Assembly (NCBI RefSeq): GCF_035994185.1
Contig: NZ_CP108538.1
Coordinates: forward strand, 2,294,001-2,358,000
Source of the DNA: Streptomyces sp. NBC_01217
GTDB taxonomy: Bacteria > Actinomycetota > Actinomycetes > Streptomycetales > Streptomycetaceae
Length of the DNA stretch: 64,000 nucleotides
Reading direction: 5' to 3'
The position numbers and the translations under genes were made by a program. Below, piece by piece: positions 1-64,000 of this stretch (its first letter is position 1; each line of letters begins with the position of its first letter). The notes below the pieces were generated by a model. It ran no database searches, had not been told where the DNA came from, and worked only from the letters and a program-made list of their open reading frames with translations.

Positions 1-1238
1 TTGGCGAACTTGTGGCGGGCGAAGTGGGTGTTGATCCCGGCCAGGAAGTCCTTCTCGCCGAGCCAGGCGACGAGCTGGCGCAGGGCGGACGCGCCCTTGG
101 CGTAGGAGATGCCGTCGAAGTTGAGCATCGCGGACGCGGTGTCGGGGACGGCGGCCGGGTCGGGGGCGACGGGGTGCGTGGAAGGGCGCTGGTCGGCGTC
201 GTATCCCCAGCCCTTGCGGGCGACGCCGAAGTCGACCCAGGTGTCGGTGAAGCGGGTGGCCTCGGCGAGGGTCTGGTAGCCCATGTACTCGGCGAAGGAC
301 TCGTTGAGCCAGATGTCGTCCCACCAGGCGAGGGTGACGAGGTCGCCGAACCACATGTGGGCCATCTCGTGGGCGATCACCATGCCGCGGGTCTGGCGCT
401 CGGTGTCGGTGACGGCGGAGCGGTAGATGAACTCGTCGCGGAAGGTGACGAGTCCGGGGTTCTCCATGGCGCCCGCGTTGAACTCGGGGACGAAGGCCTG
501 GTCGTAGGAGTCGAAGGGGTAGGGCTCGTCGAACTTCTCGTGGAAGCGGTCGAAGCAGGCCCGGGTGATGTCGAGGATCTCGTCGGCGTCCGTGTCGAGG
601 TACGGGGCCAGGGAGCGGCGGCAGTGGATGCCGAAGGGCAGTCCGGCGTGCTCGGTGGTCACGGAGTGCCAGGGGCCCGCGGCGACGGCGACGAGGTAGG
701 TGGAGATGAGCGGGGTGGCGGCCAGGGTCCACCGGCCGTCGCCCCGGTGCTCGGCGATGCCGTTGCCGAGGACGGTCCAGCCTTCGGGGGCGGTGACGGT
801 GAGCTCGAAGACCGACTTGAGGTCGGGCTGGTCGAACGCGGCGAAGACGCGCTGGACGTCCTCCATGAACAGCTGGGTGTAGAGGTACGTCTCGCCGTCG
901 GTCGGGTCGGTGAAGCGGTGCATGCCCTCGCCGGTGCGGGAGTAGCGCATGGCGGCGTCGACGCGCAGTTCGTGTGCGCCGGCGGTGAGGGCGGCGAGCG
1001 GGAAGCGGTTCTCGGTGAGGTCCGCGGGGTCGAGGGGCTGTCCGTCGAGGCTGATCGAGCGCAGAGCGGCCGGCTTGAGTTCGACGAACGTGTCTCCGGC
1101 CGCGGCTGCGGTGAACTGGATGACGGTGCGGGAGTCGAAGGTCTCCTCCCCTCCGGTCAGATCGAGGTCGATCGTGTACCGGTGTACGTCGAGGAACTGG
1201 GCTCGGGTCTGCGCTTCGTCGCGCGTCAGTACGGACAT
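1..1238 (-). CDS. pepN: aminopeptidase N (M1 family), 3' end outside window
   Basis: Zinc metallo-aminopeptidase that removes N-terminal residues from peptides in the cytoplasm. The first 412 codons are present, about half the usual length of roughly 850 residues; the gene runs off the left edge without a stop. The N-terminal beta-domain (MSVLTRDEAQTRAQFLDV) is followed by the substrate-recognition GAMEN motif at residues 256-260 and the zinc motif HEMAH at 290-294, with WLNESFAEY about 20 residues further on supplying the third zinc ligand. The ATG at 1238 is the only start that keeps the whole N-terminal domain. It is divergent from the MarR gene, with about 150 bp between them. Confidence 0.95.
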   Translation of the reverse strand, partial: MSVLTRDEAQTRAQFLDVHRYTIDLDLTGGEETFDSRTVIQFTAAAAGDTFVELKPAALRSISLDGQPLDPADLTENRFPLAALTAGAHELRVDAAMRYSRTGEGMHRFTDPTDGETYLYTQLFMEDVQRVFAAFDQPDLKSVFELTVTAPEGWTVLGNGIAEHRGDGRWTLAATPLISTYLVAVAAGPWHSVTTEHAGLPFGIHCRRSLAPYLDTDADEILDITRACFDRFHEKFDEPYPFDSYDQAFVPEFNAGAMENPGLVTFRDEFIYRSAVTDTERQTRGMVIAHEMAHMWFGDLVTLAWWDDIWLNESFAEYMGYQTLAEATRFTDTWVDFGVARKGWGYDADQRPSTHPVAPDPAAVPDTASAMLNFDGISYAKGASALRQLVAWLGEKDFLAGINTHFARHKFA

Positions 1239-1342
1239 GCACCCATGCTGCCGTACGGCGCGGGCGGCACGCAGTCGGGTTCTCCCAGGGCTGATCGCAG
1301 GCTTGCGGAGGGTTTTGGGGGGACGGTTCGGTGGGGCCTTTG

Positions 1343-1356
1343 AGGGCTAAGATTCT
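1343..1356 (+). promoter_or_regulatory. marR promoter element and possible operator half
   Basis: The 14-mer AGGGCTAAGATTCT contains a plausible -10 hexamer, TAAGAT (1348-1353), placed about 38 bp before the marR start. No convincing -35 is visible. A 12/14 match, AGGGCTAAAAATCT, lies at 12375-12388 in the promoter of the catabolic operon. A shared MarR site is inferred from this, not shown. Confidence 0.35.
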
Positions 1357-1391
1357 CACCCATTGTGTTGCTGCACGGAGGGGTGCCCGGA

Positions 1392-1928
1392 ATGGCGAAG
1401 AAGGCGGATTCCGCTTCCGCGACGCGGCGGGACGCGGTGGCGTCGATCGTCGAGGACTGGCGGCGGGAGCGGCCGGATCTGGATCCGGCTCCGCTGGAGG
1501 TGTTCGGCCGGCTGCACCGGGCGTTCCTGCGGTACAGCGCGGCGATCTCCCGGCCGGTGGAGCGCAAGGGCCTGTCGATGGCCGGGTTCGATGTGCTGAC
1601 GGCACTGCGCAGGGCGGGGGCGCCGTTTCGTCGCACGGCGGGCGAGCTGGCCGATTCCGGATTGATCAGTTCGGCGGGGGTCACGCTGCGGATCGACCGT
1701 CTGGAGAAGGACGGGCTGATCCTGCGCGAGCGTGATCCTCAGGACCGCCGGGTGGTGCACTCGCGGCTCACGGACGAGGGCCTGTCGACGATCGACGAGC
1801 TGTTCGCGGAGCACCTGGACAACGAGCGGCGGATGCTGGCGGGGCTGACTCCCGCGGAGTGCCGGCAGCTGGCGCGGCTGCTGGAGAAGCTGGAACGGTC
1901 GGTGCTGGCGGCGGAGGACGACGCGTAG
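1392..1928 (+). CDS. MarR-family transcriptional regulator
   Basis: Predicted DNA-binding repressor of 178 residues. The central part has the MarR winged-helix pattern: helices rich in AGFDVLTALRRAG, then GELADSGLISSAGVTLRIDRLEKDGLI as recognition helix, and the wing containing RDPQDRRVVHSRLTDEG. A GTG at 1365 extends the frame, but the ATG at 1392 has a GGAGGGG ribosome site 8-9 nt upstream and is preferred. The N-terminal 50 residues are longer than in minimal MarR proteins. It converges on the large minus-strand catabolic operon beginning at 2023 and is the obvious local regulator candidate. MarR proteins of catabolic clusters commonly sense aromatic acids or their CoA esters; the ligand here is unknown. 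Confidence 0.9.
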   Translation: MAKKADSASATRRDAVASIVEDWRRERPDLDPAPLEVFGRLHRAFLRYSAAISRPVERKGLSMAGFDVLTALRRAGAPFRRTAGELADSGLISSAGVTLRIDRLEKDGLILRERDPQDRRVVHSRLTDEGLSTIDELFAEHLDNERRMLAGLTPAECRQLARLLEKLERSVLAAEDDA

Positions 1929-1941
1929 TCGTCGCTGCTTG

Positions 1942-2002
1942 CCGGACGGGCGGAAGACCGGGCGGAGGAAGACCGGACGGGCGGAAGACCGGGCCCGTCC
2001 GG
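1942..2002. terminator. terminator hairpin with duplicated 22-bp unit
   Basis: Between the converging marR and Rieske oxygenase genes. An exact 22-bp direct repeat occurs at 1942-1963 and 1973-1994, starting CCGGACGGGCGGAAGACC in both copies. The second copy forms a stem with the next bases: CCGGACGGGC (1973-1982) pairs with GCCCGTCCGG (1993-2002). It is probably a bidirectional terminator whose 5' arm was duplicated. There is no U-run. Confidence 0.55.
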
Positions 2003-2022
2003 CCGTTGAGGACGTCGCGGGT

Positions 2023-3090
2023 TCAGCCCGTCGCGTCGGCCTGTGCTTCCGCCTCCGTGCGGTACATGCGGCGTACGCGGACCACGCCCAGGTCGTGCTG
2101 GTACAGGTTCTCCGCCTGGTCGGCGTCGGTGCGCAGTTCCTCCAGCATGACGCGGTCCTGTTCGAGCACCTCCCAGTGCCGGTCCTCCAGCACGGTCCGG
2201 TACAGGAAGCGCCAGGTGTCGCGCTGCCAGTCCGTCACCCGCCGGTAGCGCCAGAAGAAGACGGCGCAGCGCTCCTCGTCGATGGGGGTGGCCATGCCCA
2301 CGATGCCGAACGGGCCGCCGGGGCCCGCGGTGGGCGGGTACGGGATGGTGAGGTCGACCCAGTCGACGCCGGTGCGGCAGAGCTCGACCCAGTCGAAGTT
2401 GACGCCGCTCTGGTCGGTCTTCTCGAAGAAGAAGCCTCGCTCGGTCTCCCGGATGCGGAAGCGGGCGGTGGTCTGCCCCTCGGACATGCTGTGCGAGTCG
2501 CGGTGCAGGAACGAGCCGTGCATCGGGTCGAGCAGGTTCTCCACGGCGTAGCGCCAGTTGACGTTCCACTCGGCGTAGCAGAGGAAGGTGGCGACGTCGG
2601 GGTCGGTGAGCTGTTCGGGCAGGACGAGGGGGGCCGGTTCGGGGTGTTCGTCGTCGCCGAAGTAGGCGAGGACCGCACCGCCGGTCTCGATGACGTGGGG
2701 GGCGGCGACGAGCTGTTTGCCTTCGAGGTTGCAGCCGGGGAGTCCGGGGACGGCGGCGACCGTTCCGGTGCCGTCGACCTGGACGCCGTGGTACCAGCAG
2801 GCGATGCGGTCGCCCAGGTGCTTGCCGAGCGAGAGGCGGGCGCCGCGGTGCGGGCAGCGGTCCTCCAGCATGTGCAGGGTGCCGTCGGCGCGGCGGAAGA
2901 GCAGCCACTCCTCGCCGAGGAGGGTGAGCCGTTTCATGCCGCCCGCGGGGACGGCCTCGGCGGGGCAGACGGCGTACCACTGGTTGCGGATGCCGGTGGC
3001 GAAGAGCCGGTCGGCGGTGCGGTTGCCGGGGCGGGCGACTTCGGAGGGGCGGGCCGTTTCGCCCGTGTGTACGGCGGTGTCGGTGGTCAT
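2023..3090 (-). CDS. Rieske non-heme iron oxygenase, large subunit
   Basis: Terminal oxygenase of a two-component ring-hydroxylating or O-demethylating system, 355 residues. The Rieske 2Fe-2S cluster ligands are C79, H81, C98 and H101 (CPHR...CWYH). The mononuclear iron site follows the family pattern with N185, D188, H191 and H196 in NLLDPMHGSFLH. No small (beta) subunit gene is present, which fits the alpha-only vanillate demethylase or phthalate oxygenase-like class. It is the last gene of the operon and follows the small HTH gene by 7 bp. The partner reductase is two genes upstream (3343-4305). The reaction is inferred from the fold; the substrate is unknown. Confidence 0.92.
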   Translation of the reverse strand: MTTDTAVHTGETARPSEVARPGNRTADRLFATGIRNQWYAVCPAEAVPAGGMKRLTLLGEEWLLFRRADGTLHMLEDRCPHRGARLSLGKHLGDRIACWYHGVQVDGTGTVAAVPGLPGCNLEGKQLVAAPHVIETGGAVLAYFGDDEHPEPAPLVLPEQLTDPDVATFLCYAEWNVNWRYAVENLLDPMHGSFLHRDSHSMSEGQTTARFRIRETERGFFFEKTDQSGVNFDWVELCRTGVDWVDLTIPYPPTAGPGGPFGIVGMATPIDEERCAVFFWRYRRVTDWQRDTWRFLYRTVLEDRHWEVLEQDRVMLEELRTDADQAENLYQHDLGVVRVRRMYRTEAEAQADATG

Positions 3091-3097
3091 GGTCGTC

Positions 3098-3319
3098 TCA
3101 CGCTCCCAGTCGTCGCATCTCGCTGCGGAAGGTGTCCTCGGTCCACCGGCTGCCGTCGGGGGCGGGCAGGTCGCGGGCGTTGAGTCCGGCGACGAGGCCG
3201 GGCAGGTCGTGGGTGCCGGTGCCGAAGACCTCCTCGATCACCGCGGCGAGCTTCTTCTCGTACGGGGTCGGCTCGGCGCTGCGTGCCTGGTGGGGGTTGA
3301 GGTACTGCGGGGTTGTCAT
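3098..3319 (-). CDS. small recombinase-like helix-turn-helix protein
   Basis: A 73-residue protein between the reductase and the Rieske oxygenase. The C-terminal half (LVAGLNARDLPAPDGSRWTE then FRSEMRRLG) resembles the small helical domain found after the catalytic domain of large serine recombinases, whose pattern is LNARGIPTPxGGxWTxSTVRRIL. There is no catalytic recombinase domain, so this is not a recombinase. The ATG at 3319 follows an AGGG ribosome site. Such mini-HTH proteins have been annotated beside Rieske systems elsewhere, from memory. Its job could be regulation or a role in the oxygenase complex; neither is visible in the sequence. Confidence 0.7.
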   Translation of the reverse strand: MTTPQYLNPHQARSAEPTPYEKKLAAVIEEVFGTGTHDLPGLVAGLNARDLPAPDGSRWTEDTFRSEMRRLGA

Positions 3320-3342
3320 GTCGGCTCCCTTCGGAGGGCGGT

Positions 3343-4305
3343 TCACAGATCGAGGACGAGTCGCGGGGTGTGGGAGCGGGAGACGCAGAGCATCATCGAG
3401 GCGCCCGCCGCCTTCTCGCCCTCGGAGAGCAGGAAGTCCCGGTGGTCGGGGGTGCCTTCGAGGACCTTGGTCTCGCAGGTGCCGCAGATCCCGTCGCGGC
3501 AGGAGGAGGGCACAGTGATCCCGGCGCCCTCCAGTGCGTCGAGTACGGAGCTTTCGGGGCCGACCTCGACGGTGCGCCCGGCGCGGGAGCAGAGGACGTC
3601 GAACGCGGTGTCCTCGCCGTCGCGCTGCGGCGTCGCGGGGGCTGCGAAGCGTTCCGTACGGGCGGCCGGGCAGCGTTCCTCGACGGCGGCGAGCAGGGGT
3701 TCGGGGCCGCAGCAGTACACCTGGGTGCCGGCGGGCAGCTCGCCGAGGAGGACGTCGAGGTCGATGTGTCCGCACTCGTCCTGGGGTACGAATTCGACCG
3801 ATCCGCCGGGGAGTTCGGCCAGTGCGGTGAGTTCCGTACCGAAGGCCATCGAGGTACGGCTGCGGCCGCCGTGGACGAGCCGCCAGGGGGTGCGGGTGCG
3901 GGATGCCTCGCGGGCCATGGCGAGGAGCGGGGTGATGCCGATGCCGCCCGCGATGAAGAGGTAGGCCTCGGCGTCGCGGCCGGCGTCCAGCTCGAAGTGG
4001 TTGCGGGGGCCCTGCACATGGAGGAGCCGGCCGGGCCGCAGCTGGGTGTGGATGTGGGCGGAGCCGCCGCGGGACGCGGGTTCTCTGAGGACGCCGATGC
4101 GCCAGCGGGTGGTGTCGGCCGGGTCGGAGCACAGGGAGTACTGCCGGATGTGCCCGCCGACGTGAACGTCGATGTGGGCGCCGGGCTGCCAGGCGGGCAG
4201 CGGGACTCCGTCCGGGTGGGTGAGTTCGACGCCGAGTACACCGTCGGCCTCCCAGGTCATGCGGTGGACGAGCAGGTCGAGGCGGGTTTCCTGGGCGCTG
4301 GTCAT
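3343..4305 (-). CDS. phthalate-dioxygenase-reductase-type oxidoreductase
   Basis: Electron-transfer partner of the Rieske oxygenase, 320 residues, moving electrons from NAD(P)H through flavin to a 2Fe-2S cluster. The order is flavin-binding barrel (RQYSLCSDP around residue 56), nucleotide-binding domain (FIAGGIGITPLLAMA), then a C-terminal plant-type ferredoxin domain with C269, C274, C277 and C307. This order is that of phthalate dioxygenase reductase and VanB. Its start overlaps the stop of the ThDP gene by 4 nt (ATGA), so translation is probably coupled. Confidence 0.92.
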   Translation of the reverse strand: MTSAQETRLDLLVHRMTWEADGVLGVELTHPDGVPLPAWQPGAHIDVHVGGHIRQYSLCSDPADTTRWRIGVLREPASRGGSAHIHTQLRPGRLLHVQGPRNHFELDAGRDAEAYLFIAGGIGITPLLAMAREASRTRTPWRLVHGGRSRTSMAFGTELTALAELPGGSVEFVPQDECGHIDLDVLLGELPAGTQVYCCGPEPLLAAVEERCPAARTERFAAPATPQRDGEDTAFDVLCSRAGRTVEVGPESSVLDALEGAGITVPSSCRDGICGTCETKVLEGTPDHRDFLLSEGEKAAGASMMLCVSRSHTPRLVLDL

Positions 4306-5999
4306 CGCGGGGTGCCTCCCTGTCCGGTGGCTGTGTCGGTCGGGGTCGCGGCGGCGATCGCGGTCGCGGTCGCGGGGAGCTTGACGGGCGGGGTGAACGG
4401 GGTGTTCATCGGGCCGAGTGCGGCAAGGTCGATCTCGACGAGGACAGGCCCCTCACAGGCGGTGGCCTCCTTGATGACGGGGCCCGCGTCGGCTTCAGCG
4501 GCGATCCGGGCGTACGGGAGGCCGACGGCGGCGGCGAGCCGCTCGAAGTCGGGGGTGGTGAGGTCGACGCCGGAGCGGCGCGGGAAGTGGTTGTCCTGCA
4601 TGTTGCGCAGGACGCCGTAGCCGCCGTCGTTGAAGACGAGCAGGGTGAGATCGGGCTTCTCCTGGGCGAGGGTGAGGAGTTCGCCGAGGTGGACGGCGAG
4701 GCCGCCGTCGCCCGCGATGACGACGGTGGGCACGTCCGGGCGGCCGAGGGCGGCGCCGATGCCCATGGCGAGACCCTGTCCGATGCCGCCGCCGCGCGGG
4801 AAGACGTTGGTGGCCGGGTCGGTGATCTCCAGGAGCCGGTTTCCCCAGGTGGAGGAGGGGATGGTGACGTCGCGGGCGATCACGGACCCGGGCGGGCAGG
4901 CCGCGCGGACGGCGTCGTTGATGGCGGCCTGCGGCCCGATGGCGTGGCGCTGTGCGCTGCGGGCGTCGGCGCGGGCCTTGCGTACGCGGGCCGGCCAGCT
5001 CGTCTCCGTAACCCCGCTCGTGACGCGTCGAAGGAGTGCGGCAAGGACGGCCGCCGCGTCGCCGTGCAGGGCGCAGGTGGCCGGGTGGACGCGGCCGGTC
5101 GCGGCCGGGTCCAGGTCCAACTGGATGTGGGTGGACGGGAGTTCGAGGGTGTAGTCGGCGGTCTCGTTGGAGCGGAAATGGGTGCCGATGGAGAACAGCA
5201 CATCAGCTTCGGCGAGCAGCGCGCGGCCTGCGGGGGCGGTGGCGTAGTTGCCGAGTACCCGCTCGTCGGACTCGGGGACGCAGCCGCGTCCGGAGTTGGA
5301 GGTGACGAGTCCGGCGTTCAGCGCGTCGAGCAGCGCGGCCAGTTCGGGGCGGGCTCTGTTGGCTCCGCCGCCCGCCCAGATGAGGGGGCGGCGCGCGGCG
5401 GACAGCAGGGCGGCGGCCTGATCGAGGAGCGCCGCGTCGGGCAGCGCGGGCACGGGGGCGGTCGGCACGGGTGTGCCGGTGGGCCGCTGGGGGGCGAACT
5501 GCAGGTCGATGGGCCATTCGACGCTGACCGGGCCGTACGGGGCGGTCAGTGCGCGGGCGGCGGCGTCGCGCAGGATGTCGCCCGCGCCCGCCGCGTCGGT
5601 GACGGTGACCGCGTGGGTGGAGACCGCGCGGAGCATGCCGAGCTGGTCCTTGGTCTCGTGGATGAAGCCGCGTCCCGAGCCGAGGTACTCGCTGTCGATC
5701 TGTCCGGTGATGTGCAGGACGGAGGTGCCGGCGCTGAGGGACTCGATGAGGGAGCCTGCCGCGTTGCCCGCTCCCGTGCCGGTGCTGGTCAGGGCGCAGC
5801 CGAGGCCACCGGTGGCGCGGGCGTAGCCGTCGGCCGCGTTGACGGCGGCGGCTTCGTGGCGGACGGGGACGAAGCGCAGATCGCGGTCGACGGCTTCGAC
5901 GAGCGGCAGGTTGTGCACGCTGACGATGCCGAACACCGTGTCGACGCCGAGTCCGCGCAGCGTCTCGACGAGCAGGTCACCGCCGTTGGGTTGGGTCAT
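4302..5999 (-). CDS. thiamine-diphosphate-dependent enzyme (acetolactate synthase-like)
   Basis: A 565-residue member of the family of acetolactate synthase, benzoylformate decarboxylase and oxalyl-CoA decarboxylase. The N-terminal PYR domain carries the cofactor-activating glutamate E49 (VRHEAAAVNAADGYARATG). The middle domain is followed by a C-terminal PP domain with the Mg/ThDP motif GDGGLAVHLGEL...FNDGGYG. A biosynthetic IlvB is unlikely: there is no regulatory subunit gene next door and the neighbours are catabolic. In this operon it would act on a 2-oxo acid or carry out a carboligation or C-C cleavage. The substrate cannot be read from the sequence. Confidence 0.88.
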   Translation of the reverse strand: MTQPNGGDLLVETLRGLGVDTVFGIVSVHNLPLVEAVDRDLRFVPVRHEAAAVNAADGYARATGGLGCALTSTGTGAGNAAGSLIESLSAGTSVLHITGQIDSEYLGSGRGFIHETKDQLGMLRAVSTHAVTVTDAAGAGDILRDAAARALTAPYGPVSVEWPIDLQFAPQRPTGTPVPTAPVPALPDAALLDQAAALLSAARRPLIWAGGGANRARPELAALLDALNAGLVTSNSGRGCVPESDERVLGNYATAPAGRALLAEADVLFSIGTHFRSNETADYTLELPSTHIQLDLDPAATGRVHPATCALHGDAAAVLAALLRRVTSGVTETSWPARVRKARADARSAQRHAIGPQAAINDAVRAACPPGSVIARDVTIPSSTWGNRLLEITDPATNVFPRGGGIGQGLAMGIGAALGRPDVPTVVIAGDGGLAVHLGELLTLAQEKPDLTLLVFNDGGYGVLRNMQDNHFPRRSGVDLTTPDFERLAAAVGLPYARIAAEADAGPVIKEATACEGPVLVEIDLAALGPMNTPFTPPVKLPATATAIAAATPTDTATGQGGTPR

Positions 6000-6027
6000 G
6001 TCGTTGCGCTCCTGAGGTGTTCGGTGG

Positions 6028-6813
6028 TCAGGCGATGCCGCGGTTGACGCCGCCGCAGACGTCGACGGTGGTGCCGGTGATGTACGAGGCCCTGGGCGAG
6101 AGCAACGCCGTTACGGCGTAGGCGACTTCGTCGGCGTTGCCGAGGCGGCCCAGGGCGATGCCCCGGTCGGCGGCGAGTCCGGCCTGCCAGGCGGCGTAGC
6201 CGAGGGGGCTGCCGGAGGCCGCGTACCGGCGTTCCCACTGCCCGGTGTCGACGAGGCCGAGGCAGACGGAGTTGACGCGGATGCCGTCGGGGGCGAGTTC
6301 CCTGGACAGGGAGGTGGAGAGGTTGAGGATGCCGGCGCGGGCCGCGCTGGTGGTCATCAGCCGGGTCTCGGGCTGCTTGGCGAGGACCGCGTTGATGTTG
6401 ACGACGGACGCGTTGCCGGATTTCCGCAGGTGGGGCAGGGCGGCGTGGAGAGGGTGGAGAACGCCGAAGAACTTGAGTTCCAGTTCGTCGCGCCAGTCGT
6501 CGGCGGTGGTCTCGGCGAAAGGTTTCATCCGGGAGGCACCGGCGTTGTTGACGAGCCCGTCGAGGCCGCCGAGGTGGTCGGCGGCTGCTTCGGTGAAGGC
6601 CTGTACGGAGGCTTCGTCGCGTACGTCGCAGGGCGCGTGGTACAGCCTGTCCGGTCCGGCGAGTCCGTCGAGGGCCGCGGTGAGTGCGTCGGCGCGGCGG
6701 CCGCAGGTGGCGACGCGGGTGCCTTCGGCGAGCAGCATGCGGACCGTGGCGAGGCCGACGCCGGAGCTGCCGCCGGTGACGAGGATGCGGCGGTCGGCGA
6801 GGCGCAGGTCCAT
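6028..6813 (-). CDS. atypical short-chain dehydrogenase without the Tyr-Lys pair
   Basis: Rossmann-fold SDR of 261 residues. The nucleotide motif TGGSSGVG lies at residues 13-20 and NNAG is present. Where normal SDRs carry YxxxK this protein reads TSAARAG, so the catalytic Tyr and Lys are replaced by Thr and Arg, and the usual catalytic Ser region reads INAV. It may use other residues, bind the nucleotide without classical chemistry, or belong to a divergent SDR subgroup. The frame extends to 6945, but the ATG at 6813 has an AGGAG site 6 nt upstream and starts at the usual SDR N-terminus. Confidence 0.82.
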   Translation of the reverse strand: MDLRLADRRILVTGGSSGVGLATVRMLLAEGTRVATCGRRADALTAALDGLAGPDRLYHAPCDVRDEASVQAFTEAAADHLGGLDGLVNNAGASRMKPFAETTADDWRDELELKFFGVLHPLHAALPHLRKSGNASVVNINAVLAKQPETRLMTTSAARAGILNLSTSLSRELAPDGIRVNSVCLGLVDTGQWERRYAASGSPLGYAAWQAGLAADRGIALGRLGNADEVAYAVTALLSPRASYITGTTVDVCGGVNRGIA

Positions 6814-6880
6814 GTGGTGCTCCTGGTGTTCCGGGTACGTCGGATCGAGGACGGGCTGCCCGAGGGCGGGCCCGATCCGC

Positions 6881-7675
6881 TCAGTGCATCGTGAAGCCGC
6901 CGTTGACGGCGAAGGTCTGGCCGGTGATGTAGCCGGACTCGTCACCGACGAGGAAGGCGATAAGGCCGACCACGTCCGCCGGTTGCTGGGGCCGGGAGAT
7001 CGCCCGGTTCAGCCGGTACAGCTCGTGCCGTTCGGCGGGGATGTCCACGGCGGACTCCCCCTCGGTCAGCCCGGGGGCGACCGCGTTGACGGTGATGCCG
7101 AGATCGCCGGTCTCGCGCGCCATGGCCCGGGTCAGGGAGATCACGGCGCCCTTGGAGGCGATGTAGTGGGCGAGACGGGGCGAGCCGTACAGGGCCGCGT
7201 CCGAGGCGAGGTTGACGATCCGGCCGCCGCCGCCTGCCACCATGAGCGGCAGAAGGGCTCGGGCGACAAGCCACGGGCCGCGGGCGTTGACCTTCATGAT
7301 GCGGTCCCATGCCTCGATGCCGATCTCGTGGAACGGTCTGCCGCCGACCGCGTTGGCCAGACCGGCGTTGTTGACCAGGCCGTGGAGCCTGGTGCCGTCG
7401 CCCGCGAGGGTGGCGGCGAGGGCGTCGACGGAGTCCGGGTCGGTGACGTCGAGCGGGTGGAAATCCGCGGTGACGCCCTCGGCACGGAGCTGGTCGGCGG
7501 CCTGTTCGCCGGTCCGTTCGTCGAGTTCGGCGATGACGACCCGGTGGCCGTCGGCGCCGATCCGGCGGGCCGCGGCCAGTCCCAGGCCGCGGCCGGCGCC
7601 GGTGACGACGACCGTACGAGTGGCCGGCTCCGCCCGGGAGGAGTCCGGCGTACGGGAGGTGTCGTCGGTGGCCAT
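6881..7675 (-). CDS. short-chain dehydrogenase/reductase
   Basis: Classical NAD(P)-dependent SDR of 264 residues with TGAGRGLG near residue 25, NNAG, the catalytic Ser in LASDAA, and YIASK as the active-site Tyr/Lys. The C-terminus (SGYITGQTFAVNGGFTMH) is complete. It probably oxidises a cis-dihydrodiol or secondary alcohol, or reduces a ketone, in the surrounding pathway. Its ATG overlaps the upstream cupin stop by one base (TGATG), so it is translated from the same message. Confidence 0.9.
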   Translation of the reverse strand: MATDDTSRTPDSSRAEPATRTVVVTGAGRGLGLAAARRIGADGHRVVIAELDERTGEQAADQLRAEGVTADFHPLDVTDPDSVDALAATLAGDGTRLHGLVNNAGLANAVGGRPFHEIGIEAWDRIMKVNARGPWLVARALLPLMVAGGGGRIVNLASDAALYGSPRLAHYIASKGAVISLTRAMARETGDLGITVNAVAPGLTEGESAVDIPAERHELYRLNRAISRPQQPADVVGLIAFLVGDESGYITGQTFAVNGGFTMH

Positions 7676-8196
7676 CAGTCGCGGGTGATGCCGTGCATCG
7701 GGGAGTGCTCGGGGTAGGTCGGGACCTGCGGCTTCCGGGTGCCGATGATCACGCAGAACAGGGCGTCGGTGTCGCCCTCGTTCTTCAGCGAGCGGGCCAC
7801 TCCGGCAGGCACGACGATCATGTCGCGGTAGCCGAGGGTGCGGTACTCGGCCTCGTCGGCGCCGCGGTGGATGCCGACCCTGACCTGGCCCTCCAGGACG
7901 AAGAAGGCTTCCTCGACGTCGTGGTGGGTGTGCTCGGGGCCCTCGGCGCCGGGCGGGAGCAGCATGTTGGAGAAGGTGAAGCCGCCGGACGGGATGATCC
8001 GGTTGTCGTTCTCGTGATTGCCGGTGGCGCCGGAGCCGACATAGCGGATCTGGGCGCGCCTGTACTGGTCGCCGGCCTTCGCCTGGAAGGAGAGGGTGTT
8101 CCAGTCGGGCTCGCGGGAGTCCTTGGTGGCGATCAGCGAGTCGGTGTACTTCGCGAGGTCGCCGTCGGTCTCGTAGGGGGTGTTGTCGATGGGCAC
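7675..8196 (-). CDS. cupin-domain protein
   Basis: Single-domain cupin of 173 residues. Motif 1 is PEHTHHDVEEAFFVLEG, giving candidate metal ligands H89, H91 and E95; motif 2 follows with RDMIVVPAGVARSLKN. A GTG start at 8196 is chosen because GAGGAG lies a few bases upstream; a longer frame to 8421 has no such signal. It could be a metal-dependent dioxygenase, isomerase or decarboxylase, or a non-catalytic binding protein. Its place between a hydrolase and dehydrogenases suggests a metabolic step in the same pathway. Confidence 0.85.
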   Translation of the reverse strand: MPIDNTPYETDGDLAKYTDSLIATKDSREPDWNTLSFQAKAGDQYRRAQIRYVGSGATGNHENDNRIIPSGGFTFSNMLLPPGAEGPEHTHHDVEEAFFVLEGQVRVGIHRGADEAEYRTLGYRDMIVVPAGVARSLKNEGDTDALFCVIIGTRKPQVPTYPEHSPMHGITRD

Positions 8197-8240
8197 GGGT
8201 TGCTCCTCGGTTCGTCGGTGCGGGTGGGGGCGGGCCGTCG

Positions 8241-9041
8241 TCACGCGGGTATGCGGGCGACGACGTGGAGGTGGGCGCGGACCCAGGCGTTGAACGTCTC
8301 GGGCCGTTCCTGGTTGGAGAGGTGGCCGGCGCCGGAGAGGGTGACGTAGACGGACTTGGCGAGGCCGCCCGCGACGGCCTGCGACTCCTCGGTTCCGGTG
8401 ACGGTGTCCTCCTCGCCGCACAGGACGAGAGCCGGTGCGGTGATGGTGGGCAGGTCGTCGGTGAGGTCGGCCTCGGCCATCGACTCGGCCGCGTACCCGT
8501 ATCCGGGGGTACGGACGGAGGCGGCCATGGTCGCGACGACGCGTTCGACGAGTTCGGCGGGGGCGTCGGCGGAGACCAGGCGCGGGCCGCGGGCGGCGGC
8601 GAAGGCGTCCGGGCCTTCGGCGGCGAGCCGGGCCGAGCGGCCGCGCATCGCCTCGGCCCTGTCCGGGTGGACGCCCGATCCGCGGCTGGAGTCGGCGACG
8701 ATCAGTGAGTCGACGAGGTGGGGGTGGCGGGCGGCGAGGCGGAGTGCGATGACTCCGCCCCAGGAGACGCCGAGGACGTGCGCGCGGCCGCCGCGTTCGC
8801 GGATGAGTGCGGCGGCGGTGTCGGCGTAGCCGTCGAGGCCGGGGGCGTGGCCGGGGTCGGCGGAGGCCGCGTATCCGGGGGCGTCCCAGGCCACCACCCG
8901 TACCCGGTCACGGAGTCCGGCGAGTTGCGGGGCGAAGGCGGCGGACGAGGAGCCGATGCCGTGCAGGCAGAGCAGCAGCGGCGCGTCGGGGCTCCCGGCC
9001 TCCTGGGTGTGCAGGCCTTCGGTGGTCGGGGTGGTGGTCAC
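8241..9041 (-). CDS. alpha/beta-fold hydrolase, possible meta-cleavage product hydrolase
   Basis: Serine hydrolase of 266 residues. The oxyanion HG motif (LLLCLHGIG), nucleophile elbow GVSWGG (S93), acid residue in VLCGEEDTVTG and catalytic H240 in GAGHLSNQERPE are all present. The N-terminus and family look resemble C-C bond hydrolases that act after extradiol ring cleavage (BphD/MhpC group), which fits an extradiol dioxygenase two genes upstream. The GTG start overlaps the stop of the upstream gene by 4 nt (GTGA). An ester hydrolase is the main alternative. Confidence 0.88.
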   Translation of the reverse strand: MTTTPTTEGLHTQEAGSPDAPLLLCLHGIGSSSAAFAPQLAGLRDRVRVVAWDAPGYAASADPGHAPGLDGYADTAAALIRERGGRAHVLGVSWGGVIALRLAARHPHLVDSLIVADSSRGSGVHPDRAEAMRGRSARLAAEGPDAFAAARGPRLVSADAPAELVERVVATMAASVRTPGYGYAAESMAEADLTDDLPTITAPALVLCGEEDTVTGTEESQAVAGGLAKSVYVTLSGAGHLSNQERPETFNAWVRAHLHVVARIPA

Positions 9042-9856
9042 AGGATCTGTCCCGCCCGGCCGACGACGGCGCCGAGGCTGCGGAGCACGGCGTGCGGCAC
9101 GACCTGGCTGGTGGCGGGGTTGGTGGCGTCGGGCCGGTGGGCGACCTCGAAGCGGTACGCGCCGTGCGGGCCCGCTGCCTCGATGACATGCCGGGTGAGC
9201 GTGGCGGCGGGGTCGGCCACGACGACGACCTCGACCAGGTCCGGGTCGCCGGTGGCCAGGGCGACGGACGCGGCCACATTGGTGGACTTGGGGAACTTCA
9301 CCGGGACGTCGCGGGCGGTGCCGCGCATCACCTCGACCGGCTCGGTGGCCGTTCGCAGCCGCTCGGTCAACTCGGCGTCCATCCACGGCTGGTGGAGGGT
9401 GGCGGGCAGCTTGGTGGTGGTCAGGGTGACGGAGGTGAGGGCGCCCAGTCCCCGTACGGCCTGGAGGAGGTCGAGTCCGCCGACCGCTCCGCCGGTGAAG
9501 TAGACCCGGCCGGGTCCGGCGGACCGCAGCCGGTCGACGAGCGCGTCGTCGACGAGCGCGCCGGTGGAGGCGATCAGCAGGTCGGTGCCGCTGCCGAGGA
9601 CCCGCTCGGCCCATTCCCGTACCACTGCCTGCCCGGCGGCTTCGACGATCAGGTCGCAGACGCCGAGCGCGTCCTCGAACGACAGCTGTGGCGCGGGGGC
9701 GTCGACGAGTGGCCGGTTGTCGATCACGCAGGTCAGCTCCGCGCCGGGGACGTGCCCTTCGGCGAGTGCGGCGCCGACGACCCGGCCGATGGCTCCCCAG
9801 CCGACGAGGCCGATGCGGCACACGGGACGGGTCGTGGGGCGGATGGTGGTGGTCAT
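9038..9856 (-). CDS. aspartate dehydrogenase-like (NadX family) oxidoreductase
   Basis: A 272-residue NAD(P)-dependent dehydrogenase of the NadX type, with GLVGWGAIGRVVG as the dinucleotide-binding loop near the N-terminus and the conserved LIVEAAGQAVVREW and STGAL segments. Known NadX enzymes interconvert L-aspartate and iminoaspartate or oxaloacetate, usually for NAD synthesis. No nadA or nadC is nearby. Here it sits inside a ring-cleavage operon with 4-nt overlaps on both sides, so it may act on a pathway imino or keto acid. True aspartate activity is not shown by the sequence. Confidence 0.82.
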   Translation of the reverse strand: MTTTIRPTTRPVCRIGLVGWGAIGRVVGAALAEGHVPGAELTCVIDNRPLVDAPAPQLSFEDALGVCDLIVEAAGQAVVREWAERVLGSGTDLLIASTGALVDDALVDRLRSAGPGRVYFTGGAVGGLDLLQAVRGLGALTSVTLTTTKLPATLHQPWMDAELTERLRTATEPVEVMRGTARDVPVKFPKSTNVAASVALATGDPDLVEVVVVADPAATLTRHVIEAAGPHGAYRFEVAHRPDATNPATSQVVPHAVLRSLGAVVGRAGQIL

Positions 9857-10818
9857 GCGGACACCTCGTCAGTGGCGGGGGCCAGTGGCCCGGGGTCGGG
9901 TTCGCCGGCCATGTGGCAGCGGATCCGTGCGGACGGCGCTCCCGCGGTCCCCCACAGGTCGGAGAGTTCGGGGATCCGCCGCCAGACCTTGGCGATCCAG
10001 GCGTCCTCGACGATCTGGGCGACCTCGGAGGTGTATTCGCAGACGAGTCCGGCAGGGTCGGTGAAGTACGAGAAGGTGTTGTTGCCGGGTCCGTGCCGGC
10101 CGGGCCCCCACTGGGGGTCGATGCCGTGGTGCCGGAGCCGTCCCAGACCGCGCATGAAGTGGTCGACGGACGTCATCTCGTACGCGACGTGGTTGAGCGA
10201 GGCCCACTCCGCCTGGTTGAACGCGATGCAGTGGTGGTCGGCGTTGCAGCGCAGGAAGGCCATCTGGTGCTCGGACCAGTCGGAGACGCGCAGCCCGAGG
10301 ACCGAGGTGTAGAAGGCGACGGCGGCGTCGATGTCGGTGGTGTTGAGGACGGTGTGGGTGACGCCGACGGGTACGGCGCTGTCGCGGCCTCGCGGGGCGA
10401 CGGCGTGGGTCTGGGCGCTGAGCTCGATCAGCCGGCCCTCGGGGTCGGTGAAGCGGAGCCCGTAGCCGCCGCCGACCTGGTCGAGGGGGCCGGGTCCGGT
10501 GACGGGGACGATGCCGCGGGCGAGGAGCCGACGGGCGGCCTCGTCGATCTCGGCGGGGGTGGCGACGGCGAAGGTGATGCGGCCCAGTCCGTTGCGTTCG
10601 CCGCGGGTGAGGGCGAGGACGTGGTGTTCCTCGCCGGTGCCGCGCAGCCAGGTGGCGTCGGCCTCCCGTTCGACGGGTTCCAGTCCCCAGACCTCGCTGT
10701 AGAAGTCGGCGGACTCGGTGAAGGCGGGGGTGTGCAGTTCGACGGAGCGCAGGGCGCGCAGCCGGGCGACGGGTTCACGCCTTGCGGTGGGGCGGGCGTG
10801 GAGGTTCTCGTGAGCCAT
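9853..10818 (-). CDS. extradiol (VOC-fold) ring-cleavage dioxygenase
   Basis: Two-domain type I extradiol dioxygenase of 321 residues. Each half holds a vicinal-oxygen-chelate repeat; the C-terminal repeat has the Fe(II) ligands H155 (VTHTVLNT), H210 (LNHVAYEM) and E261 (VCEYTSE), the family pattern of H146, H210 and E260 in 2,3-dihydroxybiphenyl dioxygenase. It would open a catechol-like ring next to the diol. The ATG at 10818 is preferred over longer frames because it directly precedes the conserved N-terminal repeat. It lies 29 bp after the aldehyde dehydrogenase gene, second in the operon. Confidence 0.92.
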   Translation of the reverse strand: MAHENLHARPTARREPVARLRALRSVELHTPAFTESADFYSEVWGLEPVEREADATWLRGTGEEHHVLALTRGERNGLGRITFAVATPAEIDEAARRLLARGIVPVTGPGPLDQVGGGYGLRFTDPEGRLIELSAQTHAVAPRGRDSAVPVGVTHTVLNTTDIDAAVAFYTSVLGLRVSDWSEHQMAFLRCNADHHCIAFNQAEWASLNHVAYEMTSVDHFMRGLGRLRHHGIDPQWGPGRHGPGNNTFSYFTDPAGLVCEYTSEVAQIVEDAWIAKVWRRIPELSDLWGTAGAPSARIRCHMAGEPDPGPLAPATDEVSA

Positions 10819-10847
10819 GGTGTTCTCCGACTCCTCTCTTCTCGGGA

Positions 10848-12341
10848 TCAGTTGGCGGCCCAGGGCAGCGGTGCGGTGTCGGTGGACCAGTAGAGGGACT
10901 TCTGCCGCTGGTAGCCGCGGATCAGGTCGCGGCCCTTCTCGGTGCCGATGCCGCTGTCCTTCAGCCCGCCGAACGGGGTGGAGATGCTGAACTGCTTGTA
11001 CGTGTTGATCCAGACGGTCCCCGCGTCGATCCGGCGGGCCAGCCGCCAGGCCCTGGCGTGGTCCCGGGTCCAGATGCCGCAGGCCAGGCCGTACACGCTG
11101 TCGTTGGCCTGGGCGACGAGGTCGTCCTCGTCGTCGAAGGGCAGGGCGACGACGACCGGGCCGAAGATCTCCTCCTGGCAGACGCGTGCGGTGTTGGGCA
11201 GGCCGTCCAGAACGGTGGGGAGGTAGTAGGCGCCTTCGCGGTGGAGGCGGCCATCGGGCGCCGCTCCCCCGCAGCGCACTGTGCCGCCCTCCTCGCGGGC
11301 CAGGTCCACGTACGCGGCGACGCTGTCGCGGTGCTTGCGGTGGACGAGCGGGGCGACCTGGGTGTCCGGGTCGGTGCCGGGTCCGATGCGCAACTTCCGG
11401 GTGCGGGCGACGAGTTCGCCGACGAACTCCTCGTAGCGCGCACGGGCGACGAAGAGCCGTGACCCGGCGATGCAGCTCTGTCCGCTGGAGGAGAAGACGC
11501 CGTACATGACTCCGGCCAGGGCCTGCTCCAGGTCGGCGTCCTCCAGGACGATCGTCGGGGACTTCCCGCCGAGCTCCAGCGATGCGGGGATCAGCCTGTC
11601 GGCGGCGATGTGCGCGAGGGTGCGCCCGGTGTCCGTACCCCCGGTGAAGGTGATCTTCCCGACGGCCGGGTGGCGGACGATGGCGTCGCCGATGACGCTG
11701 CCGCGGCCGGGCAGCACGGAGAGCAGGGCGGTGGGCAGTGCGGCCTCGGTCAGTGCCCGGTGGACGAGGCGGCCGAGGGCTAGGGCGACGAGCGGGGTCC
11801 ACTCGGCGGGCTTGAGGAGCACGGCGTTGCCCGCGGCGAGCGCGGGGGCGAGCTTCTGGGCGTCGCTGGCGATGGGCGAGTTCCAGGGGGTGATCGCGCC
11901 GACGACGCCGATGGGCTCATGGACGCTCATCGTGAGGTACGGGCCGCGGGACGGGGTGATCGCGTCCTCGGCGGTCTCCAGCGCGGCGGCGGTGTAGCGG
12001 AAGGTGCCGGCCGCGCTGAGCACGAGGGCACGGGTCTCGGCGCGGCACTTGCCGGTGTCGGCGGTCTGGAGCGCGGAGAGCCGGTCGGCGTCCTGCTCGA
12101 CGAGGTCGGCGATGCGGTGGAGCAGCCGGGCGCGGAGGTGGGCGGGCAGCTCGCGCCACGCGGGGTCCTGGGCGGCGTGCGCGGCGGCGGTGGCGGCCTC
12201 CTCGACGTCGGCGAGGGATGCGGCGTGCACGGTGGCGATGACCTGGCCGGTGGCCGGGTCGACCGTCTCGATGAGGGCACCGCGGCCCTGTCGCCACTGT
12301 CCCGCGACCAACACCTCGTCCAACACCTCGTCGGCAAGCAT
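10848..12341 (-). CDS. NAD(P)-dependent aldehyde dehydrogenase
   Basis: First gene of the operon, 497 residues, full ALDH length. It has the general base E256 in LELGGKSP, the nucleophile C290 in SSSGQSCIAGSR, and nucleotide-binding segments FTGGTDTG and ITPWNSP. It oxidises an aldehyde to a carboxylate. With a ring-cleavage dioxygenase next, a semialdehyde such as 2-hydroxymuconic semialdehyde is a reasonable substrate class, but betaine-aldehyde-like or other specificities cannot be excluded. The ATG at 12341 has an AGGAGG site about 6 nt upstream. Confidence 0.92.
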   Translation of the reverse strand: MLADEVLDEVLVAGQWRQGRGALIETVDPATGQVIATVHAASLADVEEAATAAAHAAQDPAWRELPAHLRARLLHRIADLVEQDADRLSALQTADTGKCRAETRALVLSAAGTFRYTAAALETAEDAITPSRGPYLTMSVHEPIGVVGAITPWNSPIASDAQKLAPALAAGNAVLLKPAEWTPLVALALGRLVHRALTEAALPTALLSVLPGRGSVIGDAIVRHPAVGKITFTGGTDTGRTLAHIAADRLIPASLELGGKSPTIVLEDADLEQALAGVMYGVFSSSGQSCIAGSRLFVARARYEEFVGELVARTRKLRIGPGTDPDTQVAPLVHRKHRDSVAAYVDLAREEGGTVRCGGAAPDGRLHREGAYYLPTVLDGLPNTARVCQEEIFGPVVVALPFDDEDDLVAQANDSVYGLACGIWTRDHARAWRLARRIDAGTVWINTYKQFSISTPFGGLKDSGIGTEKGRDLIRGYQRQKSLYWSTDTAPLPWAAN

Positions 12342-12383
12342 CAGTCGGCCTCCTGCGATCGAATCGATTACCTCAGGGCTAAA

Positions 12384-12412
12384 AATCTAAGTGCTTAAGT
12401 AGTTGACCGCAA
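12384..12412 (-). promoter_or_regulatory. promoter of the catabolic operon
   Basis: Read on the minus strand, TTGCGG (12412-12407) and TAGATT (12389-12384) are separated by 17 bp and lie about 45 bp before the aldehyde dehydrogenase start. The spacer holds two ACTTA direct repeats, and the motif shared with the marR promoter overlaps the -10. It is the only clear promoter for the eleven genes down to 2023. Confidence 0.5.
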
Positions 12413-12593
12413 GACCCCGCGGCGAAATCTCTCTCGCCTGCCCCGCTGTACGCCACCGTCACTGGGGCCGCAACCGTACGGACGGACGGCTGCCGCGTCC
12501 CGCGTTGTGGGAGGCGCCGCAGGCAGGTGCCGGGAGGGAGTGTCGGGGCGGATGGGGCAGGCAGTGCGCACGCGTGGTGCGGGGCGGTGAGCC

Positions 12594-13304
12594 GTGGGTG
12601 TCGTGCCGTGGGGTGTGGCGGCCGGGGCGGTTGCCTGGTGTCTCGCGGGGAGTTGGCGCGCCGCGCACACGCAGAACTATCCCTGGAACGTCTGGACGCC
12701 CATCGGTTACGGCGCGGTCAGGGGCGTGTTCCTGGGGCTGCCGGCCGGCTGGTGTGCCGTGCTGGGCCTTCGGGTCGGGCGGGCGGCCCGGCAAAGGGAG
12801 GACAGCGGGGCGGCGCGTTTCGCTCGCCCGGTCTTCGTCGGCGGGCTGCTGGGCGGGCTGGTGCCCAGGTCGCTCCGGGACTTCCTGGGGGCGCCGCAGC
12901 CGCGGACGCTGTACCACTTCGACGGACCGAGGCCCGAATCGCAGTGGTACTGGCGGCCGTTGCTGTCCGAGTGGCTGACCTATACGGTGCTGCCGGCGCT
13001 GGGCTGCGCGGTGCTTCTGACGGTGGGGGCTCTGGTGTCCGCCCGTTCCCCGCGCCGCGAAAGCGTCGGCTGGGCGGTAGCGGGCCTGGTGGGGGCGGGG
13101 CTGCTGGTCCTCCCGCACTTCGCGGCCGCCGGGCTCCCCGCATCGGAGGGCGATGGCGGCCACGTCAATGAGTCGGCCTCGGCCGGGCTCGTCGTCCTCG
13201 CCACGGGTCTCGGTCTGCTGGTGAGTGCCTGGGTGGCGTGGTCGAGGCGCAAGCGGGCGGGCGGCCAGTCCGGCCCGTCCCCGCTGCAAGCCGGCGAGCG
13301 CTGA
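12594..13304 (+). CDS. hypothetical membrane protein
   Basis: A 236-residue protein without a recognised family. Hydrophobic stretches at about residues 2-20, 41-60, 82-95, 132-150, 161-178 and 198-214 suggest four to six membrane segments, with a basic tail (WSRRKRAGG). The HTQNYPWNVWTP loop after the first segment is Trp/Tyr-rich and probably outside. The GTG at 12594 is the first usable start; a nearby ATG at 12552 hits a stop. The ribosome site is weak. The ORF is open in this frame over its whole length with typical third-position GC, which supports it as a gene. It has no obvious link to neighbours. Confidence 0.6.
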   Translation: MGVVPWGVAAGAVAWCLAGSWRAAHTQNYPWNVWTPIGYGAVRGVFLGLPAGWCAVLGLRVGRAARQREDSGAARFARPVFVGGLLGGLVPRSLRDFLGAPQPRTLYHFDGPRPESQWYWRPLLSEWLTYTVLPALGCAVLLTVGALVSARSPRRESVGWAVAGLVGAGLLVLPHFAAAGLPASEGDGGHVNESASAGLVVLATGLGLLVSAWVAWSRRKRAGGQSGPSPLQAGER

Positions 13305-13335
13305 GCGGTCCGTGTGCGGGGCGGCGCCCCGGCGC

Positions 13336-13662
13336 TCACTCCTCCCCGTTCGTCGCCGACTCCTCCGCGATCCGTTCGTGGTGGCGGATGACCTCCGCCA
13401 CGACGAAGTTCAGCAGCTTCTCCGCGAAGGCCGGGTCCAGGTGCGCGCTCTCCGCCAGCTGCCTCAGCCGGGCGATCTGCCGGCTCTCGCGGGCCGGGTC
13501 GGCCGGGGGGAGGTGGTGGGCGGCCTTGAGGTGGCCGACTTGCTGGGTGCACTTGAAGCGCTCGGCGAGCATATGGACAACAGCGGCGTCGATGTTGTCG
13601 ATGCTCTCGCGCAGCCGGTTCAGTTCCGCGCTCACGGACTCGTCGATGTCCCTCGTGGTCAT
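13336..13662 (-). CDS. chorismate mutase (AroQ type)
   Basis: All-helical chorismate mutase of 108 residues, converting chorismate to prephenate for Phe and Tyr synthesis. The N-terminal helix LNRLRESIDNIDAAVVHMLAERF and the KAAHHLPPADPARESRQI segment match the actinobacterial AroQ family, with Arg and Lys residues placed for substrate binding. The frame extends to 13938, but the ATG at 13662 gives the usual family length. It lies just downstream of an AraC regulator on the same strand; no functional tie is evident. Confidence 0.88.
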   Translation of the reverse strand: MTTRDIDESVSAELNRLRESIDNIDAAVVHMLAERFKCTQQVGHLKAAHHLPPADPARESRQIARLRQLAESAHLDPAFAEKLLNFVVAEVIRHHERIAEESATNGEE

Positions 13663-13673
13663 GGTCAGCGAGC

Positions 13674-14564
13674 TTAGACGGCCGGGCCCGGGGAGATCGT
13701 CGGTGGGTGTTCCGGGTCCGGGACCTGATCGCTCCAGCCGCCCGGGACGCTGCGGCCCTGCTGTTCGCGGAAGCGGACCGGGGCGGTGCCGACCCGGCGG
13801 GCGAACAGACGGGAGAAGTACGCCGGGTCGTCGTAGCCCACGCGGCGGGCGACCGCGGCGACCGGCAGGTCCGTGGCGGCCAGGAGCTCCTTGGCCCGGC
13901 CGAGCCGGATGCCGAGCAGGTAGTCCTTGGGGCTGCACCCCGCGCCCCGCCTTACCGCCGTACGCAGCTCGGCCGGTGTCATGCCGTGCCGGGCCGCGTG
14001 CTCGGCGACGGAAAGCGGCTGGAAGGCGTCCCGGGCGAGGGCCTGAAGGACGGGGTCTCCGTCGGGGCCGACATCGGCGCGGGCCCGGCGCAGGGCGACG
14101 AGGAGTTCATGGACGGCGGCACCGGTCTCGACCTCCAGCAGCGGGTTGCCGCGCCGTGCCGCCCGCACCATCCGCCCCACCGCGGCACGCGGCCCCGCCG
14201 TGTCGGCGAGGGGGACGAGCGGACGGTCGGGCTCGATGTAGCCGAGTTCGGTGTACGTGGCGGTGGCGGGGCCGGTGAAGTCGACGAAGCTCTCGTCCCA
14301 GCCGGTGCCCGGATCGGCGCCGTAGTGGTGCGGCGTGCCGGGGGTCAGCCAGATCAGGCTGGGGGCGACGACGGGCACCCGGCGGCCGTCAAAGCCGCTG
14401 AACCAGCCGCTGCCGGAGTTGATGACGACGGCCACGTGGTGGTCCAGGGTGCGCGGTCCGACCGTCGGCAGTGCGCCGTGCTGCAGTCCCACACCCAGGC
14501 AGACGAGGCCCAGCCGGTGGTGGAGCGGGCTGGGAGTGAAGAAGCGCATCCAGGTGTGGTACAT
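13674..14564 (-). CDS. AraC-family transcriptional regulator
   Basis: A 296-residue regulator with an N-terminal cupin-like effector domain (about residues 1-150, PGTPHHYGADPGTGWDESFVDF) and a C-terminal double helix-turn-helix (LSVAEHAARHGMTPAELR, then VAAVARRVGYDDPAYFSRLFARR). It starts at 14564 after GGAAGG. It is divergent from the beta-galactosidase gene, 189 bp away, and most likely activates it in response to a galactoside or plant-derived sugar; that is inferred from the arrangement. Confidence 0.9.
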   Translation of the reverse strand: MYHTWMRFFTPSPLHHRLGLVCLGVGLQHGALPTVGPRTLDHHVAVVINSGSGWFSGFDGRRVPVVAPSLIWLTPGTPHHYGADPGTGWDESFVDFTGPATATYTELGYIEPDRPLVPLADTAGPRAAVGRMVRAARRGNPLLEVETGAAVHELLVALRRARADVGPDGDPVLQALARDAFQPLSVAEHAARHGMTPAELRTAVRRGAGCSPKDYLLGIRLGRAKELLAATDLPVAAVARRVGYDDPAYFSRLFARRVGTAPVRFREQQGRSVPGGWSDQVPDPEHPPTISPGPAV

Positions 14565-14753
14565 CGGCCTTCCTTCCTCCCCGGTCCGGGCATCCGAACA
14601 GTTGTGTCCAAACAGCAGTGATCTTTGTCCATGGACCGGCCGCACGCCAGGGGCGAAGGTTGGTCACGACATTCCCCCCGGGTTCGCCCGCCCCGTGGTG
14701 CGTACCGGCGTACCGGCCCCGGGAGACCGCACGCACAGGAGAGTACGAGCACG

Positions 14754-16586
14754 ATGGCTGACTTCACCGTGGGGGACGACCACTTCCGGCTCGACGGGAA
14801 GCCCGTACGGCTGCTGTCGGGGGCCCTGCACTACTTCCGGGTCCACGAGGCGCAGTGGGTCCACCGGCTGTCGATGCTGCGTGCCATGGGGCTCAACTGT
14901 GTCGAGACGTATGTGCCGTGGAATCTCCATGAGCCGCGGCCCGGCCGCTTCCGGGACGTGGCGGCGCTCGGCCGGTTCCTGGACGCGGCGCAGCGCGCCG
15001 GGCTGTGGGCGATCGTCCGCCCGGGACCGTACATCTGTGCCGAGTGGGAGAACGGCGGCCTGCCGGCCTGGGTGACGGGGTGGTTCGGGCGACGGGTGCG
15101 GACCCGTGACGAGGAGTATCTGGGCGCCGTGGAGCGGTGGTTCACGGCGCTGCTGCCGCAGGTGGTGCAGCGGCAGATCGGACACGGCGGCCCGGTGATC
15201 ATGGTCCAGGCGGAGAACGAGTACGGGAGCTACGGCACCGATCAGGTCTATCTGCAGCGGGTGGCCGGGATGCTGCGGGAGCTCGGTGTGACCGTGCCGC
15301 TGTTCACCTCCGACGGGCCGGAGGACCACATGCTGTCCGGCGGCTCCGTGCCGGGCCTGCTCGCCACGGCGAACTTCGGATCGGGTGCGCGCGAGGCGTT
15401 CGAGGTACTGCGCCGCCATCAGCCGAAGGGGCCGCTGATGTGCATGGAGTTCTGGTGCGGGTGGTTCGAGCACTGGGGTGCCGAGCCGGTCGTACGGGAT
15501 CCGGCGCAGGCCGCCGCCTCGCTGCGGGAGATCCTGGAGTGCGGGGCCTCGGTGAACATCTACATGGCGCACGGGGGTACGAGCTTCGCCGGATGGGCGG
15601 GGGCCAACCGGTCCGGTCCGCTGCAGGACCAGGGCTTTTTGCCGACGGTGACCTCGTACGACTACGACGCGCCGATCGACGAGTACGGCCGCCCCACGGA
15701 GAAGTTCCGGCAGTTTCGCAAGGTGCTCGCCGAGTACGCGGACGGGCCGCTTCCGGAGCTTCCGCCCGAGCCCGTCGGCCTGGCGGCCCCCGTACAGGCG
15801 GAGCTGACGGACTGGGCCCCGCTGGCCGCCGTGCTGGAGGCGCTGGGCGACGAGGAGCCGGCGCCGTCCGGCGTTCCGCCGACCTTCGAGGAGCTGGGCG
15901 TCGACCGGGGCCTGGTGCGCTATCGGGTCGGCGTCCCGGGCCCGCGCGGCCCGTACGCCCTGGGTGTGGCGGGGCTCCGGGACCGGGCCGTGGTGTACGT
16001 GAACGGGGTCCAAAAGGGTGTACTGAGCGACGAGAACGGCGCCCTGGACGAGCCGGTGGCCGGACCCGCGGAGGTCGAGCTGTGGGTGGAGTCGCTGGGC
16101 CGCATCAACTACGGGCCGCGGCTCGGTGAAGCCAAGGGGATCACGGGCGGGGTGCTGCACGAGCGGCAGTTCCTGCACGGTGTACGGGCACGGGCGCTGC
16201 GGCTGGAGGCGTTCGAGGAGCCGGACGCGCTGGCCGGGGTGGCCTTCCGGAGCACCTGGGGTGCCGATGGAGCGGGGGAAGCGGGGGAAGCCGGACGTAC
16301 CGGACTGTTCCGGGGGACGTTCGAGGTCGCGGGTGCGGACGGCACCGGGCATGCGGGGCTCGAACTGCCGGACTGGACGCGCGGGTTCGTATGGGTGAAC
16401 GGCTTCTGCCTGGGGCGCTACTGGTCGGCGGGCCCGCAGCGGACGCTGTACGTACCGGGGCCGGTGCTGCGGGAGGGCACCAACGAGGTGTGGGTGCTGG
16501 AGCTGGAGGGCGCGGGCGCACCGTATGCGCGGCTGGGCCCTGGGGTGCCCGTCCGGGCGGGCACCCCAGGGGATGTTCGGAGCTGA
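14754..16586 (+). CDS. beta-galactosidase, glycoside hydrolase family 35
   Basis: Retaining GH35 enzyme of 610 residues that removes terminal beta-galactose. The TIM-barrel domain has the acid/base E156 (VQAENEYGSYG) and the nucleophile E232 (MEFWCGWFEHWG); the family sequence GPYICAEWENGGLPAW is at residues 91-106. Beta-sandwich domains follow, ending with the jelly-roll motif VWVNGFCLGRYW. No signal peptide is seen, so the enzyme is probably cytoplasmic. An AGGAG site is 10-11 nt before the ATG. It is probably controlled by the divergent AraC protein. Confidence 0.95.
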   Translation: MADFTVGDDHFRLDGKPVRLLSGALHYFRVHEAQWVHRLSMLRAMGLNCVETYVPWNLHEPRPGRFRDVAALGRFLDAAQRAGLWAIVRPGPYICAEWENGGLPAWVTGWFGRRVRTRDEEYLGAVERWFTALLPQVVQRQIGHGGPVIMVQAENEYGSYGTDQVYLQRVAGMLRELGVTVPLFTSDGPEDHMLSGGSVPGLLATANFGSGAREAFEVLRRHQPKGPLMCMEFWCGWFEHWGAEPVVRDPAQAAASLREILECGASVNIYMAHGGTSFAGWAGANRSGPLQDQGFLPTVTSYDYDAPIDEYGRPTEKFRQFRKVLAEYADGPLPELPPEPVGLAAPVQAELTDWAPLAAVLEALGDEEPAPSGVPPTFEELGVDRGLVRYRVGVPGPRGPYALGVAGLRDRAVVYVNGVQKGVLSDENGALDEPVAGPAEVELWVESLGRINYGPRLGEAKGITGGVLHERQFLHGVRARALRLEAFEEPDALAGVAFRSTWGADGAGEAGEAGRTGLFRGTFEVAGADGTGHAGLELPDWTRGFVWVNGFCLGRYWSAGPQRTLYVPGPVLREGTNEVWVLELEGAGAPYARLGPGVPVRAGTPGDVRS

Positions 16587-16608
16587 TCCGGCACAGCCGG
16601 GCGGGGCG

Positions 16609-17478
<870 letters not shown>

Positions 17479-17617
17479 TCATGCCCCCGACAAAGGCATG
17501 GTCCGGATTATCGAGAAATGATCACCGCCCCCACAAGGTCCACTTTCCGGCCAAGATCGTCCGGACCGCTGCGGCTACAGTGAAGAGCGGCCGAGCGTCG
17601 CGGATGGGGGTACGGAC

Positions 17618-18541
17618 GTGACGTACAGCAGCCGGGACCACGGGCGAAACGGCAGTCCGGTGATCCATGGCTTTCCGCATCTCGACACCGTCCGGTCCGC
17701 GATCACGGCGCTGTACCGGCGACTGTCGTACGACGGGGTCCACGGTTACGCCCCGAGCCTCGTCCCCGCCGACGCCGCGTTCTCCGACAACGACGATCTC
17801 CATCTCGGCGCCCAGCGGGTGGCGCGGGCCGTGGTCCAGCACCTGCGCCTGCCGGACGCCCGCGTGATCGTCGGCTTCCGGACGATGGAGCATGCCGCGA
17901 GCGTCGAACTCGCCGCAGGGCCCGAGTACTTCATCGAGCTGAACGACCGGTTCCGCACCCATCGCAGAGACATCGGCGCCGCGCTCTCGCACGAGGTCAT
18001 GCATGTGCTGCTGCACCGCCTCGGCCTGGAATTCCCCGGTACGCGCGACAACGAGATCCTCACCGACACCGCGACGACATATCTGGGCGCGGGCTGGCTG
18101 CTGCTGGACGCCTTCCGCGAGGACGCCGTGTCCAGCCAGAAGCTCGGCTATCTCACCCCGGAGGAGTTCGGATACGTCCTCGCCAAGCGGGCGTTCGCCT
18201 TCGACGAGGACCCCTCCCCGTGGTTCACGAGTCCACAGGCGTACACGGCGTACACGAAAGGGCGCGCCCAGGCTCTCCAGGACACCCGGCAGCCACCGCT
18301 CACGGCCGCGGGGTGGGCGGGCCGTCACCGTTACGCCAAGGACCGGCGGCACGCCCAGGAGCATCCGGGGACGGGGACGGCCCCGGGCCCCGCCACCCCG
18401 TACGCCTTCGAGAACGGCCCGCAGGGTCTCCGGGTCTCCTTCGCCTGCCCCACCTGCAATCAGCGCATTCGCGTTCCGGTGCGGGGGCGGGTGCGGGCCC
18501 GGTGCGGGTTGTGCCGGACGGTCCTGGACTGCACCACCTGA
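17618..18541 (+). CDS. putative zinc metalloprotease with C-terminal zinc ribbon
   Basis: A 307-residue protein not assigned to a named family. HEVMH (H125, E126, H129) is a zinc-protease motif. About 17 residues further on, DNEILTD offers E146 and D150, spacing like gluzincin proteases, where a later Glu is the third ligand. The C-terminus has a four-cysteine ribbon: C277, C280, C296 and C299. No signal peptide or membrane segment is seen, so it should be cytoplasmic. Start is the GTG at 17618 after a G-rich site. The gene stands alone beside the divergent trypsin gene. Confidence 0.75.
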   Translation: MTYSSRDHGRNGSPVIHGFPHLDTVRSAITALYRRLSYDGVHGYAPSLVPADAAFSDNDDLHLGAQRVARAVVQHLRLPDARVIVGFRTMEHAASVELAAGPEYFIELNDRFRTHRRDIGAALSHEVMHVLLHRLGLEFPGTRDNEILTDTATTYLGAGWLLLDAFREDAVSSQKLGYLTPEEFGYVLAKRAFAFDEDPSPWFTSPQAYTAYTKGRAQALQDTRQPPLTAAGWAGRHRYAKDRRHAQEHPGTGTAPGPATPYAFENGPQGLRVSFACPTCNQRIRVPVRGRVRARCGLCRTVLDCTT

Positions 18542-18612
18542 AGCAACCGGGGGCGCTGCCCCGGACCCCCGCTCCTCAATCGCCGGAGGGGCTTGATCCT
18601 GCCGGGCACGAT

Positions 18613-19551
18613 TCAGCCCCCCGCCCCGTACACCGGCCGTGCCGGCTCCGCCTGCGCGAGCAGTTTCCGGGTCGCCTCGCCCGCCTCCGCCGGTGACCAC
18701 CGGGCGCCCCGGTCCGCGGTGGGGCCGGGGCGCCAGCCCTGCATGACCGTGATGCGGCCGGCCTCCGTCTCGAAGACCCGGCCGGTCACCCCGTCGCTCG
18801 CCGCCGACCCGAGCCAGACCACCAGCGGGGACACGTTCCCGGGGGCCATCGCGTCGAACTCCCCCTCCCCCGGGGCCGTCATCGTCCGCGCGAACGTCCG
18901 CTCGGTCATCCGGGTCCGGGCGGCCGGGGCGATCGCGTTGACCTGGACCCCGTACCGGCTCGTCTCCGCGGCGGCGACGAGCGTGAGACCCACGATGCCC
19001 GCCTTCGCGGCGGAGTAGTTGCCCTGTCCGACGCTCCCGAGCAGCCCCGCACCGGAGCTGGTGTTGATCACCCGCGCGACCGGCGTGCGCCCCGCCTTCG
19101 CCTCGGCCCGCCAGTGCGCGGCCGCATGCCTCAACGGCAGGAAGTGGCCCTTGAGATGGACCCGCATCACCGCGTCCCAGTCGTCCTCGTCCAGATTCAC
19201 CAGCATCCGGTCCCGCAGGAATCCCGCGTTGTTGACCAGCGTGTCCAGCCGCCCGAAGGCCTCCAGCGCGGCCGTGACCAGCGATGCGGCCCCTTCCGTC
19301 GTGGCGACGTCCCCGCCGTGGGCGACCGCTTCGCCGCCCGCCGCCACGATTTCATCGGCCACCTGACGGGCCGGGTCCGCCGAGCCTGCGCCGCCGTCCG
19401 GGCCGACACCGAGATCGTTGACCACGACCTTCGCCCCCTCGGCGGCGAAGGCCAGCGCGTGGGCCCGGCCGAGCCCGCGCCCGGCACCCGTCACGATCAC
19501 GACGCGGCCCGCGCAGAGCCCCGTGCCGCGCCCGTCACTGTCTGCGGTCAT
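18613..19551 (-). CDS. steroid-locus short-chain dehydrogenase (Rv3548c-like)
   Basis: SDR of 312 residues with TGAGRGLGRAHALAFAAEGA, the long loop NDLGVGPDGG seen in MFE-2/17-beta-HSD4-type dehydrogenases, NNAG, and active-site Ser plus YSAAKAG. It resembles the SDR encoded next to echA20 in the mycobacterial HIP locus and is divergently transcribed from echA20 here too. It presumably oxidises a hydroxyacyl-CoA during C/D-ring breakdown; the exact step is not established. Its promoter shares the operator at 19598-19617. Confidence 0.85.
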   Translation of the reverse strand: MTADSDGRGTGLCAGRVVIVTGAGRGLGRAHALAFAAEGAKVVVNDLGVGPDGGAGSADPARQVADEIVAAGGEAVAHGGDVATTEGAASLVTAALEAFGRLDTLVNNAGFLRDRMLVNLDEDDWDAVMRVHLKGHFLPLRHAAAHWRAEAKAGRTPVARVINTSSGAGLLGSVGQGNYSAAKAGIVGLTLVAAAETSRYGVQVNAIAPAARTRMTERTFARTMTAPGEGEFDAMAPGNVSPLVVWLGSAASDGVTGRVFETEAGRITVMQGWRPGPTADRGARWSPAEAGEATRKLLAQAEPARPVYGAGG

Positions 19552-19597
19552 GACCCGTCTCCTTGTTGGCGATGCGGGGGCAGGCTGCTACCTTCCA

Positions 19598-19617
19598 CAC
19601 CTAACAAATGTTTGGTG
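19598..19617. promoter_or_regulatory. operator of the steroid CD-ring locus, copy 1
   Basis: Inverted repeat ACCTAACA-AA-TGTTTGGT (19599-19616), extended by one more C/G pair, between the divergent SDR and echA20 genes. The same repeat in the opposite arrangement is at 28258-28275. It is the best candidate for the KstR2-type TetR protein encoded at 26746. Confidence 0.65.
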
Positions 19618-19637
19618 GAAAGGTAGCTGATTCGCCC

Positions 19638-20381
19638 ATGGGTGTCTCCACCGCACGTCCCGGCAAGGGCATCTGTCTCCTCACGGTCGACTACCCGCCC
19701 GTCAACGCACTCCCGGTACGGGGCTGGTACGACCTCGCCGACGCCCTCCGCGCCGCGGGCCGCGATCCCGGGATCCGCTGTGTCGTGCTGGCCGCCGCCG
19801 GGCGCGGTTTCAACGCGGGCGTCGACATCAAGGAGATGCAGCGCGACACCGGGCACGACGTCCTGATCGGCGCCAACCGCGGCTGTTACGAGGCGTTCTC
19901 GGCGGTGTACGAGTGCGAGGTCCCGGTCGTCGCCGCGGTGAACGGCCACTGCCTCGGCGGCGGCATTGGTCTCGTCGGCAACGCGGACGCGATCGTGGCG
20001 AGCGACGACGCGACGTTCGGCCTGCCCGAGCTGGACCGGGGCGCGCTCGGCGCCGCGACCCATCTCGCCAGGCTCGTACCGCAGCACCTGATGCGCGCGC
20101 TGTACTACACCTCGCGCACCGCCACCGCCGCCGAACTGCACGCCCACGGCTCGGTCTGGAAGGTCGTACCCCGCGATGAACTCCTGGATACGGCAATGGA
20201 GTTGGCGGGCGAGATCGCCCGTAAAAACGGCTGTCTGATCCGGCTGGCCAAGGCCGCCATCAACGGGATCGACCCGGTGGACGTACGCCGCAGCTACCGC
20301 TTCGAGCAGGGCTTCACCTTCGAGGCCAACCTCGGCAAAGTCGCCGACCGCGTCCGCGGCACCTTCGGCAGGAAGACATGA
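19638..20381 (+). CDS. echA20: EchA20-type ring-cleaving crotonase (steroid D ring)
   Basis: Crotonase-fold hydrolase of 247 residues. In mycobacteria EchA20 hydrolyses a ring of the HIP-derived CoA ester, opening ring D. The segments VDYPPVNALP, GRGFNAGVDIKEMQRDTG, VNGHCLGGGIGLVGNAD and LDRGALGAATHLARLVPQHL follow the mycobacterial protein closely. The frame also has an ATG at 19608, but this lies inside the operator, and a start at 19638 aligns with the known N-terminus. The ribosome site is poor (AAAGG, 14 nt away). It heads the echA20-ipdA-ipdB-ipdC operon. Confidence 0.92.
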   Translation: MGVSTARPGKGICLLTVDYPPVNALPVRGWYDLADALRAAGRDPGIRCVVLAAAGRGFNAGVDIKEMQRDTGHDVLIGANRGCYEAFSAVYECEVPVVAAVNGHCLGGGIGLVGNADAIVASDDATFGLPELDRGALGAATHLARLVPQHLMRALYYTSRTATAAELHAHGSVWKVVPRDELLDTAMELAGEIARKNGCLIRLAKAAINGIDPVDVRRSYRFEQGFTFEANLGKVADRVRGTFGRKT

Positions 20382-20403
20382 GGAAGCGCGAGGAGGCATG
20401 ACC

Positions 20404-21273
20404 ATGACCGACAAGACCATGACGGCCGACGAGATCGTCTCCCGGCTCGGCAGCGGGATGACGATCGGCATCGGCGGCTGGGGCTCGCGCCGCAAGCCGA
20501 TGGCGCTGGTCCGGGCGCTGCTGCGTTCCGGGATCAACGACCTCACGGTGATCACGTACGGCGGCCCCGACGTCGGCCTGCTCGCCGCCGCCGGAAAGAT
20601 CCGCAAGCTGGTCACGGCCTTCGTCACGCTCGACTCGATCCCGCTCGAACCCCACTTCAGGGCGGCCCGCCAGCGCGGCGCGTTCGAGCTGATGGAGATC
20701 GACGAGGCGATGTTCATGTGGGGGCTGCACGCCGCCGCGAACCGGCTGCCGTTCCTCCCCGTCCGTGCCGGTATCGGTTCGGACGTGATGCGGGTCAACC
20801 CGGGCCTGCGCACGGTCACTTCGCCGTACGAGGACCGTGAGGAGTTCGTCGCGATGCCCGCCCTGCGGATGGACGCGGCACTGGTCCACATGAACCGCGC
20901 CGACCGGTTCGGCAACGGCCAGTACCTCGGCCCCGACCCGTACTTCGACGACCTGTTCTGCGAGGCCGCCGACACCGCGTACGTCTCCTGCGAACGTCTC
21001 GTGGAAACCGCCGAGTTGACCGGGAGCGCCGCCCCGCAGACCCTCCTCGTCAAGCGGCACTCCGTCACCGGCGTCGTCGAGACCCCGAACGGCGCGCACT
21101 TCACCTCCTGCGTCCCCGACCACCCGCGCGACGAGGCGTTCCAGAGGGCGTACGCGGCCGCGGCCGCCGACCCCGGTGCCTGGGCGGCCTTCGGCGACCG
21201 CTTCCTGCCCGCGGACGGCAACGAGAAGAGCTACCGGCTGGCCGTCGAGAACTGGCACGAGGAGCAGAAGTGA
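20404..21273 (+). CDS. ipdA: COCHEA-CoA hydrolase, alpha subunit
   Basis: CoA-transferase-fold subunit of 289 residues. In mycobacteria and rhodococci the IpdA-IpdB pair hydrolyses the last carbocyclic ring (COCHEA-CoA), opening steroid ring C. The N-terminal GSGMTIGIGGWGSRRKPMALVRAL glycine-rich segment and AMPALRMDAALVHMNRADRFGNGQ are typical of this group. Two ATGs lie close together; the one at 20404 is 7 nt after AGGAGG, while 20398 is only 1 nt from it and is less likely. It overlaps ipdB by 4 nt. Confidence 0.92.
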   Translation: MTDKTMTADEIVSRLGSGMTIGIGGWGSRRKPMALVRALLRSGINDLTVITYGGPDVGLLAAAGKIRKLVTAFVTLDSIPLEPHFRAARQRGAFELMEIDEAMFMWGLHAAANRLPFLPVRAGIGSDVMRVNPGLRTVTSPYEDREEFVAMPALRMDAALVHMNRADRFGNGQYLGPDPYFDDLFCEAADTAYVSCERLVETAELTGSAAPQTLLVKRHSVTGVVETPNGAHFTSCVPDHPRDEAFQRAYAAAAADPGAWAAFGDRFLPADGNEKSYRLAVENWHEEQK

Positions 21274-22010
21274 ACAACCGGACCGCCTCCCGCGCCGAGT
21301 ACTGCGTGATCGCCTGCGCCGATGCCTGGCGCGGCAACGGCGAGGTGCTCGCCAGCCCGATGGGGCTCATCCCGTCCGTCGGCGCCCGGCTCGCCAGACG
21401 CACCTTCTCGCCCGATCTGCTGCTCACCGACGGCGAGGCGCTGATCGTCGGCCCCGACGGCACGGCGGAGGGCTGGCTGCCGTACCGCCAGCACCTCACC
21501 ATGGTCACGGGCGGCAGACGTCACGTGATGATGGGGGCGAGCCAGATCGACCGGTTCGGCAACCAGAACATCTCCTGCATCGGCGACTGGGAACAGCCCG
21601 CCCGCCAGCTCCTCGGCGTACGCGGCGCCCCGGTCAACACCCTGAACAACCCGGTCAGTTACTGGATCCCCAAGCACTCCACCCGGGTCTTCGTCGAACG
21701 CGTCGACATGATCTGCGGAGTCGGCTACGACAGTGCCGCGGCGGCCGGGCCCTCGGCGACCCGCTACCACCGCATCCCGCGCGTCGTCACCGATCTCGGC
21801 GTCCTCGACTTCGCGACCCCGGACCACTCGATGCGCCTCGCCTCGCTGCACCCCGGCGTCACCGCCGACCAGGTCCGCGAGGCCACCGGTTTCGCGCTCA
21901 CGATCGCCGACGACGTCCCGTGCACCCGGGAGCCGACCGCCGCCGAGCTAGCCCTGATCCGCGAGGTCATCGACCCGAGCGGCACCCGGAACCGCGAGGT
22001 CCGGGTCTGA
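21270..22010 (+). CDS. ipdB: COCHEA-CoA hydrolase, beta subunit
   Basis: Partner subunit of IpdA, 246 residues, same fold. It carries CADAWRGNGEVLASPMGLIPSVGARLA at the N-terminus and QIDRFGNQNISCIGDW near the middle, both characteristic of IpdB. The GTG start at 21270 overlaps the ipdA stop (GTGA), so the two subunits are made in step. It ends with TGATG, overlapping ipdC by one base. Confidence 0.92.
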   Translation: MNNRTASRAEYCVIACADAWRGNGEVLASPMGLIPSVGARLARRTFSPDLLLTDGEALIVGPDGTAEGWLPYRQHLTMVTGGRRHVMMGASQIDRFGNQNISCIGDWEQPARQLLGVRGAPVNTLNNPVSYWIPKHSTRVFVERVDMICGVGYDSAAAAGPSATRYHRIPRVVTDLGVLDFATPDHSMRLASLHPGVTADQVREATGFALTIADDVPCTREPTAAELALIREVIDPSGTRNREVRV

Positions 22011-23086
22011 TGCGGACCGCGCTCACGGACCTCGTCGGCGTCCGCCACCCCCTCGTCCAGACCGGTATGGGCTGGGTCGCGGGCCCCCGCCTGGTCTCCG
22101 CCACGGCCCGGGCCGGCGCGCTCGGAATCCTGGCCTCCGCGACGATGACCACGGAGCAACTGCGGGCAGCGGTACGGGAGGTCAGATCCCGTACGGACGA
22201 GCCGTTCGGCGTCAATCTGCGCGCCGACGCCGGTGATGCCCGCGAGCGGGTGCGGATCATCGTCGACGAGGGCGTGAAGGTGGCGTCCTTCGCGCTGGCC
22301 CCCTCGAAGGAGCTCATCGCCGAACTGAAGGACGCGGGCGTGGTCGTGATCCCGTCGATCGGTGCCCGGCGCCATGCCGAGAAGGTCGCGGCGTGGGGTG
22401 CGGACGCGGTGATCGTGCAGGGCGGCGAGGGCGGCGGGCACACGGGCGAGGTGGCAACCACCGTGCTGCTGCCCCAGGTCGTCGACGCGGTCGGCATCCC
22501 GGTGATCGCGGCGGGCGGCTTCCACGACGGCCGGGGCCTGGTCGCGGCGCTGGCGTACGGGGCGGCTGGCATCGCGATGGGGACGCGGTTCCTGCTGACG
22601 TCGGACTCGACCGTGCCGGACGCGGTGAAGGCCCGCTATCTGGCGGCGGGCGTCAAGGACGTCACCCTCACCACGGCGGTGGACGGGCTCCCGCACCGGA
22701 TGCTGCGTACGGAGATGGTCGCCGCGCTGGAGAACGCGGGCCGGGTACGGGCGTTGGCCCAGGCGGTGCGCCGGGCTGCGGGCTTCAGGCGGATCTCGGG
22801 AACCGGCTGGTCCCGGATGGTGCGCGACGGTCTCGCGATGAAACACGGCAAGGACCTGTCCTGGAGCCAGGTACTGCTGGCAGCCAACACCCCGATGCTC
22901 CTGAAGGCGTCCATGGTCGACGGCCGCACGGATCTTGGCGTGATGGCATCGGGCCAGGTGGCAGGTCTGATCGAGGACCTGCCCAGCTGCGCGGAGCTGG
23001 TGGAACGGGTGATGGCGGAGGCCTGCGCGGCGCTGGACGCGGTGGCGGATGCGATGAACCCCCGTCCGGAACACGAGAAGCGGTGA
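22010..23086 (+). CDS. ipdC: flavin-dependent reductase IpdC (nitronate monooxygenase-like)
   Basis: A 358-residue flavoprotein of the nitronate monooxygenase fold. GMGWVAGPRLVSATARAGALG, the FMN phosphate region VQGGEGGGHTG and AAGGFHDGRGLVAALAYGAAGIAMGTRF are clear. In actinobacterial steroid degradation IpdC is an FMN-dependent enzyme required to introduce the double bond needed before ring D cleavage. Here it is last in the echA20 operon with a one-base overlap with ipdB. Annotation as a nitroalkane oxidase would be misleading in this context. Confidence 0.9.
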   Translation: MRTALTDLVGVRHPLVQTGMGWVAGPRLVSATARAGALGILASATMTTEQLRAAVREVRSRTDEPFGVNLRADAGDARERVRIIVDEGVKVASFALAPSKELIAELKDAGVVVIPSIGARRHAEKVAAWGADAVIVQGGEGGGHTGEVATTVLLPQVVDAVGIPVIAAGGFHDGRGLVAALAYGAAGIAMGTRFLLTSDSTVPDAVKARYLAAGVKDVTLTTAVDGLPHRMLRTEMVAALENAGRVRALAQAVRRAAGFRRISGTGWSRMVRDGLAMKHGKDLSWSQVLLAANTPMLLKASMVDGRTDLGVMASGQVAGLIEDLPSCAELVERVMAEACAALDAVADAMNPRPEHEKR

Positions 23087-23126
23087 CCGGACGAATCCGG
23101 TCACCGCTTCTCATACGTACGTACTG

Positions 23127-24803
23127 CTACGCGACCCTGCGGCCACGCCCTGCCGCAGCGCCACCGCGTCCCGCCCCGGAACCGGAACGCCCGGCACCGG
23201 AACGCCCGGCACCAGCACCGGCACCGCGTGCCTCACCGCTGCCCCGGCCGCCGCCCGCAGCGGAACCGGAACCCGCGCCACGGGCGGAACCGCCCGTACC
23301 CCGGCCCTCGCCGCCGCCCTGCCCGGCACCACCGCGCCGACCCCGGCCGCGGCTGCCCGAGCGGAAGCCCGTGCCACCCGCCGCGGCCCCGCCCGGCCGC
23401 GTGCGCGGCTTCGGCGGGGTCGGCTGCGGGACCTCGATGACGATCGCGACACCGGACGGTTCGCGGGCCCCGGTGATCCGGGTGAGCTCCTCGTCGCTGG
23501 ACTTGATCCGGGTGGTCCGCGGAGCGATGCCCGCATCGGCCATCAGCCGGGTCATCTCCCGCTTCTCCTCGGGCAGCACCAGGGTGACGACGCTGCCGGA
23601 CTCCCCGGCACGGGCGGTGCGCCCACCACGGTGGAGGTAGTCCTTGTGGTCGGTCGGCGGGTCCACGTTCACGACCAGGTCGAGGTCGTCGACATGGATG
23701 CCGCGCGCCGCCACATTCGTCGCGACGAGCGCGGTGACCTGGCCGTTCTTGAACTGGTCCAGCGTCCGGTTGCGCTGCGGCTGCGAACGTCCGCCGTGCA
23801 GGGCGGCAGCCCGTACACCGCTGGCGAGCAGCCGCTTGGCGAAGCGGTCGGCGGCGCGCTTGGTGTCCACGAACATGATCACGCGGCCGTCGCGGGCGGC
23901 GATCCTGGTGGCGACGGCCTTCTTGTCGGTCTCGTCGGCCACGTGCAGCACATGGTGCTCCATGGTGGTGACCGCACCCGCGGACGGGTCGACCGAGTGC
24001 ACGACGGGGTCGGTCAGGAACATCTTGACCAGCCGGTCGATGTTCTTGTCGAGCGTCGCGGAGAAGAGCATCCGCTGACCGTCGGGCTCGACCTGCTTGA
24101 GCAGGGCGACGACCTGCGGCATGAAGCCCATGTCGGCCATCTGGTCGGCCTCGTCGAGGACGGTGATGGCGACCTGGTCGAGGCGGCAGTCGCCGCGCTC
24201 GATGAGGTCCTTCAGCCGGCCGGGCGTGGCGACGAGCACCTCTGCGCCGCGGCGCAGCGTGCCGGACTGCTTGCTGATCGACATGCCGCCGACGACGGTG
24301 GCCAGGCGCAGGTTCACGGATGTCGCGTACGGCGTGAGCGCGTCGGTGACCTGCTGGGCGAGCTCGCGGGTCGGGACGAGAACCAGTGCGAGCGGGGCGC
24401 GCGGCTCGGCGCGCCGTCCGCCGGTGCGGGCCAGCAGCGCGAGGCCGAACGCAAGGGTCTTGCCGGAGCCGGTGCGGCCGCGGCCGAGGATGTCCCGGCC
24501 TGCGAGCGAGTTCGGCAGGGTGGCGCCCTGGATCGGGAACGGATCGGTGACGCCCTGCGCGGCAAGGGTTTTCAGCAGGGCTGCGGGCATGTCCAGCTCG
24601 GCGAACGCCTCGACGGCGGGCAGTGCGGGGGTCATGGTTTCGGGCAGGGCGAATTCACCCTGCGGCGGCGTGGCCCTGCGACGGGGCGACGCCTTGCCGG
24701 ATCCCTTGCCGGAACCCTTGGCGGTTGCCTGTGCCGGGGCCGTTCCGCGCCCCCTCGACGGGCGGTTGCGGGCGGATCGGTCCTGGCGTTCGGAGCGGGT
24801 CAT
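23127..24803 (-). CDS. DEAD-box RNA helicase with glycine/arginine-rich tail
   Basis: ATP-dependent RNA helicase of 558 residues. In order: basic low-complexity N-terminus, Q motif (PFPIQGA), Walker A GRGRTGSGKT around residue 108, PTRELAQQ, TPGR, DEAD, SAT, then the second RecA domain with ARGIHVDDLDLVVNVDPP and HRGGRTARAG. The last 100 residues are Gly, Arg, Ala and Ser with RG repeats, a typical RNA-binding tail. The start at 24803 has AGGAGG about 10 nt upstream; a longer frame to 24893 reads through 10-bp repeats and is rejected. With the cold-shock gene it probably serves RNA unwinding at low temperature. Confidence 0.92.
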   Translation of the reverse strand: MTRSERQDRSARNRPSRGRGTAPAQATAKGSGKGSGKASPRRRATPPQGEFALPETMTPALPAVEAFAELDMPAALLKTLAAQGVTDPFPIQGATLPNSLAGRDILGRGRTGSGKTLAFGLALLARTGGRRAEPRAPLALVLVPTRELAQQVTDALTPYATSVNLRLATVVGGMSISKQSGTLRRGAEVLVATPGRLKDLIERGDCRLDQVAITVLDEADQMADMGFMPQVVALLKQVEPDGQRMLFSATLDKNIDRLVKMFLTDPVVHSVDPSAGAVTTMEHHVLHVADETDKKAVATRIAARDGRVIMFVDTKRAADRFAKRLLASGVRAAALHGGRSQPQRNRTLDQFKNGQVTALVATNVAARGIHVDDLDLVVNVDPPTDHKDYLHRGGRTARAGESGSVVTLVLPEEKREMTRLMADAGIAPRTTRIKSSDEELTRITGAREPSGVAIVIEVPQPTPPKPRTRPGGAAAGGTGFRSGSRGRGRRGGAGQGGGEGRGTGGSARGAGSGSAAGGGRGSGEARGAGAGAGRSGAGRSGSGAGRGGAAAGRGRRVA

Positions 24804-24820
24804 ACGGAATTGCCCTCCTG

Positions 24821-24886
24821 GGGGATTCCTGAGGAGTCCTGGGGATTCCTGGGAACTGCTTGGGGACTGCTGGGGAGCGCTGTGGG
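24821..24886 (-). repeat. degenerate 10-bp tandem repeat in helicase leader
   Basis: On the plus strand units read GGGGATTCCT, GAGGAGTCCT, GGGGATTCCT, GGGAACTGCT, TGGGGACTGC, TGGGGAGCGC and so on, about six and a half copies with a 10-bp period. They lie just upstream of the helicase ribosome site, in its likely 5' leader. Confidence 0.6.
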
Positions 24887-24923
24887 ACGGCACGCTTCTT
24901 CGTCATGCCCCGGGGACAGCACA

Positions 24924-24960
24924 AGCCGGGACCCGCACCTTCACGGTGCGGGCCCCGGCT
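24924..24960 (-). terminator. terminator after the cold-shock gene
   Basis: Strong hairpin with 16-bp arms and a four-base loop: AGCCGGGACCCGCACC (24924-24939) pairs with GGTGCGGGCCCCGGCT (24945-24960), one mismatch. It lies 20 bp past the cold-shock stop and separates it from the helicase gene on the same strand. Confidence 0.85.
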
Positions 24961-24980
24961 GCGAGGTACGCGTCCGGCAA

Positions 24981-25184
24981 TTAGGCCGGGACGATGTTCT
25001 CCGCCTGCGGGCCCTTCTGGCCCTGCGTGACGTCGAAGGAGACCTTCTGGCCCTCCTGGAGCTCACGGAAGCCCGAGGTGGCGATGTTGGAGTAGTGGGC
25101 GAAGACGTCGGCGCCGCCGCCGTCCTGCTCGATGAAGCCGAAGCCCTTTTCCGAGTTGAACCACTTCACGGTTCCAGTAGCCAT
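24981..25184 (-). CDS. cold-shock protein, CspA family
   Basis: Single OB-fold nucleic-acid chaperone of 67 residues. RNP1 is KGFGFIEQ and RNP2 is DVFAHYSNI, after the family start [14 protein letters not shown]. It binds single-stranded RNA and prevents unwanted structure. An AGGAGAAT site precedes the ATG. The leader is long (see the hairpin at 25283-25313), as is usual for csp genes. It sits inside the steroid locus but has no functional link to it. Confidence 0.96.
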
Positions 25185-25282
25185 GTCATTCTCCTAAAAG
25201 AGGTGCAGTGCCGGAAATCCGCACTTTACGAATTCCAAGTCGCCGCATTGAGCCCCACCCGGAGAAAGCCGGAAAACAATAA

Positions 25283-25313
25283 TGCGCCTGAGGAAGCATT
25301 CCCGTCAGGCGCA
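25283..25313 (-). promoter_or_regulatory. attenuator-like hairpin in the cold-shock leader
   Basis: Perfect 9-bp inverted repeat TGCGCCTGA (25283-25291) and TCAGGCGCA (25305-25313) with a 13-nt loop. In the csp transcript it is followed by UUAUUGUUUU, so it has the look of an intrinsic terminator about 100 nt before the start codon. It could attenuate transcription or act as a temperature-responsive element. Confidence 0.5.
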
Positions 25314-25527
25314 CATAAAGTTCATGGGTACCAAAACTGCAACACGGCAACCGTAGCACGATCTGCCGGTCGGGGGTGGGACACGCCGCGCCGCCGGTCG
25401 GCGAATTTTCTGCCCGGACCCTTGGGGTAACTGGCCCGGAGCGAGTTGAGAACCGTGCCGAAACTCGTCTCGAAGCCCTGTCGGAGCGCTTGGGCGCCCT
25501 GGTCGGGGGCCGGGGCACGGGCCGGGA

Positions 25528-25548
25528 CGGGGCCAGTGCGGGGCCCCG
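25528..25548 (-). terminator. possible fadA6 terminator
   Basis: CGGGGCC (25528-25534) and GGCCCCG (25542-25548) form a 7-bp GC stem with a 7-nt loop, 17 bp past the fadA6 stop. No U-run follows. Confidence 0.4.
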
Positions 25549-25565
25549 CCGGAGCCGGTCCGGGG

Positions 25566-26723
25566 TCAGAGCCGTTCGATGATCGTCACGTTCGCCTGGC
25601 CGCCGCCCTCGCACATGGTCTGCAGCCCGTAGCGGCCGCCGGTGCGCTCCAGCTCGTGCAGCAGAGTCGTCATCAATTTTGTACCGGTTGCGCCGAGCGG
25701 GTGCCCCAGGGCGATCGCGCCGCCGTTGACGTTGACCCTGTCCGGGTCGGCCCCGGTCTCCTTCAGCCAGGCCAGGACGACCGGGGCGAATGCCTCGTTG
25801 ATCTCGACCAGGTCGATGTCGTCGATGGTCATTCCGGCCTTCTTGAGCGCGTACGCGGTGGCCTGGATCGGCGCCGACAGCATCCGGATCGGGTCCTCGC
25901 CGCGCACCGAGAGATGGTGGACGCGGGCGCGCGGGGTGAGGCCGTGCTCGGCGACGGCGCGCTCGGAGGCGATGAGCATGGCGGCGGCGCCGTCGGACAC
26001 CTGAGAGGAACAGGCGGCGGTGATCGTGCCGCCGTCCAGGACCGGCCCCAGGCCCGCCATCTTCTCCAGGGTGGTGTCGCGGCGCGGTCCCTCGTCGATG
26101 GTGACGTCGCCGTAGGGGACGGTCTCGCGGGCGAAGCGGCCCTCGTCGATGGCGCGGATCGCGCGCCGGTGGGAGCGCAGGGCGAACTCCTCCATGTCCG
26201 GGCGGCCGATACCCCACTTCTCGGCGATCAGCTGGGCGCCGTGGAACTGGTTGACCGGCGCGTCCGCGTACCGGGCGCGCCAGCCCTCGCTGCCCGCGTA
26301 CGGGCCGTCCGTCAGGCCGAGGGGTTCGGCGGCCTGACGGGAGGCGAAGGCGATCGGGATCTGCGTCATGTTCTGGGTGCCGCCCGCGACCACGAGGTCC
26401 TGGGTGCCGGAGAGGACGCCCTGGGCGGCGAAGTGGACGGCCTGCTGGGAGGAGCCGCACTGGCGGTCGACGGTGACGCCGGGGACCTCCTCGGGCAGTC
26501 CGGCCGCCAGCCAGCAGGTGCGGGCGATGTCACCGGCCTGCGGTCCGACGGTGTCGAGGCAGCCGAAGACCACGTCCTCGACGGCCGCCGGGTCGATTCC
26601 GGTCCGCTCGACGAGGGCCCTGATGACATGGGCGCCGAGGTCGGCGGGGTGGACCCGGCCGAGCCCTCCGCCCCGCCGGCCGACCGGGGTGCGTACCGCT
26701 TCGACTATGTAGGCCTCGGCCAT
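25566..26723 (-). CDS. fadA6: steroid-locus thiolase FadA6
   Basis: Acetyl-CoA acetyltransferase of 385 residues that performs thiolytic cleavage late in C/D-ring breakdown in mycobacteria (MOODA-CoA step). The nucleophile is C89 (VDRQCGSSQQAVH), with INEAFAP, H341 (GGAIALGHPLGATG) and the second cysteine C371 (CEGGGQAN). It lies 22 bp after kstR2 on the same strand, the order found in Mycobacterium (Rv3556c next to Rv3557c). It is probably expressed from the promoter upstream of ipdF. Confidence 0.92.
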   Translation of the reverse strand: MAEAYIVEAVRTPVGRRGGGLGRVHPADLGAHVIRALVERTGIDPAAVEDVVFGCLDTVGPQAGDIARTCWLAAGLPEEVPGVTVDRQCGSSQQAVHFAAQGVLSGTQDLVVAGGTQNMTQIPIAFASRQAAEPLGLTDGPYAGSEGWRARYADAPVNQFHGAQLIAEKWGIGRPDMEEFALRSHRRAIRAIDEGRFARETVPYGDVTIDEGPRRDTTLEKMAGLGPVLDGGTITAACSSQVSDGAAAMLIASERAVAEHGLTPRARVHHLSVRGEDPIRMLSAPIQATAYALKKAGMTIDDIDLVEINEAFAPVVLAWLKETGADPDRVNVNGGAIALGHPLGATGTKLMTTLLHELERTGGRYGLQTMCEGGGQANVTIIERL

Positions 26724-26745
26724 GACTGCTGCTCCTCGGGTGGGC

Positions 26746-27357
26746 TCAGGTGTCCAGGGCGATGCCGTCCAGGACCATCGAGAGGTACTGACGGGCGATC
26801 TCGTCGGGGCTGTGCTGCCCGCCGGGCCGGTACCAGGACGCCGCGACCCAGACGGTGTCGCGGACGAAGCGGTAGGTGAGGCGGATGTCGAGGTCGGCGC
26901 GGAAGGTCCGGTCGCGGACGCCGCGCTCCAGCGTGCCGAGCCAGGCCTTCTCGAACTTCTGCTGGGAGTCGAGGAGGTACTGGAAGCGCGGCTGGGTGGC
27001 CAGGTGCCTGGATTCCTTCTGGTAGATGGCGACGGCGGCGCGGTGCCGGTCGATCTCCCGGAAGGACTCGGTGACGAGGGCCTCGATGGTCTCCCGGGGT
27101 CCGAGTCCGGCGGCGAGCACCGCGTCGTACCCCTCCCAGAGTTCGGTGAGGAAGGTCGAGAGGATCTCGTCGATCATCGATTCCTTGGAATCGAAGTGGT
27201 AGTAGAGGCTGCCCGCGAGCATCCGGGCCTCGTCCGCGATCCTGCGGACGGTGGTGGCGTTGTATCCCTGCGCGGCGAACACCTCGGCGGCGGTGGCGAG
27301 CAGTTCGCGGCGGCGCTCGGGTGAGGGAGTCGCCTGGGGCTTCTTCTTGGTAGGCAC
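26746..27357 (-). CDS. kstR2: TetR-family repressor of the steroid CD-ring regulon (KstR2-like)
   Basis: A 203-residue TetR protein. The N-terminal HTH is ERRRELLATAAEVFAAQGYN followed by TVRRIADEARMLAGSLYYHF; the C-terminal ligand domain includes YQKESRHLATQPRFQYLLD, which matches KstR2 proteins that bind HIP-CoA. The frame runs to 27453, overlapping ipdF, but the GTG at 27357 gives the family length of about 200 residues. Its likely operators are at 19598-19617 and 28258-28275. De-repression by the CoA thioester of the steroid intermediate HIP is known for the family. Confidence 0.88.
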   Translation of the reverse strand: MPTKKKPQATPSPERRRELLATAAEVFAAQGYNATTVRRIADEARMLAGSLYYHFDSKESMIDEILSTFLTELWEGYDAVLAAGLGPRETIEALVTESFREIDRHRAAVAIYQKESRHLATQPRFQYLLDSQQKFEKAWLGTLERGVRDRTFRADLDIRLTYRFVRDTVWVAASWYRPGGQHSPDEIARQYLSMVLDGIALDT

Positions 27358-27418
27358 CCGTCCATTCTCCGCCCGGCCGTTCTCCGCCCGGTCCGTTCGC
27401 TGCCCGGCCGCCCTCCCG

Positions 27419-28201
27419 TCAGGCATGCCGGCTGCTGACGGAGACGACTTCACCCGTCATGTACGAGGAGTAGCCGCTGGCGAGGAAGACGATGACGTTG
27501 GCGATCTCCCACGGCTCGGCGTAGCGGCCGAAGGCCTCCTTCCCGGTCAGTTCGTCGAGGAGTTCGGCGGAGGTGACCTTCACCAGGTGCGGGTGCATGG
27601 CGAGGCTCGGGGCGACGGCGTTGACACGTACGCCGTACTCGGCGGCCTCGATCGCGGCGCACCGGGTGAGCGCCATGACGCCCGCCTTGGCGGCGGCGTA
27701 GTGGGCCTGGCCGCTCTGGGCGCGCCAGCCGGCGACGGAGGCGTTGTTGACGACGATCCCGCCGCGGCCCGCCGCCCTGAGCGATCGCAGGGCGGCCCGG
27801 GTGCAGCGGAAGGTGCCGTTCAGGGTGACGTCGAGGACCTTGGTCCACTGTTCGTCGGTCATCTCGGTGAGTTCTGCGGTGCCGCCGAGGCCCGCGTTGT
27901 TCACGACGATGTCGAGGCAGCCGTGGACCTGTTCGGCATGGGCGAAGAGTGCCTGGACCTGGGTCTCGTCGGTGACGTCGCAGGGCAGGGACGTGACGCG
28001 GTCCGCTCCGAACCCCTCGGCGAAGGCCCGTTCCGCCTCCTTCAGCCTGCGGGCGTGTGCGTCGCCGATGACGATGCGGGCGCCCTCTTCGAGGAATCTG
28101 CGGGCGGTGGCGCCGCCGATTCCGGTGCCCGCGGCCGCGGTGACCACGGCGCTGCGGCCGGCCAGCAGGCCGTGTCCGGGTACGTACTGCGGTGCGCTCA
28201 C
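27419..28201 (-). CDS. ipdF: SDR IpdF, hydroxy-HIP-CoA dehydrogenase
   Basis: SDR of 260 residues, close to mycobacterial Rv3559c. TAAAGTGIGGATARRFLEEGA, NNAGLGG, NNASVAGWRAQ and YAAAKAGVMALTRC are shared features, including the catalytic Ser and the YxxxK pair. In the CD-ring pathway it oxidises the hydroxyl of 5-OH-HIP-CoA or its derivative. The GTG start at 28201 follows GGAGG. It heads the ipdF-kstR2-fadA6 operon, divergent from ipdE1, and shares the operator at 28258-28275. Confidence 0.9.
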   Translation of the reverse strand: MSAPQYVPGHGLLAGRSAVVTAAAGTGIGGATARRFLEEGARIVIGDAHARRLKEAERAFAEGFGADRVTSLPCDVTDETQVQALFAHAEQVHGCLDIVVNNAGLGGTAELTEMTDEQWTKVLDVTLNGTFRCTRAALRSLRAAGRGGIVVNNASVAGWRAQSGQAHYAAAKAGVMALTRCAAIEAAEYGVRVNAVAPSLAMHPHLVKVTSAELLDELTGKEAFGRYAEPWEIANVIVFLASGYSSYMTGEVVSVSSRHA

Positions 28202-28257
28202 GCCTGCGCCTCCTCGGTCCGCGGATCCTCGACGGTGCTCTGCCCGTACGTTAACCT

Positions 28258-28275
28258 ACCAAACACTTGTTAGGG
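28258..28275. promoter_or_regulatory. operator of the steroid CD-ring locus, copy 2
   Basis: Inverted repeat ACCAAACA-CT-TGTTAGGG between divergent ipdF and ipdE1. It matches copy 1 at 19599-19616 when read on the opposite strand, giving the consensus CCWAACA-N2-TGTTWGG. It overlaps the ipdE1 ribosome site, so a bound repressor would block initiation close to the gene. Confidence 0.65.
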
Positions 28276-28285
28276 AGAGTGTGTG

Positions 28286-29431
28286 ATGGATCTGTCGTAC
28301 ACGGCCGAGCAGGAGTCGTTCCGGGCCGAGGCCCGGCGGTGGCTGCGGACCCATGTGCCCGCCGGGCCGCTGCCGTCCCTGGAGACCGCCGAGGGCTTCG
28401 CCGCGCACCGGGAGTGGGAGGCCCATCTGTACGCGGACCGCTGGTCGGTCGTCTCCTGGCCTGTCGAGTACGGCGGCCGGGGCGCCGACATCTTCGGGTG
28501 GCTGATGTTCGAGGAGGAGTACTACGCGGCGGGCGGCCCGGGCCGGGTCTCGCAGAACGGCATCAACCTCCTCGCGCCGACGCTCTTCGACCACGGCACG
28601 GACGAGCAGCGGGCCCGGGTCCTGCCGTCGATGGCGAGCGGCGAGGTGATCTGGGCGCAGGCCTGGTCCGAGCCGGAATCGGGCTCGGACCTGGCGTCGC
28701 TGCGCTCAAGGGCGGTGCGCGCGGATGGCGGCTGGCTGCTGTCGGGGCACAAGACCTGGTCCTCGCGGGCCGCGTTCGCGGACCGGGCGTTCGGCATCTT
28801 CCGTACGGATCCCGGGGCCGCGAGGCCCCATCACGGACTGACGTATCTGATGTTCGACCTGTCGGCGCCCGGGGTCTCGGTCCGGCCGATCGGGCGGCTC
28901 GACGGCAGGCCCGCCTTCGCCGAGCTGTTCCTGGACGAGGTGTTCGTACCGGACGAGGACGTCATCGGGGAGCCCGGGCGGGGGTGGCGTATCGCCATGT
29001 CGGCCACGGGCAACGAGCGCGGCCTCACGCTCCGCTCCCCCGGCCGCTTCCTGGCCGCCGCGGACCGGCTGGCCGCGCTGTGGCGCGGCCACGGCGACCC
29101 CTCGGACACGGCGCTGCGGGACCGGGTGGCGGACGCGGTGATCGGGGCGCGCGCGTATCAGCTCTTCACCTGCGCCAATGCGTCGCGCTTCGCGACGGGG
29201 GCGGCCATCGGCGCGGAGTCCAGCCTGAACAAGGTGTTCTGGTCCGAGTACGACATCGCACTGCACGAGACGGCACTCGATCTGCTGGGCCCGGACGCGG
29301 AGCTGGCCGATTCCGCGTGGGCCGAAGGATACGTCTTCTCCCTCGCGGGCCCCATCTACGCCGGTACGAACGAGATCCAGCGCGACATCATCGCCGAGCG
29401 GCTGCTCGGCCTGCCGAAGGGACGGCGCTGA
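28286..29431 (+). CDS. ipdE1: acyl-CoA dehydrogenase subunit IpdE1 (FadE30-like)
   Basis: Flavoprotein of 381 residues, the larger subunit of the heteromeric acyl-CoA dehydrogenase that desaturates the HIP-CoA derivative. Typical segments are WPVEYGGRGAD, QAWSEPESGSDLASL, GHKTWSSRAAF and the C-terminal IYAGTNEIQRDIIAERLLGLP. ATG at 28286 is 8 nt after GGAG; a GTG at 28283 is less well spaced. It overlaps the next gene by one base, and the two products are expected to form an alpha2beta2 enzyme, as known in actinobacterial steroid degraders. Confidence 0.88.
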   Translation: MDLSYTAEQESFRAEARRWLRTHVPAGPLPSLETAEGFAAHREWEAHLYADRWSVVSWPVEYGGRGADIFGWLMFEEEYYAAGGPGRVSQNGINLLAPTLFDHGTDEQRARVLPSMASGEVIWAQAWSEPESGSDLASLRSRAVRADGGWLLSGHKTWSSRAAFADRAFGIFRTDPGAARPHHGLTYLMFDLSAPGVSVRPIGRLDGRPAFAELFLDEVFVPDEDVIGEPGRGWRIAMSATGNERGLTLRSPGRFLAAADRLAALWRGHGDPSDTALRDRVADAVIGARAYQLFTCANASRFATGAAIGAESSLNKVFWSEYDIALHETALDLLGPDAELADSAWAEGYVFSLAGPIYAGTNEIQRDIIAERLLGLPKGRR

Positions 29432-30471
29432 TGCGTTTCCTGCTCGCCGACGAGCAGCGGGATTTCGCCCGCTCGCTGGACGCGATGCTGACCGCCTCGG
29501 ACACTCCTGCGGTGATACGTGACTGGGCCGCCGGGAACCACGGTCCCGGCAGGGCCCTGTGGACGCGGCTGGCCCGGGCGGGGGTGTTCGCCCTCGCGGT
29601 ACCGGAGGCGTACGAGGGCCTCGGGCCGCTGCCGGTGGAACTCGCGGTCGCCTTCACGGAGTTGGGGCGGCACGCGGTGCCGGGTCCGGTCGTGGAGACG
29701 GTCGCGGCCGGGATGCTGCTGGGGGACGTGGGCGGCGCGGCGGCCAAGGAGTGGCTGCCGCGGCTGGCGTCCGGGGCGGCGTCGGTGACGCTCCGGATGG
29801 ACGGGTACGGGCCTTATGCGCTGGACGCGGATGCCGTGGACGCCGTGTTCGCGGTGAGCGGCGACGAGCTGTGGCTCGCGCCCGGGCCCGGCGCGCTCAG
29901 CGTGTCGTGCGACCCGGCCCGGCGGCTGTGGCGCCCCGAGCCGGGCGGGGAACTGCTCGCATCGGGGCCCCGGGTGGCGCGGGCGGCGGAGCGGGCCGGG
30001 CGGTGGGCGGCGTTCGCGACGGCCGCGCAGGCGCTCGGCACGGGTGAGGCGCTGCTGCGGGCCACGGTCGCGTACGTGAAGCAGCGCACCCAGTTCGGTG
30101 CGGCCATCGGCTCCTTCCAGGCGGTCAAGCACCGCCTCGCGGACGCGCTGACCGGGCTGGAGTTCGCGCGTCCGCTGCTGTACGGGGCGGCGCTCGCGCT
30201 CACCGGGGAGGAGGCGCCCGGCGCCGGCGCGCAGGTGGCTGCGGCCAAGGTGACGGCGGGCGAGGCGGGGTACGCGGCGGCGCGGGCGGCACTGCAGCTG
30301 CACGGGGCGGTGGGATACACGCAGGAGCTGGACCTGTCGCTGTGGCTGCGGAAGGCACGCCCCCTGCGGGATGCGTGGGGGACGCCGGGGGCCTGCCGGG
30401 CGCGGGTGCTCGCCGACGGGCCGGCCGCGCCCGCCGCCCGGCCCCCCGTGTCAGGAGGTTTCGCTCAGTGA
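29431..30471 (+). CDS. ipdE2: acyl-CoA dehydrogenase subunit IpdE2 (FadE33-like)
   Basis: Second subunit, 346 residues, shorter than catalytic acyl-CoA dehydrogenases and divergent in the middle domain. The C-terminal helical domain is recognisable: TVAYVKQRTQFGAAIGSFQAVKHRLAD and LQLHGAVGYTQELDLSLWLRKA. The pairing with ipdE1 (TGATG overlap) supports a heteromeric enzyme. The 3' end overlaps the convergent gene at 30451 by 21 bp. Confidence 0.88.
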   Translation: MRFLLADEQRDFARSLDAMLTASDTPAVIRDWAAGNHGPGRALWTRLARAGVFALAVPEAYEGLGPLPVELAVAFTELGRHAVPGPVVETVAAGMLLGDVGGAAAKEWLPRLASGAASVTLRMDGYGPYALDADAVDAVFAVSGDELWLAPGPGALSVSCDPARRLWRPEPGGELLASGPRVARAAERAGRWAAFATAAQALGTGEALLRATVAYVKQRTQFGAAIGSFQAVKHRLADALTGLEFARPLLYGAALALTGEEAPGAGAQVAAAKVTAGEAGYAAARAALQLHGAVGYTQELDLSLWLRKARPLRDAWGTPGACRARVLADGPAAPAARPPVSGGFAQ

Positions 30472-30957
30472 GCCGTCGTCGTTGCCCCTTCGCAAGGTGC
30501 GCAGCGGGTGACCGGGACGCCATACCTGGATGACCAGGGTGTCGCCGCCTTCGAGACCGGTGCGTACCACCTCGGTCAGCTCCACCCGGAAGAGGTGGAA
30601 GGGTTCCGGCGGCTTCGCCTCCTCGATGAAGCGGGCCAGCACGGCGGGGTCGGTCACCTCCACCGCGCGGCCGGAGATCCGGACGTCCCCGTCGGCCATC
30701 TCGGCGTCCGGTCCGGGGTTGGCCTGCACCGCGAACCGCGGATCGCGCAGCAGATCCAGCGCCTTGCGCGAGTTCGGCATCATGCCGAGGAACGGCTCAC
30801 CCAGCCGGAAATCCACTTCGAGGCCGGTCACGCGCGGCGACCCGTCGTTGCGCAGGGTCGCCAGGACGTGGTGCTTGTACTGCTGGAAGCGGGTCCGGAC
30901 GGTGTCGGCGAAGGCCGGCTCCGCCGAATGGAACTCTTCCCAGGAACTCGATGTCAT
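30451..30957 (-). CDS. PPOX-class flavin-binding family protein
   Basis: A 168-residue split-barrel protein of the pyridoxamine-phosphate-oxidase-like superfamily. HVLATLRNDGSPRVTGLEVDF is the first strand region and FLGMMPNSRKALDLLRDPRFAV a typical FMN or F420 phosphate-contact region. Such proteins bind FMN, F420 or heme; the ligand and reaction are unknown. It is convergent with ipdE2 and its promoter region carries three 16-bp palindromic repeats (30994-31041). Confidence 0.85.
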   Translation of the reverse strand: MTSSSWEEFHSAEPAFADTVRTRFQQYKHHVLATLRNDGSPRVTGLEVDFRLGEPFLGMMPNSRKALDLLRDPRFAVQANPGPDAEMADGDVRISGRAVEVTDPAVLARFIEEAKPPEPFHLFRVELTEVVRTGLEGGDTLVIQVWRPGHPLRTLRRGNDDGSLSETS

Positions 30958-30993
30958 GAGTCCAGGAAAGCCTGGAAACCCGACATCTTCTGT

Positions 30994-31041
30994 CCGGATT
31001 TCGGGATCTCCGGGTATCCGGTTTCCCGGGTACCCGGCTCA
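30994..31041. repeat. three tandem 16-bp palindromic units
   Basis: Units start at 30994, 31010 and 31026: CCGGATTTCGGG, CCGGGTATCCGG and CCGGGTACCCGG, each followed by four bases. The third core is a perfect 12-bp palindrome, the second has one mismatch, the first is degenerate. They lie between the PPOX-class gene start and the HutD-family stop, where a promoter for the former is expected, so they could be a cooperative operator. Confidence 0.6.
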
Positions 31042-31674
31042 GCCACTCGGGCCCGACAGGGTCACCACCAGTGCCCACCCCTGAGTCCGGAGCACCCTCG
31101 GCGATTCTCCCTCCACCAACAGCGCGTCGTAGCGGTCCAGTCCGATGTCCTGGCCGTCGATCACCGCACCGTCCTCCAGCGCGATGGCCAGCACCGCCCC
31201 GCCCCGGGGCGCCGAAAGCCGGACCGTGCCGCGTACCACCGCGACCTGCGCGCTCGTACGCTCCCTGCGGTACATCACATTGACGTTCACGACCGGGCCG
31301 CCGAGCAGCCGGCCCTCCGTCTCCAGGTCACCGGGGAAGTCGTGCGGCCAGTACTGCTCGTCGACGATGTGGTGCTCGCCGCCCACCACGAGGTCCATCC
31401 CGGCGCCCTCGACCACGGTCAGCGTGCGCTCGACCCCGGGGAACGACGAGAAGGGCCCGTCCCGGGACACATCGGCAAGGCTGACCCGCCAGTCGAAGCC
31501 GTCCAGCGGCGCGCCCTCGGGGGACGCCGCGATCTCGCGGGTGACTCCCCCGCCGTTCTTCCAGGGCGTGGCCGTGCGGTCGGCCGCCCGCAGGACGACG
31601 AGCGCGGGGGCGCTCTCCTCGATCTTGCGGGGGCCGATCGCCGGACCCTCTGCGGCGGCGGACGAGCCGGCCAT
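31039..31674 (-). CDS. HutD/Ves-family protein
   Basis: Cupin-like protein of 211 residues of the HutD/Ves family. The signature is ATPWKNGGGVTREIAASPEG, followed by DWRVSLADVSRDGPFSSFPG and the late LDRYDALLVEGE. In Pseudomonas HutD is linked to histidine use; in Streptomyces the role is unclear, and no hut genes are nearby. The start at 31674 gives a normal family N-terminus; much longer frames in this region are not credible. It is divergent from the rhomboid gene. Confidence 0.85.
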   Translation of the reverse strand: MAGSSAAAEGPAIGPRKIEESAPALVVLRAADRTATPWKNGGGVTREIAASPEGAPLDGFDWRVSLADVSRDGPFSSFPGVERTLTVVEGAGMDLVVGGEHHIVDEQYWPHDFPGDLETEGRLLGGPVVNVNVMYRRERTSAQVAVVRGTVRLSAPRGGAVLAIALEDGAVIDGQDIGLDRYDALLVEGESPRVLRTQGWALVVTLSGPSG

Positions 31675-31815
31675 GCGGATTCTCCGATCCTCGACGTCCC
31701 GGAGCCCCGAGCGTAGGCCACCCGGGTCCGCCCCGGGCGGGCGGCGTTCGCTATCTTGATCTGCTGCCGTCCCCACCGGCCGCTCGTGTCCCGCCCACCC
31801 GTGAAGGAGCCTGCC

Positions 31816-32739
31816 GTGGACGCCGCGGTCACCACCTGTTACCGCCATCCGTCGTACGAGACGTATGTGAGCTGCACCCGTTGCGAACGCTTCATCTGCC
31901 CCGACTGCATGCGCGAGGCCGCTGTCGGTCACCACTGCGTGGAGTGCGTGAAGGAGGGGCAGCGCTCCATCCGGCAGGCGCGGACGGTGTTCGGCGGTGC
32001 GGTGCCGAGGTCCGCGGTGCCGCTCGTCACGTATGTGCTGATGGGCCTCAACATCCTGGCGTACCTGGGCGAGTTGGTCCGTCCCGGGATCGTCGACCGG
32101 TTCGAGATGCTCGGCGCCGGGCTGAACGGCCCGGACGGGGCCCGGTACGTCTACGAGCCCGGATCCTTCCCCGGCTTCGATGCGGTCGGTGTGGTGGACG
32201 GCGAGTGGTACCGGCTGCTGACCGGGGCCTTCCTGCATCTCCCGCCGGACGAGTCGTCCTTCGGCTCGGTGCCGTTCGGGGTGCTGCACATCCTCGTCAA
32301 CATGTACGCGCTGTGGAATCTGGGCCGGGTCGTCGAGGAGCAGCTGGGCCGGGCGCGCTATCTCGCGCTGTATCTGCTGTCCGCGCTGGGCGGTTCGGTC
32401 CTGGTGTATCTGATCGCGCCGTCCGCCGGCACGGTGGGTGCCTCCGGGGCGGTCTTCGGTCTCGGTGCGGCGTTCTACGTCATCAACCGGCGCCTGGGCC
32501 GCGACATGCAGGCGGTGAACCGGTTCATGGCCGGGTTCCTGATCTGGATGCTGGTCTCGGCCGGATTCACCTCGTGGCAGGGGCACCTGGGCGGGCTGCT
32601 GACGGGTGGCATCGTCATGGTGGCGTACGCGTACGCCCCGGCGAAGCGCCGTACGGCGGTCCAGGCCGCCGCGTGTGTGGTGCTGCTCGCCGTACTGGTG
32701 CTGCTGGTTGTGCTGAAGACGTCCGCGCTGTCGGGCTGA
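31816..32739 (+). CDS. rhomboid-family intramembrane serine protease
   Basis: A 307-residue integral membrane protease. The N-terminal 50 residues form a Cys/His zinc-binding domain (CYRHP...CTRCERFICPDC...HHCVECV). Six or so membrane helices follow. H158 and N162 (HxxxN) are in helix 2, the catalytic Ser is S210 in GASGAVFG, and the partner His is H257 in GHLGG. The GTG at 31816 has AAGGAG 6 nt upstream. Substrates are unknown. Confidence 0.93.
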   Translation: MDAAVTTCYRHPSYETYVSCTRCERFICPDCMREAAVGHHCVECVKEGQRSIRQARTVFGGAVPRSAVPLVTYVLMGLNILAYLGELVRPGIVDRFEMLGAGLNGPDGARYVYEPGSFPGFDAVGVVDGEWYRLLTGAFLHLPPDESSFGSVPFGVLHILVNMYALWNLGRVVEEQLGRARYLALYLLSALGGSVLVYLIAPSAGTVGASGAVFGLGAAFYVINRRLGRDMQAVNRFMAGFLIWMLVSAGFTSWQGHLGGLLTGGIVMVAYAYAPAKRRTAVQAAACVVLLAVLVLLVVLKTSALSG

Positions 32740-32777
32740 GTCCCGACCGCCCCTTCGACCGGTCCCGGAACGCGCCA

Positions 32778-32820
32778 CGGCGCCTGCCGAGATCGTCCGG
32801 TCGGGGACGGGCAGGCGCCG
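32778..32820. terminator. bidirectional terminator between rhomboid gene and gltD
   Basis: Perfect 11-bp outer stem CGGCGCCTGCC (32778-32788) and GGCAGGCGCCG (32810-32820), with an inner stem CGTCC (32794-32798) and GGACG (32805-32809). The two flanking genes converge here. Confidence 0.8.
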
Positions 32821-32867
32821 CGTTCAGTTCCGTACGCCTTTGTACGGGACGTCTTGTGTGCCGTTGA

Positions 32868-34328
32868 TCAGACCGTCAGGGAACGGTCCGTCGGACGGAT
32901 CGGGGCCGGCAGGGCGCTGGCTCCGGTCAGGAAGCGGTCCACACCGCGCGCCGCGGAGCGGCCCTCGGCGATGGCCCACACGATGAGGGACTGGCCGCGG
33001 CCCGCGTCACCGGCGACGAAGACTCCGTCGACATTGGTGGCGTAGTCCGCGTCGCGCGCGACATTGCCGCGGCCGTCGAGCTCCAGGCCGAACTGCTGGA
33101 CGAGGCCGTTGGCCTGGTCGGTGCCCGTGAAGCCCATGGCCAGGGTGACCAGCTGCGCGGGGATCGTCCGCTCGGTGCCGGGCTTCTGCTCCAGCTTGCC
33201 GTCCTTGAACTCCACCTCGACGAGGTGCAGCGCCTGGACGTTGCCGTCCTCGTCGCCCTCGAAGTGAGTGGTGGAGACGGAGTAGACCCGCTCGCCGCCC
33301 TCCTCGTGCGCGGAGGTGACCTTGTAGAGCATCGGGAAGGTCGGCCAGGGCTGGTTGGCGTTACGGTCCTCGCCCGGCCGCGGCATGATCTCCAGCTGGG
33401 TGACGGAGAGCGCGCCCTGGCGGTGGGCGGTGCCGACGCAGTCGGCGCCGGTGTCGCCGCCGCCGATGACGACGACGTGCTTGCCCTCGGCGGTGATCGG
33501 GGAGACCGTCAGGTCGCCCTCCTGCACCTTGTTGGCGAGCGGCAGGTACTCCATGGCGAAGTGCACGCCGTTCAGCTCGCGGCCCGGGACGGGCAGGTCG
33601 CGCGAGACGGTGGCACCGGCGGCGATGACGACCGCGTCGTACCGGCGGCGGAGCTTGGCGGCGTCGATGTCCTTGCCGATCTCCACCTCCGTACGGAACT
33701 TGGTGCCTTCCGCGCGCATCTGCTCGATGCGGCGGTTGATGTGCGACTTCTCCATCTTGAACTCGGGGATGCCGTACCGGAGAAGTCCTCCGATGCGGTC
33801 CGCGCGCTCGAAGACGGCGACCGTGTGGCCGGCCCGGGTCAGCTGCTGGGCGGCGGCGAGACCGGCCGGGCCCGAGCCGATGACGGCGACGGTCTTGCCG
33901 GAGAGCCGCTCGGGCGGCTGCGGGGTGACGTCGCCGCTGTCCCACGCCTTGTCGATGATGGAGACTTCGACGTTCTTGATGGTGACGGCCGGCTGGTTGA
34001 TGCCGAGGACGCACGCCGACTCGCACGGAGCGGGGCACAGCCGGCCCGTGAACTCCGGGAAGTTGTTCGTGGCGTGCAGGCGCTCGGACGCGGCCGTCCA
34101 GTCCTCGCGGTAGGCGTAGTCGTTCCACTCGGGAATGAGGTTTCCGAGCGGACAGCCGTTGTGGCAGAACGGGATGCCGCAGTCCATGCAGCGGCCGGCC
34201 TGCTTGCTGATGATCGGGAGCAGCGAGCCCGGAACGTAGACCTCGTTCCAGTCCTTGACGCGCTCGCCCACGGGGCGGGTCTTGGCGACCTCGCGGCCGG
34301 TGGTCAGGAAGCCCTTGGGGTCAGCCAT
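32868..34328 (-). CDS. gltD: glutamate synthase (NADPH) small subunit
   Basis: Flavin subunit of GOGAT, 486 residues, passing electrons from NADPH to GltB. The N-terminal cysteines ([19 protein letters not shown] and [13 protein letters not shown]) bind 4Fe-4S clusters. They are followed by the FAD motif [17 protein letters not shown] and the NADPH motif [14 protein letters not shown]. The start overlaps the gltB stop by 8 nt, so the subunits are co-translated. Confidence 0.97.
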
Positions 34329-37300
34329 TGGTCGCCGCCTCCATCATCTTCTCGGTGGTCTCCTGTTCGGAGAGACCGGCGAGCTCAGCGGCGTCCTTGG
34401 CGGCGAGCACTGCCTTGTACGTGGACGGGATGATCTTGCTGAAGCGGGCCACCGCGGTGTCCCAGTCGGCGAGCAGCTTCTCGGCGACCGTGGACCCGGT
34501 CTCCTCCTGGTGGCGGCGCACGACGTCGTGCAGCCACTGCTTGTCGCTGTCGGAGAGTTCCTCGACCGCGCCGAGGTTGCCGACGTTGACGTTGTCGCGG
34601 TCCAGGTCGATGACGTAGGCGACACCGCCCGACATGCCCGCGGCGAAGTTGCGTCCGGTCTCGCCGAGGACGACGGCGTGGCCGCCGGTCATGTACTCGC
34701 AGCCGTGGTCGCCCACGCCTTCCGAGACGACGGTCGCGCCGGAGTTGCGGACGCAGAACCGCTCACCGGTGCGGCCTCGCAGGAACAGTTCGCCACCGGT
34801 GGCGCCGTAGGCGATGGTGTTGCCCGCGATGGTGGAGTACTCGGCGAGGTGGTCGGCGCCGCGGTCCGGGCGGACGATGACGCGGCCGCCGGAGAGACCC
34901 TTGCCGACGTAGTCGTTGGCGTCGCCCTCCAGGCGCAGCGTCACACCGCTCGGCACGAAAGCGCCGAAGGACTGGCCTGCGGAGCCGGTGAAGGTGATGT
35001 CGATGGTGTTCTGCGGCAGACCGGCGCCGCCGAACTTCTTGGTCACCTCGTGGCCGAGCATGGTGCCGACGGTCCGGTTGATGTTGCGGATCGCGATCTG
35101 GGCCCGGACCGGCTGGGCGGCCTCGGCGCTGTCCGCGTTCAGGGCGTCGGCGGCGAGCTTGATCAGCTCGTTGTCGAGGGCCTTGGCGAGACCGTGGTCC
35201 TGCTCGGTCCGCTGGTGCCTGACGGCGCCCTCGGGCAGCTCGGGGACGTAGAACAGCGGCTCCAGGTCGAGGCCCTGTGCCTTCCAGTGCGTGATCGCAC
35301 GGTCGGTGTCGAGCAGCTCGGCGTGGCCGACGGCCTCTTCGATCGTACGGAAGCCCAGCTCGGCGAGGATCTCGCGGACTTCCTGGGCGATGAACTCGAA
35401 GAAGTTGACGACGTACTCGGCCTTGCCGGAGAACCGGTCGCGCAGGACCGGGTTCTGGGTGGCGATGCCGACCGGGCACGTGTCCAGGTGGCAGACGCGC
35501 ATCATGACGCAGCCGGAGACGACGAGCGGCGCGGTCGCGAAACCGAACTCCTCGGCGCCCAGCAGCGCGGCGATGACGACGTCGCGGCCGGTCTTCAGCT
35601 GGCCGTCGGTCTGCACGACGATGCGGTCGCGCAGACCGTTGAGCAGCAGGGTCTGCTGGGTCTCGGCGAGGCCGAGCTCCCAGGGGCCGCCCGCGTGCTT
35701 GAGCGAGGTGAGCGGGGAGGCGCCCGTTCCGCCGTCGTGGCCGGAGATCAGGACGACGTCCGCGTGGGCCTTGGAGACACCCGCGGCGACGGTACCGACG
35801 CCGACCTCGGAGACCAGCTTCACGTGGATACGGGCCGCCGGGTTGGCGTTCTTGAGGTCGTGGATCAGCTGAGCCAGGTCCTCGATGGAGTAGATGTCGT
35901 GGTGCGGCGGCGGGGAGATCAGACCGACACCCGGGGTGGAGTGCCGGGTCCTGGCGACCCATGGGTAGACCTTGTGGCCGGGCAGCTGACCGCCCTCGCC
36001 GGGCTTGGCGCCCTGCGCCATCTTGATCTGGATGTCGTCCGCGTTGACCAGGTACTCGCTGGTCACACCGAAGCGGCCGGAGGCGACCTGCTTGATGGAC
36101 GAGCGGCGCGCCGGGTCGTAGAGCCGGTCGGCGTCCTCGCCGCCCTCACCGGTGTTGGACTTGCCGCCCAGCTGGTTCATGGCGATGGCGAGGGTCTCGT
36201 GCGCCTCGCGGGAGATCGAGCCGTACGACATGGCGCCGGTGGAGAAGCGCTTGACGATGTCGGAGACGGACTCGACCTCGTCGATCGAGATCGCCGCACG
36301 GTCGCTCCTGAAGCCGAACAGGCCGCGGAGCGTCATCAGGCGCTCGGACTGCTCGTTCACCCGGTCCGTGTACTTCTTGAAGATGTCGTAGCGCTTGTTG
36401 CGCGTGGCGTGCTGGAGGCGGAAGACCGTCTCCGGGTCGAACAGGTGCGGCTCGCCCTCGCGGCGCCACTGGTACTCGCCGCCGATCTCCAGCGCGCGGT
36501 GCGAGGCGGAGATGCCGGAGGCGGGGTAGCCCTTGGCGTGGCGGGCAGCGACCTCCTTGGCGATGACGTCGAGTCCGGCGCCGCCGATCTTGGTGGCGGT
36601 GCCGTTGAAGTACTTCGCGACGAAGCCCTCGTCCAGGCCGACTGCCTCGAAGACCTGGGCGCCGCGGTAGGAGGCGACCGTCGAGATGCCCATCTTGGAC
36701 ATGACCTTCAGGACGCCCTTGCCGAGCGCGTAGATCAGGTTGCGGATGGCCTGCTCGGGCTCGATGCCCTCGATGAACGTACCGGCGCGTACCAGGTCCT
36801 CGACGGACTCCATCGCCAGGTACGGGTTGACCGCTGCCGCGCCGAAGCCGATCAGCAGCGCGACGTGGTGGACCTCGCGGACGTCCCCCGCCTCGACCAG
36901 CAGGCCCACCTGGGTGCGCTGCTTGGTGCGGATGAGGTGGTGGTGGACGGCCGAGGTGAGCAGCAGCGAGGGCATCGGCGCGTGCTCGGCGTCGGAGTGC
37001 CGGTCGGACAGGACGATCAGCCGGGCGCCGTCCTCTATGGCGGCGTCGACCTCGGTACAGATCTGCTCGATCCGCGCCGCGAGGGCGTCGCCGCCCCCGC
37101 TGACCCGGTAGAGACCGGAGAGCGTGGCGGCCTTCATGCCCGGCATGTCGCCGTCGGCATTGATGTGTATCAGCTTGGCCAGCTCGTCGTTGTCGATCAC
37201 CGGGAACGGCAGCGTGACGCTGCGGCACGACGCGGCCGTCGGCTCCAGCAGGTTGCCCGCGGGGCCGAGCGAGGAGCGCAGCGAGGTGACGAGCTCCTCG

Positions 37301-38880
37301 CGGATGGCGTCCAGCGGCGGGTTGGTGACCTGCGCGAACAGCTGGGTGAAGTAGTCGAAGAGCAGCCGGGGGCGCTCGGACAGCGCGGCGATCGGCGAGT
37401 CCGTGCCCATGGAGCCGAGCGGCTCGCCGGCGGTGCGGGCCATCGGCGCGAGGATGACGCGGAGCTCTTCCTCGGTGTAGCCGAAGGTCTGCTGGCGGCG
37501 GGTGACGGAGGCGTGCGTGTGCACGATGTGCTCGCGCTCGGGGAGGTCGCCGAGCTCGATCTCGCCGGTCTCCAGCCACTCCTGGTACGGCTGCTCGGCG
37601 GCGAGGCCCGCCTTGATCTCGTCGTCCTCGATGATGCGGCCCTCGGCCGTGTCGACGAGGAACATCCTGCCGGGCTGGAGGCGGCCCTTGCGGACGACCT
37701 TGGCGGGGTCGATGTCCAGGACGCCGACCTCGGAGGAGAGCACGACGAGGCCGTCGTCGGTGACCCAGTAGCGGCCGGGGCGCAGACCGTTGCGGTCCAG
37801 GACCGCGCCGACCTGGGTGCCGTCGGTGAAGGTGACGCAGGCCGGGCCGTCCCAGGGCTCCATCATCGTGGCGTGGTACTGGTAGAAGGCGCGCCGGGCC
37901 GGGTCCATCGAGTCATGGTTCTCCCACGCCTCGGGGACCATCATCAGCACCGAGTGCGGCAGCGAGCGGCCGCCGAGGTGGAGCAGCTCCAGGACCTCGT
38001 CGAAGGAGGCGGAGTCGGAGGCGTCGGGGGTGCAGACGGGGAAGATCCGGTCCAGCTGCTCCGTACCGAAGAGGTCCGAGGCGAGCTGGGACTCGCGGGC
38101 CTTCATCCAGTTGCGGTTGCCCTTGACCGTGTTGATCTCGCCGTTGTGTGCGACGAAGCGGTACGGGTGAGCGAGCGGCCAGCTCGGGAAGGTGTTCGTG
38201 GAGAAGCGCGAGTGCACGAGCGCGACGGCGGTGGCGAGGCGGCGGTCGGAGAGGTCCGGGAAGAACGGCTCCAGCTGGCCCGTGGTGAGCATGCCCTTGT
38301 AGACGATCGTGCGGGCGGAGAGCGAGGGGAAGTACACCCCGGCCTCCCGCTCGGCGCGCTTGCGCAGCACGAAGGCCTTGCGGTCGAGCGCGATGCCGGT
38401 GCTCTCGCCGTCCGTGACGAAGAGCTGGCGGAACTCGGGCATGGTGGCGCGGGCGCCGTTGCCGAGGATGTCCGGGGTGACCGGGACATGGCGCCAGCCG
38501 AGGACCTTGAGGCCCTCCTCGGCGGAGATCTTCTCCAGCTTCCGGACGGCCTCGGTGGCGTCGTCCGCGGGCAGGAAGGCGATTCCGACGGCGTAGCCAC
38601 CGGCCTCGGGGAGGTCGAAGGCGGCCTCGTCGCGAAGGAAGGCGTCCGGCACCTGCAGGAGGATTCCGGCGCCGTCGCCGGAGTCGGGCTCGGATCCGGT
38701 GGCACCGCGGTGTTCGAGGTTGCGCAGTACGGTCAGCGCCTGCTCGACCAGCTCATGGCTGGCCACACCGGTCAGAGTGGCCACGAACCCGACGCCACAG
38801 GCGTCGTGCTCGTTACGGGGGTCGTACATCCCCTGCTGGGCGGGGCGACCGTCCATGGGCGACCAGGCGTCGGAACGCAT
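34321..38880 (-). CDS. gltB: glutamate synthase (NADPH) large subunit
   Basis: Large GOGAT subunit of 1519 residues, making glutamate from glutamine and 2-oxoglutarate. The mature enzyme starts at the nucleophile C28 (EHDACGVGF) after removal of a 27-residue propeptide. The glutaminase domain is followed by a central domain and the FMN-binding synthase domain ([22 protein letters not shown], then [19 protein letters not shown] with 3Fe-4S cysteines). The C-terminal beta-helix domain ([20 protein letters not shown]) is intact. The start at 38880 follows GGGAG. The opposite-strand reading frame of similar length is an artefact of GC bias. Confidence 0.98.
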
Positions 38881-39321
38881 CGGCTCTCCCGTCGTCGTCG
38901 TGGCATATGCAGTGCCGAGGGACGACGTTGGCCCTCTGCGAAATTTCGTGCAGGTTACATGATGGGGCGCTTCTCAAGAAGCGGATAGTTCGTTCCAACA
39001 TACGGACACCGCGCGAGGCGGCGAGGTGGGTCGCTGTCGGAGGATCGGCGCCCGGGGGACCACAGAGAGCAGGCGTCGTTGCCCGCGGTGTCTACGGCTC
39101 ATGCCCGGCGGCAAAGGAAACGAAACCGCCAGTTAACGGCTAGTTATGCGCAGCCTTGTATAGAGACTCATTTTACGCCGGGTGAAGCCGTCCGCCCAGA
39201 GGCCGGCATCAGGACGTACGTCACACGGATGGCGTACACGTTACGGAAATAAAGCCCGACCGGCAAACAGGGACAAAAGCTCCCAACCGGACGGGCTTGA
39301 TATCACACCCCTCGGCGGGGG
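38881..39321. other. gltB upstream region and terminator of the VIT gene
   Basis: No gene is seen in these 441 bp. A minus-strand promoter is possible at about 39180-39157 (TTCACC, 18 bp, TATACA), which would leave a leader of about 270 nt before gltB. The segment GAAAC-N6-TTAAC-N6-TTATG (39122-39148) is reminiscent of a GlnR box, but only weakly. The terminator at 39252-39298 belongs to the VIT-family gene. Confidence 0.4.
39252..39298 (-). terminator. terminator of the VIT-family transporter gene
   Basis: AAGCCCGACCGG (39252-39263) pairs with CCGGACGGGCTT (39287-39298), one mismatch, with an inner GGGA/TCCC stem. Read on the minus strand it is followed by TTATTTCC, giving a fair intrinsic terminator. 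Confidence 0.75.
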
Positions 39322-40056
39322 TCAGCCACCGACGGCCACGCCGAACAGCGTGCCCAGGCCGTAGGTGATGGCCGCAGCGGCCCCGCCCAGCGCCAGCTGG
39401 CGCAGCCCGCTGTACAGCCAGCTGCGCGCCGTCACCCTGGCCACCACCGCTCCGCAGGCGAACAGCCCCGCCAGCGCGAGCAGCACGGCCGGCCACAGCG
39501 CGCTCGCACCGAGCAGATACGGCAGTACGGGCAGCAGGGCCCCCAGCGCGAACGCGCCGAACGACGACACGGCGGCGACGAGCGGCGAGGGCAGATCGCC
39601 CGGGTCGATGCCGAGCTCCTCGCGGGCGTGGATCTCCAGGGCCTGCTCCGGATCGCGCGACAGCTGCCGGGCGACCTCGCGGGCGAGCCCGGAATCGACA
39701 CCACGGGACACATAGAGCGCGGCGAGCTCCCGCTCCTCGTCCTTGGGGTGCTTGCGCAACTCGCGGCGCTCGACGTCGAGTTCCGCCTCGACGAGCTCGC
39801 GTTGCGAGGCCACGGAGGTGTATTCGCCGGCCGCCATGGAGAACGCACCGGCGGCCAGGCCCGCCAGACCGGTGATCACAATCGTCTGCTGGGAGACGGC
39901 ACCACCCGCGACGCCGGTCATCAGCGCGAGGTTGGAGACCAGCCCGTCCATCGCACCGAACACCGCCGGACGCAGCCAGCCACCGTTCACATCGCGATGG
40001 GTGTGATTGTCGCGGTGCGCCTCGTGCAGTACGGCGTCGATCTCGATGATGGCCAC
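39322..40056 (-). CDS. VIT1/CCC1-family transporter
   Basis: Integral membrane protein of 244 residues of the family that moves Fe(II) or Mn(II). The first helices carry GAMDGLVSNLALMTGVAGGA and GLAAGAFSMAAGEYTSVASQ; a cytoplasmic helical segment (RELVEAELDVERRELRKHPKDEERELAALY) contains the Glu-rich metal-binding part, and three further helices follow. The GTG at 40056 has GGGGAG 6 nt upstream and is chosen over the longer frame. The long hairpin at 40144-40198 lies 88 bp upstream. Confidence 0.88.
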   Translation of the reverse strand: MAIIEIDAVLHEAHRDNHTHRDVNGGWLRPAVFGAMDGLVSNLALMTGVAGGAVSQQTIVITGLAGLAAGAFSMAAGEYTSVASQRELVEAELDVERRELRKHPKDEERELAALYVSRGVDSGLAREVARQLSRDPEQALEIHAREELGIDPGDLPSPLVAAVSSFGAFALGALLPVLPYLLGASALWPAVLLALAGLFACGAVVARVTARSWLYSGLRQLALGGAAAAITYGLGTLFGVAVGG

Positions 40057-40143
40057 AGCTCTCCCCTTCTCCGGCAGCGGGTTTCCCGCGCTCCGCCCCC
40101 GCTCGACACCATCGAAAGTACGCACGAAAAAGGCCCCCCGCCA

Positions 40144-40198
40144 GCAAGGCAGGCCGTACTTACCTGGTCACGGGGCAGGTAAGTACGGCCTGCCTTGC
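40144..40198. promoter_or_regulatory. perfect 23-bp inverted repeat in a divergent promoter region
   Basis: Arms at 40144-40166 and 40176-40198 are exact reverse complements, with a 9-nt loop (GTCACGGGG). Part of the left arm reads AGGCCGTACTTACCTG. It lies between the divergent VIT transporter and ADP-ribosylglycohydrolase genes, where no terminator is needed. It could be a regulator site, an RNA hairpin in one of the leaders, or a terminator that insulates against read-through. Confidence 0.8.
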
Positions 40199-40319
40199 CG
40201 ACTCCGGGGCGTCATCCGACTGGCCCTTTTGTTGCGATTATCGGCCTCTGTCGGTGCTCCGCGTGGCACAGATCGAGCAGGCACGAGAACTGGCTCGGTG
40301 TGAGCGAAGGGTCGACGCG

Positions 40320-41474
40320 ATGGAGTTGACTGCAGGAAATCCGGCAGAGCCGCGGACGGGCGGTACGCAGGCGGCGGTGCGGGGCGGCGCCGAGCGGGCC
40401 GCGGTGGTGCGGGGGGACCTGGCCGACCGGGCCCGCGGCTCCCTGCTCGGTCTCGCGGTCGGTGACGCGCTGGGCGCACCGGCGGAGAACCTGCGGCCCT
40501 CCGAGATCCGTCGTCGCTGGGGCCGGATCGAGGGCTTCGTGAGCGAGGACCCCGCGGGTACGGACGACACGGAGTACGCGATCTTCTCCGGGCTGCTGCT
40601 CGCCCGGCACGGTTCGGCGCTGACCGTCACCCATGTGGAGCGGGCCTGGCATCTGTGGATCGCCGACCTGGACGAGGGGCCGTTCCGCGGCGCCGGGTTC
40701 AGTGAGCGCGGCACGCTGGAGAATCTGCGCCGGGGCCTCGCCGCCCCGATCTCCGCCCAGCACCGGCACGCCTGGAGCGACGGCCTGGCGATGCGGGCGG
40801 CGCCGTTCGGCGTCTTCGCGGCAGGCCGGCCGGACGAGGCGGCGCGGCTGGTCGCGGTGGACGGCCGGGTCAGCCATGACGGGGAGGGCATCTACGGCGG
40901 CCAGGCGGTGGCGGCCGGGGTCGCCGCGGCGATGGTGGGTGCGGGGGTCGCGTCGGTGATCGCCGCCGCGCTGTCCGTGGTCCCCATGGACTCCTGGACG
41001 GCGCGCTCGCTGCGGCGCGCGGTGGCGGCCGCGCAGCACACCTACCCCGACCGGATCACCAGGGAGCGCGCGGTGCGCTCCGCGGTGGTCATCGGCGGCT
41101 ACCCGTGGACGGACCTGGCGCCCGAGGCGGTCGGCCTGGCCTTCGGCGCGTTCGCGGCGGCGCGCGGCGATTTCCGTACGGCGGTGCTGACCGCGGTCAA
41201 CATGGGCCGCGACGCGGACACGACGGCCGCGGTGGCGGGGGCCCTGGCCGGCGCCCAGCACGGGGCGTCCGCGATTCCCCGGCACTGGGGGGACGCGATC
41301 GGCCCGGTCCGGGGCAGCTGCCTGCCGTCGATGCGGGGCCACCACGTCCTGGACATCGCGGAGTTGCTCACCCCGGAGGACACGGACGAGGTGTACAGGG
41401 GCGCGCGGGAGAGCGAGGGGCTGCGGGACACCGGCGCCGACCCCGCCTCCCCCGCAACGGTGGTGGAGCGATGA
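40320..41474 (+). CDS. ADP-ribosylglycohydrolase-family protein 1
   Basis: All-helical, Mg-dependent hydrolase family (ARH/DraG) of 384 residues. The first metal motif is T81-D82-D83-T84 (GTDDTEYA) after GLAVGDALGAP, and the second is D298-A-D300-T301 (NMGRDADTTAAVAGAL); both are intact, so this copy should be active. Family members cleave N- or O-glycosidic bonds of ADP-ribose or related ribosides. Start at 40320 after GAAGGG; longer frames lack support. It is first of seven tightly packed genes and overlaps the second by 4 nt. Confidence 0.9.
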   Translation: MELTAGNPAEPRTGGTQAAVRGGAERAAVVRGDLADRARGSLLGLAVGDALGAPAENLRPSEIRRRWGRIEGFVSEDPAGTDDTEYAIFSGLLLARHGSALTVTHVERAWHLWIADLDEGPFRGAGFSERGTLENLRRGLAAPISAQHRHAWSDGLAMRAAPFGVFAAGRPDEAARLVAVDGRVSHDGEGIYGGQAVAAGVAAAMVGAGVASVIAAALSVVPMDSWTARSLRRAVAAAQHTYPDRITRERAVRSAVVIGGYPWTDLAPEAVGLAFGAFAAARGDFRTAVLTAVNMGRDADTTAAVAGALAGAQHGASAIPRHWGDAIGPVRGSCLPSMRGHHVLDIAELLTPEDTDEVYRGARESEGLRDTGADPASPATVVER

Positions 41475-42742
41475 GCGCCGCGCGCGGCGCTCAGCACGGC
41501 TCCCACCCGGACGCCCCGGCAGCCCGGCTCCGTACCCGTCCCGCCCCCGGGCGCCGGGCCCGGATCGAGGGGCTGCTGCTCGGGCTGGCCTCCGGGGACG
41601 CCGCCGGATGGCCGGCCGCGCGGCACCGGGCCGCCAGGATGCCGGAGTGGACCCGGCGCCTGACCCGGGAGCTCGACACCTTCGCCGAGCAGAACGCCAC
41701 GACCACGCTGCCCGTCCCCATCGCGCTCAACCAGCCGCCCGAACCCCTGCGGCTGGGGCCCTCCGACGATGCCGAATGGGCGGCGTTCGCCGCCGGGACC
41801 GTGCTCACCTCGGCGGCCGGTCCGCTGCACGGGCTGTCCCCAGAGCGCCGGGTGCGGGCCGCCATCGACGTCGCCTGGAACGCCCTGGCGGCCGAGGTCG
41901 CAGCGGCGGCCGCCCGGGCTCCCGAGGTCGAGTCCGCGGTGCTCCCCCTGCGCGCCCGGATCTCGGTACGGGCCGGGCTCGGCAATCTCGCGGCCGGGCT
42001 GCGCCCGCCCGCCACCGGCCACGACAACCCGCACTACTTCGACGACGCGGCCTGTGTACGGGCCGCCGTGCTCGCCGTCGTCCACCCCGCGGACCCCGCC
42101 GCGGCCGCCGACCTCGCCGAGTTCGACGCCCGCTACACCCAGGACGGCGACGGGGTGCACGGCGCCCGGGCGATGGCGGCCGCGGTCGCCGAGGCGCTGG
42201 GCGGTGCGGACGTGGACACCGCGGTGAACGCCGCGCTCGCCCAGCTCCCCGACGGTACGGAGATCGCCCGCAACGCCGCCCACGCCGTCCGGATCGCCCG
42301 TGACTTCGTCGGCGAGACGGCGGGCGCGTTCGCCGTCGTACCGGTGCTGGAGCATCAGATCGTCGACCATGTCTACAGCTACGGGATCGCCGCCGCCGAG
42401 ACCGTTCCGGTCGCCCTCGCCCTGGCCACCGCGGCCCGCGGTCAGATCGCCCAGGCCGTTCCCGCGGCGGCCTGCCTGTCGCGGGTGGCCGACTCGGCGC
42501 CCGCCCTGGCCGGTGCGCTGACCGGCGCGCTCGGCGGAATCTGCACCGTCCCCGACAGCTGGCGCGAGGCCTGCCGCACCCTGGCCGGATGCGCGCTGCC
42601 CCGTCTCGCGGGGACCGATCTCATCGAACTCGCCGGGCTGCTGGCAGACACGGAACCGAAGCCCACGGGTGGACAATTCGGGCATGACATCCATGACGCC
42701 CATGCGGTCCGAGGCGAGGACCACGGCACTCACACTCGATGA
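41471..42742 (+). CDS. ADP-ribosylglycohydrolase-family protein 2, metal site altered
   Basis: A 423-residue paralogue. The region matching the first metal motif reads S98-D99-D100-A101, and the second reads V339-A340-D341-S342 instead of D-x-D-T/S, so one key aspartate is lost. It may be catalytically weak or a structural or regulatory partner, or may use another metal arrangement. Start overlaps the previous stop (ATGA). The end overlaps the third gene by 59 bp in another frame, unusually long for this operon. Confidence 0.85.
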   Translation: MSAARGAQHGSHPDAPAARLRTRPAPGRRARIEGLLLGLASGDAAGWPAARHRAARMPEWTRRLTRELDTFAEQNATTTLPVPIALNQPPEPLRLGPSDDAEWAAFAAGTVLTSAAGPLHGLSPERRVRAAIDVAWNALAAEVAAAAARAPEVESAVLPLRARISVRAGLGNLAAGLRPPATGHDNPHYFDDAACVRAAVLAVVHPADPAAAADLAEFDARYTQDGDGVHGARAMAAAVAEALGGADVDTAVNAALAQLPDGTEIARNAAHAVRIARDFVGETAGAFAVVPVLEHQIVDHVYSYGIAAAETVPVALALATAARGQIAQAVPAAACLSRVADSAPALAGALTGALGGICTVPDSWREACRTLAGCALPRLAGTDLIELAGLLADTEPKPTGGQFGHDIHDAHAVRGEDHGTHTR

Positions 42743-43871
42743 ACGGATCACGGGAGCACTCGTCGGCGCCGCGGTCGGCGACGCTCTCGGCGGTCCGGTC
42801 GAGGGCAGGCCCCCCGAGCAGATCGTGGCCCGCCACGGCGGGCGGATCAGCGGCATCGTCGGCCCGTGGGACGGCGACGACTGGCGCACCGCCCGCCCCA
42901 TCGCGCCGTACCACAAGGGCGACGGACACGTCACCGACGACACCCTGATGACCCATGCGCTGGTGCGGGTGTACGGCGCCGTGCGCGACCATCTCGACGC
43001 GTACGCGGTCGCCGACCACCTCGTACCCGAGCTGATCTCCACGCCTCGCTGGATCCCGGAGCTGGAGGCGGACGCGCTGCCGCTCCAGCGGATCTTTCTG
43101 GCCGAGAAGTGGATCGTCGCGCGGCTGCACTACGGCCACGTCGATCCGCGCGAGGCGGGCTCCGGAAACATCGTCAACTGCGGTGCGGCGATGTACATGG
43201 CACCGGTCGGCCTGGTCAACGCCGCCCATCCGCAGGCCGCGTACGCGGAGGCGCTGGATGTCGCCGGTGCCCATCAGTCCTCGTACGGCAGGGAGGCGGC
43301 CGGGGTCTTCGCGGCGGCCGTCGCCGCTGCCTGTGCCCCGGACGCGACGCCCGCCACCGTCGTCGACACCTGTCTGTCGCTCGCCAAGGACGGCACTCGG
43401 TCCGCCATCGAGGCGGTCTGCGAAGTGGCCGCAGAACACAGCGATTTCGAGTCGGCGCTGGCCCCGCTGCGTACCGCGGTCGCCCCCTTCGACACCGTCG
43501 GCCCCGACTACCGCGCCCCCTCCCTCGGCGCCCGCCGGCCGTCCCGGCTGCACTCCATCGAGGAGCTCCCGATCGCGCTCGGGATGCTGCTCGCCGCGAA
43601 CGGCGACTACCGGCGCGCGGTGCTCGGCTCGGTCAACTACGGCCGGGACTGCGACTCGATCGCCACGATGAGCGGCGCGATCGCGGGCGCGCTCCACGGT
43701 GAACGGACGATCCCCGCCGACTGGGTGAAGACGGTCGCCGAGGCCAGCCGGCTCGATCTGCACGCCCCCGCGCACACCCTGGCGGACGTCGCCCGCGAGG
43801 TGTTCGTACGGGACACGGCCCGGCGGCGCGCGCACGAGTCGGCGTTCGCCGCGCTGGCGGGCACGCCGTGA
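42684..43871 (+). CDS. ADP-ribosylglycohydrolase-family protein 3
   Basis: Third member, 395 residues, with both metal motifs intact: T84-D85-D86-T87 (VTDDTLMTHAL) and D322-C-D324-S325 (NYGRDCDSIATMSGAIAGAL). Several starts are possible between 42669 (GTG) and 42702; ATG at 42684 is taken as the first ATG. It lies inside the end of the second gene. The body differs clearly from copies 1 and 4, so these are old duplicates or separate recruits, not recent copies. Confidence 0.88.
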   Translation: MTSMTPMRSEARTTALTLDERITGALVGAAVGDALGGPVEGRPPEQIVARHGGRISGIVGPWDGDDWRTARPIAPYHKGDGHVTDDTLMTHALVRVYGAVRDHLDAYAVADHLVPELISTPRWIPELEADALPLQRIFLAEKWIVARLHYGHVDPREAGSGNIVNCGAAMYMAPVGLVNAAHPQAAYAEALDVAGAHQSSYGREAAGVFAAAVAAACAPDATPATVVDTCLSLAKDGTRSAIEAVCEVAAEHSDFESALAPLRTAVAPFDTVGPDYRAPSLGARRPSRLHSIEELPIALGMLLAANGDYRRAVLGSVNYGRDCDSIATMSGAIAGALHGERTIPADWVKTVAEASRLDLHAPAHTLADVAREVFVRDTARRRAHESAFAALAGTP

Positions 43872-45241
43872 ACGTACGGGTGACATGGGTGCAGCCCGAG
43901 GACCTGGTCGGGCACGAGCTGCGCCAGGCGGCCGAGGACGGGCGGGACGCGCGGACCGTAGCGCGCCGGTGGTACGAGGCGGGCGGCGCCCCCGCCCCGG
44001 AGCGCGCGGGTGCGTCGACCGCTCCGGCACCGGAGCTGCGGGCGCTCGCCGAGCGGCTTCTCGACGAACTCGCCCTGCTGGAATCCCCGTTGGCGGCGGA
44101 CGAGCCGACGGAGCTGCCCGCGATCCGGGCCGCCTGCCCCGACTGGCCCGCCCCGCGCATGGACCCGCCGCCGGTGGGCCGGGACCGGCTGCACGCCGCC
44201 TGGCTGGGCCGGGCCGCGGGCTGTCTGCTCGGCAAACCCGTCGAGAAACTTCCCCTCACCGGCATCCGCGCCCTGGCCCGCGCCACCGGGAACTGGCCGC
44301 TGACCACCTGGTTCACGGCTAAGGGGCTGCCCGCCGAACTGGCCGCCACCTACCCCTGGAACCGCCGCTCCGCACCCACGTCCCTGGCCGAGAACATCGA
44401 CGGCATGCCGGAGGACGACGACCTCAACCACCCTTTGCTGACCCTGCTGTTGCTCCGGCGTCACGGCCCCTCCTTCACCACCTGCGACCTCGCCCGGCTC
44501 TGGCTCGACGAACTCCCGGCCGGGCGGATGTTCACCGCCGAACGGATCGCGTACCGCAATCTGCTCGACGGGATCGAGCCCCCTCACACCGCCCGGTACC
44601 GCAATCCGTTCCGGGAGTGGATCGGTGCGCAGATCCGGGCCGATGTGCATGGCTGGACGCATCCGGGCGATCCGGCGGCCGCGGCGGAACAGGCGCACCG
44701 GGACGCGGTCCTCACCCATACCGCCAACGGGGTGTACGGCGCGATGTTCACGGCCGCGGCGCTCGCCGAGGCGGCCGGTGGCGGAAGCGATGTGCACGGA
44801 TGCCTGGCCGCCGGGCTGCGGGTCGTGCCGCCGCGTTCGCGGTTCGCGCACGCGGTGCGCTCCGGCATCGGGGCGGCCCGCGGCGAGGACGGCTTCGACG
44901 CGGTCGTCGACCGGCTGCACGCCGAGTACGGCGGGCACCACTGGGTCCACGTACTGCCCAATGCCGCGCTGCTCGCCGCCGCCCTCACCCATGCCGACGG
45001 CGACTTCTCCGCCTCCATCTGCCGTGCGGTCTCCGGTGGCCTGGACACCGATTCGAACGGCGCGACCGCCGGTTCGCTCGCCGGACTGCTGACCGGATCC
45101 CCGGAGCGGCTGCCCGACCGCTGGACGACCCCGCTGAAGAACCGCCTCGCCACGTCCGTCCCCGGTTTCGACTCCATCGGCTTCGACGCACTCGCCGAAC
45201 AGACCCACCGGCTCACCCTCAAGGAGGCACTCCGCCCATGA
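43868..45241 (+). CDS. ADP-ribosylglycohydrolase-family protein 4, N-terminally extended
   Basis: Fourth member, 457 residues. About 100 residues precede the family domain, which begins near DRLHAAWLGRAAGCLLGKP. The first metal motif is E182-D183-D184-D185 (MPEDDDLNHPLL) and the second is the intact GGLDTDSNGATAG near residue 400. The EDDD form of the first motif is a variant but keeps acidic ligands. The GTG start overlaps the previous stop (GTGA) and the end overlaps the kinase by 4 nt. Confidence 0.88.
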   Translation: MNVRVTWVQPEDLVGHELRQAAEDGRDARTVARRWYEAGGAPAPERAGASTAPAPELRALAERLLDELALLESPLAADEPTELPAIRAACPDWPAPRMDPPPVGRDRLHAAWLGRAAGCLLGKPVEKLPLTGIRALARATGNWPLTTWFTAKGLPAELAATYPWNRRSAPTSLAENIDGMPEDDDLNHPLLTLLLLRRHGPSFTTCDLARLWLDELPAGRMFTAERIAYRNLLDGIEPPHTARYRNPFREWIGAQIRADVHGWTHPGDPAAAAEQAHRDAVLTHTANGVYGAMFTAAALAEAAGGGSDVHGCLAAGLRVVPPRSRFAHAVRSGIGAARGEDGFDAVVDRLHAEYGGHHWVHVLPNAALLAAALTHADGDFSASICRAVSGGLDTDSNGATAGSLAGLLTGSPERLPDRWTTPLKNRLATSVPGFDSIGFDALAEQTHRLTLKEALRP

Positions 45242-46122
45242 CCGGCATCGCGGTGCTCGGCAGCACCAACATGGACCTTGTCGCATACGTCGCACGGGCT
45301 CCGGAGCGCGGGGAGACCGTCACCGGACGGGAGCTGCGCACCATTCCCGGCGGCAAGGGCGCCAACCAGGCCGTCGCCGCCGCACGCGCGGGCGGCGACG
45401 TGCTGATGATCGGCGCGGTCGGCGACGACGAGTACGGCACCCTGCTGCGGTCCGGCCTGGAACACGCGGGCGTCGACACGGATCTGCTGCACACCGCGGA
45501 AGGCCCCAGCGGCACCGCGCACATCGTCGTCGACGACCTGGGCTCCAACTCCATCGTGGTGATCCCCGGCGCGAACGGCACGGTCACCTCGCTCGGCCCC
45601 GGCGAGATGGCCGCCGTGGCCGGAGCCGATCTGCTGCTCCTCCAGCTGGAGCTGCCGCTGCCCGCCGTGCTGGAGGGCGCACGGGTGGCCCACGCCCAGG
45701 GCGTACGGACGATCCTCACCCCGTCCCCCGTACAGCCCCTGCCTTCCGAACTCCTCGACTGCGTCGACCTGCTGATCCCCAACGAGCACGAGGCGGCCGC
45801 GCTCACCGGCGCCAGCGACCCCCGTGCGGCGGCGCAGATCCTGCTCGGCCAGGTCCCGGCGGTCGTCATCACCCTCGGCTCGAAGGGCTGTCTGTACGCG
45901 GCCCGGGGCAGCGAGACCATCCTCTTCCCCGCCCCCGAGGTCACCGCCGTGGACACCACCGGGGCCGGGGACACCTTCGTCGGCACGCTCGCCGTCGCCC
46001 TCGGCGAGCGGCGGTCCGTACCGGAGTCACTGGCCTGGGCGTCGTCCGCCGCCGCACTCTGCGTACAGCGGCCGGGCGCCTCGACCTCCATGCCGTACCG
46101 AAGCGAGATCGACGCCGCATGA
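45238..46122 (+). CDS. PfkB-family carbohydrate kinase, ribokinase-like
   Basis: Sugar or nucleoside kinase of 294 residues. The N-terminal GSTNMDLVAYVARAPERGETV and the IPGGKGANQAVAAARAGG segment match ribokinase, and the C-terminal VDTTGAGDTFVGTLAVAL holds the catalytic Asp and anion hole. Ribose is the likeliest substrate, which would fit with release of ribose or a ribose derivative by the four hydrolases upstream. Nucleoside kinases of the same family remain possible. It overlaps both neighbours by 4 nt. Confidence 0.9.
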   Translation: MTGIAVLGSTNMDLVAYVARAPERGETVTGRELRTIPGGKGANQAVAAARAGGDVLMIGAVGDDEYGTLLRSGLEHAGVDTDLLHTAEGPSGTAHIVVDDLGSNSIVVIPGANGTVTSLGPGEMAAVAGADLLLLQLELPLPAVLEGARVAHAQGVRTILTPSPVQPLPSELLDCVDLLIPNEHEAAALTGASDPRAAAQILLGQVPAVVITLGSKGCLYAARGSETILFPAPEVTAVDTTGAGDTFVGTLAVALGERRSVPESLAWASSAAALCVQRPGASTSMPYRSEIDAA

Positions 46123-47318
46123 AAACGAACACACAGGCACCCCTGACCGGACTGCGGGTCATCGACCTCGCCACGCTCTTCGCGGGCCCCCTCTCCGCCA
46201 CCATGCTCGGCGACTTCGGCGCCGAGGTGATCAAGGTCGAGCATCCGCGCAGGCCCGATCCCTCGCGCGGGCACGGGCCCGCCAAGGACGGCATCGGCCT
46301 GTGGTGGAAGGTGCTCGGCCGCAACAAGCGCAATCTGACCCTCGATCTGTCCAGCCCCGGTGGCCGCGACATCCTGCTCCGGCTGGCCGCCGAGACCGAT
46401 GTGATCATCGAGAACTTCCGGCCCGGGACGCTGGAGCGCTGGGGCCTGGGCTGGGCGGAGCTGCACGCCGTCAACCCGCGGCTGGTGCTGACGAGGGTCA
46501 CCGGCTTCGGCCAGTTCGGCCCGTACGCGCACCGCCCCGGCTTCGGCACCCTGGCCGAGGCGATGAGCGGGTTCGCCGCGATCACCGGGGAGCCGGACGG
46601 GCCGCCCACGCTGCCGCCGTTCGGGCTCGCCGACTCGATCGCGGCGCTGGCCACCGCGTACGCCGTGATGGCCGCGCTCGCCGGGCGCGACCGTACCGGG
46701 CAGGGACAAATCGTCGACATGGCGATCATCGAGCCGATCCTGACCGTGCTCGGCCCGCAGCCGCTCTGGTACGACCAGCTCGGCTACGTACAGCCGCGCA
46801 CCGGCAACCGCTCCCGGAACAACGCCCCGCGCAATACGTACCGCACCTCGGACGGGCACTGGGTCGCCGTCTCCACCTCCGCGCAGTCGATCGCCGAGCG
46901 GGTCATGCATCTGGTCGGCAGACCCGAACTGATCGACGAACCCTGGTTCGGCTCCGGCACCACCCGCGCCGAGCACACCGACGAACTCGACGAGGCGGTC
47001 GGCAACTGGATCGCCCGGCACACCCGGGAGGCCGCGGTCTGCGCGTTCGAGAAGGCGGAGGCGGCGATCGCGCCCATCCACGACATCCGGGACGTGATGG
47101 AGGACCCGCAGTACCGGGCCCTGGACTCCATCACCGAGGTCGACGACCCGGAGCTGGGGCCGCTGCGGATGCAGAACGTCCTGTTCCGCCTGTCGGGGAC
47201 ACCGGGCGCGATCCGCTGGGCGGGCCGGCCGCACGGCGCGGACACCGAGGAGATCCTCACCGGGCTGGGCCTGTCGGGCCCGGAGATCGCCGCGCTGCGG
47301 GCGGAGAGCGTCCTGTGA
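46119..47318 (+). CDS. class III (CaiB/BaiF) CoA-transferase
   Basis: CoA-transferase of 399 residues. LRVIDLATLFAGPLSATMLGDFGAEVIKVEHP is the CoA-binding N-terminus; the catalytic Asp is the one in GQIVDMAIIEP. It moves CoA between carboxylic acids. The ATGA overlap with the kinase gene ties it to the operon, although a link between glycoside hydrolysis and acyl-CoA chemistry is not obvious. It probably activates an acid for the lyase encoded next. Confidence 0.92.
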   Translation: MKTNTQAPLTGLRVIDLATLFAGPLSATMLGDFGAEVIKVEHPRRPDPSRGHGPAKDGIGLWWKVLGRNKRNLTLDLSSPGGRDILLRLAAETDVIIENFRPGTLERWGLGWAELHAVNPRLVLTRVTGFGQFGPYAHRPGFGTLAEAMSGFAAITGEPDGPPTLPPFGLADSIAALATAYAVMAALAGRDRTGQGQIVDMAIIEPILTVLGPQPLWYDQLGYVQPRTGNRSRNNAPRNTYRTSDGHWVAVSTSAQSIAERVMHLVGRPELIDEPWFGSGTTRAEHTDELDEAVGNWIARHTREAAVCAFEKAEAAIAPIHDIRDVMEDPQYRALDSITEVDDPELGPLRMQNVLFRLSGTPGAIRWAGRPHGADTEEILTGLGLSGPEIAALRAESVL

Positions 47319-48127
47319 CGGCGGCGGTCCCCCTCACCCTGCTGTACGTCCCCGGGGACCGCCCGGAGGTGGTGCGCAAGGCGCGTGACGCGGGCGCGGA
47401 CGTGGTGATCGTCGATCTGGAGGACGCGGTCGCGCCGGACCGCAAGGAGTACGCACGGGCGGCCACCGTCGAGCTTTTGTCCGAGGCGGCCGGGGAGACG
47501 ACCGTGCCCATCCATGTCCGGGTCCACACCGAGGCGGACGTCCTCGCCCTGGCCGGGCTGCCGGGCCTCGCCGAACTCCGGCTGCCCAAGATCACGCACG
47601 CGGCGTCCGTCCACCACATCGCCGCCGTGGCACCGGGGGTCGCACTCTGTCCCCTGCTGGAATCGGCGCTCGGCATCGAGCACGCGTACACGGTCGCCGC
47701 CTCCCATCCCCAGGTGCGCTCCATCGCCCTGGGCGAGGCGGACCTCCGGGCCGATCTGGGGGTACGGGAGGACACCGGGCTCGACTGGTCGCGCAGCCGG
47801 GTCGTGGTCGCCGCCCGCGCGGCGGGGCTCGCACCCCCCACCCAGTCGGTGTTCACGGACGTACGTGACCTGGACGGCCTGCGGGCGTCCTGCGCGCACG
47901 GCCGGGCACTGGGGTTCCTGGGCCGGGCGGCGATCCATCCCCGCCAGCTCCCGGTCATCGAGCGGGCATTCCGCCCGACGTCCGAGGAGGTCGAGGCGGC
48001 ACGGGAGATCGTGGAGGCGGCCGTGACGGACGAGGGCGCGCTGGCCCTCCCGGACGGCCGTTTCGTCGACGCGGCGGTGGTCGCATCGGCCCGCCGCACG
48101 CTGACGCTGGCGCGGGGAGGGGGGTGA
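47315..48127 (+). CDS. HpcH/HpaI aldolase (citrate lyase beta-like) protein
   Basis: TIM-barrel CoA-ester lyase of 270 residues. LLYVPGDRPEVVRKARDAGADVVIVDLEDAVAP carries the substrate Arg and metal-binding acidic residues; GEADLRADLGV and GRAAIHPRQLPVI are further family marks. Relatives split citryl-CoA, malyl-CoA or methylmalyl-CoA. It follows the CoA-transferase by a GTGA overlap and the two probably act in sequence. It is last in the operon. Confidence 0.9.
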   Translation: MTAAVPLTLLYVPGDRPEVVRKARDAGADVVIVDLEDAVAPDRKEYARAATVELLSEAAGETTVPIHVRVHTEADVLALAGLPGLAELRLPKITHAASVHHIAAVAPGVALCPLLESALGIEHAYTVAASHPQVRSIALGEADLRADLGVREDTGLDWSRSRVVVAARAAGLAPPTQSVFTDVRDLDGLRASCAHGRALGFLGRAAIHPRQLPVIERAFRPTSEEVEAAREIVEAAVTDEGALALPDGRFVDAAVVASARRTLTLARGGG

Positions 48128-48217
48128 CGGGGGGATGCTCAAGGCCCGGTGCGGGCCCACCACCTGCCCGCTTGTCCGTTTGAGTGCGGCGCTCGGCCAC
48201 CGGCCGGGGTCATGCGT

Positions 48218-48249
48218 GGGGGCCCCGAACCGTCCGGCTCGGGGCCCCC
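48218..48249. terminator. bidirectional terminator between lyase gene and lgt
   Basis: Perfect 11-bp arms GGGGGCCCCGA (48218-48228) and TCGGGGCCCCC (48239-48249) with a 10-nt loop, between converging genes. Confidence 0.85.
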
Positions 48250-48266
48250 GTACACGCACACACCGC

Positions 48267-49244
48267 TCAGCCGTTCTTCGCCGCCTCCGCGGTGCCGTTC
48301 TTCGTCGGCGCGTCCGCCACGCCGTCCTCCGCGCGCCCGGCCTCACCGTCCGCATCGGGCTCCGCGTCACCGGCGGCGTCACGGCCCTCCGCGTCACCGC
48401 CCTCCGCGTCCTCGACGCCTCCGGCTTCCACCGCGCCCGGCTCCACGATCTCCTCGCGCCCCGGCCGTACCTTCGCCGAGATCACGATGTACGTCACCGC
48501 CAGCACGAACACGATCAGCGCGGTCCACACATTCAGGCGCAGGCCCAGGATGTGGTGGGCCTCGTCGACCCGCATGTACTCGATCCAGCCGCGACCCGCG
48601 CAGTACGCGGCGACGTACAGCGCGAACGCCCGGCCGTGTCCGAGCCTGAAGCGGCGGTCCGCCCAGATCACCAGCAGGGCGACGCCGATGCACCACAGCG
48701 ACTCGTACAGAAACGTCGGGTGGTACGTACCGGCGACCCGGTTGGGGCCCTCGCTGATCTTCAGCGCCCACGGCAGATCGGTCGGCTTGCCGTACAGCTC
48801 CTGGTTGAACCAGTTGCCCCAGCGACCGATCGCCTGGGCGAAGGCGATGCCGGGGGCGAGCGCGTCGGCCCAGGCGGGCAGCGGGATCCCGCGGCGGCGG
48901 CAGCCGATCCAGGCGCCGACGGCACCGAGCGCGATCGCGCCCCAGATGCCGAGGCCGCCCTGCCAGATCTTGAAGGCGTCGACCCAGTTCTCACCGTCGC
49001 TGAAGTACAGCTGGTAGTCGGTGATGACGTGGTAGAGCCGGCCGCCGACGAGGCCGAAGGGCACGGCCCAGACGGCGACGTCGGCAACGGTGCCGGCTCT
49101 GCCGCCCCGGGCGATCCAGCGCTTGTTGCCGAACCAGACGGCGACGAAGACACCGATGATGATGCAGAACGCGTAGCCGCGGAGCGGGATCGGGCCGAGA
49201 TCGATCACGCCGGTCGACGGGCTGGGAATGTAGGCAAGGTCCAT
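48267..49244 (-). CDS. lgt: prolipoprotein diacylglyceryl transferase
   Basis: Membrane enzyme of 325 residues that attaches diacylglycerol to the lipobox cysteine of lipoproteins. Seven membrane segments are expected; the signature GRWGNWFNQELYG is present, preceded by APGIAFAQAI. The last 70 residues are an acidic, Ala/Glu/Asp/Gly-rich cytoplasmic tail typical of Streptomyces Lgt and of low complexity. It follows the DsbA-like gene on the same strand. Confidence 0.95.
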   Translation of the reverse strand: MDLAYIPSPSTGVIDLGPIPLRGYAFCIIIGVFVAVWFGNKRWIARGGRAGTVADVAVWAVPFGLVGGRLYHVITDYQLYFSDGENWVDAFKIWQGGLGIWGAIALGAVGAWIGCRRRGIPLPAWADALAPGIAFAQAIGRWGNWFNQELYGKPTDLPWALKISEGPNRVAGTYHPTFLYESLWCIGVALLVIWADRRFRLGHGRAFALYVAAYCAGRGWIEYMRVDEAHHILGLRLNVWTALIVFVLAVTYIVISAKVRPGREEIVEPGAVEAGGVEDAEGGDAEGRDAAGDAEPDADGEAGRAEDGVADAPTKNGTAEAAKNG

Positions 49245-49345
49245 GGCAGGGTCGACGCTACCTTGCCGGGCGGGGCCTACGGCAACCCACCCGACAACGT
49301 CTGGGTAACGGGCGGGTCATCTCTTCCCCCCTTGCCGGATGCCGG

Positions 49346-50173
49346 TCAGGAGGCCGACGGCGCCGGGGTGACCGTGCCCGGCTTCTTGGCCTTGTTGGCC
49401 TCGGCGACCCACTTCTTCAGATTCGCCGCGGTAATGGGCTCGTTCCCCTTCTTCGGGAAGATCGACTCGCCGTTGAGCAGCGCGGTCGGCGTGCCCTGGA
49501 AGCCGCCGCTCAGGAACGCCTTGTTGGATTTCTGGACCCAGCTGTCGTGCGTGCCGTCTTCCACACAGCTGCGGAAGCCGGGCGTGTCGAGCCCCGGGAC
49601 CTTCCCGGAGAGCTCGATCAGCTTGGCGTTGTCACCGAAGGCGTCGTCGGACTCCGCCGGCTGGTTGCGGTAGAGGACGTCGTGGTACGCGGCGAACTTG
49701 CCGACGCCCTGTGCACAGGCTGCGGCGTTGGCCGCCCGCAGCGAACCGCTGCCGCCGAGATTGCCGTCGATGATCGTGGCGAGGTGGTACTCGACCTTGA
49801 CCTGTTTCGTGCTTTCCAGCTGGTGGATGGTGTCCCGGAACGCGTTCTCGAACTGGGCGCAGACCGGGCAGCGGAAGTCCTCCCAGACGGTGAGCGTGGA
49901 CGGGGCACTGTCCGCGCCGACCTGGATGGCCAGACTGTCCTTGCCGGTCGCTCCGGACGGCGCGACGACGGGGCCCGCCGTCTTGCTCTTGCCGCCGTTG
50001 TCGCCCGTGTTCGCGGCGATCACGCCGACGACGGCGGCCAGCGCGAGCACCCCCACCAGGCCACCGCCGACGATCAGCGTGCGCCTGCGGTGCTCGCGCG
50101 CCTTCTGGCGCTCGCGCTGCTGGACGAGCCGGTCTCGCGCGGCCCTTTTTCCCTGTTCGTTCTTCTCGCTCAC
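49346..50173 (-). CDS. DsbA-like thioredoxin-fold membrane-anchored protein
   Basis: Thiol oxidoreductase of 275 residues. A basic N-terminus precedes one membrane anchor (about residues 33-54); the extracellular thioredoxin domain has C102-P-V-C105 (DFRCPVCAQFEN) and the cis-Pro loop GGFQGTPTALLNG. It resembles the actinobacterial DsbA/MdbA group for disulfide formation. A GTG at 50200 would also open the frame, but it lies inside the trpA terminator, so the GTG at 50173 (VSEKNEQGKR) is preferred. Confidence 0.9.
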   Translation of the reverse strand: MSEKNEQGKRAARDRLVQQRERQKAREHRRRTLIVGGGLVGVLALAAVVGVIAANTGDNGGKSKTAGPVVAPSGATGKDSLAIQVGADSAPSTLTVWEDFRCPVCAQFENAFRDTIHQLESTKQVKVEYHLATIIDGNLGGSGSLRAANAAACAQGVGKFAAYHDVLYRNQPAESDDAFGDNAKLIELSGKVPGLDTPGFRSCVEDGTHDSWVQKSNKAFLSGGFQGTPTALLNGESIFPKKGNEPITAANLKKWVAEANKAKKPGTVTPAPSAS

Positions 50174-50185
50174 ACCCGCAGCAAC

Positions 50186-50219
50186 GACCCGGGGAGGCAC
50201 CTGCGTGCCTCCCCGGGTC
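50186..50219 (-). terminator. trp operon terminator
   Basis: Perfect 15-bp arms with a 4-nt loop: GACCCGGGGAGGCAC (50186-50200) and GTGCCTCCCCGGGTC (50205-50219), 29 bp after the trpA stop. It sits just before the DsbA-like start. Confidence 0.85.
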
Positions 50220-50248
50220 CAGGTCCACCCGTTTGGATTACACCCGAT

Positions 50249-51061
50249 TCAGCGCTTTCGAACGCCTTCGGCCAGTTCGCCCGCCAGTGAGCGGATCGCG
50301 GCAAGGCCGGCCGCCTCGTCGGGGGCGTCGAGCATGCCCTTGACGAAGGCGGAGCCGACGATCACGCCGTCGGCGAAGCCCGCGACCTCGGCGGCCTGCC
50401 GGGCGTTGGAGACGCCGAGGCCGACGCAGACCGGCAGGGACGTGGTGGCGCGTGTGCGCGCGACCAGGTCCTGGGCCTGCTCGCCGACGGACTCGCGGGT
50501 GCCGGTGACACCCATCAGGGATGCCGCGTAGACGAATCCCGAGCCGGCCGCGGTGATGGTGGCCAGGCGCTCGTCCTTGCTGCTCGGCGCGACGACGAAG
50601 ACGGTCGCGAGACCGTGCTTGTCGGCGTGCTCGCGCCACAGGCCGGACTCCTGGACCGGCAGGTCGGGCAGGATGCACCCGGCACCGCCGGCCTCGGCGA
50701 GCTCGGCGGTGAAGCGCTCGACGCCGTACCGGTCGATCGGGTTCCAGTACGTCATGACGAGGATCGGGACACCGGTCGCCTCGTACGCCTCGCGGACCGT
50801 GCGCATCACGTCGGCGATCTTCACGCCGCCGCGCAGGGCGATGTCGTCGGCGGTCTGGATGACCGGGCCGTCGAGCACCGGGTCGCTGTGCGGCAGCCCC
50901 ACCTCGACGATGTCCGCACCGCCCGCCACGACCGCCTTCACGGCGGCGATCGCGCCGTCGACGGTCGGGAAGCCGGCCGGGAGGTACGCGATGAGCGCGG
51001 ACCTGTTCTCCGCCTTCGCCCGTGCGAGGGAGGAACTCAACAACTCCACATTGCCGCTCAC
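50249..51061 (-). CDS. trpA: tryptophan synthase alpha chain
   Basis: Alpha subunit, 270 residues, a TIM barrel that cleaves indole-3-glycerol phosphate to indole. [10 protein letters not shown], the catalytic Glu in [20 protein letters not shown], and [12 protein letters not shown] are present. The start overlaps the trpB stop by 4 nt. Confidence 0.97.
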
Positions 51062-52338
51062 TTGGTGACCTCCTCTTCCCCGTCGGCCACATCGGCCTCG
51101 ACGACCCCGTCGCTCCCGTCGTACAGCCCGAAGTAGCGGGCCGCCGTGTCCATGTCCTTGTCGCCGCGGCCCGACAGATTGACCACGAGCAGTCCGCCCT
51201 TGCCGAGCTCCTTCCCGACCTCCAGGGCTCCGGCCAGCGCGTGGGCGCTCTCGATGGCCGGAATGATCCCTTCGGTACGGGAGAGGAGGCGCAGCGACTG
51301 CATGGCGGCGTCGTCGGTGACGGCGCGGTACTCGCCGCGGCCGATGTCCTTGAGGTAGGCGTGCTCCGGGCCGATGCCCGGGTAGTCGAGGCCCGCCGAG
51401 ATGGAGTACGGCTCGGTAATCTGGCCCTCTTCGTCCTGGAGGACGTAGCTGCGCGAGCCGTGCAGGATCCCGGGCTCGCCCGCGGTCAGGGTCGCCGCGT
51501 GCTCGCCGGTCTCCACCCCGTGTCCGGCGGGCTCGCAGCCGATCAGCCGGACGTGGGCGTCCGGGATGAAGGCGTGGAAGAGCCCGATGGCGTTGGAGCC
51601 GCCGCCGACGCAGGCGATCGCGGCGTCCGGCAGCCGGCCGGTCCGCTCCAGGATCTGGCGGCGGGCCTCGACGCCGATGACACGGTGGAAGTCGCGGACC
51701 ATGGCGGGGAAGGGGTGCGGTCCCGCGACGGTGCCGAAGAGGTAGTGCGTGTGGTCCACATTGGCGACCCAGTCGCGGAACGCCTCGTTGATGGCGTCCT
51801 TCAGGGTCCTTGAGCCGGACTTCACGGAGATGACCTCGGCGCCGAGCATCCGCATCCGCGCCACGTTCAGCGCCTGCCGCTCGGTGTCGATCTCACCCAT
51901 GTAGATGGTGCATTCGAGGCCGAAGAGCGCGCAGGCGGTCGCGGTGGCGACGCCGTGCTGTCCGGCGCCGGTCTCGGCGATGACCCGGGTCTTGCCCATG
52001 CGCCGGGTGAGCAGCGCCTGTCCCAGCACGTTGTTGATCTTGTGCGAGCCGGTGTGGTTCAGGTCCTCGCGCTTGAGGAAGATCCGGGCGCCGCCCGCGT
52101 GCTCCGCGAAGCGCGGGACCTCGGTCAGCGCGCTGGGCCGGCCGGTGTAGTTGACCATGAGCTCGTTGAGCTCGGCGGCGAAGGCCGGGTCGGCCTTCGC
52201 CTTGTCGTACTCGACGGCGACCTCGTCCACGGCGGCGACGAGCGCCTCCGGGATGAACTTGCCGCCGAACGCACCGAAGTACCCCTCGGCGCTGGGGATC
52301 AGACCCTCCGGGTCCGGGATGAAGAAGTCAGATGACAT
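51058..52338 (-). CDS. trpB: tryptophan synthase beta chain
   Basis: PLP enzyme of 426 residues joining indole and serine. The PLP lysine is in [14 protein letters not shown] and the phosphate loop is [12 protein letters not shown]. The ATG at 52338 has GAGGAG upstream and begins [12 protein letters not shown]; the frame extending to 52362 is not needed. The stop overlaps trpA. A gap of 137 bp separates it from trpM and may hold its own promoter. Confidence 0.97.
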
Positions 52339-52475
52339 CCGACGTGCTCCTCGACATTGCAATGGGTGGGTTCACCGTATGCGCCGTGAGCGGAGCGCCA
52401 CCGCGACCGGGGGTGGTCGGGCGGTGCGGTCGTACGTACGACAGAAGTGGTGCGGGGTACGTCGGCCGGGGCTCG

Positions 52476-52691
52476 CTACAGCGCGGACCCCGTGCGCCAT
52501 CGCATGCCGTTGACCTGGCCGGGCTCGTCGCCGATCACGTACCGCACGCGCCGACCGCGCACGCGCCGGGCGGGGGCGCGGCAGCCACGAGGGCGGCAGC
52601 CGCGCGCCAGCGGGGCGTGCGGTACCCGGGCCGTCGTACCGGCGGGGCGCAGGCCCGGCCGGGTACGGGACGCGGGACGGTCGGCGGACAC
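52476..52691 (-). CDS. trpM: TrpM, small tryptophan-locus protein
   Basis: A 71-residue, Arg-rich protein between trpC and trpB. The segment LARGCRPRGCRAPARRVRGR and then RVRYVIGDEPGQVNGMRW resembles TrpM of Streptomyces coelicolor, described as a modulator of tryptophan synthesis; the recognition is from memory. The GTG start at 52691 is 8 nt after the trpC stop. The exact mechanism is not known from sequence. Confidence 0.75.
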   Translation of the reverse strand: MSADRPASRTRPGLRPAGTTARVPHAPLARGCRPRGCRAPARRVRGRRVRYVIGDEPGQVNGMRWRTGSAL

Positions 52692-52699
52692 GGTCTCGG

Positions 52700-53509
52700 T
52701 CAGCCCCGTCCGTGCCGGAGCGCCGGGTGGGCACCGGCGGCGACCAGGTCGGCGACGGCGGCCCGCGGGTCACGGCCGGTGACCAGGGACTCGCCCACGA
52801 GCACCGCGTCGGCGCCCGCGTTGGCGTACGCGATCAGGTCGTGCGGACCGCGGACGCCGGATTCGGCGACCTTGACGATGTGGTTGGGGATCTCGGGGGC
52901 GACACGCTCGAAGGTGGAGCGGTCGACCTTGAGGTCCTTGAGGTTGCGCGCGTTGACACCGATGATCTTCGCCCCGGCGTCCACGGCACGCTCGGCCTCC
53001 TCCTCGTCGTGCGCCTCGACCAGCGGCGTCAGGCCGATGGACTCGGCGCGCTCGATCAGGGAGACCAGGGCCTCCTGGTCAAGGGCGGCGACGATCAGCA
53101 GGGCGAGGTCGGCGCCGTAGGCGCGGGCCTCCCAGAGCTGGTACGAGGTGACGATGAAGTCCTTGCGCAGGACCGGGATGTCGACCTTGGCGCGGACGGC
53201 CTCCAGGTCGGCGAGGGAACCGCCGAAGCGGCGCTCCTCGGTGAGGACCGAGATGACGGACGCGCCGCCCGCCTCGTAGTCCGCGGCGAGCGCGGCCGGG
53301 TCGGCGATCGCGGCAAGCGCCCCCTTGGAGGGGCTTGAGCGCTTGACCTCGCAGATGACGGTCACGCCCTCGCCGCGCAGGGCGGCGACTCCGTCCTTGG
53401 CGGCAGGAGCGCGCGCCGCGCGTTCCTTCAGCTCGTCGAGGCTGACACGCGCCTGCCGCTCTGCGAGGTCGGCGCGTACGCCTTCGATGATCTCGTCGAG
53501 CACACTCAC
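52700..53509 (-). CDS. trpC: indole-3-glycerol phosphate synthase
   Basis: TIM-barrel enzyme of 269 residues closing the indole ring. [13 protein letters not shown] has the catalytic Lys, VLRKDFIV and [14 protein letters not shown] follow, and ESGVRGP and VLVGESLV are near the end. The GTG at 53509 ([20 protein letters not shown]) has GGAAGGGGG upstream and matches the usual N-terminus; the frame to 53557 is longer than the family. A promoter in the preceding 115-bp gap is likely. Confidence 0.95.
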
Positions 53510-53624
53510 GCGAGCGGCCCCCTTCCGGGACGGTGATGAGGGAACAGGATCAGCCATGTCAATGCTATCCGCAGGAGGCCGAAGGGCCCGAATCCAGTCG
53601 TCGAATGTCCCATTACCTGGGCAT

Positions 53625-54131
53625 TCAAGGCACCAGAGCCGATCCGAACGGCAGATTCCGGACGATCGAGAAGATCAGCAGCACGGCCCCGATCCCCCAC
53701 CAGACGACGGGCTTCGCGGCGATGCTCATGGGCCTTCCCCGGGCGGCGCGGACCATCCAGACCGCCCAGAGGACGGCGAAGATCCCGTAGCCGACGACGG
53801 CGAGCGCATTGGAGCCGAGGGCGGCGGCGATGTCGCCGTGCGCGACGGCATGGGCGCTGCGCAGCCCGCCGCAGCCCGGGCAGTACAGACCGGTGAGGCG
53901 GAGCAGGGGGCAGACCGGGTAGTGGCCCGGCTGGTTGGGGTCGACGGCACCGACATAGCCGAAGGCCCCGACGACGACAGCCATGACGCCCACCGGGGTG
54001 GCGAGCCGCCGGAGGCGCGAGGCGGGGGCGGGCGCCGGAGGGAGGACCGGTCCGGGCATCGGCGGGTGGCCGGGGGCGGGCCGGGAGCCCGGCGCCGACG
54101 GGGCGGCGGCTGGAGTAGGCAATGCGTCCAC
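53625..54131 (-). CDS. DUF2752 membrane protein
   Basis: A 168-residue protein with a Pro/Ala-rich N-terminus and three membrane segments. The DUF2752 signature [28 protein letters not shown] is split by Cys and Gly residues that could bind a metal. Function is unknown. It is placed within the trp gene region, as in other streptomycetes. Confidence 0.88.
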
Positions 54132-54158
54132 CCGGTGATTGTCCCCGCTGATACGGAA

Positions 54159-54185
54159 AGGCGCAGCCCGGTCCGGGCTGCGCCT
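54159..54185 (-). terminator. terminator after the HGxxPAAW gene
   Basis: Nearly perfect hairpin AGGCGCAGCCCGG (54159-54171) and CCGGGCTGCGCCT (54173-54185), 13-bp arms around one base; in practice the loop will open a few pairs. It lies 26 bp past the stop of the gene at 54211. Confidence 0.75.
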
Positions 54186-54210
54186 CGTATGCGTACGGAT
54201 GGTGCGTGCG

Positions 54211-54459
54211 TCAGGAGACCTGGGCCTGCGCGGCGCGCGCCCTGGCCCGGGCCATCTCCTCCGACTCCTTCGGCATGCCGAGGCCCGCGGCCTTCATCGC
54301 GAGGCCGACGATCCCGCCGAGGAAGATGACGGCGATACCGGCCCAGAAGCCGATCGGGCTGGCCGCGACCATGAAGACGCCTGCGACGCAGAAGCCGATG
54401 AAGGAGATGATGACACCGGTCCAGGCGGCCGGGGTGTGTCCGTGGCTGCTGCCCGCCAT
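54211..54459 (-). CDS. HGxxPAAW-family small membrane protein
   Basis: An 82-residue protein beginning MAGSSHGHTPAAW, the motif that names this actinobacterial family, followed by two membrane helices (about residues 14-35 and 38-60) and a charged, Ala/Arg-rich tail. Start follows AAGGAGC. Function is unknown; it recurs next to tryptophan genes in Streptomyces. Confidence 0.9.
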   Translation of the reverse strand: MAGSSHGHTPAAWTGVIISFIGFCVAGVFMVAASPIGFWAGIAVIFLGGIVGLAMKAAGLGMPKESEEMARARARAAQAQVS

Positions 54460-54586
54460 GAGTTGCTCCTTGTTGGTGATGCGCTGTTGGTATCGCTGTA
54501 CGCAAAGCCGGTGCCGCTGTCGGTGCCGCTGTGCAGAAAGCTCAGCTTCATTGTCCCGTACGTGCGGGTACGACGTGAGCTGGGGG

Positions 54587-55246
54587 TCATGCCTCGCGCG
54601 TCGGGTCCTCGCCGCGGTCCAGAGCCTTCCAGAGGTCCTCGGGCCGGTCCGGGTCCGGGGCGGTGCGGGCGGCCCTGCGGGGGCGGGGGGTTCCGTCCCG
54701 TTCGTACCGTCCCGACATGGTGGGCCAGAGCTTCCCGTAGCGCAGGGCGAGGAGCCCGGCGAGGAGGATCAGCAGGCCGCCGGCCGCGGTGACGTAGGGC
54801 CACGCGGTGTGGCTGAGGGCGTCGATGGTCGCCGAGGCGTCGCCGGTGGTCTGTGCGGCCTTCTCGTCGAGCGCCGAGCTGTCGGAGGCGCCGAGGTAGG
54901 CGCTCAGTCCGGCACCGAGGCCGCTGAGGGCGAGGAGCCCGGCGACGATCAGCCGCCCGCCGCTGCGGACGGCGAAGACGGCGACGAGGGCGGCCAGGCC
55001 GACTATGGCCAGGGCGGCCGGGAGGCCGGTGACGTCCTGGCCGTCGGCGGTCAGCGGCAGGGTGCCACCGCCGACGGCCGCCCGGCCCTCGGCCCAGGTC
55101 TGGCCGGAGGCGAGCAGGACGACGGTGGCGCCGACCGCCCCGAGGAGCAGACCGGCGGCCAGACTACGGCGGTTTCCCGTGGCGTCCGGCGCGGTGACGG
55201 CGCGGGCACGGGGCTGGGGTACGGGGACAGCACTCACGTACCCCAC
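54587..55246 (-). CDS. TIGR02234-type trp-region membrane protein
   Basis: A 219-residue protein with four hydrophobic segments and a basic C-terminal tail rich in Arg, Asp and Pro. It matches the trp-associated conserved membrane protein family, which is found just after trpE in actinobacteria. GLLLGAVGATVVLLASGQTW is the first segment. The GTG at 55246 is 14 bp from trpE; a second GTG at 55237 is also possible. Its role in tryptophan synthesis or transport has not been worked out. Confidence 0.88.
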   Translation of the reverse strand: MGYVSAVPVPQPRARAVTAPDATGNRRSLAAGLLLGAVGATVVLLASGQTWAEGRAAVGGGTLPLTADGQDVTGLPAALAIVGLAALVAVFAVRSGGRLIVAGLLALSGLGAGLSAYLGASDSSALDEKAAQTTGDASATIDALSHTAWPYVTAAGGLLILLAGLLALRYGKLWPTMSGRYERDGTPRPRRAARTAPDPDRPEDLWKALDRGEDPTREA

Positions 55247-55260
55247 TATCCCTTACCGCC

Positions 55261-56754
55261 TCATGCTCCGTGGAGCCGGTTGGCCGTATGCACCGCGCGG
55301 AGCACCGCGGCGGCCTTGTTGCGGCACTCGGTGTCCTCGCCGACCGGGTCGGAGTCGGCGACGACACCCGCTCCGGCCTGGACGTACGCCGTGCCGTCGC
55401 GGAGCAGGGCGGTACGGATCGCGATGGCGGTGTCGGAGTCCCCGGCGAAGTCGAGGTAGCCGACGCAGCCTCCGTACAGTCCGCGGCGGGTCGGTTCGAG
55501 CTCCTCGATGATCTGCATCGCACGGGGCTTGGGGGCGCCGGAGAGGGTGCCCGCGGGGAAGCACGCGGTGAGGACGTCGAAGGCGGTGCGGCCCTCGGCG
55601 ACGCGGCCGGTGACGGTGGAGACGATGTGCATCACGTGCGAGTACCGCTCGATCGACATGAAGTCGACGACCTCGACGCTGCCGGGTTCGCAGACCCGCC
55701 CCAGGTCATTGCGGCCGAGGTCGACGAGCATCAGGTGCTCGGCGCGTTCCTTCGGGTCGGCGAGGAGTTCGTCGGCGAGCGCCTGGTCCTCCTGCGGGGT
55801 GGCGCCGCGGTGCCTGGTCCCGGCGATCGGGTGGACCATGGCACGTCCGTCCTCGACCTTGACGAGGGCCTCCGGGCTGGAGCCCGCGACGTCGAAGCCG
55901 TCGAAGCGGAAGAGGTACATGTACGGCGACGGATTGGTGGCGCGCAGCACCCGGTAGACGTCCAACGCGCTTGCCGTGCACGGGGTTTCGAAGCGCTGTG
56001 AGGGGACGACCTGGAAGGCTTCACCGGCCCTGATGCGCTCCTTCACGTCCTCGACCGCGTCCTGGTACGCCTTGCCGCCCCACAGCGCGGTGTACGGGGG
56101 GAGCTCGGACGGCGGGAGGGCGGCGGGGGCGTTCTCGACGGGGCGCGAGAGGTCCCGCTCCATGGCGTCGAGACGGGCGACGGCGTCCGCGTACGCCTCG
56201 TCGACGCCGGTCGCCAGGTCGTTGTGGTTGATCGCGTTGGCGATCAGCAGGACGCTGCCGTCCCAGTGGTCGAGCACGGCGAGGTCCGAGGTCAGCAGCA
56301 TCGTCAGCTCGGGGACGTGGAGGTCGTCCTCGACGCTGTCGCCGATCTTCTCCAGGCGGCGGACGATGTCGTAGCCCAGATAGCCGACCATTCCGCCGGT
56401 GAACGGGGGCAGCCCGTCGTCGACGACCAAATCGTGAGGGGTGTGCAGGGTCTCGATGGTGGCGCGCAGGGCCTGCAGGGGGTCGCCGTCGACGGGGACG
56501 CCGACGGGCGGGGTGCCCAGCCAGTGGGCCTGTCCGTCGCGTGCGGTGAGGGTGGCGGCGCTGCGTACCCCGATGAAGGAGTAGCGCGACCAGGTGCGGC
56601 CGTTCTCCGCGGATTCGAGCAGGAAGGTGCCGGTGCGCTCGCCCGCGAGTTTGCGGTAGAGCCCGACCGGGGTGTCGCCGTCCGCGAGGAGTCTGCGGCT
56701 GACGGGGATGACACGCCGGTCGACGGCCAGCTTGCGGAAGGTACCGAGATCCAT
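55261..56754 (-). CDS. trpE: anthranilate synthase component I
   Basis: Chorismate-using enzyme of 497 residues, first step of tryptophan synthesis. The C-terminal chorismate-binding domain has PIAGTRHRGATPQEDQALAD, LVDLGRNDLGRV and FPAGTLSGAPKPRAMQII. The N-terminal tryptophan-binding LLESA motif is seen in FLLESAENGRTWSRYSFIG. It starts 11 bp after hisI, so no room for its own leader peptide exists. A glutaminase component (trpG) is not in the window. Confidence 0.96.
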   Translation of the reverse strand: MDLGTFRKLAVDRRVIPVSRRLLADGDTPVGLYRKLAGERTGTFLLESAENGRTWSRYSFIGVRSAATLTARDGQAHWLGTPPVGVPVDGDPLQALRATIETLHTPHDLVVDDGLPPFTGGMVGYLGYDIVRRLEKIGDSVEDDLHVPELTMLLTSDLAVLDHWDGSVLLIANAINHNDLATGVDEAYADAVARLDAMERDLSRPVENAPAALPPSELPPYTALWGGKAYQDAVEDVKERIRAGEAFQVVPSQRFETPCTASALDVYRVLRATNPSPYMYLFRFDGFDVAGSSPEALVKVEDGRAMVHPIAGTRHRGATPQEDQALADELLADPKERAEHLMLVDLGRNDLGRVCEPGSVEVVDFMSIERYSHVMHIVSTVTGRVAEGRTAFDVLTACFPAGTLSGAPKPRAMQIIEELEPTRRGLYGGCVGYLDFAGDSDTAIAIRTALLRDGTAYVQAGAGVVADSDPVGEDTECRNKAAAVLRAVHTANRLHGA

Positions 56755-56765
56755 GGCGGCTGACC

Positions 56766-57149
56766 CTACTGCGTGAGCGGAAGGACGTCGGCGTCGAAGC
56801 AGGTGCGGTCGCCGGTGTGGCAGGCGGCACCCGTCTGGTCGACCTTGACGAGGACGGTGTCGGCGTCGCAGTCCAGGGCGACGGACTTGACCTGCTGGAT
56901 GTGGCCCGAGGTGTCGCCCTTGACCCAGTACTCCTGGCGGCTGCGGGACCAGTAGGTGCAGCGGCCGGTGGTGAGGGTGCGGTGCAGGGCCTCGTCATCC
57001 ATCCAGCCGAGCATCAGCACCTCGCCGGTGTCGTACTGCTGGGCGATGGCCGGGACGAGGCCGTCGGCACCGCGCTTGAGGCGGGCCGCGATGGCCGGGT
57101 CGAGGTTGCCGGACGGCGGCGGAGTGCTGGGCGTGGGCTCGCTGGTCAT
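56766..57149 (-). CDS. hisI: phosphoribosyl-AMP cyclohydrolase
   Basis: Third step of histidine synthesis; 127 residues. [45 protein letters not shown] and the zinc cysteines in [12 protein letters not shown] are all present. It lies apart from the main his operon, directly upstream of trpE and in the same orientation. It is divergent from the gene at 57234; the ATG at 57149 gives the family length. Confidence 0.96.
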
Positions 57150-57206
57150 GCGCCCATTGTGCCGTGGCCGCGGATGCGGTTCCGTGCGGCGTCCACTGGG
57201 CGGACC

Positions 57207-57225
57207 GCGTACGGCGGCCGTACGC
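57207..57225. promoter_or_regulatory. 19-bp near-perfect palindrome before the TIGR03085-type gene
   Basis: GCGTACGGC-G-GCCGTACGC, nine paired bases on each side of a single central base, ending 8 bp before the ATG at 57234 in the divergent hisI promoter region. It may be an operator; GTAC-rich repeats also occur by chance in this genome. Confidence 0.4.
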
Positions 57226-57233
57226 TGGCGAGC

Positions 57234-57866
57234 ATGTCGACCCATGCGAAGCGTGAACGACTTCTGCTCGCCGACCTGTTGGAGGCGGCGGGACCGGAAG
57301 CCCCGACCCTGTGCCACGGCTGGACGGCCCGGGACCTGGCCGCCCATGTGGTGGTCCGCGAGCGCCGGCCGGACGCGGCGGGAGGGATTCTGCTGGGCGC
57401 GCTCAGGAACCGTCTGGAGCGGGTGCAGGAGGAATTCGCCGCGAAGCCGTACGAGGAGCTGATCCAGCTGATCCGTACGGGACCACCGAGGTTCTCCCCG
57501 TACGCTGTGAAGCAGGTCGACGAGGCCGCCAACACCGTCGAGTTCTACATCCACGCGGAGGATGTGCGCCGGGCCCAGCCGGACTGGTCGCGGCGGGAGC
57601 TGGACCCGGTCTTCGCCGATGTGCTGTGGTCGCGCGCCGAGAGGACGGCCCGGCTGCTGGGCCGCAAGTCCCCGGTGGGGCTGGTGCTGCGCCGCCCGGA
57701 CGGCCAGACGGCGGTGGCGCACAAGGGCACCCCGGTGGTGACGGTCACCGGCGAGCCGGGCGAGCTGCTGCTCTTCGTGTTCGGCCGGCAGGACGCGGCG
57801 ACGGTGGACCTCGACGGCGACAAGGAGGCGGTGGCCCGGCTGCACACGGCGGAGCTGGGGATGTAG
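57234..57866 (+). CDS. TIGR03085-family metal-binding protein
   Basis: A 210-residue protein of the DinB/mycothiol-dependent maleylpyruvate isomerase-like superfamily. The start [26 protein letters not shown] is typical; candidate metal ligands are the histidines in [18 protein letters not shown] and [15 protein letters not shown]. The catalysed reaction is unknown. It is transcribed alone, opposite to the his and trp genes on both sides. Confidence 0.88.
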
Positions 57867-57914
57867 TGGCACCCGAACACCTGAGCGATAGGGCCGGAGA
57901 CGGCCCGCAGAACG

Positions 57915-57959
57915 CCCATCGCCGGGCGGGGCCGAAAAACGGCTCCGCCCGGCGATGGG
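57915..57959. terminator. strong bidirectional terminator
   Basis: Arms of 20 bp (57915-57934 and 57940-57959) with one mismatch around AAAAA, e.g. CATCGCCGGGCGG against CCGCCCGGCGATG. It separates the converging gene at 57234 from hisF. Confidence 0.88.
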
Positions 57960-57976
57960 GTCGATCCGTGCCGCGG

Positions 57977-58732
57977 TCAGCGGACCGGGTGTCCGGCCTC
58001 CCTGAGCGCGCCCTTGACCTCGGAGATCCGCAGATCCCCGAAGTGGAAGACGGATGCGGCGAGCACCGCGTCGGCGCCCGCCGCGATGGCCGGCGCGAAG
58101 TCCGCGAGCCGGCCCGCGCCGCCGGAGGCGATGACGGGGACGGTCACGTGCTCCCGTACCGCGGCGATCATCTCGGTGTCGTAGCCGTCCTTGGTGCCGT
58201 CCGCGTCCATCGAGTTGAGCAGGATCTCGCCCGCGCCCAGCTCGGCGGCGCGGTGTGCCCATTCGACGGCGTCGATGCCGGTGCCCTTGCGGCCGCCGTG
58301 GGTGGTGACCTCGAAGGTGCCCGCGGGCGTGCGCCGGGCGTCCACGGAGAGCACCAGGACCTGGCGGCCGAAGCGCTCGGCGATCTCCCGGATGAGGTCG
58401 GGGCGTGCGATGGCCGCGGTGTTGACGCCGACCTTGTCGGCGCCGGCCCGCAGCAGCTTGTCGACATCGTCGGCGGTACGGACGCCGCCGCCGACCGTGA
58501 GCGGGATGAAGACCTGCTCGGCGGTGCGGCGCACCACGTCGTAGGTGGTCTCCCGGTCGCCGCTGGATGCGGTGATGTCCAGGAAGGTCAGCTCGTCGGC
58601 GCCCTCGGCGTCGTACAGCTTCGCCATCTCGACGGGGTCGCCCGCATCGCGCAGGTTCTGGAAGTTGACGCCCTTGACGACCCGGCCGTTGTCGACGTCC
58701 AGGCACGGAATGACACGTACGGCGAGAGTCAT
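57977..58732 (-). CDS. hisF: imidazole glycerol phosphate synthase, cyclase subunit
   Basis: TIM-barrel synthase of 251 residues, partner of HisH. The catalytic Asp is in [18 protein letters not shown] and the second in [15 protein letters not shown]; phosphate loops VGGGVRT and ASGGAGRL are present. The start overlaps the ridA stop by 4 nt. It is the last gene of the his operon. Confidence 0.97.
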
Positions 58733-59127
58733 CGCGCACCTGCCCGGTAGGCCTCGACCTCGACCTCGACGACCAGGCTCGGGTCGACGAAGCCGGACAC
58801 GATGATCATCGACGCGGCGGGGCGTACGTCGTCGAACAGCTCCTTGTGGGCGCGGCCGACCTCGTCCACGTCCCGGGCGTGGGTGATGTACATCCGGGTG
58901 CGGACGACGTCCTCGCGGCCGAGACCGACCTGCTTCAGCGCGTCGAAGGACACCTTGAAGGAGGTGACTGCCTGCTCGTACGGGCCGCCCGCGGAGATCT
59001 GCCCGCCCACCACCGACGTGCAACCGGCGACCAGGACAAGGCCGTTCGGAAGCTCGACCGCGCGGGAGTAGCCGAACTTGTCCTCCCAGGGAGCCCCGGA
59101 GGAGATGCGGTTGACGGAGTCGGTCAT
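58729..59127 (-). CDS. RidA-family protein
   Basis: A 132-residue member of the RidA/YjgF family, which hydrolyses reactive enamine or imine intermediates to ketones. [19 protein letters not shown] and the later [13 protein letters not shown] with its conserved Arg are typical. It lies between priA and hisF with 4-nt overlaps on both sides, so it is part of the his operon. A role in removing reactive intermediates during amino acid synthesis is plausible. Confidence 0.92.
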
Positions 59128-59849
59128 CCGGATACCACCTGCAGCGCCTCTTCGAGGGTGAACGCCTTCGCGTACAGCGCCTTGCCGACGATCGCGCCCT
59201 CGACGCCGTCCGGGACGAGAGAGGAAATGGCCCGCAGGTCGTCCAGCGAGGAGACACCGCCGGAGGCGACGACGGGCTTGTCGGTGGCGGCGCAGACGTT
59301 CTTCAGGAGCTCCAGGTTGGGGCCCTGGAGCGTGCCGTCCTTGGCGATGTCGGTGACGACGTAGCGGGCGCAGCCCTCGGAGTCGAGGCGGGCGAGCGTC
59401 TCGTAGAGGTCGCCGCCGTCACGGGTCCAGCCGCGGCCGCGCAGCGTCGTGCCGCGGACGTCGAGGCCGACGGCGATCTTGTCGCCGTGCTCGGCGATGA
59501 CCTTGGCGACCCACTCCGGCGTCTCCAGGGCGGCGGTTCCGAGGTTGACCCGGGTGCAGCCGGTGGCGAGGGCGGCGGCGAGCGAGGCGTCGTCGCGGAT
59601 GCCGCCGGAGAGCTCGACCTTGATGTCCATGGAGCGGGCGACCTCGGCGATCCGCTCCCGGTTGTCACCGGTGCCGAACGCGGCGTCCAGGTCGACGAGA
59701 TGCAGCCATTCGGCGCCCGACTGCTGCCAGGCGAGGGCGGCCTGCAGGGGGTCACCGTAGGAGGTCTCGGAGCCGGACTCGCCGTGGACGAGACGGACGG
59801 CCTGGCCGTCGCGGACGTCGACGGCGGGAAGGAGTTCAAGCTTCGGCAT
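59124..59849 (-). CDS. priA: bifunctional HisA/TrpF isomerase
   Basis: Phosphoribosyl isomerase A of 241 residues. In Streptomyces one enzyme serves both histidine (ProFAR isomerase) and tryptophan (PRA isomerase). [19 protein letters not shown] holds the first catalytic Asp, [14 protein letters not shown] the second; VASGGVSS and GAIVGKALY bind phosphate. No separate trpF is in the window. The start overlaps the hisH stop (TAATG). Confidence 0.96.
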
Positions 59850-60490
59850 TACAGCGTCTCGATCCAGTTGGTCAGCAGCTGGGCGCCGGCATCGCCGGAC
59901 TTCTCGGGGTGGAACTGGGTGGCCCACAGGGCGCCGTTCTCCACGGCCGCGACGAACGGCTCGCCGTGGGTGGCCCAGGTGACCCGGGGCGCCCGGATCC
60001 TGTCGTTGGTGACCTCCAGGCTCCAGTCGTGCACGGCGTAGGAGTGCACGAAGTAGAACCGGGCCTCGGGGTCGAGCCCCGCGAAGAGCTGGGAGTTTTC
60101 GGGGGACCGCACGGTGTTCCAGCCCATGTGCGGGACGATCGGGGCCTTCAGCGGGGCGACGGTACCGGGCCATTCGTCCAGCCCCTCCGTCTCGACGCCG
60201 TGCTCGATGCCGCGCTCGAAGAGGATCTGCATACCGACGCAGATGCCCATGACGGGTCGGCCGCCGGAGAGCCTGCGGCCGATGATCCATTCGCCGCGGG
60301 CCCGCTTCAGCCCCTCCATGCAGGCGGAGAACGCGCCGACACCGGGCACCAGCAGCCCGTCGGCGTTCATCGCCCTGTCGTAGTCGCGGGTGATCTCGAC
60401 GTCCGCGCCGACATGGGCGAGGGCGCGCTCGGCGGACCGGACGTTGCCGAAGCCGTAGTCGAAGACGACGACCTTCTTCTGGTCACTCAC
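59849..60490 (-). CDS. hisH: imidazole glycerol phosphate synthase, glutaminase subunit
   Basis: Class I glutamine amidotransferase of 213 residues supplying ammonia to HisF. The triad is C84 ([13 protein letters not shown]), H194 and E196 (TQFHPEKSG). [16 protein letters not shown] starts the domain. It lies 10 bp after the small membrane gene and overlaps priA by one base. Confidence 0.97.
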
Positions 60491-60500
60491 AAGTCCTACC

Positions 60501-60668
60501 TCAGTCCCAGAGTCCCTGGATCCGCATGACGCCTGCGACCAGGCACATCACGGACGCGATCCCGAGCAGGACGATGACGCCCTTGGGCATCTTCTGCTTC
60601 GAGAAGGAGTAGACCCCGCCGGCCAGGAACAGGCCGGCCAGGATCAGGATGGTGTTGAGGCCGGTCAC
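60501..60668 (-). CDS. small membrane protein in the his operon
   Basis: A 55-residue protein with two hydrophobic segments (about residues 5-21 and 31-48) joined by [11 protein letters not shown]. The GTG start overlaps the hisB stop by 4 nt (GTGA) and hisH starts 10 bp later, so it is made with the His enzymes. No family function is recognised. The long upstream extension of this frame lies over hisB and is not credible. Confidence 0.75.
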
Positions 60669-61267
60669 AGTGCGCCCTTCGTGGAGGGGAGGATCCCGGC
60701 GGCGCGCGGGTCGTGCTCGCTGGCGTAGCGCAGAGCGCGGGCGAGCGCCTTGAACTGGCACTCCACGATGTGGTGGGCGTTGCGCCCGTACGGCACGTGG
60801 ACGTGCAGGGCGATCTGCGCCTGGGCGACGAAGGACTCCAGGATGTGCCGGGTCATCGTCGTGTCGTACGCGCCGATCATGGGCGCCATGTTCTCCGGCT
60901 CGGTGTGCACCAGGTACGGGCGGCCGGACAGGTCGACGGTGACCTGGGCGAGCGACTCGTCCAGCGGGACGGTGCAGTTGCCGAAGCGGTAGACGCCGAC
61001 CTTGTCGCCGAGTGCCTGCTTGAACGCGCCGCCGAGTGCGAGGGCGGTGTCCTCGATGGTGTGGTGCGAGTCGATGTGCAGGTCGCCGTCGGTCTTGACC
61101 GTGAGGTCGAAGAGCCCGTGCCGGCCGAGCTGGTCGAGCATGTGGTCGTAGAAGCCGACCCCGGTCGACACGTCGACCTTGCCGGTGCCGTCGAGGTTGA
61201 TCTCGACGAGAACCGAGGTCTCCTTGGTGGTGCGTTCGACTCTTCCTACGCGGGCCGCGCGAGTCAT
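60665..61267 (-). CDS. hisB: imidazoleglycerol-phosphate dehydratase
   Basis: Mn-dependent dehydratase of 200 residues. Two metal motifs are present: [14 protein letters not shown] and [19 protein letters not shown], with [13 protein letters not shown]. It is a stand-alone dehydratase without the phosphatase domain of enterobacterial HisB. It overlaps hisC by 4 nt (ATGA). Confidence 0.97.
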
Positions 61268-62412
61268 GCGTCGTGCTCCTTCTTGGCGTTCTCAGTTACA
61301 AGCGTGCGTGCCGCGTCGAGGAACGCGTCGTTCTCTGCCGGGGTTCCTGCGGAGACCCGCAGCCATCCCGGTACGCCGTTGTCCCGGACCAGGACGCCCC
61401 GGTCGAGGATCTGCTGCCAGGCGGTGTGACTGTCGGCGAAGCGGCCGAACTGGACGAAGTTGGCGTCCGAGTCCGTCACGTCGAAGCCGAGGGCGCGCAG
61501 TTCGGTGACGATCCGGTCGCGCTCGCTCTTGAGCTGCGCGACGTATCCGAGCAGCGTATCCGTGTGCTCCAGGGCGGCGAGCGCGGTGGCCTGGGTGACG
61601 GAGGACAGGTGGTACGGCAGCCGCACCAGCTGGACGGCGTCGACGACGGCCGGATCGGCGGCGAGGTAGCCCAGGCGCAGTCCGGCGGCGCCGAACGCCT
61701 TCGACATGGTGCGCGAGAGCACCATGTTCGGCCGGCCCTCGATCAGCGGGAGCAGTGAGGGGTGGTGGCTGAACTCGCCGTACGCCTCGTCGACGACAAC
61801 CATCGACGGCCTGGCCGCCTGGGCCGCTTCGTACAGCGCGAGAACGGTATCGGCGTCGACGGCGGTGCCGGTGGGGTTGTTGGGCGAGGTGATGAAGACG
61901 ACATCGGGCCGGTGCTCGGCGATGGCCTTCTCGGCGGCCTCGACGTCGATGGTGAAGTCCTCGTTGCGCGGTCCGGAGATCCAGCCGGTGCCGGTGCCTC
62001 GGGCGATGAGGGCGTGCATGGAGTACGAGGGCTCGAAGCCGATCGCGGTGCGCCCCGGGCCGCCGAAGGTCTGCAGCAGCTGCTGGAGCACCTCGTTGGA
62101 GCCGTTGGCCGCCCAGACGTTGGCGAGGGCGACCTCGTGCCCGGCGGTGCGGCTGAGGTAGCGGGCCAGCTCCGTACGGAGTTCGACGGCGTCCCGGTCG
62201 GGGTAGCGGTTGAGGTCGCGGGCGGCCTCGCGGACACGCTCGGCGATCCGGTCGACGAGCTCCTCGGGCAGCGGGTACGGGTTCTCGTTGGTGTTCAGCC
62301 GCACGGGTACGTCGAGCTGCGGCGCCCCGTACGGGGACTTGCCGCGGAGCTCCTCCCGGACCGGAAGGTCGTCGATCCGGACGGTCCTGCGAGGGGTGTC
62401 GCTGTTCGTCAC
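61264..62412 (-). CDS. hisC: histidinol-phosphate aminotransferase
   Basis: PLP aminotransferase of 382 residues. [34 protein letters not shown], the NPTGT motif (ITSPNNPTG), DEAYGEF and the PLP lysine in [17 protein letters not shown] are present. The GTG at 62412 overlaps the hisD stop (GTGA); longer frames are shadows of hisD. Confidence 0.96.
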
Positions 62413-63731
62413 TGCTGCGGGACCTCTCCGCCGAACCTGGCCTTGAGCGCGGCGCCGTGGGCGGGTAGGTCCTCCGCCTCGGCGAGCGTCACGACGTGGT
62501 GGGTGACCTCGGCGAGCGCGTCGCGCGTGTAGTCGACGATGTGGATGCCCCGCAGGAAGGACTGCACCGACAGGCCCGAGGAGTGGCAGGCGCAGCCGCC
62601 GGTCGGCAGGACGTGGTTGGAGCCGGCGCAGTAGTCGCCGAGCGAGACCGGGGCCCACGGGCCGACGAAGACCGCTCCGGCGTTGCGGACCCGGTCGGCG
62701 AGCGCGGCGGCGTCGGCGGTCTGGATCTCCAGGTGCTCGGCGGCGTACGCGTCGACGACCCTGAGGCCGTCCTCCAGGTCGTTGACCAGGACGATCGCGG
62801 ACTGGCGGCCGGCCAGTGCGGGCTCGATCCGGTCGGTGATGTGCTTGGTCGCGGCGACCTGCGGCTTCAGCTCGGCCTCGGTGGCGGCGGCCAGCTCCTC
62901 GGAGTCGGTGACGAGGACGGCGGCGGCCATCGGGTCGTGCTCGGCCTGGCTGATCAGGTCGGCGGCGACGTGCACCGGGTCGGCGGTGGAGTCGGCGAGG
63001 ATCGCGATCTCGGTGGGGCCGGCCTCGGCGTCGATGCCGATGCGTCCCTTGAGGAGGCGCTTGGCGGCGGCGACGTAGATGTTGCCGGGGCCGGTGACGA
63101 GGTTCACCGGGGGACATTCGGCCGTTCCGTACGCGAACATCGCGATGGCCTGGGCGCCCCCGGCCGCGTACACCTCGTCGACGCCGAGCAGGGCACAGGC
63201 TGCCAGGATCGCCGGGTGCGGCAGACCGTAGAAGTCCTTCTGCGGCGGGGACGCGACGGCGATGCCCTCGACGCCCGCCTCCTGGGCCGGTACGACGTTC
63301 ATGACGACGGACGACGGGTAGACGGAGCGCCCGCCCGGTACGTACAGCCCGACGCGCTCGACCGGCACCCACTTCTCGGTGACGGTGCCGCCGGGGACGA
63401 CCTGGGTGGTGTGCGTGGTGCGGCGCTGCTCGCGGTGGACGAGGCGGGCGCGGCGGATCGACTCCTCAAGGGCGGCCCGTACGGCGGGGTCGAGATTCTC
63501 CAGCGCCTCGGCGATCGCCGCCGCCGGGACCCGGATCGAGTCGAGCCGTACGCCGTCGAATTTCTCCCCCCACTCGATCACTGCCGCCGAGCCACGATGG
63601 CGTACGTCCTCGCAGATGGGCCGCACCGTCTCCAGGGCGGCTTCCACGTCGAACTCGGCTCGGGGCAGCAGGTCGCGCAGGTCGCCGCCCTCGGGGAGGG
63701 CACCGCCGCGCAGATCGATTCGAGAGATCAC
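62409..63731 (-). CDS. hisD: histidinol dehydrogenase
   Basis: NAD-dependent zinc enzyme of 440 residues performing the last two steps of histidine synthesis. [37 protein letters not shown] and the zinc-site segment with [10 protein letters not shown] are characteristic. First gene of the his operon; its promoter should lie in 63732-63869. Confidence 0.97.
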
Positions 63732-63771
63732 ACCGCAATTCTCGCAGACCGCCTCCGGCGTCCGGACGCCC

Positions 63772-63788
63772 GTATCACTGGCTGATAC
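63772..63788. promoter_or_regulatory. 17-bp inverted repeat in the hisD upstream region
   Basis: GTATCA-CTGGC-TGATAC, perfect 6-bp arms with a 5-bp spacer, 41 bp before hisD and 82 bp before the rightward gene. Each arm also reads as a -10-like TGATAC in one direction, so the site may mark the two divergent promoters or an operator between them. Confidence 0.4.
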
Positions 63789-63869
63789 ATGTCCCGGCTG
63801 TCACTGCTGACCAATCGCGTTCACGTCGTCACTCAGGGGGAAGAACAGCTCCGAGCGGAAGGGGCACCC

Positions 63870-64000
63870 GTGACCGAACCGCACGACGGCGATTTTCCGG
63901 ACGGTCTCAGCGCGGCCGAGCTGGGCATGTGGCAGGCCTTCCGGAACGGCAGCACCTACGATCTGCGCGCCCGTGACCCGGCGCGGGACGATCCGTTCGC
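63870..64000 (+). CDS. 5' end of an unassigned gene (cut by window)
   Basis: Forty-three complete codons, starting at a GTG with GGAAGGGG about 5 nt upstream: TEPHDGDFPDGLSAAELGMW followed by QAFRNGSTYDLRARDPARDD. The segment resembles the N-terminus of large Streptomyces proteins annotated as membrane-associated oxidoreductases, from memory only. No catalytic motif is visible in the part shown. Confidence 0.7.
   Translation, partial: MTEPHDGDFPDGLSAAELGMWQAFRNGSTYDLRARDPARDDPF

Follow-up and report, generated by a model that had tools for sequence, protein, structure and literature searches.

Gene organization of the locus

The analysed stretch of Streptomyces sp. NBC_01217 DNA (64,000 nucleotides, hereafter the window) holds, at positions 2023..12341, eleven open reading frames that are all encoded on the minus strand with gaps of at most 67 bases. 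They are given below in operon order, together with an operator-like site and a regulator gene:

12383..12399, minus strand: 17-base operator-like site CTTAAGCACTTAGATTT, 42-58 bases upstream of the aldehyde dehydrogenase start
10848..12341, minus strand: aldehyde dehydrogenase (ALDH), 497 aa; HpaE 456.9 bits and BADH 452.4 bits, both below cut-off
9853..10818, minus strand: VOC-fold extradiol dioxygenase, 321 aa, ATG at 10818; match to structure 3b59 at E 4e-64
9038..9856, minus strand: aspartate-dehydrogenase-like (NadX-like) enzyme, AspDH, 272 aa
8241..9041, minus strand: alpha/beta hydrolase of the enol-lactonase/esterase type, 266 aa, GTG start
7675..8196, minus strand: small cupin, 173 aa, GTG start
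6881..7675, minus strand: SDR2, 264 aa; 41-47% to five proteobacterial SDRa
6028..6813, minus strand: SDR1, PRK07062 family (340.9 bits, cut-off 266), 261 aa; 43-50% to six proteobacterial SDRb
4302..5999, minus strand: ThDP enzyme, PRK07064 family (692.7 bits, cut-off 495), 565 aa in a single chain
3343..4305, minus strand: VanB-type oxygenase reductase, 320 aa
3098..3319, minus strand: HTH_62 protein (Pfam HTH_62, 111.1 bits), 73 aa
2023..3090, minus strand: Rieske oxygenase alpha subunit, 355 aa
1365..1928, plus strand: MarR-family regulator gene, convergent with the operon, at its far end

Overlaps of 4 bases join the VOC/AspDH, AspDH/hydrolase and ThDP/reductase pairs and one of a single base the cupin/SDR2 pair; the remaining junctions are gaps of 7-67 bases. 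An initial annotation had described this eleven-gene set with short or overlapping junctions, and all of its reading frames were recovered on the minus strand. The 'mini-HTH protein' that it listed is present and is more exactly a Pfam HTH_62 protein.

Conserved residues and closest relatives

The Rieske protein belongs to the VanA/CarAa-like class, and SDR2 clusters with the Rieske-adjacent SDR of Proteobacteria. In the VOC enzyme H142, H197 and E248 (numbered from a fragment starting 13 residues late), which we take to be the metal ligands, are invariant in 5/5 sequences. The same holds, again in 5/5 sequences, for N193-A196 (the NVAA stretch) and H223 of the NadX-like protein, which we call AspDH-like because its score against the curated aspartate dehydrogenase TIGR03855 (134.4 bits) does not reach the cut-off of 206.55.

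The hydrolase keeps S93, D212 and H240 in 26/26 sequences, and a fold search with its model (pLDDT 96.7) ranked the esterase/enol-lactonase group first. Since the sequences nearest to it are those of enol-lactonases and esterases and not of BphD/HsaD-type C-C hydrolases, the earlier description of a 'C-C hydrolase candidate' does not follow from them. It also matches the N-acyl-enamine hydrolase 3kxp (E 1.4e-14), although the esterase 4uhc and the enol-lactonase 2xua are nearer. The 3kxp enzyme, alpha-(N-acetylaminomethylene)succinic acid hydrolase, belongs to pyridoxine degradation, where it cleaves an N-acyl enamine once a flavin oxygenase has opened the pyridine ring. In the cupin, H90, H92, E96 and E97 are invariant in 26/26 sequences and a quercetinase is among the nearest solved relatives; its model is weak (pLDDT 67.3), and the fold search returned cupins of many functions.

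An operator-like site and two MarR genes

The operator-like site has its only exact copy in the 9.03 Mb genome here. One other genomic site, with 2 mismatches, lies between a transporter gene of the aromatic-acid-symporter type and a second MarR gene, whose product is 59% identical to the operon-side MarR over 164 residues. A near-identical pattern was found in 15 of the 21 HTH_62-positive genomes searched (8.9-9.4 kb from HTH_62) and in none of the 20 HTH_62-negative ones; by locus, it occurs in 38 of the 41 Streptomyces loci that include the upstream region and in 1 of 20 others. Scans for sigma-70 promoters and terminators returned no sites, so that the 'one promoter' proposed earlier is not borne out as such; the operator-like site nevertheless is evidence for a single putative control point of the operon. 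Neither this site (12383-12399) nor the MarR gene (1365-1928) figured in the initial annotation.

Conservation across phyla

We collected 80 loci (53 from Streptomyces, 27 from other actinobacteria) from genome contigs by means of the Rieske protein alone. The ten genes other than AspDH are all present in 62/80 and all eleven in 48/80, many of the remaining loci being short or edge-cut. The grouping is more than chance. A search for the gene set in other genomes, as had been suggested, revealed that it recurs across phyla, in Streptomyces, Rhodococcus, Nocardia, Corynebacterium, Klebsiella, Acinetobacter, Caballeronia, Novosphingobium, Nitratireductor and Paracoccus, its carriers being soil, marine and clinical bacteria. 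In the sources examined, the Rieske proteins of the set carry only general names.

No hydratase/aldolase pair was detected among the eleven genes or in the annotated clusters of relatives that we examined, and these clusters therefore do not show the 2-hydroxypentadienoate hydratase and aldolase that characterize the classical meta-cleavage lower pathway. The conservation across phyla supports what had been supposed from the genes, namely a probable pathway dedicated to an aromatic compound that combines Rieske hydroxylation with extradiol ring cleavage and lacks that pair.

The HTH_62 gene adjoins the Rieske gene in 10/10 genus loci examined. In a phylum-wide sample HTH_62 was found in 3/296 genomes, two from the same genus (one being the genome studied here) and one a weak match; among the titles and abstract openings covered, our literature search found no paper that names it. 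Two seeming gene fusions, P0122 joining HTH_62 to Rieske and P0141 joining Rieske to SDR, were set aside, as the join in the former and the missing SDR start in the latter look artefactual.

AspDH, Rid and the probable nitrogen of the substrate

AspDH-like and/or Rid genes are found in 74/80 loci. In Streptomyces, AspDH is present in 49/53 loci (edge-cut pieces counted) and Rid in 0/53; among the other actinobacteria Rid is present in 24/27, 15 of these without AspDH, and the two co-occur in 9/27, with AspDH alone in 1 and neither in 2. Genome-wide, 14 of 20 non-Streptomyces genomes have no AspDH match, and 12 of these 14 carry Rid in the locus, as do 5 of the 6 AspDH-positive ones. The distribution of the two genes runs along taxonomic lines, and neither cleanly replaces the other. 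The AspDH protein scan of viral contigs returned no relative. Rid proteins accept a broad range of enamines and imines; the Rid deaminase genes, standing instead of or beside AspDH in other actinobacteria, point to an imine.

Two kinds of accessory genes bear on the same question. In some loci, from Actinomycetes, Alpha- and Betaproteobacteria, the cluster is joined by a flavin monooxygenase (56-68% identity) related to 6-hydroxynicotinate 3-monooxygenase (NicC-like). In Caballeronia NK8, a second Rieske/HTH_62/ThDP/VOC set lies beside an XDH-type molybdenum hydroxylase, placed as a quinaldate-to-kynurenate step would need; this enzyme resembles 4-hydroxybenzoyl-CoA reductase more closely than quinoline 2-oxidoreductase, was seen beside cluster genes in one plasmid, and has one more match (L082, 35%). 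Taken with AspDH and Rid, the NicC-like monooxygenase and the adjacent molybdenum hydroxylase support the earlier suggestion of a nitrogen-bearing aromatic.

A candidate route for kynurenate

We tentatively propose, at just short of an even chance, that the eleven genes make up a full aerobic pathway, linked to MarR, by which kynurenate (4-hydroxyquinoline-2-carboxylate) or a closely related compound is degraded. The substrate, the order of the steps and every single reaction are put forward on the strength of the observed gene set, its conservation, the operator-like site and the AspDH/Rid distribution, with intermediates taken from older enzymology of the kynurenate pathway. Of the parts that such a 'quinoline' pathway calls for, a putative Rieske-type dioxygenase system, an SDR as candidate diol dehydrogenase (both at family level) and an extradiol ring-cleavage enzyme with its metal triad retained are present; the ThDP enzyme and the ALDH are candidates by family for side-chain decarboxylation and oxidation, as are AspDH and/or Rid for a nitrogen-bearing C4 product.

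In the proposed scheme, the Rieske oxygenase and VanB-type reductase (perhaps with HTH_62) would yield the 7,8-cis-dihydrodiol, which SDR2, a putative diol dehydrogenase, would oxidise to the 7,8-diol. The VOC enzyme would then cut the carbocyclic ring and leave a pyridine with a 3-carboxy-3-oxopropenyl side chain, which would be reduced by SDR1 (proposed side-chain reductase), lose CO2 through the ThDP enzyme (proposed alpha-keto-acid decarboxylase) and, as the resulting formylethyl aldehyde, be converted by ALDH to the carboxyethyl compound. A ThDP enzyme and an ALDH, with no hydratase/aldolase pair in the annotated clusters examined, fit a keto-acid side chain that is decarboxylated and then oxidised in this way. 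In the least certain step, the cupin and the hydrolase may split the ring of the dihydroxypicolinate, giving 2-oxoglutarate and aminofumarate/iminosuccinate. Finally, AspDH would reduce the imine to aspartate (in other genomes Rid would hydrolyse it to oxaloacetate). The C4 imine fits N1-C2(COOH)-C3-C4 of kynurenate, and the carbon would balance as C10 = C5 + C4 + CO2. Each conserved gene is thereby proposed to have a step except HTH_62.

We count in favour of kynurenate the second operator-like site beside the symporter-type gene, the quercetinase among the nearest solved relatives of the cupin, the 3kxp-related hydrolase, the NicC-like monooxygenase and the Caballeronia set beside the molybdenum hydroxylase. 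Against it we count the weak cupin model, the taxonomic AspDH/Rid pattern and the affinity of the molybdenum hydroxylase to 4-hydroxybenzoyl-CoA reductase. Pseudomonas, with which the kynurenic-acid work of the 1960s was reportedly done, is absent from the names listed for the best 120 relatives of the Klebsiella Rieske protein. A gene link to tryptophan/kynurenine, which does not define the pathway, is likewise missing: queries with the own-genome tryptophan 2,3-dioxygenase (TDO) and its neighbours (15 ORFs) found neither TDO nor kynureninase in the cluster loci, the sole kynureninase match falling in a separate AspDH-family locus (L104). The frequency of TDO is uninformative, because 290/295 genus genomes have it.

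The same gene logic would serve another benzo-fused N-heteroaromatic acid (e.g., an indole-2-carboxylate, or a quinoline acid with another oxygenation pattern) through parallel chemistry with different intermediates, and the NicC-like monooxygenase and molybdenum hydroxylase suit several N-heterocycles. AspDH, however, would call for a C4 fragment that carries nitrogen next to one carboxyl and ends in another, which few rings beyond 4-oxygenated quinoline-2-carboxylates would probably give, and we hold such a substrate to be unlikely, if deserving of some weight. A monocyclic aromatic amine or N-side-chain benzenoid, with AspDH and Rid merely disposing of a released imine, would suit the breadth of Rid and the VanA/CarAa-like class of the Rieske protein, but leaves the ThDP enzyme, ALDH, cupin and hydrolase, all conserved across phyla, with no clear joint role; we consider it distinctly unlikely. 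Least probable, with a small chance only, appears a nitrogen-free substrate, for which the NadX-like protein would act on a keto acid and the Rid genes would be bystanders of MarR: the sub-threshold TIGR03855 score and the position of Rid beside MarR, outside the operon, in several genera agree with it, yet H223 and the NVAA stretch are retained, and in Geodermatophilus, Blastococcus and Nocardia (L087, L090, L092) Rid lies within the gene row.

Animals, plants and microbes make kynurenate and xanthurenate from tryptophan, and both compounds have signalling roles; we know of no sequences for kynurenate 7,8-dioxygenase, its diol dehydrogenase or 7,8-dihydroxykynurenate 8,8a-dioxygenase. If the kynurenate reading is correct, one conserved operon supplies the genes for all three, soil, marine and clinical bacteria carry a kynurenate/xanthurenate sink, and a ThDP decarboxylase with AspDH or Rid takes the place of hydratase/aldolase in the lower pathway. 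It is possible, though we would sooner doubt than assert it, that the set supplies the missing genes for kynurenate degradation by bacteria, in Actinomycetota as well as Proteobacteria (Klebsiella and Acinetobacter among them), with the flavin monooxygenase and the molybdenum hydroxylase as side entries for xanthurenate and quinaldate, and the C4 imine solved by AspDH reduction or Rid hydrolysis, singly or together. Even with another substrate, the gene set would make up a regulated pathway, sharply delimited and easy to test.

Relation to known systems

Kynurenic-acid degradation by Pseudomonas extracts was reportedly described by Horibata, Taniuchi, Tashiro, Kuno and Hayaishi in 1961. The Pseudomonas route is reported to resemble the one proposed here in that a dioxygenase forms a diol, the ring is cut by extradiol cleavage, a keto-acid side chain loses one carbon, and C5 and C4 products arise with release of nitrogen; it differs in being known as enzymology, and we found no enzyme sequences for it. 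Because the genes fit this route step by step, the earlier statement that the pathway has 'not been described' is doubtful. Our search of titles and abstract openings, mostly outside the subscription literature and hence weak evidence of absence, brought up no publication about a gene cluster for kynurenate degradation; among the references of PMC11354673 is one on the degradation of kynurenic acid, with synthesis of glutamate, by extracts of Pseudomonas.

The lum operon for lumichrome/riboflavin, as described in PMC12746152, comprises 25 genes (with a P450, pyrimidine-ring hydrolases, a hydroxylase of the xanthine-oxidase type and a ThDP enzyme made of two subunits of 20 and 23 kDa). It has a Rieske and an extradiol dioxygenase in common with our operon and, with the scheme proposed here, the ThDP-dependent decarboxylation of an N-heterocycle. 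Our operon lacks P450 and xanthine-oxidase-type genes, and its ThDP enzyme is one 565-aa chain; we rejected the lumichrome pathway, since by that account it requires the P450 and a small-subunit ThDP pair, neither of which is among the eleven genes.

With classical meta-cleavage (bph, hsa, hpa) the operon shares an oxygenase, a putative diol dehydrogenase, a VOC extradiol enzyme and an HpaE/BADH-like aldehyde dehydrogenase, but it has no hydratase/aldolase, its hydrolase is nearest to enol-lactonases and esterases, and it adds the ThDP enzyme, the AspDH-like enzyme and the cupin.

Operon structure and family assignment

The eleven genes, which start with an aldehyde dehydrogenase gene (ALDH) and end with that of the Rieske alpha subunit, lie in a genome of 9.03 Mb and are arranged as follows:

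2023-12341, minus strand: ALDH, VOC extradiol dioxygenase, aspartate-dehydrogenase-like enzyme (AspDH), alpha/beta hydrolase, cupin, SDR2 (the proposed diol dehydrogenase), SDR1 (the proposed side-chain reductase), thiamine-diphosphate (ThDP) enzyme, VanB-type reductase, HTH_62 protein, Rieske alpha
1365-1928, oriented toward the operon's end: MarR gene

As neighbouring genes overlap by up to 4 bases or stand at most 67 bases apart (compatible with one transcript), we infer that the eleven genes are co-transcribed. Only two of the proteins reached a curated NCBIfam cut-off, namely the ThDP enzyme (PRK07064, 692.7 bits against a cut-off of 495) and SDR1 (PRK07062, 340.9 bits against 266), and the names of both families give no specific function; thus, the family-level naming is correct but does not tell the substrate. 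The AspDH-like label, at a score under the curated cut-off, is a putative one based on family and conserved residues, and a search with the HTH_62 protein found no NCBIfam match. A chorismate mutase, an AraC-type regulator and a GH35 beta-galactosidase, apparently unrelated, adjoin the operon at 13336-16586.

Conservation of the gene set

Scanning of genome contigs with the Rieske alignment recovered at least 584 stretches encoding a relative, of which the best 80 were analysed. Within these 80 loci, HTH_62 and Rieske were always present (80 each), followed by ThDP (77), VanB (76), SDR1 (75), SDR2 (74), cupin and hydrolase (73 each), VOC (69), ALDH (66), MarR (55) and AspDH (54). The complete eleven-gene set was found in 48 loci and the set minus AspDH in 62, while the other 18 (many of them short or edge-cut) lacked at least one of the ten remaining genes. 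The gene set described in the initial annotation recurs in other genomes, and it was also annotated, whole or nearly so, on plasmids of Acinetobacter baumannii, Caballeronia, Novosphingobium resinovorum, Klebsiella pneumoniae, K. aerogenes, Pseudosulfitobacter, Paracoccus and Nitratireductor. In the plasmid sets the Rieske partner genes encode a ferredoxin and a FAD-type reductase (VanB-type in Caballeronia M1242), and IclR genes occupy the place of the Streptomyces MarR. The lack of a hydratase/aldolase pair, initially noted for the operon, extends to the annotated plasmid clusters examined, none of which includes the pair in its set. A fumarylacetoacetate-hydrolase-family gene annotated in Caballeronia SBC1 belongs to a distinct, adjacent gene group on the opposite strand. 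In a comparison of thirteen SDRs, SDR2 clustered with the proteobacterial SDR encoded beside the Rieske gene, and SDR1 with the one encoded beside ThDP or AspDH. No Pseudomonas appeared in the names shown for the best 120 of 1977 relatives of the Klebsiella Rieske protein. The distribution of HTH_62 across the genus is uneven: 43 of 295 genomes gave a hit at E 1e-3, and three of those hits are weak (25-29 bits).

The enzyme families are known and the Rieske plus extradiol plan is familiar. The literature searched yielded neither a paper with these operon genes nor a pathway whose lower half combines the ThDP enzyme with AspDH or Rid (imine/enamine deaminase) and dispenses with the hydratase/aldolase pair, and the Rieske proteins of the cluster carry general names only in the databases examined. 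We thus regard the operon as a variation on a known pathway type.

Operator-like sites

The sequence CTTAAGCnCTTAGATTT, a palindrome-like site at 12383-12399, precedes the ALDH start by 42 bases and is the single match in the window at up to 3 mismatches (0.01 expected). Genome-wide it is the only exact copy, and the sole further match (C1:6601185-6601201, 2 mismatches; 5186-5202 of the fetched locus L116) is 4.3 Mb away from the operon, flanked by an MFS gene resembling those of aromatic-acid/H+ symporters (TIGR00895 score 243.9 bits, under the cut-off of 418.55) and by a second MarR gene (59% identity to the operon MarR over 164 residues). This MFS gene is also the best genomic match (54%, 121 residues) of a partial, divergent MFS gene upstream of the operon in locus L019. 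The related pattern TTAAGCNCTTAGATTTC, with at most 1 mismatch, was searched in 41 genomes hand-picked out of the 295 of the genus (21 of the 43 HTH_62 positives and 20 of the 252 negatives): one site each was found in 15 of the 21 positives, at 8.9-9.4 kb from HTH_62, and none in the 20 negatives, and the reversed control gave 0 matches. Among the fetched loci, a 13-base core (up to 2 mismatches, no shuffle control) occurred within 220 bases upstream of ALDH in 38 of the 41 Streptomyces loci with that stretch present and in 1 of 20 others.

AspDH, Rid and the proposed substrate

AspDH and/or Rid were present in 74 of the 80 loci. All but 4 of the 53 Streptomyces loci (edge-cut pieces counted) had AspDH, the 4 being cut by contig ends, and none had Rid; 24 of the 27 other actinobacterial loci had Rid (15 alone, 9 with AspDH), 1 had AspDH alone and 2 had neither. 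Searched genome-wide, 14 of 20 genomes outside Streptomyces gave no AspDH match, and 12 of these 14 have Rid within the locus. As for the other two, the locus L079 stops inside the MarR gene (which a Rid gene adjoins in L083), and no Rid was found in locus L075. In Caballeronia M1242 a Rid gene adjoins the Rieske gene and AspDH is also present. The pattern follows taxonomy and is not a clean exchange; it is most naturally read as a sign of an intermediate, imine or enamine, that can be either reduced or hydrolysed.

We reason, from gene content, that the substrate is probably some bicyclic N-heteroaromatic acid; that it is kynurenate or one of its close relatives has, in our estimate, just short of an even chance. 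No linkage to tryptophan genes was found in the cluster loci. In the operon's own genome (L110:4547-7589) a tryptophan 2,3-dioxygenase gene shares its strand with an adjoining kynureninase-like gene and a hydrolase-like gene, which may allow the host to produce its own kynurenine.

A protein of 110-120 aa is encoded alongside the RidA-type clusters of Actinomycetota and Caballeronia (L087:11109-11459, L011:13663-13995 and ten more loci), with no family match for the L087 copy (Pfam and NCBIfam) or the L011 copy (Pfam). Another protein, of ~190 aa, matches nothing in Pfam and is encoded between ThDP and HTH_62 in L087 (9198-9785) and in six further loci; the genes at its position in loci L092 and L094 weakly match the operon's hydrolase (25-31%). 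The Phaeobacter plasmid locus L104, whose gene neighbourhood differs from the operon's, carries an AspDH-family gene (10001-10795; 46% to Caballeronia AspDH, relatives in 23 Phaeobacter records) ~7 kb from a kynureninase (17926-19176).

Monooxygenase and molybdenum hydroxylase variants

Twelve of the 80 loci, all outside Streptomyces, encode a flavin monooxygenase, which also occurs in Caballeronia M1242, Nitratireductor and Vibrio nigripulchritudo; six copies compared shared 56-68% identity, and among solved structures its closest relatives are tropone 2-monooxygenase and 6-hydroxynicotinate 3-monooxygenase. The Vibrio plasmid locus (L101) has the lower-pathway genes and the monooxygenase, but tblastn found no Rieske gene there (ferredoxin and second SDR are not annotated in the record's incomplete gene table), as if the monooxygenase would feed the same catechol from a substrate already hydroxylated. 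Since its ThDP (18174-19848) and monooxygenase (23439-24534) genes are each broken over frames, these enzymes may not work there. Caballeronia NK8 carries a second ferredoxin/HTH_62/Rieske/ThDP/VOC set immediately upstream of a three-subunit molybdenum hydroxylase (XdhC ~9 kb beyond), whose large subunit scored 437.6 bits to 4-hydroxybenzoyl-CoA reductase, 310.1 to 6-hydroxypseudooxynicotine dehydrogenase and 267.6 to quinoline 2-oxidoreductase. In Rhodococcus wratislaviensis, two metallo-beta-lactamase-fold genes (L064:6874-8689) separate the flavin monooxygenase gene from that of the VanB reductase.
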